Origin: Desulfurococcaceae archaeon
GTDB taxonomy: Archaea > Thermoproteota > Thermoprotei_A > Sulfolobales > Desulfurococcaceae
DNA length: 34,475 bases
Direction of reading: 5' to 3'
NCBI GenBank assembly: GCA_020833225.1
Contig: JAJHQS010000012.1
Coordinates: 1 to 34,475 of the forward strand
Part shown: in pieces, positions 1 to 34,475 of the stretch
Position numbering within the stretch: position 1 is the stretch's first letter
How the letters are laid out: every line of letters starts with the position of its first letter
Program-made: the position numbers and the translations under genes
The notes under the pieces: generated by a model
Database searches by the model: none
Told to the model about the DNA's origin: nothing
What the model saw: the letters and a program-made list of their open reading frames with translations, nothing else

Positions 1-22
1 ATATGTAGAGTTAGATGAGAGA

Positions 23-796
23 TCAGAGGAGTGTGAGTTTAGATTGTGAGAGCTCGCTGAGTCTGTTTAATATGTGTTTTAATGCTTCTTGTAATATCTG
101 GTTGTTATTGTAATTTCTGAGAACTTCTTGTAATTCAGTTTTACTCAGTTTTTTCATTTCTCTGGCTTTTTTAACCATTAATGGCATAGCTCTTACAATA
201 TTATCTACAATTGTAATTGTGGCTGTGCGAGCTGTTCTCGAGAGTGGATTTAAGTCTATAGCTATAACGGTCTTACCCATTTTTCTTAAAGCCTCAGTTC
301 TATCGCCATCTTCTAGAGGAACTAATACAACATCTGCTATTAGTATTCCACGAGGACTAACTCTTCTTCTTTCACTGAAAAGTTCTGGTATAATAGCTGA
401 GGCATCTTCACCTACACCTAGAACTTCCTCAGCGCCATGTTCTCTAAGCCACATTGCAATGGCTTCTTCGCGCTCACGTGTTCTATAGAATAAGTTCACC
501 TCTATCTTAGCACTAACCTCCCTGGCGAGCTCGACAATCTCCTTTGGTACGAGGGCGGCTGTATTACCATTCACAGAGATCACAGGGTACTTAGCTAAGA
601 GTAGTGCTGCTACAGCTGCTTCAATAGCTCTTAGTGCAAATGGCTGTGTTGACTCTCCTATGAGGTAGTCGAAGCATTCACCACGACCATGAGCTATAAG
701 TCCTTCTAATGCTACTAATCCCCGTTTAAATCCTTCAACTATTTTTTCTCTGATTAGTAAGCTAGTTCTTCTTGGGTGATTTAATGGAATCCACAA
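23..796 (-). CDS. 4-phosphopantoate--beta-alanine ligase (archaeal phosphopantothenate synthetase)
   Basis: In the archaeal CoA pathway this enzyme joins 4-phosphopantoate to beta-alanine using ATP, replacing bacterial pantothenate synthetase plus pantothenate kinase. The product has the family's short N-terminal 'IPLNHPR..SL..RE' start, a central '[12 protein letters not shown]' segment and '[16 protein letters not shown]' (about residues 64-80). Its length, about 257 aa, is usual. It is the last gene of a minus-strand group and overlaps the end of pantoate kinase by about 35 bases, so the two consecutive steps are probably co-translated. A GTG start at 805 is also open. I prefer the TTG at 796 because a GGTGT ribosome-binding sequence lies 5-6 bases ahead of it and the protein then begins as its relatives do. 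Confident in family; start less sure. Confidence 0.9.
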
Positions 797-1622
797 TGTG
801 GACACCGATTAGCGATATAGTTGAATAGTAGGCTTTTAACCCTCTAGCTCTAAGCTTTGAGAGTACTTCATCAATAAATTCTCTCTCAACCCATAAAACT
901 AGCGCAGACTTCTTTAAGTAATAATCTATAATTCCCCTTAAACCTTTTAATATCTCTCTTACTTCACTATAGTCAAAGAGCTTGCTAGTAAAAAGCCTTG
1001 AAGACTCGAAAAACGCTTTTAAATCCTGGATTTCTAAGACTCTCTCTAATAGTTTCTCGCCTTCTATTAAAAGCTCTCTACTCATTCTTGAAAGCATTTG
1101 ACTAGTAGATTCTCTAATATTAAGCTCAACTAACACCAGATCTACTCTACTTTTAACCGGCAACTTATATGCGACACCAATACCAGGTGCTCCAGGTTTA
1201 ACTCTCACCACGAAACCCCCCATATACTCTGCTATGACGTCTCCAAGTCCAGTTCTATATTTAACTTCGAGTATGTGGGCGTGTTGTAGTGCTCTAAGTA
1301 GAGGTTTATTAATTGTATTATAAGCTATTAAGCTGTGTGATATTAATAATGCAGCTGAGAGTCCAAAACCAGATCCGAGGTTAAAATACGAGTTACCGCG
1401 AACACCTATATTAACTCCAAGATCTCTACAAGTCTCCTGAGATTGGTTTACTAAGACTTCTTTATTATTAAGAATAATACTACACTTAGATGTCTCTTCA
1501 GCTATAAGATAACTGGTTACAGTTAAACCTACACCCCTACTTCCAGTTTCAATGTGATTACTAGCATAGTGAGGTATCCAGATCCCAGAGATGTGTAATG
1601 GCACGTAGATTTTAATTGTCAA
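762..1622 (-). CDS. Pantoate kinase (GHMP kinase family)
   Basis: ATP-dependent kinase making 4-phosphopantoate from pantoate, the step just before phosphopantothenate synthetase in archaeal CoA synthesis. The GHMP ATP-binding motif is visible as '[12 protein letters not shown]' (about residues 101-112). The N-terminus resembles archaeal pantoate kinases rather than homoserine or mevalonate kinases, and the length of 286 aa is normal. The start is a TTG at 1622, 12 bases after the phosphoglycerate mutase stop. The 3' end overlaps the next gene of the same pathway. That pairing is the main reason for calling pantoate kinase rather than a generic GHMP kinase. Confidence 0.88.
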
Positions 1623-1634
1623 GTTGAGATACCA

Positions 1635-2918
1635 CTATGACAAGTATTTCTCTAAGATGAGTGGTAAGAGTCTCCAACCGTGTTCAATTATACCAAGAGA
1701 TCCTCGTGTACAATCTCTCTCAGTAAATTTAGTAACGTTATCTGCTAATATATCTGGCGTATAAAGTGCTACGGGTACTGGATCATCTGTGTGTGTTTTT
1801 CTACTTGGAGGTGTTGCGTGATCTGCTGTTACGAGGAGAGCGTATTTTTCTTTAATAAATTCAATTAGTGGTTGAACATAGTACTTATCTATCTCTTCAA
1901 TCTTTTTCTTCTTCAACTCTATATTTCCATCATGTCCTGGCTCATCAGGTCCTTTTAAATGCACGTAGATTATGTCGTGGCTGTGGAGAGCTTGTAGTGT
2001 GTTTTTTAATCTCTCTTCATAATCTACTTGTGGGTCTCCGGTGGGTGGTTTTAATACTATAGTGTCAGCTCCGAAAACCTTACCAATGCCTATTTCAACG
2101 GGCATTTCAGCTAGAACAGCAAATTTACATTTATATTTTTCAGGTAGTGGTTGAGTTTTAAGAGGTTCTCCACCAGCATCTCTGAGTAATAGTGCATTTG
2201 CTGGTAAAAGTCCTCGCTTAGCTCTCTCTATGTTGATAGGGTGTTCTGTTAAGATTTTAAGTGCTTTCTCAAAGAATATGTTTGCGAGTTTAGCTGTTAT
2301 TTCTGCTTCGCGCGTTTTTACTAGAGGTCTTATATCTTTTACAAATGGTTCAGGTCTCTCAACAGCAATGCTTACAAGCTCTTTCCTCTCATATGCTGGA
2401 TCATTATTGCTGACCAATGGTGAAAGCTTATAGCTCTTACTACCAATAATTACAATAGCTCTATGGCCAATAGTAGCAATTACTCTCGCATATCCATCGT
2501 ACTCTCCGAGTTCTAAGTTATTTACAGCTTTTGCGAGTTCTCGAGCTTCATCAGCACTAATACCTCTACCAGCTCTCCTATCAATAATTCTCCTAGTAAC
2601 CGGGTCTATTGTAGCGAAATTAGCTCTAAAAGCTATTTCAAAACCCCAATTTAGCTCTAAGTCAGCTCCAAGAGCTTCAAGAACACCTCTACCTGGATAT
2701 ACTTCGCGAGGGTTATAACCTAGTAGAGAGATAACAGCTTCATCACTCTCAGGAGCAACTCCCCTACTAACAGGGTAGAGTAGTCCACAAATCCCCCTAT
2801 TTGCAACCCAGTCAAGCCCAGGTTTTACACTAATCTCGAGGGTTGTCACAGGGTCTTTGAGACTATCAGCTACACCATCTACGACTAAATAGATTAATTG
2901 ATATCTCACTCTACACAC
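1635..2918 (-). CDS. apgM: 2,3-bisphosphoglycerate-independent phosphoglycerate mutase, archaeal type
   Basis: Interconverts 3- and 2-phosphoglycerate in glycolysis/gluconeogenesis; a metalloenzyme of the alkaline phosphatase superfamily. Visible landmarks are 'VDGVADS' near residue 13 (first metal aspartate), 'PESDEAVISLLGYNP' (about residues 55-69, containing the nucleophile serine and the family's GYNP), 'HLKGPDEPGHDG' and 'TADHATPPSRKTHTDDPVPVALY' in the C-terminal third (metal ligands). The length of 427 aa is usual. Start is the GTG at 2918; another in-frame GTG at 2909 has a GGGTGTG sequence at a better distance, so the true start may be three codons later. First gene of the minus-strand group, divergent from malic enzyme across a 198-base promoter region. 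Confidence 0.93.
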   Translation of the reverse strand: MCRVRYQLIYLVVDGVADSLKDPVTTLEISVKPGLDWVANRGICGLLYPVSRGVAPESDEAVISLLGYNPREVYPGRGVLEALGADLELNWGFEIAFRANFATIDPVTRRIIDRRAGRGISADEARELAKAVNNLELGEYDGYARVIATIGHRAIVIIGSKSYKLSPLVSNNDPAYERKELVSIAVERPEPFVKDIRPLVKTREAEITAKLANIFFEKALKILTEHPINIERAKRGLLPANALLLRDAGGEPLKTQPLPEKYKCKFAVLAEMPVEIGIGKVFGADTIVLKPPTGDPQVDYEERLKNTLQALHSHDIIYVHLKGPDEPGHDGNIELKKKKIEEIDKYYVQPLIEFIKEKYALLVTADHATPPSRKTHTDDPVPVALYTPDILADNVTKFTERDCTRGSLGIIEHGWRLLPLILEKYLS

Positions 2919-3055
2919 CCATACACTATAAAGCTTTAATGAAATTAAAACACATCATTACAGCCATGTAGAGCTTATTGAGAGTTATTGATTTATAAAA
3001 GCTCTAATTTTTGTTTAAAAACGCTTAATAATTGCCTGGAGTATTTAATGTAACT

Positions 3056-3084
3056 GTATTATGTTTTTGTATTATGTTTTTAAA
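3056..3084 (+). promoter_or_regulatory. Malic enzyme promoter: 13-bp tandem repeat running into a TATA box
   Basis: The 13-mer GTATTATGTTTTT occurs twice with no gap (3056-3068 and 3069-3081). The second copy runs into a TATA-like TTTTTAAA at 3077-3084, about 33-40 bases before the ATG at 3117. The gene has a strong GAGGTGA ribosome-binding sequence at 3105-3111. The repeats cover the expected TFB/TBP site, so a repressor or activator bound there could control the malate/fumarate genes. Repeat and TATA are seen; the regulatory role is inference. Confidence 0.5.
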
Positions 3085-3116
3085 GTTGACCTAGCATAGA
3101 AAGAAGAGGTGAACTT

Positions 3117-4460
3117 ATGTCTCAGGTTAAAGTAGATTGGGCAGCATTAGCTGAAAAGCTCCATAAGCTCTATGGTGGGAAAATTGAGACGGTTGCTAAG
3201 GTTCCTGTAACTAGGTTTGATGACTTTAATATATGGTATACTCCAGGTGTAGCTGAGCCTTGTAGGAGAATACAGAGAGCTGGGGAAGATGCTTCTTTTG
3301 ATTATACTTGGAGGTGGAATACTGTTGCTGTTATAAGTGATGGTACAAGGGTTTTAGGTCTAGGTAATATAGGGCCGGCTGCTGGTTTACCAGTTATGGA
3401 GGGTAAGTGTTTGTTGTTTAAATATCTTGGCGGCGTTGACTGTTTCCCAATAGTTATACGTGAGAGAGATCCAGAGAAGTTGATATATATAATAAAGGCT
3501 TTAGAGCCGAGTTTTGGTGGAGTAAACTTAGAGGATATAGAGTCTCCTAAGTGTTTCTATATGTTAGAAAAACTAGGAGAAATACTAGATGTACCAGTAT
3601 GGCATGATGACCAGCAGGGAACAGCACTTGTAAGTTTAGCAGGCCTCATAAACGCGTTAAAAGTTGTTGGTAAGAAAATAGATCAAGTCAAGATAGTGTT
3701 GTTTGGAGCTGGTGCAGCAAATATATGCACATATAGATATCTTAAAGTGGCTGGTGCAAAACCAGAGAACATGATTGTGATTGATTCAAAAGGCCCACTT
3801 TACAGGGAACGAGGAGATATTGAAGATATGAAAAAAGAGAACCCGTGGAAATATAGGATTGCTATGGAGACAAATCCAGAGGGTGTAAGAGATGTATCAA
3901 AAGCGTTTGTTGGAGCTGACGTGGTTATCGCGGCTTCTAAGCCGGGTCCAGGAGTTATAAAGAAAGAGTGGATTGCATCAATGAATAAAGATGCTATTGT
4001 ATTTGCTGAGGCAAATCCTATACCTGAAATATGGCCGTGGGAGGCTAAAGAAGCAGGGGCGAGAATTGTTGCTACAGGTAGAGGTGACTTCCCGAATCAG
4101 ATAAATAATAGTTTAGGGTTTCCAGCAGTTTTCAGGGGGGTTTTCACTGTGAGGGCGAGGAAAATGACTGATGAAATGTTCTTGGCGGCAGCTTACGCTA
4201 TAGCGAAGTATGCTGAAGAGACTGGTATTCACGAGGAGAGAATAGTGCCTAGAATGGAGGAGGCTGAGATGTATGTGAAAGAGGCGATGGCTGTCGCAGA
4301 GAAAGCTATAGAGCTAGGTTATGCTAGGAGAAAGCTCTCTAGATCAGAGTTAGAGCTTGAAATAAGAGAGATGATTGAGAGGCCGAAGAAGGAAATGGAG
4401 TTATTTGTTAAGGCAGGTCTTATACAGCTCTACCGAGAGTACAAGGAGTTAAAACCGTAA
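3117..4460 (+). CDS. Malic enzyme (malate dehydrogenase, oxaloacetate-decarboxylating)
   Basis: Interconverts malate with pyruvate and CO2 using NAD(P). Family signatures are present in order: 'YTPGVAEPC' (about residues 41-49), 'WHDDQQGTALVSLAGL' (about 162-177, metal/substrate site), the Rossmann loop 'LFGAGAANICTY' (about 196-207) and 'EANPIPEIWPWEA...GRGDFPNQINNSLGFPAVFRG' in the C-terminal half. The length of 447 aa fits the short prokaryotic class. The ATG has a GAGGTGA ribosome-binding site. Fumarase follows after 15 bases, so malate is likely the shared metabolite. With the fumarate reductase genes downstream, a plausible direction is pyruvate + CO2 -> malate -> fumarate -> succinate; the direction is inference. 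NAD versus NADP preference cannot be read from the sequence. Confidence 0.95.
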   Translation: MSQVKVDWAALAEKLHKLYGGKIETVAKVPVTRFDDFNIWYTPGVAEPCRRIQRAGEDASFDYTWRWNTVAVISDGTRVLGLGNIGPAAGLPVMEGKCLLFKYLGGVDCFPIVIRERDPEKLIYIIKALEPSFGGVNLEDIESPKCFYMLEKLGEILDVPVWHDDQQGTALVSLAGLINALKVVGKKIDQVKIVLFGAGAANICTYRYLKVAGAKPENMIVIDSKGPLYRERGDIEDMKKENPWKYRIAMETNPEGVRDVSKAFVGADVVIAASKPGPGVIKKEWIASMNKDAIVFAEANPIPEIWPWEAKEAGARIVATGRGDFPNQINNSLGFPAVFRGVFTVRARKMTDEMFLAAAYAIAKYAEETGIHEERIVPRMEEAEMYVKEAMAVAEKAIELGYARRKLSRSELELEIREMIERPKKEMELFVKAGLIQLYREYKELKP

Positions 4461-4475
4461 ATTCGGGTATTATAT

Positions 4476-5360
4476 ATGCCATCTCTAGAGGAGTTTAAAG
4501 AGATAATAGCTAAGGCTGTCTCAGAAACCATAGAGCGTGCAGCAATATATATACCACCAGATATTAAACAAGCACTTAAACGTGCATATGAGGAAGAGGT
4601 AAATCCTATGGCTAAGTCACAGTTAGAAGCAATACTTAAAAATATTGAGTTAGCTGAGAAATTTAAGAAGCCAGTATGTCAAGATACTGGTTCTATCATA
4701 TATTATGTCACAGTGGGATATGACTTCCCTGGATTAAGAGTTTTAAGAGAAGCTCTCGTAGAAGCAGTAAGAAGAGCCACAAAACAAGTACCTCTGAGAC
4801 CTAATACTGTTGATCCATTTACTGGTAGAAATCCAGGTGATAATACAGGTAGGTATATGCCATATATACACCTAGAACTAGTTGAAGGAGATGGCTTAGA
4901 GGTTACAGTGGTGCCGAAGGGGGGTGGTTCAGAGGGGGTTTCATACCTAGAACTACCACCTCCAGGTGAGGGTGTTAAAGCAGTTAAAAGAGTAGTTGTA
5001 GATGCTGTTTTAAAAGCAGGCTCACTACCTTGTCCACCAACAATTGTAGGTGTTGGTGTTGGTGGTGGTGCAGACATAGCTATGTATTTAGCTAAAAAAG
5101 CTGCTTGTACTAGGAAAATAGGTACTTTAAACCCTGATCCCGTGTTATATGAGCTTGAAAAAGAGCTATATGAGGCTCTTAATAGCCTTGGTATAGGCCC
5201 TATGGGTCTTGGGGGAAAATATACGGTATTAGCTGTACACGTAGATTATGCACATAGACATCCAGCAGCAATGCCTGTTGCAGTGGCTTTTCAATGCTGG
5301 GCTACTAGGAGAGCTACTGTGAAAATAAATGCTAATGGGAAATATGTTATAGAGCAATAG
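4476..5360 (+). CDS. Class I fumarate hydratase, alpha (N-terminal) subunit
   Basis: Catalytic Fe-S half of the two-subunit, oxygen-sensitive class I fumarase (malate <-> fumarate + water). A cluster cysteine lies in 'KPVCQDTGS' (C68); further candidate cysteines are in 'LPCPPTIVG' and 'AACTRKIG'. Other family signatures are 'PKGGGSEG', 'VGVGVGGGAD' and 'GLGGKYTVLAVHVDYAHRHPAAMPVAV' near the C-terminus. Length 294 aa is typical. It starts 15 bases after malic enzyme and ends just before the beta subunit, so all three are very likely one operon. A fumarase/tartrate dehydratase ambiguity exists in the family; the malic enzyme and fumarate reductase neighbours favour fumarase. Confidence 0.94.
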   Translation: MPSLEEFKEIIAKAVSETIERAAIYIPPDIKQALKRAYEEEVNPMAKSQLEAILKNIELAEKFKKPVCQDTGSIIYYVTVGYDFPGLRVLREALVEAVRRATKQVPLRPNTVDPFTGRNPGDNTGRYMPYIHLELVEGDGLEVTVVPKGGGSEGVSYLELPPPGEGVKAVKRVVVDAVLKAGSLPCPPTIVGVGVGGGADIAMYLAKKAACTRKIGTLNPDPVLYELEKELYEALNSLGIGPMGLGGKYTVLAVHVDYAHRHPAAMPVAVAFQCWATRRATVKINANGKYVIEQ

Positions 5361-5371
5361 GGGTGATATAT

Positions 5372-5974
5372 GTGGCTGAATATAAGCTTAAGACACCTCT
5401 ATCAGAAGCTGATGTTAGGAAATTGAGAGTTGGAGACATAGTATATCTTACTGGGACAATTGTAACTGCTAGAGATGCTGCGCATAGAAGGATGTTAGAT
5501 TACCTCAAAGAGGGTAAACCCATCCCCGTGGATTTGAGAGGAGGGGTTATATATCATTGTGGTCCAGTAGTTCAAAAACTAGGCGACCAGTGGATAGCGC
5601 TGGCGGCAGGACCCACGACAAGTGCTAGAATGGATCTCTATGAGGCAGATGTGATCAAGAATTTTGGGGTGAGAATGGTTATTGGGAAAGGTGGAATGGG
5701 GGCTCGAACGGCTCAAGCATGTAGAGAATATGGTGCTGTCTACGCATATTTCACTGGAGGAGCAGCTGTATTAGCGGCTAATGCAATAAAACGTGTTGTG
5801 AGAGTTGAGTGGCTTGATTTAGGAATACCTGAAGCTTTATGGGTGTTTGAAGTCGAAGACTTTGGCCCATTATTAATAACAATAGATAGTGAAGGCCGTA
5901 ATTTAACTGAAGAGGTTGTAGAGCAAGCTAAGAAGAAACGAGAAGAGGTACTTAAAAAACTTGGAGTAACTTAG
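5372..5974 (+). CDS. Class I fumarate hydratase, beta (C-terminal) subunit
   Basis: Partner of the preceding alpha subunit. The N-terminus 'EYKLKTPLSEADVRKLRVGDIVYLTGT' and 'RDAAHRRML' are characteristic, as are 'YHCGPVV', 'AAGPTTSARMD' and 'IGKGGMG' in the middle (substrate binding swivel domain). About 200 aa, the normal length. An upstream in-frame GTG at 5363 is possible. I prefer GTG 5372 because GGGGTGAT (5360-5367) is then at ribosome-binding distance. Transcribed with malic enzyme and the alpha subunit. Confidence 0.94.
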   Translation: MAEYKLKTPLSEADVRKLRVGDIVYLTGTIVTARDAAHRRMLDYLKEGKPIPVDLRGGVIYHCGPVVQKLGDQWIALAAGPTTSARMDLYEADVIKNFGVRMVIGKGGMGARTAQACREYGAVYAYFTGGAAVLAANAIKRVVRVEWLDLGIPEALWVFEVEDFGPLLITIDSEGRNLTEEVVEQAKKKREEVLKKLGVT

Positions 5975-6036
5975 AAGTTTAAATATTATTTCACAGTTTT
6001 ATTCTAACATTTACTATTTTACAAGTACTCGGTGAC

Positions 6037-7995
6037 ATGAGTTTGAGTAGTGAGGAGCCGCGAGTAGGTGTTTTTGTCTGCCATTGTGGCCTTAACATAG
6101 CTGGCGTAGTAGATGTTAAAAAAGTTGTAGAAGAGGCTAAAAGACTTCCTCACGTAGTTCACGCTGAAGATTATATTTATATGTGCTCTGCACCCGGGCA
6201 AGAACTTATTAAAAAAGCGATTTTAGAGAAGAAACTCAACGCTGTAGTGGTTGCAGCATGTACTCCCACAATGCATTATGAGACATTTGCACGAGCTATA
6301 GAAGCAGTTGGCTTAAATCGTTACAGGCTCGAGATGGCTGTGATAAGGGAGTTTTCTAGCTGGGTGCATGCAGATAAGAAGAAGGCAACAGAAAAAGCAA
6401 TAAAACTAGTAAAAGCAGCTGTGGTGAAGGTTGCTGATAATAGCCCGCTAGAGCCTGTTAAGAGTAGAACTGTGAGAAAAGTCCTGGTAATTGGTGGTGG
6501 AATAGCAGGGATAACAGTTGCCTTAGACATTGCAAATGCCGGAATACCCGTAATACTAGTTGAAAAGACACCGACAATTGGAGGTAAAATGGCTATGCTT
6601 AGTGAAACTTTTCCAACACTAGATTGTGCTCAATGTATACTTACACCAAAAATGGCTGAAGTTGCTAGGCACCCGTTAATAAAAATCTATACTAACTCTG
6701 AAGTAGTAGATGTTAGTGGATTTGTTGGAAACTTCAAGGTGAAAATACTTCAGCGCGCTAGATATGTTAAAATAGGTGATTGTAGGCTCTGCGGCTTCTG
6801 CGAGAGGGTTTGCCCAGTAAAAGTTCCAAGCGAGTTTAATAGAGGTCTCTCTGATAGGAAGGCTATTTACATACCATTCCCACAGGCAATACCTCCTGCC
6901 TATGTAATTGACAAGGCTAATTGTAGACACTGGGTAGATGGGTGTGATAAGTGTTTAAGAGTATGTCCAACTAAGGCCATAGACTTTAATGATGAAGATA
7001 AATTAGTAGAAGAAGAAGTTGGAGTTATAATTGTTGCAACAGGCTATGATTTATATCCTGCTGAGAGGCTTAAGGAATATGGTTATGGCTTATATAGAGA
7101 TGTAATAGATTCACTGCAATTTGAGAGGATACTCTCAGCAGGTGGTCCTACAAAAGGCCTTATACTAAGACCTAGTGATAGAAAACCAGTGAAGAGAGTT
7201 GTGTTTATACAGTGTGTTGGTTCACGAGACATTAATCACCTCGAATATTGTTCAAAAATATGTTGTATGTACACGGCGAAACACGCATTAATATTTAAAG
7301 AGCGAGTACCAGGCGGAGAGGCATATGTGTTTTACATAGATATAAGGGCTGCTGGGAAGGGTTATGAGGAGTTCATTAAGAGAGTACAAGAGGAGTTTCA
7401 AGTAAACTACATACGTGGCAGAGTTAACAGGGTTTACCGAGATCCCAAAACAGGCGACATGGTTGTTGTTGGATTTGATACTCTTACAGGCCAGTTATTA
7501 ACGGTCAAGGCAGACCTCGTTGTATTAGCCACGGGCTTAGTGCCACAGTTACCTTATGAATTAGCATCTAAACTGAAAATACCTTTTGATAAATATGGAT
7601 TTGTTCAAGAAGCACATCCAAAGTTAAGACCTGTTGAAACAGTGACTAGTGGTGTATTTGTATGTGGTGTTGCACACGGCCCCAAAGATATTGCTGAAAC
7701 TGTTGCACAAGCCTCTGCCGCGGCGGCTAAGGCTATGGAATTATTGTATTCAGAGTATATTGTTAAAGAGCCATTAGTAGCTGTGGTTGATAGAGATTTA
7801 TGTAGTGGTTGTAGAGTATGTGTAGGTATTTGTCCATATGGTGCATTAGAGCTAGTAGAGGGGAAAGCGAAAGTTAATGAGTTGTTATGTGAGGGTTGTG
7901 GGGCTTGTGTAGTTGCATGTCCAAGTCGTGCAATAGAGTTGAGGAATTACTCAACTAAGCAATTATTAGAAATGGTTAAGGCTGTGGTGAAGTGA
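6037..7995 (+). CDS. hdrA: Heterodisulfide reductase subunit A (HdrA), flavin electron-bifurcating subunit
   Basis: Full-length HdrA (652 aa) with the methanogen-type domain order. An N-terminal cysteine region contains 'FVCHCGLN' (C15, C17) and 'CTPTMHYE'. An FAD Rossmann loop 'VIGGGIAGITVALDIANAG' starts near residue 150. 'TLDCAQCILTPKMAEV' (near 195) is the CxxC close to the flavin. An inserted ferredoxin domain carries 'CRLCGFCERVCP' and 'CDKCLRVCPTKAI'. The C-terminal 2[4Fe-4S] ferredoxin carries 'CSGCRVCVGICP' and 'CEGCGACVVACP'. In known complexes HdrA takes H2 electrons through MvhD and splits them between HdrBC and ferredoxin. Its stop overlaps mvhD by GTGA. A TATA-like TTTAAATATT near 5979 probably drives the eight-gene operon. 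Bifurcation here is inferred from family and domains. Confidence 0.96.
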   Translation: MSLSSEEPRVGVFVCHCGLNIAGVVDVKKVVEEAKRLPHVVHAEDYIYMCSAPGQELIKKAILEKKLNAVVVAACTPTMHYETFARAIEAVGLNRYRLEMAVIREFSSWVHADKKKATEKAIKLVKAAVVKVADNSPLEPVKSRTVRKVLVIGGGIAGITVALDIANAGIPVILVEKTPTIGGKMAMLSETFPTLDCAQCILTPKMAEVARHPLIKIYTNSEVVDVSGFVGNFKVKILQRARYVKIGDCRLCGFCERVCPVKVPSEFNRGLSDRKAIYIPFPQAIPPAYVIDKANCRHWVDGCDKCLRVCPTKAIDFNDEDKLVEEEVGVIIVATGYDLYPAERLKEYGYGLYRDVIDSLQFERILSAGGPTKGLILRPSDRKPVKRVVFIQCVGSRDINHLEYCSKICCMYTAKHALIFKERVPGGEAYVFYIDIRAAGKGYEEFIKRVQEEFQVNYIRGRVNRVYRDPKTGDMVVVGFDTLTGQLLTVKADLVVLATGLVPQLPYELASKLKIPFDKYGFVQEAHPKLRPVETVTSGVFVCGVAHGPKDIAETVAQASAAAAKAMELLYSEYIVKEPLVAVVDRDLCSGCRVCVGICPYGALELVEGKAKVNELLCEGCGACVVACPSRAIELRNYSTKQLLEMVKAVVK

Positions 7996-8426
7996 ACTTG
8001 GATTCCTGGGAGCCTAAAATAGTGGCATTTCTATGTAAGTGGTGTTCAGGTGCAGCAGCCGAGCTCGCCGGTGTTAGTAGGTTATTATACTCGCCAAACG
8101 TGATTCCAATAATAGTCCCCTGCTCTGGACGCGTTGACCCTGATTTAATAGTAGAGGCTTTCATGAACGGGGCAGATGGAGTCATAGTGGCGGGTTGTCA
8201 CACACCCTCAGATTGTCACTATATTGCGGGGAACTTTAAGGCCTTTAAGAGGGTTTACATGTTGAAGAAGCTACTTAGTGACTTTGGCATAGAGCCTGAG
8301 AGGTTGAAATTAGAGTGGGTGAGTGCTGTTGAATCACAAAAACTCAAAACACTATTTGACGAGTTCACATTTACTATTAGGAAGCTAGGTCCACTTAGAG
8401 TAAAAATACGTGGTGGTAGTGTGTGA
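7992..8426 (+). CDS. mvhD: MvhD-like [2Fe-2S] protein linking hydrogenase to HdrA
   Basis: Small iron-sulfur protein (144 aa) that hands electrons from the MvhAG hydrogenase to HdrA. Five conserved cysteines are seen: 'LCKWCSGAAAE' (C15, C18), 'VPCSGRVDP' (C44) and 'AGCHTPSDCHY' (C69, C75). This is the hallmark pattern of the family, often called the methyl-viologen-reducing hydrogenase delta subunit. It begins with a GTG overlapping the hdrA stop (GTGA) and ends with a GTGA overlap into mvhG, so translation is coupled on both sides. It is a separate protein here, not fused to HdrA as in some organisms. Confidence 0.95.
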   Translation: MNLDSWEPKIVAFLCKWCSGAAAELAGVSRLLYSPNVIPIIVPCSGRVDPDLIVEAFMNGADGVIVAGCHTPSDCHYIAGNFKAFKRVYMLKKLLSDFGIEPERLKLEWVSAVESQKLKTLFDEFTFTIRKLGPLRVKIRGGSV

Positions 8427-9400
8427 ATAAACCTAATATAGTTATAGTTCACGGAGCTATTTGTGGAGGGTGTGATGTAGCTTTAGCGAATAGTGAAGAA
8501 GCTATTTCAAAGATCTTGGAGAACATTGATCTAGCGTATTGGAGTGTAGCAGTTGACGCTAGACTCTCCGACTTAAAATCACTTGGTAAAATAGATGTTG
8601 CGGTATTTATGGGTGGTGTAAGGACTAGTGAAGATGAGGAATTAGCGAAGTGGTTGAGAGAGAAATCTAAGATACTAGTAGCTTTTGGTAGTTGTTCAGC
8701 ATATGGTGGAATACCTGGATTAGCTGCATTAACTTCTCCTATTGAATTAATTAACTTAGTGAAGTCAACGATTACTACTAGTTCTCAATATAAGAGTATT
8801 ATTGAATTACCTAAATTACCAGAGCTAAGTACTTATAGGGCACTACCCCACGTAGTCAATGTAGACATAGTAGTTCCCGGCTGTCCTCCCCCTATTAAAG
8901 TCGTTAATGAATTTGTAAATGTGCTCTTAAAATACATTGCTGGCGAGGAACCAATAGGGCCATTAGTAATTGCTGGTTCTAAAGCACAATGTGAGACTTG
9001 TCCTAGAAAACCTAAAGATCTCTCTAAACTACAAATACCGAGTATAAAGAGGATATATGAGGCTAAGATCGAGGAAAATAGGTGTTTCTTAGAGCAGGGA
9101 ATACTATGTTTAGGCCCTGTTACTCGAGAAGGCTGTGAACACAGTTGTATCAATGTGAATATGCCTTGCACGGGTTGTTTTGGACCACTACCAGGATTTG
9201 AAGATGTAGGTCTTAGATACATAGCTGGGATATTAGCACTAGTCGCTGTTGAAAGAGAGAAAGAGTTAATGGAGCAGGGTTTAGCTAAAATTCTCGATAA
9301 GCTCGTAGATCGTCTTGGAGTTCTCTATAGGTATACTCTGCCTAGGTCTCGCCTATATATGCTTAAATTAAGCTTAGAGGGTAGTGAATATGCAAGGTAA
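8423..9400 (+). CDS. mvhG: F420-non-reducing [NiFe]-hydrogenase small subunit (MvhG-like)
   Basis: Electron-transfer subunit of a group 3 cytoplasmic [NiFe] hydrogenase. Cluster ligands are visible: 'AICGGCDVALANSEE' (C14, C17; proximal cluster), 'FGSCSAYGGIPGL' (C91), 'VPGCPPPIKVV', then 'CETCPRKPKD', 'CLGPVTREGCEHSC' and 'MPCTGCFGP' for the other clusters. There is no twin-arginine signal or membrane anchor, consistent with a soluble enzyme. The length of 325 aa is slightly above usual. GTG start overlapping mvhD by four bases; it overlaps mvhA at its 3' end. Confidence 0.95.
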   Translation: MNKPNIVIVHGAICGGCDVALANSEEAISKILENIDLAYWSVAVDARLSDLKSLGKIDVAVFMGGVRTSEDEELAKWLREKSKILVAFGSCSAYGGIPGLAALTSPIELINLVKSTITTSSQYKSIIELPKLPELSTYRALPHVVNVDIVVPGCPPPIKVVNEFVNVLLKYIAGEEPIGPLVIAGSKAQCETCPRKPKDLSKLQIPSIKRIYEAKIEENRCFLEQGILCLGPVTREGCEHSCINVNMPCTGCFGPLPGFEDVGLRYIAGILALVAVEREKELMEQGLAKILDKLVDRLGVLYRYTLPRSRLYMLKLSLEGSEYAR

Positions 9401-10844
9401 AAATCTAGTAGTAGATCCGGTTACGAGAATTGAGGGTGAAGCAAGGGTTATAATAACCTTAGATGATGCGGGTAGAGTAAACAACGTATATTACCAAGTA
9501 TTAGAGCTAAGAGGTTTTGAGGCATTTTGCCGTGGTAGACTTGTAGAGGAGATGCCTCGAATATCTCAGACTATATGTGGAGTTTGTAGTATACCTCATC
9601 ATATGGCTTCTGCTAAAGCTGTAGATATGTTATTTGGTAGAAAACCCACTGAAACAGCTATTAAAGTGAGAGAACTGGTACATTATATCTACATGATAGA
9701 TGATCATCTATTACACTTAGCTGTAATGGCGTTAGCCGATCTACTCGCGGAGAGAAGTAGTGAGTTACGTGGACTTGTAGACGTAGTAAGGAGATATCCA
9801 GAGGTTATTAAGAAGTTGATTACAGCCAGGTCTATAACGACGAGTATCATTAAAAAGATCTGTGGGAAAATAATACATGTGCCGATAGCTATACCTGGAG
9901 GTGTTTCCAGGAAGCTGAGCAAAGAAGACTTAGAGTTTATTGAAAAAAGTTTAAGAGAGCTGAGAGGACATTTACAGTATACTCTAGATCTCTTTAAAAA
10001 TACTCTCTCAAAATCGCGAAGACTACAAGAACTTGCGAGGAGAGGGGATTATGAGTTAAAGACTTATTACATGGGCTTAGTTAGTGAAGATGGATCTCTT
10101 AGTTTCTATGATGGGGTATTAAGAGTAGTAGATTATAAGGGTAGTGAGGTAGCTACTTTTAAACCTGAGGAGTATACGAAATATATTGCAGAACATTATG
10201 AGGAGTGGAGTTATTCAAAATTCCCATATTTAACTATCATAGGGTGGCAGGGTTTAGAGGAGGGAGGTGTTGTTAGAGTTGGACCATTGGCTAGGTTAAA
10301 TGTGTGTAGTAAAGTGCCGGCTGAGTGGGCTTTAAATGAGTATAAAGAGATGCTCGAGTTCTTTGGCGGTGAGAAAGTTGTAAATAATACTCTTGCTTAT
10401 CACTGGGCACGACTAATTGAGAATATCTATGCACTTGAGGTAGTAGAGAAAATGATGATCGAACACAGGGACTTATTGAGTACTGGTGAAGTAGTGAACT
10501 TAGAGGGGACACCTCGATATGAGGGTATCGGAGTAGTAGAAGCTGCACGTGGGGTTTTAATTCACCATTACAAATCTGATTCGAATTTCCTCGTGACAGA
10601 TGTCAATATAATAACTCCCACAGCTATAAATAATGCTGCTATAAATACTCAGCTTAAGAAGATAGCGTTGAAATCGTGGACTAGACTACTGCTAAATGAG
10701 GACTTAACTAATTTAATCAGCGAGTTAGAAGTGGCTATAAGAGCTTTTGACCCTTGTAACTCCTGTGCAACTCACATCGCAGGATCTAGGTTGATCAGGG
10801 TGTTTATCTACGACTCTCATGGTAATTTATTAAAGGTGATTTAG
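9390..10844 (+). CDS. mvhA: F420-non-reducing [NiFe]-hydrogenase large subunit (MvhA-like)
   Basis: Catalytic subunit that splits or forms H2. The N-terminal 'VDPVTRIEGEARV' is the classic hydrogenase start. The nickel ligands are intact: L1 'SQTICGVCSIPHH' (C63, C66) and L2 'FDPCNSCATH' (C456, C459, H462). Twenty-two residues follow that histidine, so an endopeptidase of the HycI/HyaD type is expected to cut after H462; no such protease or Hyp maturation gene lies in this window. Start: ATG at 9390, eight bases after GAGGG; an in-frame GTG at 9384 is too close to it. Overlaps mvhG by a few bases. Group assignment (3c, Mvh/Vhu type) follows from the HdrA and MvhD partners. Confidence 0.95.
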   Translation: MQGKNLVVDPVTRIEGEARVIITLDDAGRVNNVYYQVLELRGFEAFCRGRLVEEMPRISQTICGVCSIPHHMASAKAVDMLFGRKPTETAIKVRELVHYIYMIDDHLLHLAVMALADLLAERSSELRGLVDVVRRYPEVIKKLITARSITTSIIKKICGKIIHVPIAIPGGVSRKLSKEDLEFIEKSLRELRGHLQYTLDLFKNTLSKSRRLQELARRGDYELKTYYMGLVSEDGSLSFYDGVLRVVDYKGSEVATFKPEEYTKYIAEHYEEWSYSKFPYLTIIGWQGLEEGGVVRVGPLARLNVCSKVPAEWALNEYKEMLEFFGGEKVVNNTLAYHWARLIENIYALEVVEKMMIEHRDLLSTGEVVNLEGTPRYEGIGVVEAARGVLIHHYKSDSNFLVTDVNIITPTAINNAAINTQLKKIALKSWTRLLLNEDLTNLISELEVAIRAFDPCNSCATHIAGSRLIRVFIYDSHGNLLKVI

Positions 10845-10856
10845 TGGGGTGGTGAA

Positions 10857-11228
10857 GTGTCAGAAGTATTAAATCGCGTAGTTGAATATAGTGGTAAAAA
10901 CCCGTATGCTTGTTATCAATGTGGAACGTGCTCAGCTGTTTGCCCCATGGTGAGGTTTATGGATATTCCTCCTCATAGAGCTATAAGGCTTTTACAAATA
11001 GGTGCAGGAGCACTTGTGTTATCTAGTAATACTATATGGATTTGCGTTAGCTGTATGAGATGTGTTGATCGCTGTCCGAGAGATGTAGCACCAGGAGTAG
11101 TGTTTGAAGCATTGAGGCTTATAACGCTGAGACAGGGGATTGATAAGTTAAAGTATGAGGAGATCCCTAACATCGAAGAGGCACCTACTCTTGCGATAGT
11201 AAGTGCTTCGAGGAAGCTTACAGGGTGA
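10857..11228 (+). CDS. hdrC: Heterodisulfide reductase subunit C (HdrC), short form
   Basis: Ferredoxin-like subunit carrying two [4Fe-4S] clusters that wire HdrA to HdrB. Both motifs are complete: 'CYQCGTCSAVCP' (C19, C22, C25, C29) and 'CVSCMRCVDRCP' (C63, C66, C69, C73). It is only 123 aa, whereas methanogen HdrC is usually around 185 aa, so the C-terminal helical part is reduced. GTG start preceded by GGGGTGGTGA. The stop overlaps the hdrB start (GTGA). Confidence 0.93.
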   Translation: MSEVLNRVVEYSGKNPYACYQCGTCSAVCPMVRFMDIPPHRAIRLLQIGAGALVLSSNTIWICVSCMRCVDRCPRDVAPGVVFEALRLITLRQGIDKLKYEEIPNIEEAPTLAIVSASRKLTG

Positions 11229-12031
11229 TTAATGTGAAAATGCTCTATTATCCTGGTTGCACAGTTAAGAGAAATGCTTTAGAGTATGAGAAGAAGACAT
11301 TAGAAATACTGAGTAAAATAGGTATTGAAGTATATGAATTAGATAATTGGTATTGTTGTGGAGCATTTTATAGTCTAGCAAAAGACGACTTAATGAAACA
11401 CATTAGTGGTTTGAGAACTCTCATAAAGGCCCAGGTACAAGCCAGAAAACATGGGACTAATAAACTTCTAACATTGTGTCCAATGTGTTATAATGTGCTT
11501 AAGAGAGTAAATCACATGCTCAGAGAAAACCCAGAAAATCTTGATACATTAGCGTTGTTTATGGATGAAGAAGAAAAGTATACTATTGGAATAGAAGTGT
11601 TACATTTACTTGAAGTGTTAAGAGATAATATTGATAAACTTAAGAGATTAGTGGTAACAGAGGTTAAAGATGTCGTGGTAGCACCATACTATGGTTGTAC
11701 AGTGCTCAGGCCGAGGGAAATCGCATTTGATAATGCCGAAAACCCCGAGGTTATGGATAACATACTGAGAGCTCTTAAGATAGAGGTTATAGAATTTCCG
11801 TTTAAAACTGAGTGTTGTGGAGCATATCAATCAGTTTTCAATAGGAAGATCGTGTTTGAGAAATCTGGGGAAATATTAGAAGAAGCTGCAGTAAGAGGTG
11901 CTAATATTATTGCAGTGATCTGTCCACTGTGTAAGTACAATTTAGAAACAACACTATTATCTCTCGGCAAGAAGTTAAGAATTGAAATTGTTTATTTAAC
12001 TGATTTATTGTCGCGGGCGACGGGCCCATGA
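11225..12031 (+). CDS. hdrB: Heterodisulfide reductase subunit B (HdrB), two intact CCG domains
   Basis: In methanogens HdrB reduces the CoM-S-S-CoB heterodisulfide at two noncubane [4Fe-4S] clusters. Both cysteine-rich CCG domains are complete: C12 / C44-C45 / C85-xx-C88, and C158 / C197-C198 / C233-xx-C236. All ligands for two noncubane clusters are therefore kept. The length of 268 aa is close to usual (about 290). It starts with a GTG overlapping hdrC. Since no methanogenesis gene is in view, its substrate may not be the CoM/CoB disulfide. It could act on another disulfide or serve as the electron entry to the adjacent fumarate reductase, in place of the CCG half of a fused TfrB. That last point is inference. 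Confidence 0.93.
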   Translation: MINVKMLYYPGCTVKRNALEYEKKTLEILSKIGIEVYELDNWYCCGAFYSLAKDDLMKHISGLRTLIKAQVQARKHGTNKLLTLCPMCYNVLKRVNHMLRENPENLDTLALFMDEEEKYTIGIEVLHLLEVLRDNIDKLKRLVVTEVKDVVVAPYYGCTVLRPREIAFDNAENPEVMDNILRALKIEVIEFPFKTECCGAYQSVFNRKIVFEKSGEILEEAAVRGANIIAVICPLCKYNLETTLLSLGKKLRIEIVYLTDLLSRATGP

Positions 12032-12092
12032 TCACTACTTTTACTAATTATTATTTTATATCAATCTATAAGTTAGATATGGCTAGGACTAG

Positions 12093-12824
12093 GTGGCATC
12101 TGTGAGTGTAGCCTTGGTTACAGTATCTCGTAGAGAGATACTTCAGCCTAAAATGGTTAAGATATATGTGATGGGTCGAGAATACCTTGTTCCAGAGGGT
12201 CTCACGATTCACAAGGCTCTAGAATACGCGGGATTTAGATTAATAAGAGGTGTTGGATGTAGAGGAGGGTTCTGTGGGGCTTGTGCAACATTGTATAGGA
12301 AGCCTGGAGAATACAAGTTGAGGATTGCATTAGCATGTCAAAATGTAGTTGAAGACGGGATGTACCTCGTAGTATTACCATATACACCTATTCCGAGAGT
12401 GAAATATAAGTTAGAATCACTTAAGCCAGATGTAGGTTTAGTTCTAAAATTATATCCTGAGATAGCTAGATGTGTTGCCTGTAATACCTGTACAAAGGCG
12501 TGTCCACAGGGTTTACAGGTCATGGACGCTATCCAGGCGATTAAAAGAGGGGATTTAGCAAAAGCTGCAGATTTAACATTTGATTGTATAGCGTGTGGAA
12601 TATGCTCAATGAGGTGTCCTGCGGAGATAAGACATGCAAATATATTCCACTTGGTTAGGAGGATTTATGGGAAATACATGTCACCAAAGCCAAGGCACTT
12701 AGAAGATAGGATCAAGGAGATAGAGCAAGGTAAATACAGAGAGGAATTAGAAAAATTAAAGCAAGCATCTGTGGACGAGTTGAAAAAACTATATGCTTCA
12801 AGGGTGATTGAGCCAGAGGAGTAG
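12093..12824 (+). CDS. tfrB: Fumarate reductase iron-sulfur subunit, TfrB-like but without CCG domain
   Basis: Electron-transfer subunit feeding the flavoprotein encoded next. An N-terminal plant-type [2Fe-2S] domain has C56, C61, C64 and C82 ('GCRGGFCGAC...ACQ'). The second domain has two full four-cysteine motifs, 'CVACNTCTKACP' (C127-C137) and 'CIACGICSMRCP' (C165-C175). A charged helical tail follows. Thiol:fumarate reductase TfrB of methanogens is about twice as long because it also carries an HdrB/D-like CCG half; here that half is missing and a separate HdrB sits immediately upstream. The gene starts 61 bases after hdrB, with a TATA-like TTTTATAT near 12052, so an internal promoter is possible. 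GTG 12093 is the first start; ATG 12153 would begin exactly at the ferredoxin fold. Confidence 0.88.
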   Translation: MASVSVALVTVSRREILQPKMVKIYVMGREYLVPEGLTIHKALEYAGFRLIRGVGCRGGFCGACATLYRKPGEYKLRIALACQNVVEDGMYLVVLPYTPIPRVKYKLESLKPDVGLVLKLYPEIARCVACNTCTKACPQGLQVMDAIQAIKRGDLAKAADLTFDCIACGICSMRCPAEIRHANIFHLVRRIYGKYMSPKPRHLEDRIKEIEQGKYREELEKLKQASVDELKKLYASRVIEPEE

Positions 12825-12834
12825 AGGTGTGAGT

Positions 12835-14496
12835 ATGTGTGGATATCCATCTGAGATCAAGAAGTTAATAAAATACGTGGAGGAGACACGGGAGGAGAGG
12901 TTAAAGAAGCCATATAGGAGATTATCGCTAGAAGAACGCGAGAAACTATTAAAAGAGTGGCATCCTGACTATAAGCCGGGGACTAAGAGGCCTCTGAGAG
13001 TAGGTGTTTGTAAGGGTACAGTAGTTTATAATGAAGTAGCAGATTTGTTAGAGGCATGGCCGCTCATAGACCCCGATCAAATAGACCTCAGTAAAGTAGA
13101 CTATGATGTTGACGTATTAGTCATTGGTAGTGGTGGGGCTGGTTTAGCTGCGGCACTGTGGGCTATATATAGTGGAGTTTCTCCAGATGCTGTACTCTTA
13201 GTTACAAAGTTGAGACTAGGAGACTCTAACACGGTTAAAGCCCAAGGCGGTATACAAGCAGCAGATAGACCAGAAGATAGTCCTATATTACATTTCATAG
13301 ACACTGTTGGGGGAGGTTTATTTGCAAATAAGAGAGATCTTGTAGAGGCACTTGTAACAGATATGCCGTTCATAATGAAGTGGCTTGAAGATCTCGGCGC
13401 TATGTTTGATAAAAATCCTGACGGCAGCTATGTAGAGGTAAGTGGAGGTGGAGCGTGTAGGAGGAGATTACATTGCGCTAGAGACTACACAGGCCTTGAA
13501 ATACTGAGAGTTCTGAGAGAGGAGTTTTTAAATCATGACGTACCATATTTAGAGTTTACACCAGCAATAGAGTTACTCACAGACCCAGAGGATGGAGGAG
13601 TTTCTGGTGCAGTACTCTATAATCTTGAAACTGGAGAGTATTATGTGGCTAGTGCTAAAGCGGTTATAATAGCGACTGGAGGAGCTGGTAGACTTCACAT
13701 TGCAGGGTTTCCGACGAGTAATCACTATGGAGCTACTATGGATGGTGTAGTAATGGGTTATAGAGTAGGGGCTAATATAGTTCACCTCGACACATTCCAA
13801 TTCCACCCAACTGGCGTAGCGTTTCCAGAGGCAATTAGAGGTGAATTAATAACGGAGAAGTGTAGGAGTCTTGGAGCACAACTAGTAAATGTTCACGGCG
13901 AGCAATTTATACATCAACTAGAAACTAGAGATGTAGTATCAAGTGCAATAATAAAGGAATGTGCTGAGGGTAGAGGTATTATTACTCCAACTGGGGCTAT
14001 GGGAGTATGGCTTGATATGCCAATGATAGACATGTTAAGAGGCCCCGGCACAATAAAGAAGGCTCTGCCTGCTATGTATAGGCAATTCATAAGGCATGGA
14101 ATAGATATAACACAAGAACCCGTGTTGACATATCCAACACTACACTACCAAAATGGTGGAATAGAGATAGATGTATTTTCCAGAGTATTGAGGCCTAATG
14201 GAGAGCCTATACCAAGGCTATTAGCAGCAGGCGAAGTGGGTGGAGGAGTTCATGGTAGAAACAGGTTAATGGGCAACTCGCTAGCAGGCATATTAGTGTT
14301 TGGTAGAAGGGCCGGGATAACAGCGGCGAAAACAGTAAAAGAGACGTCGACAAGACCTAAACTCTCACTAAAACACCTAGAAAAATATATTGAGGAGTTG
14401 AAATCTATAGGCGTACCGAGAGAGAGGCGTTCACCAATTCTACTACCAGATTATAGAGGAGAAAAAGTCTTACTAAGATCTCTCAGAATATTTTAA
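12835..14496 (+). CDS. tfrA: Soluble fumarate reductase flavoprotein subunit (TfrA-like)
   Basis: FAD protein of the succinate dehydrogenase/fumarate reductase family. The Rossmann motif 'DVLVIGSGGAGLAAALWA' is at about residues 93-110. Then come 'TVKAQGGIQAA' (133-143), 'FQFHPTG', a catalytic-arginine segment 'LETRDVVSSAI', 'HYQNGGIEID' and 'GRNRLMGNSLAGILVFGRRAG'. The residue equivalent to the FAD-linking histidine of quinone-type FrdA/SdhA is an asparagine (N132), so FAD should be noncovalent. About 90 residues precede the Rossmann fold and the usual C-terminal helical domain is short. No membrane anchor genes follow. ATG 12835 is preceded by GAGGTG; a TTG at 12808 is open but overlaps tfrB. 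Predicted to reduce fumarate to succinate in the cytoplasm. Confidence 0.9.
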   Translation: MCGYPSEIKKLIKYVEETREERLKKPYRRLSLEEREKLLKEWHPDYKPGTKRPLRVGVCKGTVVYNEVADLLEAWPLIDPDQIDLSKVDYDVDVLVIGSGGAGLAAALWAIYSGVSPDAVLLVTKLRLGDSNTVKAQGGIQAADRPEDSPILHFIDTVGGGLFANKRDLVEALVTDMPFIMKWLEDLGAMFDKNPDGSYVEVSGGGACRRRLHCARDYTGLEILRVLREEFLNHDVPYLEFTPAIELLTDPEDGGVSGAVLYNLETGEYYVASAKAVIIATGGAGRLHIAGFPTSNHYGATMDGVVMGYRVGANIVHLDTFQFHPTGVAFPEAIRGELITEKCRSLGAQLVNVHGEQFIHQLETRDVVSSAIIKECAEGRGIITPTGAMGVWLDMPMIDMLRGPGTIKKALPAMYRQFIRHGIDITQEPVLTYPTLHYQNGGIEIDVFSRVLRPNGEPIPRLLAAGEVGGGVHGRNRLMGNSLAGILVFGRRAGITAAKTVKETSTRPKLSLKHLEKYIEELKSIGVPRERRSPILLPDYRGEKVLLRSLRIF

Positions 14497-14549
14497 CACG
14501 TTTTATTTAACATGAACTTTTCAACGTAATTTTAATAGGGGCTTACTTA

Positions 14550-15098
14550 TTGATTAACGCCTCTTCAGAGCTCATTAATGTAGCGAGAACTAGTAAACAC
14601 GTAAAAGTGTTTACGTTAAGTGGAATACGGGAATATCCGGTACTACGCAGTATTAAGTGTGAAAAATCCTATGTTATCTTATCTTTACACCACTACGAAG
14701 GTGTTCCATGTTATCCTCTAATAGTTGAATGTGGAGAGAATATATTTAAATATACTATACTAGAAAACCTCGACAAGATCATTATTACTCCTAGGTACTT
14801 TGTAGAGAGTATTGGAGAGGAAGCTATTATAGTTAAAAGAGTAGATGGGGTGTTATTTAAGATCATAGATCCCACGCTCTCATATATATTAACACACATC
14901 AATGAAAAACACATTAGCTTCTACGAATTACTCGAAGACTTAATAGCAGTAGAATCCATGAAAACTAATACCGAGTATACTGAGGATCTCGTTGAAACCT
15001 TAACAATAATGCTCGGTATAGCACTAGGCTTCTTAGCTTACGAAGCCGAGCTTATAGAATTAACCCTATCTTCACCAGAAAATAAAACTTCAATATAA
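14550..15098 (+). CDS. Hypothetical protein downstream of tfrA
   Basis: 182 aa, not recognised. It starts with TTG at 14550 behind an AGGGGC ribosome-binding sequence and lies 53 bases after tfrA on the same strand, so it may be read through from that operon, or from a weak AT-rich promoter around 14500. The first two thirds look like a mixed alpha/beta domain. Residues about 145-170 form a fairly hydrophobic helix ('TIMLGIALGFLAYEAEL') with acidic residues at both ends, more like a buried helix than a membrane anchor. No cysteine motif is present. Position suggests an accessory role to the fumarate reductase, but nothing in the protein itself shows this. Confidence 0.7.
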   Translation: MINASSELINVARTSKHVKVFTLSGIREYPVLRSIKCEKSYVILSLHHYEGVPCYPLIVECGENIFKYTILENLDKIIITPRYFVESIGEEAIIVKRVDGVLFKIIDPTLSYILTHINEKHISFYELLEDLIAVESMKTNTEYTEDLVETLTIMLGIALGFLAYEAELIELTLSSPENKTSI

Positions 15099-15127
15099 AG
15101 TTTTGAGAGAAATCTATTCTAAGATCC

Positions 15128-15256
15128 ATGTATTACATAGGAGAATTAAGAGATCTAAATCTTAACGGTAACTTTGTTGTAGAAGAGATTAGAAAGGATA
15201 AGTTAGCAGAAAACATAAGAACTATAATGATAAGATACTTGGATAAAAAAAGCTAA
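15128..15256 (+). CDS. Possible 42-aa ORF or decayed gene in the 15099-15393 gap
   Basis: An ATG-started frame of 42 codons with many charged residues ends just after a run of seven A (15244-15250). Removing one A would keep the frame open to about 15425, so this may be the start of a broken gene. It may equally be chance in AT-rich DNA. No family is recognised and no clear ribosome-binding site is seen. The rest of 15099-15393 shows no gene, RNA or repeat. Confidence 0.2.
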   Translation: MYYIGELRDLNLNGNFVVEEIRKDKLAENIRTIMIRYLDKKS

Positions 15257-15393
15257 GAAAACTACACAAAATAGAAGAAGTAAGAATGATCATGATATAG
15301 CCCGAAAACTAGTAAGTAACCATGGCTATTTACAAGTTAATTCTAGATCGGCCATAAGCTTTAGTAGAGTCAGGTATTACAAACTCCTAATAT

Positions 15394-15837
15394 TTACTGG
15401 AATCTATGTGGTAGTGTTTCTTTAAGAATATTTATATCTATCCTAGATGATGCTGTGAGAAAGAGCTCTATTAGTGGATTTACTTCAGCCTCAATTAGGT
15501 GTCCTGCGTATGTGGTGGGAGTTCTTTTACTGCTGTCTATAGTTCCTAGAGTAACATGTATATGTGCATGGTATTTTTTCCCAGTCCAAAGCACTGAACC
15601 CATTATTGATGTGACTTCTATAGCACTTCCGCTTGGAGCAAAGATTTCAATTATATTGTAGCCTTGAGGCTCCTTGAAAAAGCCTATTTTAGCCCATTTA
15701 AATCCTCCTAAACCATAAAAGGTGAGAAATCCAGCTTTTAAATCCTCTGCGAGTTTAATTAGAGAGTCTGGGAGTCTCTCGCCTGGATCAAGTTTAACTA
15801 TGTAAAGTTCTCCATTAATAATCTTACTCAACTTCAC
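15394..15837 (-). CDS. PPC/DUF296 domain protein
   Basis: 147-aa single-domain protein of the PPC (plants and prokaryotes conserved, DUF296) family. Visible features are the 'GFLTFYGLGGFKWAKIGFF' strand pair (about residues 36-54) and the histidine cluster 'YHAHIHVTLG' (H90, H92, H94), with H113 in 'AGHLIEAEV', the family's likely metal site. In plants the domain accompanies AT-hooks; the short archaeal proteins have none, and their role is not settled. It is divergent from hyuA with about 98 bases between starts, which would suit either co-regulation or a local regulator. ATG start at 15837. Confidence 0.85.
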   Translation of the reverse strand: MKLSKIINGELYIVKLDPGERLPDSLIKLAEDLKAGFLTFYGLGGFKWAKIGFFKEPQGYNIIEIFAPSGSAIEVTSIMGSVLWTGKKYHAHIHVTLGTIDSSKRTPTTYAGHLIEAEVNPLIELFLTASSRIDINILKETLPHRFQ

Positions 15838-15935
15838 TACTAAACACCTCAGTCGAGTTAATGAAGCTATGTCTATCTAAATAAACTTTTCTTTTTATTA
15901 ATGTGGGTTGAGAGGAGATAATCTCTGGTGTCTTT

Positions 15936-17885
15936 GTGAGTTCTATTATTGCTGTTGATGTTGGTGGTACATTTACAGACTTTGTAGCTTTAGATGAGCG
16001 AGGAGAAATTAAGACTTTAAAATTACTTTCAACGCCGAGAAGCCCGGAGAAAGCTGTTATTGAAGGTCTAGAGAAATTTAGTTTTAGAGAAGTGGTACAT
16101 GCTTCTACAATTGGGACAAATGCTCTACTAGGTCAAATAGGTCTTGAAAGGCCGAAAGTAGCTCTTTTTACAACTAGGGGTTTTAGGGATATTATTGAAA
16201 TTGGGAGGCAAAATAGACCTAGACTCTATGACTTATATTTCGAGAAACCAAGGCCACTAGTACCTAGGGAGTTGAGATTTGAAATAGATGAGAGAACACT
16301 ACACACTGGTGAAGTAGTTAAGAGACCTGACTTAGAAGAGGTGAGAAAACTCGCTGAAAAGGCTGTTTCAATGGGGGTTATTAGTGTTGCTGTTTCATTT
16401 TTACACTCCTATGCTAATCCTGAGAACGAGGTTATTGTCGGTGAGGTCTTAAAAGAGAAGTTTAAATATGTGACATTGTCTCATGAAATCGCATGGGAGC
16501 CTAGAGAATACGAGAGAACTAGTACAGCTGTTATAAACGCTGTTTTAATGCCTATTGTGAGTAATTATCTTGAAGAAATCGGCAAATATGTAGAGAATCG
16601 TGGTGCTAGTATCTACACAATGACGAGTTCAGGTGGGCTTGTAACAGTAGAAGAGGCTGTTAAGAGACCTGTCCAACTCGTGGAATCCGGCCCTGCTGGT
16701 GGTGTCGTAGCAGTAGCAGAATTAGCTAGACTACTAGGTCTTAGGAGAGTTATTTCTCTAGATATGGGTGGTACTACAGCTAAGGCAGCCACGGTAGTAG
16801 ATTATGAGGTACAATTGACAACGGAGTACGAGGTTGGTGGAGAAGTGCATTATGGGAGAGTTGTGAAGGGTTCGGGTTATCCTGTTAGATATCCATTTGT
16901 AGACCTCTCAGAGGTCTCAGCTGGTGGTGGTACAATTATTTGGCGAGATGAAGCCGGAGCTCTTAGAGTAGGACCTCTCAGCGCTGGCGCTGATCCTGGC
17001 CCTGTATGTTATAATAGGGGTGGTGTTCAGCCAACTATTACAGATGCTAACTTAGTTCTTGGCAGGATACCGACGAGTCTCCTAGGAGGCACTATGTTAC
17101 TTGACGAGAGAAAGGCTTTAGAAGCGTTGAGGAAACTTGGAGATCCCTACGATGTCGCCAACATAGCTATTGATATGATAAATCTCGTAATGGCGAGGGG
17201 TATTAGGCTAGTAACTATTGAGCGAGGTCTTGACCCCAGAGACTTTGTACTAATAGCTTTTGGCGGCGCTGGGCCTCAACACGCAGTTCTACTAGCTGAA
17301 GAACTAGGAATTGAGAGGGTAATTATTCCACCACTACCAGGGGTTTTTACAGCACTCGGCATGTTAATGGCTGATTTCAAGTTTGAGGCTAGGAGAGCTT
17401 ATCCAAGAGACGTGGAAGAGGCGTTTAATGAACTTGAAAATAAACTTGCAAATCTTAAACCCGACTATTATATTAGATATGCTGATGTGAGGTATAAGGG
17501 TCAAGGATGGGAATTAATAATTCCGGTAGGTAAGCCGGCGACAATAGAATCTATTAAGAGTATTTTCGAGGAGAGACATATAGCTACATATGGCTTTAAA
17601 CTTCCAAGAGAAGTAGAAATAGTAGTTGTGAGAGTATTTGCTGTTAAAAAGAGAATTAAGCCTATTTTAAGAGACCCCCTGCTAGAAGGCTCTCCTGAAG
17701 TCTCAGAAAAAGATGTCTTTTTTGACGGCTGGATAAAAGTGCCTGTGTTCAAGAGGGATCAATTGCCACTCGGTTACAGGATTAATGGTCCAGCTATAAT
17801 AATTGAAGATTATTCTACCACGATTATTCCTCCACGATGGCAAGCAGTAGTTGGAAAATTCGGTGTTTTAGAGGTGAGAAAGTGA
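15936..17885 (+). CDS. hyuA: Hydantoinase/5-oxoprolinase family protein, HyuA subunit
   Basis: ATP-using subunit of the HyuA/HyuB family (N-methylhydantoinase, 5-oxoprolinase, distant to acetone carboxylase). The ASKHA-fold phosphate loops are clear: '[14 protein letters not shown]' (about 6-19) and '[13 protein letters not shown]' near 270. '[11 protein letters not shown]' and 'FGGAGPQHA' are further family marks. The length of 649 aa is usual. GTG start at 15936; the stop forms a GTGA overlap with hyuB. Likely reaction: ATP-dependent opening of a cyclic amide such as 5-oxoproline or a hydantoin. The true substrate cannot be told from sequence. Confidence 0.92.
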
Positions 17886-19426
17886 GTTGGGAGATTGTCT
17901 ATAAGGCTACTGAGTACATTGCTGAGGAGATTGGTGTAGCTTTAAAGAAATCTGCTTTTTCACCAAATATTAGAGAGAGAATGGATTTTAGTGTAGCAGT
18001 CGTAGACTCAGAGGGTAGAATTATAGCTCAAGCTGAACATATACCAGTACATTTAGGCTCTTTCTATATTGGTGTAAAGAACCTCATAAAATACCTCTCA
18101 GAGGAGAATATAGACCTTGCGAGAGGCGATGTAGTTATTACTAATGACCCCTATATAGCTGGAACACACCTTAACGATGTAATGGCTCTTTCACCAGTAT
18201 ACTATGAGAATAGGCTTGTAGCCTATATTACTACTAAAGCTCACTACGTAGATGTTGGTGGACCTGCACCAGCATCATTAAATCCACATTCAAAAACACT
18301 CTACGATGAGGGCCTAATAATACCACCAGTGAAACTCGTAAAGAGAGGTGAATTAGACAAAGAGATCTTAGGTATTATACTCTCAAATTTCAAAACACAA
18401 GATTATGCTTTAGGAGATATTAATGCTCAAATAGCGGCTCAACGTATTGGTGAAGTACGAGTAAGAGAGCTCTTTAACAAGTATCATAGTGTTCTCGAAG
18501 CATGGGATAAGGCTATTGAACATGGACGTAGACTAGTAGAGCTCGAATATGAGAAGTGGCCGCAGGGGGTGTATGAGGCAGAAGACTACCTTGACTGGAG
18601 AGATGAGATCTATAGGATTAGAGTTAAACTAGAGATCTCAGGTAACATTATACTAGTGGATTTTGAGGGTACTAGTAGGCAAGTTGAAGAACCCGTAAAC
18701 GCTGTTCTAGGAGTAACTTTTGCAGCTACATCTTTTAGTATAAGGTGTATGTTGAATAAAGAAGTACCAACTAATCACGGCTTCTACTCTACTATAATTG
18801 TAAAAGCCCCTTTAGGCACATTAGTTAACCCTTTAAAACCAGCGCCTGTAGGTGCAGGTAACCTTGAAACTTCAAATAGAATTGTAGATGTAGTTTTTCT
18901 AGCTCTCTCAAAAGCTCTGCCTGGTAGAGTACCTGCGGCAGCATCTGGCACTATGATGAACTTGATGATTGGAGGTGTTTACAATAATAGATATTGGTCT
19001 TATTACGAAACTATTGGTGGAGGCACAGGCGCAAGACCCTTTAAGAATGGTGTTTCAGGAGTCCACGTGAATATGACAAATACTCTCAACACGCCTATTG
19101 AAATAGCTGAGAGAGAGTTTCCAATATTATTCACAGCTTATAGGATTAGAGAGGGGAGTGGTGGTCGAGGGAGATTTAGAGGCGGTGATGGTATTGTGAG
19201 ATCAATGAAGGTATTGGCGCCAGCAACACTCTCTATTATAGCATCAAGGTTTAAGACAAGGCCATGGGGACTTGAAGGCGGAGAACCCGGCTTACCCGCA
19301 AGAGTTTATGTTAAGAGAGTTAAGGGCTATATTGAGGAGATATGTTCTCAAACCATAGATTTAAAACCCGGTGATGAGGTTGTTGTTGAGACGCCTGGTG
19401 GAGGCGGCTATGGCGCTCTAAAATAA
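17882..19426 (+). CDS. hyuB: Hydantoinase/5-oxoprolinase family protein, HyuB subunit
   Basis: Partner of HyuA, about 514 aa. Family segments are '[11 protein letters not shown]', 'HIPVHLGSF', '[19 protein letters not shown]', '[16 protein letters not shown]'-type sequence and the glycine-rich end 'GGGGYG'. I place the start at GTG 17882 because GAGGTGA (17871-17877) precedes it and it gives the four-base overlap typical of this genome. The ATG at 17837 is open but would overlap hyuA by 49 bases and add residues not expected for the family. No membrane segments; expected to be a cytoplasmic complex with HyuA. Confidence 0.92.
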
Positions 19427-19478
19427 TAAAATATAGTTTTAAGACCTAGGGTTTAGAGAATAAAAAATAATATTAATT

Positions 19479-20645
19479 TTAATAATTTAATGCTCGTCCT
19501 AAATCCTCTAATATATCGTTTACGTCTTCAAGCCCTACTGATAATCTAACTAAGTTCTCTGTTATTCCAAGTTTTTGTCTATATTCTGGTTCAATAAACT
19601 GTGAACCAGCCTTAATCGGTATTACTATGAGGGATTCTGTACCCCCTAAACTAGGAGCTCTCTTAATTACCTTAAGCCTCTTTACAAAATTAATCACATC
19701 ACTGTAAGAGCCCTTTATCTTAAAACTAACTACTCCGCCAAAGAGTGGTTTTTCAAATATTTTTCTCGCCACACTATGATAAGGACTTTTTGAAAGCCCT
19801 GGGTATAATACTTCTTCTATTTTTGAGTGTTCAGCTAAATACTCAGCTACTGCCATAGCATTATTACTGTGTTTTTCAAATCTAACTTCGAGAGTTTTAA
19901 TCCCCCTCAAAACCATATAGGCTTCAAAAGGCTGTAAAATCCCTCCTAGTAATCTACGCCACTCCCACAATTCAACAACGTTTTTCCTATACCCAGCTAT
20001 AACTCCACCAACTACGTCATTATGTCCTCCAAAATACTTTGTCATGCTGTGAACTACGAGTTTAGCTTTATACTTTATAGGTTTTAAAATCACAGGCGTT
20101 GTAAATGTGTTATCAACTACTAGGGTTTTTTCATCGAGATCTAGGCTTTTAGAGAGATATTCAAGGTCTATTACTTTATTTGTTGGATTTGTCATTGATT
20201 CAATAAAGACCATTGAAGTATTCTTATCTACAGCCTCAATAATGGCCTCCGCTGATGGCCACACTTTTACTACTCTAATATTCATTTTTGAGACTAGGTG
20301 ATTAAGGAGTACAAATACAGAACTATAGAGCTCCATTGGCACCACTACTTTATCGCCTGGTCTTAGATAGTAGAGAAATAGTGTTGAAATAGCAGACATA
20401 CCACTATTAAATACAAGTGCATCCTCTGCTCCTTCTAGTTTACTAATAATCCTCTCAAGAGCCCTAGTGGTAGGGTTTTCTTCTCTACCATACTTTAAAT
20501 TAGTACCTCTATCTGTAAACTTAGCTAATCCAAGCTCTTGATCCACATACTCGTAGACAACGCTAACATATATTGGGGGGACATGAGATCCATAGATATC
20601 CTCGTATTCATGCCCATGAATAGCTATTGTAGAAAAACCCTTCAT
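19479..20645 (-). CDS. Trans-sulfuration PLP enzyme (cystathionine gamma-synthase/gamma-lyase family)
   Basis: Fold-type I PLP enzyme of the Cys/Met metabolism family, 388 aa (normal length). The PLP-phosphate site 'KYGREENPTTRALE' is near residue 51, 'FNSGMSAIST' near 79, the aspartate pairing the PLP nitrogen is D178 ('VVDNTFTTP') and the PLP lysine is K203 ('HSMTKYFGGHNDV'). It could be cystathionine gamma-synthase, gamma-lyase, an O-acylhomoserine sulfhydrylase or methionine gamma-lyase; these are hard to separate by eye. The divergent neighbour is homoserine kinase, which points to homoserine-linked sulfur amino acid metabolism. A TATA-like TTTAAAAC (minus strand, about 20685) lies 40 bases ahead. 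Confidence 0.9.
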   Translation of the reverse strand: MKGFSTIAIHGHEYEDIYGSHVPPIYVSVVYEYVDQELGLAKFTDRGTNLKYGREENPTTRALERIISKLEGAEDALVFNSGMSAISTLFLYYLRPGDKVVVPMELYSSVFVLLNHLVSKMNIRVVKVWPSAEAIIEAVDKNTSMVFIESMTNPTNKVIDLEYLSKSLDLDEKTLVVDNTFTTPVILKPIKYKAKLVVHSMTKYFGGHNDVVGGVIAGYRKNVVELWEWRRLLGGILQPFEAYMVLRGIKTLEVRFEKHSNNAMAVAEYLAEHSKIEEVLYPGLSKSPYHSVARKIFEKPLFGGVVSFKIKGSYSDVINFVKRLKVIKRAPSLGGTESLIVIPIKAGSQFIEPEYRQKLGITENLVRLSVGLEDVNDILEDLGRALNY

Positions 20646-20822
20646 AACTCTACACCAAGCATACTTAGTCCTGGAACTGTTTTAAATAAACTAGATAGAC
20701 CTTTAAAACAACTAATGCGTATTAGTAGAGTTTTTAAGCTCATCTATATTCTAAAGGTATGTTAAGGTGTTTAACACTGGTGATGATATGCTCCCTATGC
20801 GGCGAGTAAAAGAAGAGCTGTA

Positions 20823-21749
20823 GTGAAAGCACCCGCATCAATAGCTAATTTTGGCCCTGGTTTTGACATAGTTGCAGCTGCTATTGAAGGCTTTTATGAC
20901 ATCGTCGAGGTCTCTCTGAACCCCGGGGTCGGTAGGGTGTTTGTTAAATCTTACGGGTTTAATGTACCGTCAGGTGAGGGTAACGTTGCATACCATGTAG
21001 CTAAGAGTTTTCTCGACAAGCTCTCAGTGAGAGAGTACGATGTCTATGTGACTGTGAAGAAGGGTATACCGCCATCACGTGGTCTTGGGAGTTCTGGCGC
21101 TACAAGTATTGCTACTGCACAAGCTCTTAACATTTTACTAGGTACTAATCTAGATGAGAAGGAGCTATTGTATTTAGCAGGTGTAGGTGAAGCGTTCACC
21201 GCAGGCTCTCCCCACTACGATAACGTATCTGCAAGTTTACTTGGAGGGTTTGTGATACTAGATTTAACAAGAGGTGTAGTGCTTAGGCATGTCCCTAGAA
21301 AGAGGATTCCCATAGCCCTCATAATTCCAGAGACTGTGCAAGTAGCTTATAGGAAGACCGCTTACGCGCGATCTCTACTGCCAAGACAAATAGACCTCGA
21401 TACACATGTAAAGCAGTCCTCATCGCTAGCAAAACTCATTTATGGTATCTTAACAGAAGACCTAAAGGTGTTAGGTGAAGCTGTTTCAGCTGATTACATA
21501 GTAGAGCCTTCGCGGGCTAAAATGATACCATTTTATAATGACATTAAAAAGATCGCTTTAGATGAAGGTGCTTATGGCGTTAATATTAGTGGTGCAGGCC
21601 CATCAATATTTATATTACACGAAGATGTAGAGAAACTAGTAGAGATAGGAGAGAAGATTAAAAATCATCTCTTCAAGCTTGGGGTAAAAGTAAATGTTCA
21701 TATTTCTTTTATTTCACAAAAAGGTGCAGAGTTAATAGAGGTAGAATAG
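20823..21749 (+). CDS. thrB: Homoserine kinase (GHMP family)
   Basis: Phosphorylates homoserine on the way to threonine. The 'KAPASIANFGPGFD' N-terminus and the ATP loop 'PPSRGLGSSGATS' (about residues 83-95) are typical of ThrB, as is 'NISGAGPSIFI' near the C-terminus. The length of 308 aa is usual. The only usable start is GTG 20823, which gives a protein lacking the few residues of the first beta strand normally found before 'KAPAS'. In-frame codons upstream would encode a suitable strand but contain no start before a stop at 20784. The gene may truly start here or a base may be off upstream. Confidence 0.92.
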   Translation: MKAPASIANFGPGFDIVAAAIEGFYDIVEVSLNPGVGRVFVKSYGFNVPSGEGNVAYHVAKSFLDKLSVREYDVYVTVKKGIPPSRGLGSSGATSIATAQALNILLGTNLDEKELLYLAGVGEAFTAGSPHYDNVSASLLGGFVILDLTRGVVLRHVPRKRIPIALIIPETVQVAYRKTAYARSLLPRQIDLDTHVKQSSSLAKLIYGILTEDLKVLGEAVSADYIVEPSRAKMIPFYNDIKKIALDEGAYGVNISGAGPSIFILHEDVEKLVEIGEKIKNHLFKLGVKVNVHISFISQKGAELIEVE

Positions 21750-21773
21750 ACCACTAAAGAAAAGCCGAAATTA

Positions 21774-21785
21774 TTTTTTATTCTT
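21774..21785 (+). terminator. T-rich tract after thrB
   Basis: A run of T with single A interruptions follows the thrB stop by 24 bases, in the short convergent gap with the DapA-family gene. Archaeal transcription commonly ends in such T tracts. No stem-loop precedes it. Confidence 0.35.
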
Positions 21786-21827
21786 CTATTAATCTATTAA
21801 TCTATATTCATCTGCGGTGGAGACTAA

Positions 21828-22727
21828 TTAACTGTGAATACTCTTAACCATCTCTATAACTAGCTCGTAGGCTTTTTTCAACAACCCCTGATCTAAATCG
21901 TGCACTAGATGTAGCGGTGGATAGCCTGCTTTAATATTTCTCCATTTCAAAAGCTCTCTTACAGCTTCTTGCATTTCTGGGGTAAGTTTGCTGAGTACTT
22001 TGCGCAATTGGTCTAATTGATATTGAAGCTTAAGAGCTCTGCTATAATTACCCTCTTTAACAGCCTTATAGAGAGCTACTGTTACCTCTGGTACTAGGTT
22101 TGAAATTCCAGATATATTGGCTGGGGCTTTAATTATAAACGTGTAAAATAGGAGACTATCACCAGCCCCCGCTATGAAATATTTTCCTCCAAATCTATTA
22201 ACATATTCTAGTAGCTGAGATATATCTCTACTAGTATCTTTAATTCCCACAACATTCTTAACACGGTCAACTATAAACTGGAAATCGTCTGGTGTAATAT
22301 TGTAGCCTTGACGTTCAGGAATATTGTAAATTAGAATATTAAGATCTATCTTAGAGGCTATGTAATCGTAGTAGTCAATAAGACCCCTCCTAGAGGGCTT
22401 ATGGTATATTGGGCCAATTACGCTGACTTCTCTATAGCCGAGATCCCGGGCTTTTAAACCTAATTCTATGACAGCGTCATGTGAGGCGCTACCAATATGT
22501 GGTAGCAAATACATATTTGAAGGAGCATATTCTAGTGACTTTTCAAAAACTTTTAATCTCAAAGCGCGTGGAAGTACTAGGCCCTCACCATAAGTCCCAG
22601 TTAAATAGAGTCCTACAACACCACTCCTATATTGAAACTCTATAAGCTCCTTTAAACAATCATTACAGAGCTCTCCATTCTTATCTAAAGGCGTAATAAG
22701 AGCTGTTATTATTCCCTCAGGCTTCAT
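21828..22727 (-). CDS. DapA/2-keto-3-deoxygluconate aldolase family lyase
   Basis: Class I aldolase of the dihydrodipicolinate synthase/N-acetylneuraminate lyase family, 299 aa. The Schiff-base lysine is K163 in 'VVGIKDTS', the catalytic tyrosine Y134 in 'ILIYNIPE', and the substrate loop reads 'LTGTYGEG' (43-49) rather than the GTTGE of true DapA. Substrate is therefore open: a 2-keto-3-deoxy sugar acid, another keto acid, or dihydrodipicolinate. The frame is open 99 bases further upstream, encoding a hydrophobic stretch, but ATG 22727 has GGTGAT six bases before it and starts where the family starts. A separate promoter at about 22770-22805 is likely. Confidence 0.9.
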   Translation of the reverse strand: MKPEGIITALITPLDKNGELCNDCLKELIEFQYRSGVVGLYLTGTYGEGLVLPRALRLKVFEKSLEYAPSNMYLLPHIGSASHDAVIELGLKARDLGYREVSVIGPIYHKPSRRGLIDYYDYIASKIDLNILIYNIPERQGYNITPDDFQFIVDRVKNVVGIKDTSRDISQLLEYVNRFGGKYFIAGAGDSLLFYTFIIKAPANISGISNLVPEVTVALYKAVKEGNYSRALKLQYQLDQLRKVLSKLTPEMQEAVRELLKWRNIKAGYPPLHLVHDLDQGLLKKAYELVIEMVKSIHS

Positions 22728-22769
22728 ATAATCACCACTTCTTACAATGAATACTGTGGAAGTAAATAA

Positions 22770-22805
22770 ATGTAAAAACATGTAAAACACATATGCTAAT
22801 ATAAA
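22770..22805 (-). promoter_or_regulatory. Promoter of the DapA-family gene with 10-bp-spaced repeats
   Basis: On the plus strand the 8-mer ATGTAAAA occurs at 22770-22777 and 22780-22787, exactly one helical turn apart. On the minus strand a TATA-like CTTTATATTA lies at about 22796-22805, so the repeats fall around the expected transcription start, a usual place for a repressor site. Repeats are seen; the role is inference. Confidence 0.4.
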
Positions 22806-22810
22806 GAGCG

Positions 22811-23092
22811 TTAAGATGATGTACATGTTTCAAGTAAACTAATAATTTTACTCTTTAAGTCTTCAATGTCAACTCCGAGAACAATAGTACTAGAGATCTC
22901 TTTAAAAGCTTCTTCAATACACACTCTACTACTACATTTCCTAAGCTTACTCTCTAATTCCCCAATAGACTCTTCAGGATATGCGAAGAAATCCCCTGAA
23001 ATAGTTAAATCTAAGATTTCACATTTATCGCCGAGAATTATATCTAATTTCACTGTCTTTACGTAACGTAGCACTAGTGATGTCGACTTCAC
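22811..23092 (-). CDS. lplB: Lipoate-protein ligase accessory subunit (LplB-like)
   Basis: Small protein (about 93 aa) corresponding to the C-terminal domain of lipoate-protein ligase, encoded separately in archaea such as Thermoplasma as LplB. It is needed with LplA to activate lipoate or octanoate. Visible is the 'KTVKLDIILGDKCEILDLTISGDFFAYPEE' beta hairpin segment, in which 'ISGDFF.YPEE.I..LE..L' is the family signature. GTG 23092 follows a GAGGTGA sequence and lies directly after the lplA stop. An upstream start at 23119 would overlap lplA. Confidence 0.85.
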   Translation of the reverse strand: MKSTSLVLRYVKTVKLDIILGDKCEILDLTISGDFFAYPEESIGELESKLRKCSSRVCIEEAFKEISSTIVLGVDIEDLKSKIISLLETCTSS

Positions 23093-23096
23093 GAGA

Positions 23097-23861
23097 TCAC
23101 CTCTTAAACACCCATTCAAAACTCTTATATTTACTTACAAGTTCACTTGCTACCCTAAGCTCTCTCTCAGAGAGCTCGTCATAGTAAATCTCAGCGCTAA
23201 GAGTATTTGAAAAACCCTCTACAAGATACTCTACAAGGACGTTGACGTCGACTTCGCCAATGATATCTCTAAGCGTTATAACTCTATCTCTAATACTCTT
23301 TACACCCTTACTCTCAAGTTTCTCTCGAGGCGCTATGAGGGCTTTCTCTAGAATATTGAGATCTGTAGCATACATTAATGTGCCATGTTGTAGTAAAAAT
23401 CCAGCTCTACGTGTTTGTGCACTACCAGAAATCTTCTTACCATGAACTACAATATCATTTATGGGTATAAAATCTGCAGAAACACCAAGCTTCCTGAGAG
23501 CATAGACAAGGCTATTACATATAACCCTATAGCTCTCTAAGACATCTGTTAAAACACCCCTGATAGGTAAGACTATACTATATGTTAACTCGCCACTAGT
23601 ATCGTGGTAAACTGAACCACCACCCGTGATCCTCCTAGTATATTGTATACCGCTCTCATCTAGAAACTCTAAGTTAACAGCCTCCCTAATCTTCTGAAAA
23701 TAACCTATTGTAACAGCACTAGGCTTAAACCTATATATTCTCAAAGTATTATCAATTTCACCGCGAGATCTCAGCGTTAATAATGCCTCATCAATAGCCA
23801 TTTGCCAATAAACATCACGCCCCTCAAGATCTAGTATAACTCTCAACTTCAAAAACCACAC
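23097..23861 (-). CDS. lplA: Lipoate/octanoate-protein ligase, catalytic subunit (LplA-like)
   Basis: Catalytic subunit of a bipartite ligase that attaches octanoate or lipoate to a carrier lysine via an adenylate. Key segments are 'MAIDEALL' (about 21-28), 'RRITGGGSVYHDTSGELTYS' (76-95, lipoyl-AMP binding) and 'NDIVVHGKKISGSAQTRR' (about 139-156, containing the catalytic lysine). The length of 254 aa lacks the C-terminal domain, which is supplied by the adjacent lplB. It is divergent from the two radical SAM genes. In the archaeal route this ligase is thought to load octanoate that LipS1/LipS2 then convert to lipoyl. Confidence 0.93.
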   Translation of the reverse strand: MWFLKLRVILDLEGRDVYWQMAIDEALLTLRSRGEIDNTLRIYRFKPSAVTIGYFQKIREAVNLEFLDESGIQYTRRITGGGSVYHDTSGELTYSIVLPIRGVLTDVLESYRVICNSLVYALRKLGVSADFIPINDIVVHGKKISGSAQTRRAGFLLQHGTLMYATDLNILEKALIAPREKLESKGVKSIRDRVITLRDIIGEVDVNVLVEYLVEGFSNTLSAEIYYDELSERELRVASELVSKYKSFEWVFKR

Positions 23862-23893
23862 CGAGACTGTAGAAATATAGATGACTATAACAG

Positions 23894-23913
23894 TTATTTA
23901 ACTTTATTTAACT
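23894..23913. promoter_or_regulatory. Tandem 10-mer in the divergent lipoate promoter
   Basis: TTATTTAACT occurs twice back to back between lplA (start 23861) and the first radical SAM gene (start 23960). Read on the minus strand it gives two TTAAATAA TATA-like boxes 33-52 bases ahead of lplA. It may be simply a duplicated TATA or a shared operator for both directions. Confidence 0.45.
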
Positions 23914-23959
23914 CTAAGACATATTATGAGCTATGTGAAATATATGTAGGCTGAGCATA

Positions 23960-24898
23960 TTGTTTTTAGTAAGGGCATCTATTGGAACATTGGCAGTATT
24001 AGGCCTCATAGACTTAAAAATCCTAGAGACACCTACAACTGCATATTTCCTTCAATACTCACCTAGTGGTTGTAGTGCTAATTGTGCTTATTGTCTACAA
24101 TCACGTAGATTTGCTCATAGTAGTAGTGATAAGTTAGGTAGAGTTATATGGCCTCTTATTGACTTAGAAACTATTAAGAAGGCTTGGAGAAAAAGTTTTA
24201 CTCGCATATGTTTTCAAACAGTGATTAAACGTAATTTTGCTAGTGAGGCATTAAAAATAATAGAGAATATTAGGTCTTTTGAACCCAATATTCCAATTTC
24301 ACTGGCAATTACACCAGTACCAAGAGTACTCCTAGAAAGCGTGGTAAAGTGGGGTGTGGATGTCATTGGAGTGGGATTAGATACAGCCACGTTACAGCTT
24401 TTTAATGAGTGGAATAAGCCATATAGCTGGGATTTATATTGGAGATTTATTGAGAAAGCTGTAGAGGTCTATGGTAGAGGTAATATATATGTTCACTTAA
24501 TAGTGGGTTTAGGAGAGTCTTTTAAAGAGCTAGTAGATGTTATGAGGAAGATCTATAGACTTGGTGGTAGAATAGCCCTCTTCAATTACATTAATGAGCG
24601 TGGTGTTTCACCAGTAAATATCAAGTACTATAGACTTGTACAATTAGCGAGATTTCTGCTAGAAAACGGATTAAACCCAGATCTCTACATTGACTATGAG
24701 CACTACATAGTTAAAGGAGAAATACCATTAGATAATATATTAGAGGCCTTTTATACAAGTGGATGTCCAGGTTGTAATAGGCCATTTTATAGTGAGAGCC
24801 CTAGGGGGCCTTTATATAATATTCCATCAAGGCGCCTACTAGGAATATACTATGAGAAGCTTAGAGAGGAGCTTTTAAGTATTGGTGTCTCTTTGTGA
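23960..24898 (+). CDS. Radical SAM protein, probable lipoyl synthase component (LipS1/LipS2 pair)
   Basis: Radical SAM enzyme of 312 aa with the cluster motif CX3CX2C at C38, C42 and C45 ('SGCSANCAYC'). A second cysteine pair near the C-terminus, 'SGCPGCNRP' (C269, C272), is a candidate ligand set for an auxiliary cluster, as needed for sulfur insertion. It is not LipA, whose CX4CX5C motif is missing. Its place beside lplA/lplB and its four-base overlap with a second radical SAM gene match the archaeal LipS1/LipS2 system, in which two proteins together insert the two sulfurs into octanoyl groups. I cannot say which of the two this is. TTG start at 23960; the N-terminal 20 residues are uncertain. 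Confidence 0.8.
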   Translation: MFLVRASIGTLAVLGLIDLKILETPTTAYFLQYSPSGCSANCAYCLQSRRFAHSSSDKLGRVIWPLIDLETIKKAWRKSFTRICFQTVIKRNFASEALKIIENIRSFEPNIPISLAITPVPRVLLESVVKWGVDVIGVGLDTATLQLFNEWNKPYSWDLYWRFIEKAVEVYGRGNIYVHLIVGLGESFKELVDVMRKIYRLGGRIALFNYINERGVSPVNIKYYRLVQLARFLLENGLNPDLYIDYEHYIVKGEIPLDNILEAFYTSGCPGCNRPFYSESPRGPLYNIPSRRLLGIYYEKLREELLSIGVSL

Positions 24899-25764
24899 AA
24901 CTCATATATTTTACTCCAAGATCTAGGTATAAGGTAATATCACTTACAGGGTTTTGGTGTGCACTAAACTGTAAGTTTTGTAATAAAAGGTACTTAGTAA
25001 ACATGGTGCATACAACACCCTCCAACTTTATAGACACTGTGAGAGAGCTCTATGTTAATGGTGTAAGAGGAGTGTTATTGAGTGGTGGTTTTAGAAGTAA
25101 TGGGACATTGCCGATAGAGCCTTATATAGATAAATTACGTGTAGTTAAAAGAGAACTAGGTATAATTACTAGTGCTCATCTAGGTCTAATTACTAATGAA
25201 GAACTACTACATAGTTTAAGAGGGCTTATAGATACTGTAGATTTTGAATTTACATTAAGCTCATTTATAGTTAACTATGTAAGAGGCTTTACTTTTAGCC
25301 CTAAGAAATACGTGAATGTTCTATCCAAGATCGTTGATAGTGGATTACATATAGTACCACATATTTACGCGTGGCATCCTGAGATCAGAAGAGATGTTCT
25401 CAGAGAAGAATTAAAAATTATAAGTGATTTTGGAATTAAAGAAATAGTACTCCTAGTTTATATAGACCCCTTTAAAACCCATGAGCACACTAAACTAGCC
25501 AGCATAGTAGTAGATAATATTAAATATGTAAGGAACACATATCCTGGAAGACTCTACATGGGGTGTATGAGGCCTGGTTATATTAAGCCACTAATAGATC
25601 CGGTACTTGTAGAGAAAGAGCTTGTTGATAGAATAGTAAACCCCTACTACAAGGTCTTAAGAGAACAGCCTGGGGATATTTACGATGCATGTTGCTCAAT
25701 ACAATTAATTGAATCATTACGCGAATTATTCCTCGTGAGTAAGGTTTCTAATAGAAATAGCTAA
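24895..25764 (+). CDS. Radical SAM protein, probable lipoyl synthase component (LipS1/LipS2 pair)
   Basis: Second radical SAM protein, 289 aa, with CX3CX2C at C22, C26 and C29 ('FWCALNCKFC') and the 'LLSGGF' SAM-binding turn at about 61-66. Extra cysteines in the C-terminal part, C224 ('GCMRPGY') and C266-C267 ('DACCSIQ'), could bind an auxiliary Fe-S cluster. GTG start overlapping the previous gene's stop (GTGA), so the two products are probably made together. Alternative readings are biotin-synthase-like or another sulfur-inserting radical SAM enzyme; the lipoate ligase neighbours make lipoyl synthase the best fit. Confidence 0.8.
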   Translation: MKLIYFTPRSRYKVISLTGFWCALNCKFCNKRYLVNMVHTTPSNFIDTVRELYVNGVRGVLLSGGFRSNGTLPIEPYIDKLRVVKRELGIITSAHLGLITNEELLHSLRGLIDTVDFEFTLSSFIVNYVRGFTFSPKKYVNVLSKIVDSGLHIVPHIYAWHPEIRRDVLREELKIISDFGIKEIVLLVYIDPFKTHEHTKLASIVVDNIKYVRNTYPGRLYMGCMRPGYIKPLIDPVLVEKELVDRIVNPYYKVLREQPGDIYDACCSIQLIESLRELFLVSKVSNRNS

Positions 25765-25903
25765 ATGTGCCTCATCTACTACTTAAATTAATAAAATAAA
25801 TATCTACTATACTTAGATTAACATAACCAATATCTTTGAAAATAATAAGAGAATACTTAATTAATGGCTTTTTGTAAAGTATGTGTTTTCGAGGAAATAA
25901 TTG

Positions 25904-25960
25904 AATAATCAGAGCCGGCATGGTTCTTCACAGATCAGATTATCGGGCCTTCATCACTTT
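25904..25960 (-). ncRNA. C/D box sRNA (2'-O-methylation guide)
   Basis: On the minus strand the order is C box GTGATGA (25957-25951), a 12-nt guide AGGCCCGATAAT, D' box CTGA (25938-25935), a 3-nt spacer, C' box GTGAAGA (25931-25925, one change from RTGATGA), a 12-nt guide ACCATGCCGGCT, and D box CTGA (25912-25909). Box order, two 12-nt guides and the short D'-C' spacer are exactly those of archaeal C/D box sRNAs bound by L7Ae, Nop5 and fibrillarin. A TATA-like CTATAAGAG lies 29 bases upstream (25982-25990), giving a free-standing transcript. The first guide pairs, with a G-U and an end mismatch, with the 16S segment TTATTGGGCCT as I recall it for crenarchaea. Confidence 0.88.
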
Positions 25961-26018
25961 ATATAATTTTAATACCTTTAGCTCTTATAGAGTTCAATTA
26001 ATTTTCTCACCGGCTTAT

Positions 26019-26939
26019 CTAGATCTCTACTTCACTAATTACGTCTTCACCCATTGGTATATCTACAACTAATTTAGCTTTAATTTTTCCTTCGGCGTAG
26101 CCTAGTAGGCTATCGCTTATTAGTTGCTCTATGTCTTTTAGACAAGTAGTACAACCTTCAAGCGTGAAAACTATTTTTCTTTCTTCTAATATCCTAGTTT
26201 TTCCATAAATCTCCTTATTAGGTTCATAATTCTCAACTATAGTAAGACACTTCTTCTTAGCTAAATCAACTTCGCCACATACCTCGAGTCTCACAGATCT
26301 AGCTCTTGATTTACTAGTATAATCCTCTATAACCCTGTATACACCGCTCTTTTCATCAAAGACTACTTTAGGTGTACGAGTTACCCTGTAAATCCAGTTT
26401 ACTTTTCCAGTAAATCCGCCATTATTAGTCATGACCTCTCCTACTACTTCACCACTATATTCACTCTTAATGTTTAATTCAACGCGCTTTACAGGTATTT
26501 TTGAGGGATCTAGGCAAAGACCTACGATACCACTATAGGGTTCTTTAATTACCCTAAATCCTGGTGCATTTATGTGGAGCCAGGGGCCTTGAAAAATAGA
26601 CTTAGAAGAAGCAGCGTAAAATCCACTATTACATAGCTCATCTAAAATTATAGTATCAGTCGTGATCTTTTTAACAGGATTTATATTTATCTTTAACTCA
26701 AAGTATTTTCCACGCTTGTAGTAGTCTAATATAACTCGACCAAGCTCTAATTCAAGAATACTTGGAAGCACTATTCTATCTCTCTCAATTCTAATATTAG
26801 ATTTGAAATCTCCTAGTTTACCATGTCTAATTATTGTTAAGACAAAAAATATGAGTATAAATATCGCTAATATAAAAACACCTACCACGATGCCTACATC
26901 ACTATTAATCCTAACAGTAATATAATAATCTATAAACAT
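26019..26939 (-). CDS. Hypothetical one-pass membrane protein
   Basis: 306 aa, not recognised. One hydrophobic helix (about residues 14-37, 'VGIVVGVFILAIFILIFF' and on) is followed by a basic turn 'RHGK' and a long, strand-rich domain. The helix precedes positive residues, which suggests N-out/C-in topology with a cytoplasmic soluble part, though this is weak. The cysteine pair 'EGCTTCLKD' near residue 275, plus a few other cysteines, might form disulfides or bind metal. It stands alone between the lipoate genes and a gene-poor stretch. A beta-sandwich fold is my impression only. Confidence 0.7.
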   Translation of the reverse strand: MFIDYYITVRINSDVGIVVGVFILAIFILIFFVLTIIRHGKLGDFKSNIRIERDRIVLPSILELELGRVILDYYKRGKYFELKININPVKKITTDTIILDELCNSGFYAASSKSIFQGPWLHINAPGFRVIKEPYSGIVGLCLDPSKIPVKRVELNIKSEYSGEVVGEVMTNNGGFTGKVNWIYRVTRTPKVVFDEKSGVYRVIEDYTSKSRARSVRLEVCGEVDLAKKKCLTIVENYEPNKEIYGKTRILEERKIVFTLEGCTTCLKDIEQLISDSLLGYAEGKIKAKLVVDIPMGEDVISEVEI

Positions 26940-26974
26940 ATCGCCACCAATTATTGTTCCTTACGAATACAATT

Positions 26975-27007
26975 TAATCTTTAGCTAAAACATTTCTCTA
27001 AAGATTA
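26975..27007. repeat. Perfect 10-bp inverted repeat, 13-nt loop
   Basis: TAATCTTTAG (26975-26984) and CTAAAGATTA (26998-27007) are exact reverse complements. The repeat lies 36 bases ahead of the membrane protein start on the minus strand, in otherwise empty sequence. It could be an operator or an RNA hairpin in that gene's leader. Confidence 0.55.
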
Positions 27008-27120
27008 CATTGAGATATAAGAAGTTAACTAATATTTATTTTGATGATTTTTGAGTAATATGTATTCTTAAATGCTTTAAACTACTAGATCTATATGGGC
27101 TGTTTCCGTAAATAAGACTG

Positions 27121-27130
27121 GTATAATAAT
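27121..27130 (+). promoter_or_regulatory. TATA box for the 34-aa ORF
   Basis: GTATAATAAT is centred 25 bases before the ATG at 27150, the spacing expected for a leaderless archaeal transcript. Confidence 0.45.
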
Positions 27131-27149
27131 CTTTATACGTGAAGTCGCG

Positions 27150-27254
27150 ATGGCTGCTCTTAGTGGAAATATTTTTAATGCATTAATGGCTAGTGGAGGA
27201 GCATTATTACTAATACTATCACTTATGATACTTAGGCGTGTTATTTACAAGTAA
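27150..27254 (+). CDS. Small hydrophobic protein, 34 aa
   Basis: Short ATG-started ORF. Residues about 8-29 form one membrane helix rich in Leu, Ile, Met and Ala, followed by a basic tail ('RRVIYK'), which predicts a tiny single-pass membrane protein with its C-terminus inside. No ribosome-binding site is seen, but a TATA box 25 bases upstream fits leaderless expression. No family is recognised. The clean helix-plus-basic-tail pattern makes a real gene more likely than chance. Confidence 0.5.
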   Translation: MAALSGNIFNALMASGGALLLILSLMILRRVIYK

Positions 27255-27312
27255 TAGGGGTCTAGCGAGGTCGGTTTCATCACTCTCCATGAAATCAGAT
27301 GCGGGACTCCTA
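27255..27312 (+). other. Possible structured RNA element with two stems
   Basis: A GC-richer island follows the 34-aa ORF. TAGGGGTC (27255-27262) pairs with GACTCCTA (27305-27312) and GGTTTCAT (27273-27280) pairs with ATGAAATC (27289-27296), each stem with one G-U. Between them is an internal loop of 10 and 8 nt. The shape recalls an archaeal H/ACA guide pocket, but no ACA box follows the lower stem. It may be a 3' UTR structure. Strand is arbitrary. Confidence 0.3.
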
Positions 27313-27515
27313 ATTTATTCTTCACACCCTACTAGTAAATAGTGAAATAAGGGAGTATTAAGTTAAAACCATAAAATTCTATCTGTGGACTATTACGTGT
27401 AGTTTAGTGAAAGTACTCATAAACTATTTTGAGTTAACTAATACTTTTATAAGGGTTTTAGTATAGAATAGATATGTGAGTATACTAGTGGTGTATAACG
27501 AGAGGTTTTGTTCTA

Positions 27516-27647
27516 ATGGGGAAAACTAAGAAGAAGACTCAACGAGAGGAGATTAAGGAAGAGTCTTTGTTAAAGTGGATTATGGATCCTAAAAGCCCAG
27601 CATATATAAGGAAAAAGCTTTTAGAGGCAATTGAGAGTGGTACTTAA
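27516..27647 (+). CDS. Small charged protein, 43 aa
   Basis: ATG-started ORF with a basic N-terminus ('GKTKKKTQR') and a helical C-terminal half containing 'LLKWIMDPKSPAYIRKKLL'. A GAGAGGT sequence about 11 bases upstream and a TATA-like CTTTTATAAG near 27443 support expression. The pattern of Trp, Asp-Pro and Tyr-Ile-Arg looks constrained rather than random. Function unknown; possibly a small nucleic-acid-binding or adaptor protein. Between 27313 and 27515 I see only this gene's promoter. Confidence 0.55.
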   Translation: MGKTKKKTQREEIKEESLLKWIMDPKSPAYIRKKLLEAIESGT

Positions 27648-27810
27648 GTATTCTGCTAATGTTTATGTTCTCTAAATAAATAATCTATTACACTCGAGAA
27701 CACGTTCTCTAGATCTATAATTCCTAGTTGAGACGATTATAAAAGTAAAATTTTGCAGATGATTTTAACTAAATAGGGTTTTATAATGTAAGTTATAGTA
27801 GGTGTTAATT

Positions 27811-27827
27811 TACGAGCTCTACTCGTA
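27811..27827 (+). promoter_or_regulatory. Palindrome in the leader of the KaiC-like gene
   Basis: TACGAG and CTCGTA are a perfect 6-bp inverted repeat around a 5-nt spacer, 15 bases before the ATG at 27842. A TATA-like GTTTTATAAT at about 27777 would place the transcript start near 27805-27810, so the element lies at the very 5' end of the mRNA: an operator or a leader hairpin. Confidence 0.4.
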
Positions 27828-27841
27828 CTAGTAGTGGCGTT

Positions 27842-28675
27842 ATGAGGGTGTCAACTGGTATTAGAGAGCTTGATGATGCTCTTGAGGGTGGTATACCTAA
27901 GGGTAGTTGGGTTGCTATTACCGGTGAGCCTGGTACTGGTAAATCTATTTTATGTATGCATTATGCGTGGGCGGGTCTTCAAGCTGGTGATCCAGTGGTC
28001 TATGTGACAACTGAAGCTGAGTTTAGAGATGTTGTTAGACAAGCTAGAATGTTTGGTATGGATTTTGAGGCTCGTAGGGTATATGATATTTCTAGTAGAG
28101 AAGAACCTACTGAGACGCCTGAAATTGTTGTTATTGATATTTTCGGCTTATTAAAGATTGCGAGGCAATTAACTGAGAGTTTTGAGGCTAGTGGTGAGAG
28201 TATTAAAGAGGCGGTTAAGAAGAGGAGATATGTTGCACTAGATATTCAGACGTTAATAGCAGCTATACATGAGGCTTATAGGATATTAGGTGTTTTAAGA
28301 GAAGAGAAGGCTAAATCACCATATAGACATGTAAGATTAATAATTGACTCTATGAGTGCTTTTTGGGCTGATAAACCAGCTATGGCTAGGAAATATAGTT
28401 ATGATTTAAAAATAGCTACACATAGAGAAAATGTAACAGCTTACTTAGTATCACAATACGCTATGACAACAAGATCTACTTTTGGATTTGGACTAGAACA
28501 CATAGCTGATGGAGTCTTCCACCTATGGATAGAAGATGTTGAAAAAACACGTATAGTTCAAAGATACATGATTATTAAGAAAATGAGAATGACAAATCAC
28601 GTAAAAACAGCATTTAAATTAGACATAGTGCCAGGTAAAGGAATAGTACTAGAATCACTCACTAAGACCCAGTAA
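27842..28675 (+). CDS. KaiC/RadA-like single-domain ATPase
   Basis: RecA-superfamily ATPase, 277 aa. The N-terminus 'STGIRELDDALEGGIPKGS' is the KaiC-family lead, followed by Walker A 'GEPGTGKS' (28-35), 'VVYVTTEAE', Walker B 'LIIDSMSAFW' (about 162-172) and 'HIADGVFHLW' near the end. Only one ATPase domain is present, unlike double-domain clock KaiC. Many crenarchaea carry several such proteins with little-known roles in signalling, DNA repair or archaellum control (FlaH-like). It ends four bases from the convergent DNA glycosylase. Function beyond ATP binding is not shown. Confidence 0.9.
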   Translation: MRVSTGIRELDDALEGGIPKGSWVAITGEPGTGKSILCMHYAWAGLQAGDPVVYVTTEAEFRDVVRQARMFGMDFEARRVYDISSREEPTETPEIVVIDIFGLLKIARQLTESFEASGESIKEAVKKRRYVALDIQTLIAAIHEAYRILGVLREEKAKSPYRHVRLIIDSMSAFWADKPAMARKYSYDLKIATHRENVTAYLVSQYAMTTRSTFGFGLEHIADGVFHLWIEDVEKTRIVQRYMIIKKMRMTNHVKTAFKLDIVPGKGIVLESLTKTQ

Positions 28676-28679
28676 ATGC

Positions 28680-29624
28680 CTACTCTTCACAAAACCCCCT
28701 CATATTCACCGGTGAGGGTTTAACACTAGAAATCGGTAGTAGTAATCCTCTCTTAACCCTCTCAACAGCTTTACTTAACACCTCAGCATCTAGCGTTATA
28801 GTTACAGCTAGTGCTGCAAGACCAGCCCATTGGCCCCATCTCTGAACCCAGTATTCTTCAACTCCTCTCTCACTAATACCATAAGCTATGTTTACAATTC
28901 TCTTTAACCACTTATCTATAGGTGGGAGTTCATATCTCCTAGTTGAGAGAATTAGAGCTAATCTTGCTGTATAAGAACCTACACCTTTAATCCTCTTTAA
29001 TAAGTTCTCAGCTTCTCGTGTATTTAGATTAATAAGATCCTCATATCTGATAAACTCTTCAACAATACTCTTAGCTATGCGTAAGATCGTCTCAGCACGA
29101 TAACCTAAACCAGCGATTTTTAATTTCTCAGGCTCACTGAGAACTTCTAGTGGTGTTGGAGGTCTTAGTAAAGTAGTATCTTCAACATATATGTACTTGC
29201 CGTAAACTTTTATAAACTTATGTATCATCCTCCAGCCTTGTTTAAAACTAGCATTTTGTTGACAAGTAGCTACTATTAAAGCCCACCATAGATCACTAGA
29301 TCTAAGCCTCCATCCATGGAAAGCTCTCACAAAGTTCGAAAGCAAGAGATCTTCTGAGGCGATTTTGTAAAATTCTGAGAGATCTTCGTGAACACCAAGC
29401 ATCCATTTAAGCTTCTCCACAAGATCTTTTTCACAGATCTCTGAGTATATTTCATAATCCCCACTCCAGTAAACCTTAGCAACAGCTAAACTCTTACTCC
29501 ATGGTATATATGTGTATGCACAATTATCACTTAGCCAAAAACACAAATTATACACATTCATGGTTTTCTCAAAATCTACATTAACACCGCTAAATTTACC
29601 GTGAGCACAGAGAGTTAATTTCAA
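28680..29624 (-). CDS. DNA glycosylase, HhH-GPD superfamily (AlkA/OGG-like)
   Basis: Base-excision repair enzyme, 314 aa. An N-terminal domain precedes the helix-hairpin-helix 'LLKRIKGVGSYTARLAL' (about 208-224), and the GPD-type catalytic aspartate is D237 in 'PPIDKWLKR'. The lysine that makes OGG1/EndoIII bifunctional lyases is not found at its usual place in the hairpin ('VGSYTA'), so an AlkA-like monofunctional glycosylase is more likely. The aromatic-rich N-terminal region could recognise the damaged base. There is no EndoIII-type cysteine cluster at the C-terminus. TTG start with GGTGTC eight bases ahead. Confidence 0.87.
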   Translation of the reverse strand: MKLTLCAHGKFSGVNVDFEKTMNVYNLCFWLSDNCAYTYIPWSKSLAVAKVYWSGDYEIYSEICEKDLVEKLKWMLGVHEDLSEFYKIASEDLLLSNFVRAFHGWRLRSSDLWWALIVATCQQNASFKQGWRMIHKFIKVYGKYIYVEDTTLLRPPTPLEVLSEPEKLKIAGLGYRAETILRIAKSIVEEFIRYEDLINLNTREAENLLKRIKGVGSYTARLALILSTRRYELPPIDKWLKRIVNIAYGISERGVEEYWVQRWGQWAGLAALAVTITLDAEVLSKAVERVKRGLLLPISSVKPSPVNMRGFCEE

Positions 29625-29724
29625 GTAGACACCACTAATACAATAGATAATAAGTGAGTTAAAACAGCGCGGTATTCAATATGCGTAGAATGTAGAATAT
29701 ATCAAAAAATCTTAAAGTGCAGTT

Positions 29725-30507
29725 TCAAGCTCTTTTCCTCTTAACTAAGAGCATTATAAGGACTATTATTATGAACACCGCTATTAGAACGCCTAATATT
29801 ACTAGGCTTGGTATTTTTTCTGGCGGTGTCTGAGGCGTCGTAGTACTGTATGGTGGGGTGCGTGTTGGGGTGATTGATGTTGTTTCTATTGGTGTTTGTG
29901 TTGGTGTTGTTGTGGGGGTTGTTGTAGGGGTCTCTGGTATTTCTATTGTACTATAGAGTGTTATGTAGGCTTGTCCATAACCATTAATAATGATATTTGT
30001 ACTTTCCGCTGTACTCTCTACATTATAGTTAACCTCTACTGGTGTTATATTTACATTGTATTTTCCAGTAATTTTAATCTCTACTATGACCACTGATCCT
30101 AGTTCTCTCAGAGGTGTTGTGTCTACGCTGTTAATATATGCTCCAAGACCACTCTCGGAGAACATGTTAGTAGCTGTGAAGAGTGCTGAGATCTCTCCAT
30201 TACCACATGCAAGTATTATCAAGCTCTTATTCTCCTCACTATACTCAACCCCCGAGATAACTAGGTCTTCGCTAACAGTATAATTTAATAGTGTGAGCTT
30301 AGAGTCCTCGCCGAAGATGTTAATAGGAACTACGACGTAGTTGCAGTCAGGTAAATTAATGGTCATATTAACTATTAGTATACCAGTATTCTCAAATGGG
30401 TCATATACAAGCATATAGTGTACTCTACTCACAGCTTCACTGTGAACTATACTAGGTAGTAGTAGCGTTAAAATTACAAGTGCTATTAGTGTTCTTTTGG
30501 CTTGCAT
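29725..30507 (-). CDS. Cell-surface protein with signal peptide, Thr/Pro stalk and C-terminal anchor
   Basis: 260 aa, not assigned to a family. A signal peptide covers residues 1-24 ('LIALVILTLLLPSIVHSEAV'). A strand-rich external domain (about 25-190) contains a pair of cysteines that may form a disulfide. A low-complexity Thr/Pro stalk follows (about 193-228), then a membrane helix (about 230-254) ending in 'KRKRA'. This is the layout of crenarchaeal S-layer-associated or binding proteins, with the stalk likely O-glycosylated. It is divergent from the nuclease-like gene. ATG start at 30507. Confidence 0.8.
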   Translation of the reverse strand: MQAKRTLIALVILTLLLPSIVHSEAVSRVHYMLVYDPFENTGILIVNMTINLPDCNYVVVPINIFGEDSKLTLLNYTVSEDLVISGVEYSEENKSLIILACGNGEISALFTATNMFSESGLGAYINSVDTTPLRELGSVVIVEIKITGKYNVNITPVEVNYNVESTAESTNIIINGYGQAYITLYSTIEIPETPTTTPTTTPTQTPIETTSITPTRTPPYSTTTPQTPPEKIPSLVILGVLIAVFIIIVLIMLLVKRKRA

Positions 30508-30590
30508 TTAATCATCCCATGTGAGATAAAGTTTAGACTTGGATTAATAAGTGTCGTATGTGATAATTACAGTTCAGCGTGGTGGGTTTT

Positions 30591-31430
30591 TTGAGTAGTG
30601 AGAAACCTAGGGTTCTCTCAGCTAGGAGAAGGGGTTTTGCTAGTGAGCGTATTGCTATAGGTGTTCTTGAGGAATTGGGTTATAGGGTATTAGAGACTAG
30701 TAAGAAGATTGTTCTTGGCGATACTGAGATCGGGGAGATAGATGTTCTCGTTGAGGATTCTAGGGGTGAGAAATATGCTGTTGAAGTTAAAGCTGGGAGA
30801 TTAGATGTTGGTGGTGTTAGACAAGCATATGTTAATGCATTAGTACTTGGTGTTAAGCCAATGGTTGTGTGTAAAGGTTTTGCTGATGAAGCTGCAAGAG
30901 AACTTGCTGAAAGGCTCGGTGTAAGAGTAGTTCAACTCTCAGATGTATTTTTAGTTGAGAGTGAAGAGATCTATAGTATTGTGAGAGAAGTCGTAGAAGA
31001 GGTCCTCACAGAGTACTTTGAGCTCTTTTATGGCTACACTGTACAGTTAAAACAAGAACAATATGAATTACTCTCAGTGATATATAGCTCTAGTAGTATT
31101 GAAGAAGCAGCTGAAAAACTCAATGTAGATGTATCTACCCTAGCTAGACGTATTGATGATTTGAGAAGACAAGGCATTATTCCAAAGTGGGCTTCGAAGT
31201 ATAATAGTGTTAGACGGATAGCTCAAATACTACTACAAAAGCAGAGTGTTATAAGCGCGCTGGAAGAAAGCAGGAGACTAGTAGAGAGCTTAAAGAATCT
31301 ATTAGACCAGTTAAAACTACTACAGGGAACTCTACACTCACTAGCACAACAACTTACTAAGACACAGCAAATACTCTCAAAACTAGAGAAACAAGGCGAA
31401 GAGGAAATTAAAGCAAAAACAACTAGCTAA
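30591..31430 (+). CDS. RecB-family nuclease domain fused to winged helix and coiled coil
   Basis: About 279 aa. The N-terminal PD-(D/E)xK domain keeps its active-site residues, counted from an upstream GTG at 30579: E24 in 'GFASERIA', D55 in 'GEIDVLVED', E69-x-K71 in 'AVEVKAG', and Q82 in 'VRQAYVNA'. A winged-helix segment follows ('SSSIEEAAEKLNVDVSTLARRIDDLRRQGI', about 175-205), then a heptad-rich coiled coil to the end. The combination suggests a DNA-binding nuclease that oligomerises, of the archaeal 'predicted RecB-family endonuclease' type. Start choice: TTG 30591 follows GGTGGTGGG; GTG codons at 30579 and 30582 are alternatives. No toxin/antitoxin or restriction partner is adjacent. 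Confidence 0.83.
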   Translation: MSSEKPRVLSARRRGFASERIAIGVLEELGYRVLETSKKIVLGDTEIGEIDVLVEDSRGEKYAVEVKAGRLDVGGVRQAYVNALVLGVKPMVVCKGFADEAARELAERLGVRVVQLSDVFLVESEEIYSIVREVVEEVLTEYFELFYGYTVQLKQEQYELLSVIYSSSSIEEAAEKLNVDVSTLARRIDDLRRQGIIPKWASKYNSVRRIAQILLQKQSVISALEESRRLVESLKNLLDQLKLLQGTLHSLAQQLTKTQQILSKLEKQGEEEIKAKTTS

Positions 31431-31629
31431 GAACACTGTGGAAAACTATATCCTCCAAACTCCGCGGAAGATCTTTTTAGAACATACTACGTAATATATC
31501 AGGGTTTTTCGCCCATAAGTAACCATGTAAATAACTAGTTGAAACAAGTACTCGGATATCGTCTATGATGTATCTCTTTTTAAGTTTAGAGTTTTTAGAT
31601 TGTATTATTGTGAAATCAGGGATTTATTT

Positions 31630-32865
31630 ATGGATGTTAAAGGTAAGCGGGGATTATGTGTCTATGTTGTATCTTCTCTTTTAGGTTTAGAAGTAGGTTT
31701 AAGGCTAGCTGATAGTGTTAAAAATATATGTAGTGCTCGTGGTGTGGAGTTTATAGGTCTATTTACTGAGAGAGACCTTGACAAAGTCTCTGAGTGTGAG
31801 GTTAACGTAGTACTTGTTGCTACTGGTGGGACAGAGCATATAGTGGTAAAACTTGCTGAAAACTCTAAGTTAACGTATTTATTCTACACCGAGGAATATA
31901 ATAGTTTACCAGCAACTATTGAGGCTTTAGCTTATCTAAGAGAGCGTGGAGTACGAGTAGAGGTTAAACTCTTTAATATTGAGGTGTTTACGAGTATTTT
32001 AGATATTCTTAAAAGATCTGTGGAGGCATATTGGAGAATTAAGAATTGTAAATTTGGAGTAATTGGTGGTATAAGTCCTTGGCTAGTCTATAGTAAAACC
32101 CCTCGTGATATTTTAGAGAGGATTATTGGGGGTGTTGTAGAGATACCGTTGAGTGTATTTTATAAGTATATTGAAGAGTCTACGTATAGTGAAGACCTCT
32201 TAGAGAATTTACTGAGAAGTGCTCGTAGAGTTGAAGTGTCTCGAGAAGATGTAATAAGAGCTCTAAGAGTTTATAGTGCTCTTAAGAGAATAATTGAAGA
32301 TCATGGCCTCTGTGGTTTTACAATAAAGTGTTTTGACTTAGTAAAAGATCTTGACGTAACAGCTTGTTTAGCATTATCGCTCCTTAATAGAGATCTAGTA
32401 GTAGCTGGTTGTGAAGGCGATGTTCCACTAATGATCTCAATGGCTATTGGAGCGTGGAGTACTAGTAAGCCCGTCTTTATGGGTAATATTGCCTCTGTTA
32501 AGCCAGATGAAATAATACTAGCACACTGTACGAGTTATATTCCATTAAAATGCCCATATGAACTACATACACACTTTGAATCAGGTAGGAGTGTTGGTGT
32601 TAGCGTGAGGTTTCCCGTAGGTAGCCAGGTTACTGTGTTTAGAGTTGACTCTAGACTTGAAAAACTAAGAGTTATTATTGGAGAAATTCTTAGTCATGAG
32701 TGGAGAAATACGTTATGTAGAACTCAAATTAGAATTAAACTTAAGAATTCTGAGAAGATAATTAAGGAGAGTATTGGAAATCACTATGCCTTAGTACTAG
32801 GAGATCATGTTGAGGAATTAACTACTACAGCTAGATTACTAGGTATGAGTGTGGAGAATATTTAA
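31630..32865 (+). CDS. L-fucose/L-arabinose isomerase-like protein
   Basis: About 411 aa. The C-terminal half has the sugar-isomerase signature: 'FTIKCFDLVKDLDVTACLALSLLN', 'VAGCEGDVPLMISMAIGAW', 'SKPVFMGNIASVKPDEIILAHCT' (metal-binding Glu, Asp and His positions of the FucI/AraA C-terminal region). The N-terminal half is shorter than in true FucI (about 590 aa), as in many archaeal 'fucose isomerase-like' proteins of unproven substrate. The frame is open from a TTG at 31600. I prefer ATG 31630 because a TATA-like CTTTTTAAG (31575-31583) would put the transcript start near 31605. No sugar transport or kinase genes are close. Substrate unknown. Confidence 0.78.
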   Translation: MDVKGKRGLCVYVVSSLLGLEVGLRLADSVKNICSARGVEFIGLFTERDLDKVSECEVNVVLVATGGTEHIVVKLAENSKLTYLFYTEEYNSLPATIEALAYLRERGVRVEVKLFNIEVFTSILDILKRSVEAYWRIKNCKFGVIGGISPWLVYSKTPRDILERIIGGVVEIPLSVFYKYIEESTYSEDLLENLLRSARRVEVSREDVIRALRVYSALKRIIEDHGLCGFTIKCFDLVKDLDVTACLALSLLNRDLVVAGCEGDVPLMISMAIGAWSTSKPVFMGNIASVKPDEIILAHCTSYIPLKCPYELHTHFESGRSVGVSVRFPVGSQVTVFRVDSRLEKLRVIIGEILSHEWRNTLCRTQIRIKLKNSEKIIKESIGNHYALVLGDHVEELTTTARLLGMSVENI

Positions 32866-32884
32866 TTAAGCTAAGATCTCTCTA

Positions 32885-33325
32885 TCAAATTCGCTTTTCA
32901 AGGAGTATTCTTTCTCTACAACCATTACTATATGGTCTAATATAGCTATAATCTCGTGTAAAAATTAATTTTGGATTTAAACATTTTAACACCATTTTAC
33001 ACACAGTTTCAGATATTAATTTACAGGAGTATCGTGTATCAACTCTTAATAGTAATGAGAGTTTAAGTATTGGGCAAGGGTTAATTGATATTGTTATGAG
33101 CTCTTGATCAGTTGATTTCTCAATTAAAACATGTTCTCTATGTAGTTTAAGGAAATCATAGTAGAATACCTTTAACACGTCACTCGCACTTTTAACACTA
33201 TTTCTCCTAGTGATACACCAGAAAACACCATAGATATAGAATACAGCGAGGCCAATATAGAGGATAAGCTTTATGAGAATATTAGGTTTGGGGTTAAGTA
33301 GAAGAGTTTTATTATTCAAATTCAC
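32885..33325 (-). CDS. Small membrane-anchored protein, unknown
   Basis: 146 aa. A hydrophobic helix covers about residues 16-40 ('LIKLILYIGLAVFYIYGVFW'), followed by a soluble part with five cysteines. The spacing around 'NPCPILKL', 'YSCKLISETVCKMVLKCLNPKL' and 'NGCRERI' reminds me of the C-terminal part of the L-2-amino-thiazoline-4-carboxylate hydrolase-like/DUF family ('..C..NP.L....T...G...C'), but this is weak. It lies opposite to both neighbours and ends 20 bases from the isomerase-like gene stop. A real gene is likely; function unknown. Confidence 0.6.
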   Translation of the reverse strand: MNLNNKTLLLNPKPNILIKLILYIGLAVFYIYGVFWCITRRNSVKSASDVLKVFYYDFLKLHREHVLIEKSTDQELITISINPCPILKLSLLLRVDTRYSCKLISETVCKMVLKCLNPKLIFTRDYSYIRPYSNGCRERILLEKRI

Positions 33326-33377
33326 ACCTATTATGGAGTATTAAAGATATATTTTTATCAATTAGAAATTCTCTTAA

Positions 33378-33833
33378 TTGTTAAGAACAGGTGTTCTCGT
33401 AGTGGTTTTTCTTGATGTAGATGAGTATGAGAGGTGGATGAAGAGCGCTATTAAGACCTTAGAATCTGCAAGACGTGATATTAAGCAGGGCGATTATAAT
33501 TGGGCTTGTTTTAAAGCACATCAGGCAGGTGAGAAAGCTCTAAAAGCACTATTATGGGGTGTTGGTTTACCTAGAACGGGACACGCACTTACACACTTAC
33601 TTAACTATATTATACGAGAACTCAATTTAGAAGTATCTAGTGATATTAAGAGCGCTTGTTTACTACTAGATAAGTATTATGTTCCAACACGTTATCCAAA
33701 TGCATGGGTTGAGGGTGTACCTGAAGACTACTATTCTGAGAGTGAAGCTGAAGATGCAGTAGTTAAAGCTAAGAGAATTATTGAGTGGGTTGAGGAGACT
33801 TGGAGAGAGTTATTGAGAAGAGGAGAGAGTTGA
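33378..33833 (+). CDS. HEPN domain protein
   Basis: Up to 151 aa, all helical, of the archaeal HEPN family. The lead 'ERWMKSAIKTLESARRDIKQGDYNWACFKAHQAGEKALKALL' (about 18-60) is highly typical, and 'LPRTGHALTHLL' carries an R-x6-H arrangement like the catalytic HEPN motif. It is followed two bases later by a minimal nucleotidyltransferase, the standard HEPN/MNT pairing. HEPN proteins in such pairs are often RNases inactivated by the MNT partner through AMPylation. Start uncertain: TTG 33378 sits about 27 bases after a TATA-like ATATATTTTT (33345-33355), while GTG 33402 gives a more usual N-terminus. Confidence 0.88.
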   Translation: MLRTGVLVVVFLDVDEYERWMKSAIKTLESARRDIKQGDYNWACFKAHQAGEKALKALLWGVGLPRTGHALTHLLNYIIRELNLEVSSDIKSACLLLDKYYVPTRYPNAWVEGVPEDYYSESEAEDAVVKAKRIIEWVEETWRELLRRGES

Positions 33834-33835
33834 GA

Positions 33836-34174
33836 ATGCGGGTTATTGAGGTTACAAGAGAGTTTACTCAATGTGTAAGTGTAAAATTAGGTGATATTAT
33901 AGCTATACTCCACGGTAGCTATGCTAGAGGAGATTTTAATGAGTGGAGTGATATAGATGTCCTCATAATCTCTAAGAAACCTCTACCACAAAACCCTCTT
34001 AGAAGACTAGATTTAATAGATGAGTGCTTAATAAAAACACCTGGGATAGAACCTGTAATAGTAACATTAGAGGAGTTTAAAATATTATTAAAAAGAAATA
34101 ATCCACTAATACTAAGTGCTCTTAAGGAGGGGGTATTATTAATTGGAGATCTCAGAGTTTTATCTAATAATTAG
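33836..34174 (+). CDS. Minimal nucleotidyltransferase (MNT), HEPN partner
   Basis: 112 aa. The nucleotidyltransferase signature is complete: 'LHGSYARGDFNEWSDIDVLII' has GS, then the D-x-D metal ligands at the right spacing, with a later acidic position in 'GIEPVIVT'. ATG 33836 begins two bases after the HEPN stop and follows GGAGAGAG; an in-frame TTG at 33800 inside the HEPN gene is open but less likely. It is the expected antitoxin or modifying partner of the HEPN protein. Together they form a small mobile-type toxin-antitoxin or stress module, common in several copies in thermophilic archaea. Confidence 0.92.
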   Translation: MRVIEVTREFTQCVSVKLGDIIAILHGSYARGDFNEWSDIDVLIISKKPLPQNPLRRLDLIDECLIKTPGIEPVIVTLEEFKILLKRNNPLILSALKEGVLLIGDLRVLSNN

Positions 34175-34234
34175 GCAAAACACTATTTAAGCATATAAAT
34201 TTCAAAATATATCCCGTATTAAAGGTGTATTAAA

Positions 34235-34475
34235 TTGAGTTGGATTCAAAATACTGGGTCTCGTGAACTCTACATTAGTGGTTTAAAGTTGATGCGTAGT
34301 GGAGTACTCATAATTATAATTTCTACTATTATAGGTGTTATAGCAATAGGATTAATGTTTTTATTCCTCCTCGGAGTTCTCATTCCATTGTTTACGCCTG
34401 GGAGAATTGAACATATAACAGAAGTTGTAATTATACCTGTAGAAGGGGGCATCACTATAAGAAATACTACGACTA
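34235..34475 (+). CDS. Membrane protein, N-terminal part (cut by window end)
   Basis: A TTG-started frame stays open to the last base, giving at least 80 residues. After 'GLKLMRSG' a long hydrophobic helix covers about residues 22-52 ('VLIIIISTIIGVIAIGLMFLF' and on), then a strand-rich segment begins. A TATA-like CATATAAAT at about 34192 lies upstream. The start resembles crenarchaeal DUF973-type membrane proteins, but too little is visible to be sure. The open frame on the opposite strand here is its mirror. Confidence 0.6.
   Translation, partial: MSWIQNTGSRELYISGLKLMRSGVLIIIISTIIGVIAIGLMFLFLLGVLIPLFTPGRIEHITEVVIIPVEGGITIRNTTT

Follow-up and report, generated by a model that had tools for sequence, protein, structure and literature searches.

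Layout of the gene run

The locus described here raises the question of where a hydrogenase-linked heterodisulfide reductase (Hdr) delivers its electrons in a heat-loving archaeon that does not appear to be a methanogen. It lies in a 34,475-nucleotide stretch of a Desulfurococcaceae genome (contig JAJHQS010000012.1; hereafter, the window), in which eight plus-strand open reading frames, hdrA-mvhD-mvhG-mvhA-hdrC-hdrB-tfrB-tfrA, occupy positions 6037-14496. A previous sequence-only reading had named these eight genes, and both the open reading frames and their profile families agree with it. Four of the seven junctions overlap (-4, -4, -17 and -4 nt), and since the same order was found again in many independent genomes, it is not a product of chance.

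The operon-like run starts ahead of hdrA, at 3117, and no anchor-subunit gene lies within it. Directly upstream of hdrA (3117-5974) are genes absent from the earlier description, all on the plus strand: one for a malic enzyme, which interconverts pyruvate and malate (3117-4460; Pfam malic and Malic_M), and two for the alpha (4476-5360; TIGR00722, 336 bits) and beta (5363-5974; TIGR00723, 226.6 bits) subunits of a class I fumarase. Both fumarase genes are conserved neighbors in relatives, and the malic enzyme gene adjoins the cluster in relatives L049-L056, L063 and L064. With these genes, the run reads as a pyruvate-malate-fumarate-succinate sequence.

HdrA and the hydrogenase arm

HdrA (6037-7995, plus strand) is an HdrA2-type FAD/Fe-S subunit (best profile NF040770, 823 bits) and the proposed place of electron bifurcation. 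It aligns end to end with the methanogen protein 5odc_A (E 2.7e-210), FAD domain included, and keeps 27 cysteine ligands, 26 of which are conserved in all relatives compared, such that every Fe-S element of a bifurcating HdrA is present. MvhD (7992-8426, plus strand; Pfam FlpD, 156.9 bits), the 2Fe-2S link between the donor arm and HdrA, has its five cysteine ligands intact. The hydrogenase small subunit MvhG (8423-9400, plus strand; Oxidored_q6; VhuG, 168 bits) has 12 conserved cysteines, and the [NiFe] large subunit MvhA (9384-10844, plus strand; NiFeSe_Hases; VhuA, 303 bits; solved relatives 7t2r_D and 5odc_F) carries intact Ni-Fe ligand motifs, CGVC and DPCNSC. The residue preceding CGVC is Thr in the window and Arg in most live Mvh arms elsewhere, which speaks against the mechanism proposed below. 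Together, these proteins present the catalytic [NiFe] subunit and the MvhG and MvhD ligands that characterize HdrABC-MvhADG.

HdrC, HdrB and the fumarate reductase subunits

HdrC (10857-11228, plus strand; TIGR03290) carries eight conserved cysteines for two [4Fe-4S] clusters. HdrB (11225-12031, plus strand), the genome's sole CCG protein, has two CCG domains with ten cysteines (5+5), and two noncubane clusters are expected. Its family profile matches the solved HdrB 8rvu_b (E 1.5e-48); the nearest NCBIfam model is SdhE (113.9 bits, missing the cut-off of 500), followed by the HdrB model TIGR03288 (104 bits).

TfrB (12093-12824, plus strand) is a TfrB-like electron-transfer subunit with [2Fe-2S] and two [4Fe-4S] clusters (Pfam Fer2/Fer4) and 12 invariant cysteines. 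Four cysteines occupy the second SdhB cluster site, so that a [4Fe-4S] rather than a [3Fe-4S] cluster is expected there. Pfam finds electron-transfer clusters only, without an NAD site. Unlike methanogen TfrB, the protein has no CCG domain, leaving TfrAB alone without a thiol site; the equivalent part here is HdrB. Indeed, the TfrB-like protein matches the N-terminal part (19-83) of the methanogen TfrB profile and HdrB aligns to its C-terminal half (262-487). Methanogen TfrB can thus be viewed as a natural fusion of the HdrB-like and TfrB-like parts, which supports a contact between HdrB and TfrB. Against the methanogen TfrB NCBIfam model itself, the TfrB-like protein scores 27.9 of 385 bits, below the cut-off, and its best NCBIfam match is cdhA, through the 4Fe-4S stretch only. 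Of the 16 genomes that encode this TfrA, 15 also have this TfrB-like gene, and the other 382 all lack it. As the structure prediction for TfrB is weak (pLDDT 76, pTM 0.51), its fold matches were left unused. No natural HdrB-TfrB or TfrB-TfrA fusions were found, the only reliable fusion being that of MvhD to HdrA (L057, L058, L060, L061, L063, L064); an 817-aa open frame for the TfrB of genome G282 was rejected as a fusion, since it spans a TAG stop and represents read-through.

TfrA (12808-14496, plus strand; PRK06263, 314 bits, below the cut-off of 718) is a TfrA-like fumarate reductase flavoprotein and the only SdhA/NadB relative in the genome. The open reading frame begins with a TTG at 12808, on which the TfrB/TfrA overlap depends, and the likely start is an ATG at 12835, where relatives begin. 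The fumarate site (H333, E350, R374, H446, E476 and R486, aligned to 1nek) is invariant in 96/96 sequences. With the cysteine counts and the MvhA motifs intact, the earlier statement that the cofactor ligands are kept holds. All 96 TfrA sequences have Asn (N141) in place of the covalent-FAD His. Relatives with non-covalent FAD reduce fumarate but are unable to oxidize succinate, and soluble fumarate reductases likewise lack this His (PMC9557727); the substitution therefore favors the fumarate-reducing direction. The AlphaFold2 model (pLDDT 90.5) is closest in fold to E. coli FrdA (1kf6_A). TfrA has an N-terminal extension of ~95 aa and lacks most of the SdhA C-terminal region; both traits are common to all relatives, and a truncated or frameshifted tfrA was rejected for this reason. 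Assignment as an L-aspartate oxidase was likewise rejected, given that TfrA is nearly always paired with TfrB and that its nearest fold is FrdA.

Genome context and distribution

A search of the genome for McrA and CoM genes found neither McrA nor ComA, and ComE only below the cut-off; this sustains the earlier view of the organism as a non-methanogen. Of the quinone pathways, the search covered the MqnA/D family, which is also absent from the genome; with no anchor gene in the run, this leaves the cluster without the membrane anchor and quinone site of QFR/SQR enzymes. 2-oxoacid:ferredoxin oxidoreductases and an Mbh-type ion-pumping hydrogenase are apparently present.

TfrA and TfrB are found together across numerous phyla of both archaea and bacteria, in most cases next to HdrABC/MvhD; a cultivated relative, Desulfofundulus thermobenzoicus DSM 14055 (L092), has hdrCB-tfrBA. 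Hdr genes lie near TfrA in 67/95 loci from many phyla, some of these loci being on short contigs, and HdrC-HdrB-TfrB-TfrA is contiguous in nearly all Thermoproteota with this TfrA whose contig reaches that far. Among relatives the donor arm is exchanged between Mvh, NADH-type Flx and Ehe, with Flx-like genes near 25 of the 95 loci. In four relatives, the Ni-Fe ligands of MvhA and the ligands of MvhD are lost and the HdrA-HdrC-HdrB-TfrB-TfrA chain is intact, indicating that H2 is not the donor everywhere and that the core runs there without Mvh-derived electrons. MvhADG, named as the donor by the sequence-only reading, thus remains plausible for the window, where the ligands are intact, but not for the family at large.

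Relation to known systems

All six subunits and cofactor ligands of the methanogen HdrABC-MvhADG complex (5ODC) are shared with the window. That complex, however, reduces CoM-S-S-CoB and has no TfrAB attached, whereas the window has TfrAB, and no CoM genes were found, so that the methanogen's acceptor does not apply. Methanogen thiol:fumarate reductase is, like TfrAB of the window, a soluble SdhAB-type fumarate reductase, yet its TfrB includes CCG domains by fusion and takes its electrons from CoM-SH/CoB-SH, while the window's CCG protein is a separate HdrB and its TfrA reaches 314 of the 718 bits required by the methanogen model. The quinol enzyme 8-methylmenaquinol:fumarate reductase (SdhABE) has in SdhE a subunit resembling the window's HdrB; unlike it, the window has HdrC, HdrA and Mvh, and lacks detectable MqnA/D.

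Closer counterparts are found in bacteria. An Flx-Hdr bifurcating fumarate reductase was proposed for Pseudoclostridium thermosuccinogenes in a 2019 preprint by Koendjbiharie and van Kranenburg, as cited in PMC7282089, where the Flx-Hdr-fumarate reductase operon responds as a unit (PMC7282089), and tfrAB accompanies flxABCD-hdrABC and korABCD in tubeworm symbionts and Thioflavicoccus (PMC6315080). In these systems, as in the window, HdrABC and a two-subunit soluble fumarate reductase share one cluster, and bifurcation to ferredoxin and fumarate has been proposed. The P. thermosuccinogenes cluster also includes fumarase, as does the window, which holds HdrABC, MvhD, the reductase and fumarase in a single run; the donor arm differs, being NADH-type Flx in the bacteria and [NiFe] Mvh here. 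Dorea sp. 5-2 (L139) shows the Flx-Hdr-Tfr layout with a TfrA of 53% identity. In Culexarchaeia, an Ehe cluster listing SdhA, CdhA, HdrA2B2C2 and GcvH was read as serving succinate/CO oxidation or disulfide metabolism (PMC9723716). Its SdhA falls in the clade sister to the window's TfrA (SH-aLRT 96) with TfrB, HdrB and HdrC alongside, and a group 4 Ehe hydrogenase and GcvH stand where the window has MvhGA; this suggests that the SdhA/CdhA genes of the Ehe cluster were misread.

Soluble, bifurcating fumarate respiration had been put forward by the sequence-only reading. The idea itself is not new, as an NADH (Flx-Hdr) version already appears in the cited 2019 proposal; what is new is the H2-driven archaeal form of this proposed kind of enzyme. 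In light of the Flx-Hdr, tfrAB and Culexarchaeia proposals, the window's system very probably represents an H2-driven variant of a much wider enzyme family.

Proposed mechanism and alternatives

We propose, with a probability of roughly 0.6, that HdrABC-MvhADG-TfrAB works as a single soluble complex, or else as closely coupled proteins, driven by H2 and bifurcating electrons to ferredoxin and fumarate. H2 would be split at MvhA, with electrons passing via MvhG and MvhD to the FAD of HdrA, where they would bifurcate. One branch would leave through the C-terminal ferredoxin domain of HdrA to ferredoxin, and the other would run through HdrC, HdrB and the TfrB Fe-S clusters to the non-covalent FAD of TfrA, where fumarate would be reduced to succinate. 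That the high-potential branch has fumarate and not a heterodisulfide as its end point, as the earlier reading had it, gains support at the sequence level from the HdrC-HdrB-TfrB-TfrA contiguity, the missing thiol site of TfrB, the full fumarate site, and the fumarase and malic enzyme genes, whose products would supply fumarate from pyruvate. The net reaction, 2 H2 + fumarate + Fd(ox) -> succinate + Fd(red) + 2 H+, would release about 69 to 85 kJ/mol under standard conditions (-69 to -85 kJ/mol, from textbook potentials). Reduced ferredoxin could then feed 2-oxoacid:ferredoxin oxidoreductases or the Mbh-type hydrogenase.

Being strongly exergonic, the reaction permits bifurcation but does not require it, and the H2/fumarate gap is wide enough to be crossed uncoupled. 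The same complex might thus act as a plain H2:fumarate or ferredoxin:fumarate reductase, with HdrA as a relay and ferredoxin, where used, as the donor; ferredoxin is the obvious donor left to the four relatives with dead MvhA and MvhD. We consider this unlikely for the window, where the H2 arm is intact and HdrA retains the complete bifurcating set of Fe-S elements, and the 2-oxoacid:ferredoxin oxidoreductase genes near 24/95 loci fit ferredoxin as a product. Somewhat less likely still is that HdrABC-MvhADG reduces another disulfide, belonging either to a small thiol or to the lipoyl group of a GcvH/LbpA-like protein, whose dithiol, rather than direct contact, drives TfrAB through HdrB. HdrB does retain both noncubane clusters, the site of disulfide chemistry in methanogen HdrB; a GcvH-like gene flanks the Culexarchaeia cluster and was proposed there as the disulfide carrier (PMC9723716), and genes for a lipoate ligase and two radical-SAM proteins lie at 23097-25764 of the window. 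However, CoM genes were not found, TfrB itself lacks a thiol site, and a labeled scan showed no GcvH-like gene beside Desulfurococcales clusters. The genome's single GcvH was rejected as a lipoyl carrier here, since it sits by the glycine cleavage P genes, away from the cluster.

TfrAB could, alternatively, be an independent enzyme that merely shares an operon with HdrABC-MvhADG and draws on NAD(P)H, ferredoxin or quinol. Dehalococcoidia loci, in which TfrBA occurs with fumarase and without Hdr nearby, imply that TfrAB is usable with another partner; yet the missing anchor subunit and MqnA/D, the lack of an NAD site in TfrB, and a module order kept across many phyla make this a very improbable account of the window. 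Least credible is a reverse course, in which succinate (or CO) is oxidized and protons are reduced, as PMC9723716 suggests for the Ehe/SdhA/CdhA cluster: confurcation of succinate and ferredoxin to 2 H2 would cost about +69 to +85 kJ/mol, the predicted non-covalent FAD speaks against it, and the CdhA of that cluster is most probably the TfrB-like protein.

Implications

Extending the bifurcating reading to the organism and its relatives, we tentatively envisage a quinone-free H2/fumarate respiration in Desulfurococcales, a picture we hold as possible rather than probable, in which direct-contact bifurcation to fumarate and ferredoxin is followed by an Mbh-type complex that spends ferredoxin to pump ions, and in which a sub-lineage with a blinded hydrogenase arm has had its chain re-wired to another donor. 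If bifurcation to fumarate does take place, fumarate would itself be the direct acceptor of a bifurcation that needs neither CoM/CoB nor quinones, which would explain how quinone-less anaerobes obtain low-potential electrons from fumarate reduction. The comparison also unites the separate proposals for Clostridia, tubeworm symbionts and Culexarchaeia within a single flavoprotein family whose donor arms are exchangeable.

Gene run and genome background

The eight genes that the sequence-only reading placed at 6037-14496 on the plus strand were all found there as ORFs, with profile matches agreeing on HdrA, MvhD, MvhG, MvhA, HdrC, HdrB, an SdhB-like Fe-S protein (TfrB) and an SdhA/FrdA-like flavoprotein (TfrA). 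Directly upstream, and missing from that reading's gene list, are the genes for malic enzyme and for both subunits, alpha and beta, of a class I fumarase (together 3117-5974), with gaps of 15, 2 and 62 nt across malic enzyme, fumarase alpha, fumarase beta and hdrA; with these ahead of the Hdr-Tfr genes, the run spells pyruvate to malate to fumarate to succinate. Immediately 3' of tfrA lies a 182-aa ORF without a Pfam match (14550-15098). The window also holds a hydantoinase/oxoprolinase A and B pair (15936-19426), and, at 23097-25764, a lipoate protein ligase gene with two adjoining radical-SAM genes that may encode a lipoate synthase pair of the LipS1/LipS2 type.

In line with the earlier suggestion of a non-methanogen, the window's genome (1.47 Mb, 99.55% complete) contains no McrA or ComA, and no match to ComE above the cut-off; MqnA/D are absent as well. 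Apart from HdrB, the genome encodes no CCG protein, nor does it have an SdhA/NadB relative other than TfrA. 2-oxoacid:ferredoxin oxidoreductases are also encoded, as are, judging from ORFs and neighbours, Mbh/Mrp-like group 4, CooS-linked group 4 and group 3b hydrogenases. At one locus of this genome (L163, G000:C28), a CooS-like CO dehydrogenase and a CooF-like ferredoxin were seen by eye to adjoin a group 4 hydrogenase, a layout that may serve CO-dependent H2 production.

A distinct putative fumarate reductase predicted to be fed by Hdr

TfrA carries an extra N-terminal stretch of ~95 aa and retains little of SdhA's C-terminal region; its AlphaFold2 model (pLDDT 90.5) best matches the fold of E. 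coli FrdA. Close relatives (52-79% identity for full-length copies) stand sharply apart as a group and occur in 16 of 398 genomes from the phylum; the next-nearest SdhA proteins in these 398 share only 35-44% identity, in the Rossmann part. TfrB accompanies close TfrA in 15 of the 16 genomes and occurs in 0 of the other 382 (Fisher p about 3e-26, uncorrected for kinship).

The claim that cofactor ligands are kept was borne out: HdrA can be aligned to 5odc_A along its entire length, the ligands of HdrA, HdrC, HdrB (5+5), TfrB (12) and MvhG (12) are retained wherever the gene was found (Cys table, 16 genomes), and the window's MvhA has the Ni-Fe motifs CGVC and DPCNSC. TfrA residues H333, E350, R374, H446, E476 and R486, invariant in 96 sequences, align with the residues that form the fumarate site in E. 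coli SdhA. All 96 have Asn141 where SdhA/FrdA has the covalent-FAD His; since non-covalent-FAD relatives can reduce fumarate but not oxidize succinate (PMC9557727), this points, by analogy, to TfrA working toward fumarate reduction.

The best reading of these genes is that electrons would pass directly from HdrA to HdrC, HdrB, TfrB and finally TfrA. Unlike methanogen TfrB, whose CCG part takes thiol electrons, the window's TfrB has no CCG domain, and thus cannot draw electrons from thiols. Moreover, HdrB matches the C-terminal part of the methanogen TfrB profile and the TfrB-like protein its N-terminal part, i.e., the two ends of a natural fusion, which argues for HdrB touching TfrB. From HdrA and the ferredoxin-using neighbours, we infer that electrons would be bifurcated at Hdr, with fumarate and ferredoxin as acceptors; the calculated standard energy for 2 H2, fumarate and ferredoxin (-69 to -85 kJ/mol) is ample for this, though not proof.

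Exchangeable and blinded donor arms

In nearly all Thermoproteota bearing this TfrA, HdrC-HdrB-TfrB-TfrA are contiguous and HdrA-MvhD adjacent, with MvhGA an optional part. At least 594 stretches came out of a scan of named genomes, and the 80 best-scoring among them include Thermoplasmata, Heimdallarchaeota, Bathyarchaeota, WOR-3, Chloroflexi, Acetothermia, Bacillota, Cloacimonadota, Spirochaetes and others; TfrB lies 5' of TfrA in almost all loci with enough contig. The donor arm (the electron-input module) varies between Mvh, Flx-like NAD-binding and ferredoxin proteins, Ehe hydrogenase with GcvH, and none nearby, requiring 18 changes on a quick TfrA tree, in which the Desulfurococcales set forms a clade (SH-aLRT 100) with the Culexarchaeia set as sister (96). 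2-oxoacid:ferredoxin oxidoreductase genes adjoin the cluster in L062, L079, L087 and other loci, suggesting that its ferredoxin feeds a reductive TCA step there. Seven Chloroflexi loci, mostly Dehalococcoidia (L090, L097, L106, L109, L110, L130, L135), form one clade with TfrBA, no Hdr nearby, an acyl-CoA dehydrogenase-like neighbour and, where the contig allows, fumarase; here the fumarate reductase would have a different electron partner.

Related systems have been described. PMC7282089 cites a 2019 preprint that put forward a bifurcating Flx-Hdr fumarate reductase; tfrAB interspersed with flxABCD-hdrABC and korABCD led to the suggestion of direct electron shuttling (PMC6315080), and the Riftia symbiont is reported to express that cluster (PMC11636981). 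For the Culexarchaeia Ehe cluster (SdhA, CdhA, HdrA2B2C2, GcvH), succinate or CO oxidation was suggested (PMC9723716); loci L057, L058, L060 and L061 suggest that its SdhA and CdhA are TfrA and TfrB of the present family. No paper on an Mvh-driven version was found in the literature searched, a collection without most subscription journals. The window's run would thus be an Mvh-driven form of an already proposed, still hypothetical system.

In four relatives from the window's family (G015, G008, G029 and G021; loci L051 (=L069), L052, L053 and L054 (=L081)), MvhA has lost the Ni-Fe cysteines (CGTQ, CGSD or CSSD, with DPCxxC absent) and MvhD one to three 2Fe-2S cysteines, so Mvh-derived H2 electrons cannot serve as donor there. 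The ligands of MvhG (12 Cys), HdrA, HdrC, HdrB and TfrB are all intact, and the altered mvhA and mvhD still sit between intact HdrA and HdrC. On the TfrA tree these relatives fall among those with a live Mvh, their grouping (weak support, 57) fitting a single loss; their donor may be ferredoxin or another partner. Blinded arms weaken the reading that H2 is always the donor, and leave untouched the reading that Hdr feeds Tfr.

Follow-up and report, generated by a model that had tools for sequence, protein, structure and literature searches.

The closest described counterparts of the locus analysed here are the LplAB-LipS1/S2 route of lipoate assembly in archaea (Tanabe et al. 2023, PMC10332631), in which a bipartite ligase is clustered with lipS1 and lipS2, typically in the order lipS2-lplA-lplB-lipS1, and LipA is absent, and the two radical SAM enzymes of Thermococcus kodakarensis, LipS1 (TK2109) and LipS2 (TK2248). 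The cluster ligands of the latter have been mapped by mutation (PMC9585515). In LipS2, the SAM cluster is bound by C39/C43/C46 and the auxiliary cluster by C85, C276, C279 and probably H178; in LipS1, the respective residues are C27/C31/C34 and C230, C276 and C277, with H159 as the likely fourth ligand. The role of lipoate in those archaea that carry LipS1/S2 and have no pyruvate dehydrogenase E2 has been named as an open question (PMC9585515).

We analysed a stretch of 34,475 nucleotides (hereafter the window) from a Desulfurococcaceae archaeon (assembly GCA_020833225.1, contig JAJHQS010000012.1). Positions 22811-25764 hold a four-gene cluster, which almost certainly encodes the LplAB-LipS1/S2 pathway, with the H protein of the glycine cleavage system as its most likely acceptor. 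Two genes are located on the minus strand: lplB (22811-23092; 93 aa), coding for the accessory ligase subunit, and lplA (23097-23861; 254 aa), coding for the catalytic subunit of a lipoate/octanoate-protein ligase. They are divergent from lipS2 (23960-24898; 312 aa) and lipS1 (24895-25764; 289 aa) on the plus strand, both predicted to encode radical SAM sulfur insertases and overlapping by GTGA. The 98 bp that separate the divergent lplA and lipS2 genes (23862-23959) are, judging by their sequence and the conserved layout, a probable promoter region. The first-pass annotation, which had described a split ligase facing an overlapping radical SAM pair, placed all four ORFs correctly. A chance arrangement is excluded, since the family E-values lie between 1e-77 and 1e-85 and the cluster is kept across the order.

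The lplB ORF as listed extends to a TTG codon at 23119, which would make the gene overlap lplA. The GTG codon at 23092 is a more likely start than this TTG. The GTG is situated 4 bases past the lplA stop and is preceded by AGAGGTGAT, which overlaps that stop; the protein read from it begins MKSTSLVLR, the form of N-terminus found in relatives, and the LplB match obtained in the genome search likewise begins at 23092. At the other end of lplB, a dapA-like ORF overlaps the gene (22811-22826) only when the first ATG of that ORF is used, and an ATG further inside (MKPEG..., approx. 22727) is the probable start of the dapA-like protein.

Both radical SAM proteins scored above the curated NCBIfam equivalog cut-offs of the respective families (LipS2, 286.1 versus 270 bits; LipS1, 259.8 versus 230 bits). 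NCBIfam family scoring placed neither of them in LipA, in agreement with the earlier remark that the pair does not resemble this enzyme, and no LipA above the TIGR00510 cut-off was found in the genome.

Each protein contains six cysteines. In LipS2 (positions 38, 42, 45, 84, 269 and 272), the CX3CX2C radical SAM motif is formed by C38/C42/C45, while C84, C269 and C272 are the auxiliary-cluster cysteines; in LipS1 (22, 26, 29, 224, 266 and 267), the motif is C22/C26/C29 and the auxiliary cysteines are C224 and the CC pair C266/C267. All of the LipS2 residues named, together with H179, are invariant in the 19 archaeal sequences aligned and in 23 bacterial relatives (31-36% identity). In LipS1, C224, C266, C267 and H156 are invariant in 19 archaeal sequences, and C22/C26/C29 are present in 18 of these 19. 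By motif, spacing and published residue numbers, rather than by sequence alignment, all 12 cysteines correspond to the T. kodakarensis ligands, and the conserved histidine is shared as well; T. kodakarensis LipS1 differs in having two extra, non-ligand cysteines (C54 and C65). The motifs and additional C-terminal cysteines had been noted in the first-pass annotation with the correct residue numbers, although its listing of cluster ligands missed C84 and the conserved histidine; its assignment of the pair to LipS1 and LipS2 is borne out by the family scores and by the match to the Thermococcus ligands.

The predicted structure of LipS2 (mean pLDDT 74.5, pTM 0.80) was nearest to lipoyl synthases (LipA) and then to biotin synthases (BioB). 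We regard this fold match as supporting evidence only, in view of TM-scores of approx. 0.5 and a poor model of the radical SAM loop; confidence is low at the SAM-cluster loop (38-61) and at residues 275-294. Sequence searches of the PDB returned no matches for LipS1 and only spurious short pentatricopeptide matches for LipS2 (residues 188-228), no stretch of which was significant alone.

The catalytic subunit of the ligase, LplA, matches the Pfam family LplA-B_cat (E=1.4e-52) and the Thermoplasma LplA structures 2ars/3r07_A (E=2e-33). It carries RRITGGGSVYHD (the RRxTGGGxVYHD motif) and KKISG, which contains the catalytic lysine K143; R76, R77, the GGG triplet, H86, D87 and K143 are conserved in 17 of 17 aligned ligases. 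As a single sequence, LplB gave a weak match to the NCBIfam LplB family (30.9 bits, under the cut-off of 65), whereas a profile built from 13 relatives had Thermoplasma LplB (3r07_C) as its top PDB match (E=1e-13). The lplB gene adjoins lplA in most relatives, and the LplB of the cluster is the only one detected in the genome. These matches to both Thermoplasma subunits agree with the proposed two-part ligase. The Thermoplasma acidophilum enzyme (PDB 3r07) likewise has separate catalytic and accessory subunits, but this archaeon lacks a lipoyl synthase (PMC10332631), whereas LipS1/S2 are present here.

Searches of 41 genomes (the archaeon's own and 40 relatives) yielded full LipS2 matches in 20, and full LipS1 matches in exactly the same 20. 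The ligase adjoins the LipS genes in most of these genomes; in 13 of the 20 it is directly beside lipS2-lipS1 and divergent from them, the others being rearranged. The divergent layout is thus the common form in this order, unlike the arrangement reported as typical of archaea (PMC10332631). In a tree of 43 ligases, the LipS-linked ones cluster together (3 label changes against 14.5 with shuffled labels; 0 of 500 shuffles were as low). The LplA of the cluster falls within the LipS-linked clade, whose lone unlinked member (G001) lies at the edge of a short contig, in a genome that is 78% complete. Among 33 bacterial LipS2 loci, a ligase was present in 31 and a GcvH-type protein in 25.

By analogy with characterised relatives, from which the order of reactions, the substrates and the acceptor are taken, LplA and LplB would use ATP to activate free octanoate (or lipoate) and join it to a lysine of the acceptor protein. 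LipS2 is predicted to put sulfur on C8 of the attached octanoyl chain, yielding an 8-mercaptooctanoyl group, which LipS1 would convert into the lipoyl group by placing the second sulfur on C6. In each LipS protein, one [4Fe-4S] cluster would cleave SAM, and an auxiliary [4Fe-4S] cluster, presumably held by the three cysteines and probably one histidine, would be tied to sulfur transfer. The acceptor would most likely be GcvH, the H protein of the glycine cleavage system that is encoded in full on another contig; a 2-oxoacid dehydrogenase has a stand-alone lipoyl domain that may be a second one.

The family cut-offs, the ligand residues and the Thermoplasma ligase matches agree with the archaeal LipS1/LipS2 route with an octanoate/lipoate ligase that had been proposed from the letters of the window, and strong homology points to this pathway function. 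The sequence thereby supports a lineage able to make protein-bound lipoate without LipA. The cluster is a well-formed, ordinary member of a pathway that has already been described (PMC10332631, PMC9585515); what is gained is therefore the annotation and a better-defined target rather than a novel mechanism.

No lipoyl carrier is encoded in the window, as had been stated earlier: in six-frame searches of the genome, the only carriers were a GcvH (contig 44) and a lipoyl domain (contig 72), so that the genome does contain lipoyl-domain proteins. The sole GCV_H match (143 aa) scored above the true GcvH cut-offs and has its lipoyl lysine in SVKAT. Its locus is complete, consisting of gcvT, SHMT, gcvH, gcvPA, gcvPB and lpd, most of which are above curated cut-offs; it is on a separate contig from the lipoate cluster.

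GcvH was found in 16 of 16 near-complete LipS1/S2 genomes versus 12 of 17 without LipS (Fisher p=0.044, shared ancestry being ignored). This co-occurrence is suggestive only, because many LipS-negative relatives also carry GcvH. Most of the latter keep a ligase and are without LipA (in G008 and G021 the ligase is situated beside gcvH), a gene content that fits scavenging of lipoate. Since the gcv locus is complete, with the lipoyl lysine in place, and GcvH co-occurs with LipS, GcvH is the most likely acceptor. GcvH is present in every near-complete LipS1/S2 genome searched within this order, and the findings suggest that lipoate serves glycine cleavage.

The other candidate acceptor is encoded on contig 72, where genes for a second ligase (Lpl2) occur together with those for E1 alpha, E1 beta, an E2 core devoid of a lipoyl domain, and an 80-aa stand-alone lipoyl domain. 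It is possible, but on balance unlikely, that this domain is the main substrate of the same pathway, or that both acceptors are served equally. The domain has a lysine at the expected place, the contig 72 ligase has no LplB of its own while the only one detected is in the lipS cluster, and no other lipoyl synthase above the cut-off was found in the genome. Against this, contig 72 carries its own ligase, and E2 is mostly found without LipS1/S2 in the genomes searched: 7 of the 8 E2-bearing genomes lack LipS, the E2 core being present in 1 of 16 near-complete LipS1/S2 genomes versus 7 of 17 without (p=0.039, shared ancestry being ignored).

In three relatives (G002, G007 and G019), lplB adjoins ligases related to Lpl2. 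No lplB was found beside Lpl2 in the archaeon's own genome (contig 72, 1879-2572), where a degraded copy was also sought and not found. As the assembly consists of 84 contigs and is 99.55% complete, a gene may have been missed. Catalysis by LipM and LipL depends on a cysteine; Lpl2 contains none and is therefore not a cysteine-based octanoyltransferase like LipM. It is conceivable, though less likely than not, that the one LplB serves both LplA and Lpl2, with one LipS1/S2 pair lipoylating GcvH and the stand-alone domain; alternatively, Lpl2 may no longer require LplB, although it has not acquired a catalytic cysteine.

The contig 72 genes form a block (2573-13687), in which a galactitol-type PTS (EIIC, EIIB, EIIA, HPr and EI) is interleaved with the split 2-oxoacid dehydrogenase, and an epimerase and a sugar kinase are also encoded. 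The PTS-E2-E1-lipoyl domain-epimerase block is kept in two relatives (G007 and G019). No relevant description of an archaeal PTS cluster containing a 2-oxoacid dehydrogenase was found in the literature searched.

It is highly improbable that the main role of the cluster is in an Hdr-linked process, in which it would lipoylate an sHdr-type LbpA for sulfur oxidation, even though LipS1/S2 first came to notice together with sHdr-LbpA clusters (PMC6067878, PMC10332631) and Hdr genes are located in the same window, approx. 11 kb from the lipoate genes. The Hdr block (6037-12031) encodes HdrA, MvhD, the small and large subunits of a NiFe hydrogenase, HdrC and HdrB, the hydrogenase being of the Vhu/Mvh type; genes for an iron-sulfur and a flavoprotein subunit, both fumarate-reductase-like, come next. 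No sHdr-type LbpA was found beside these genes or elsewhere in the genome, and the single GcvH family protein is above the true GcvH cut-off and located in the gcv locus. The link to the nearby Hdr genes suggested in the first-pass annotation is unsupported, because there is no LbpA near them and they constitute an HdrABC-NiFe hydrogenase set, not an sHdr with LbpA.

The sLpl(AB)-LipS1/S2 sets that accompany sHdr-LbpA in sulfur oxidisers (PMC6067878) contain a homologous ligase and lipoyl synthases. The present cluster differs from them in that no LbpA-type carrier is encoded beside it, the ligase is unfused and the Hdr genes are hydrogenase-linked. One relative (G034) does carry such a set: it has two LipS1/S2 sets, the second of which, composed of LipS2, LipS1 and a fused LplAB ligase, lies beside a GcvH/LbpA-like gene.

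It is scarcely credible that the radical SAM pair resembles biotin synthase or inserts sulfur in some other pathway, beside a ligase that acts on biotin or is a neighbour only by chance. LipS1 and LipS2 were formerly annotated as biotin synthases (PMC9585515), and BioB structures are among the LipS2 fold matches, but the NCBIfam biotin synthase model gave only 27 bits with LipS2, roughly a tenth of what the LipS models gave and well under the cut-off of 225, and no match with LipS1, so that this identity was rejected by family score. The ligase belongs to the lipoate type and not to BirA, and the paired LipS genes and the ligase are kept together across the order. The best match of neither protein was thus a biotin synthase.

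Two minor observations concern the surroundings of these genes. In relative G034, a third ligase adjoins another GcvH-like gene. In the window itself, malic enzyme and fumarase genes precede the Hdr block and the fumarate-reductase-like pair directly follows it, and this region as a whole (3117-14496) may constitute an H2-dependent fumarate-reducing system.
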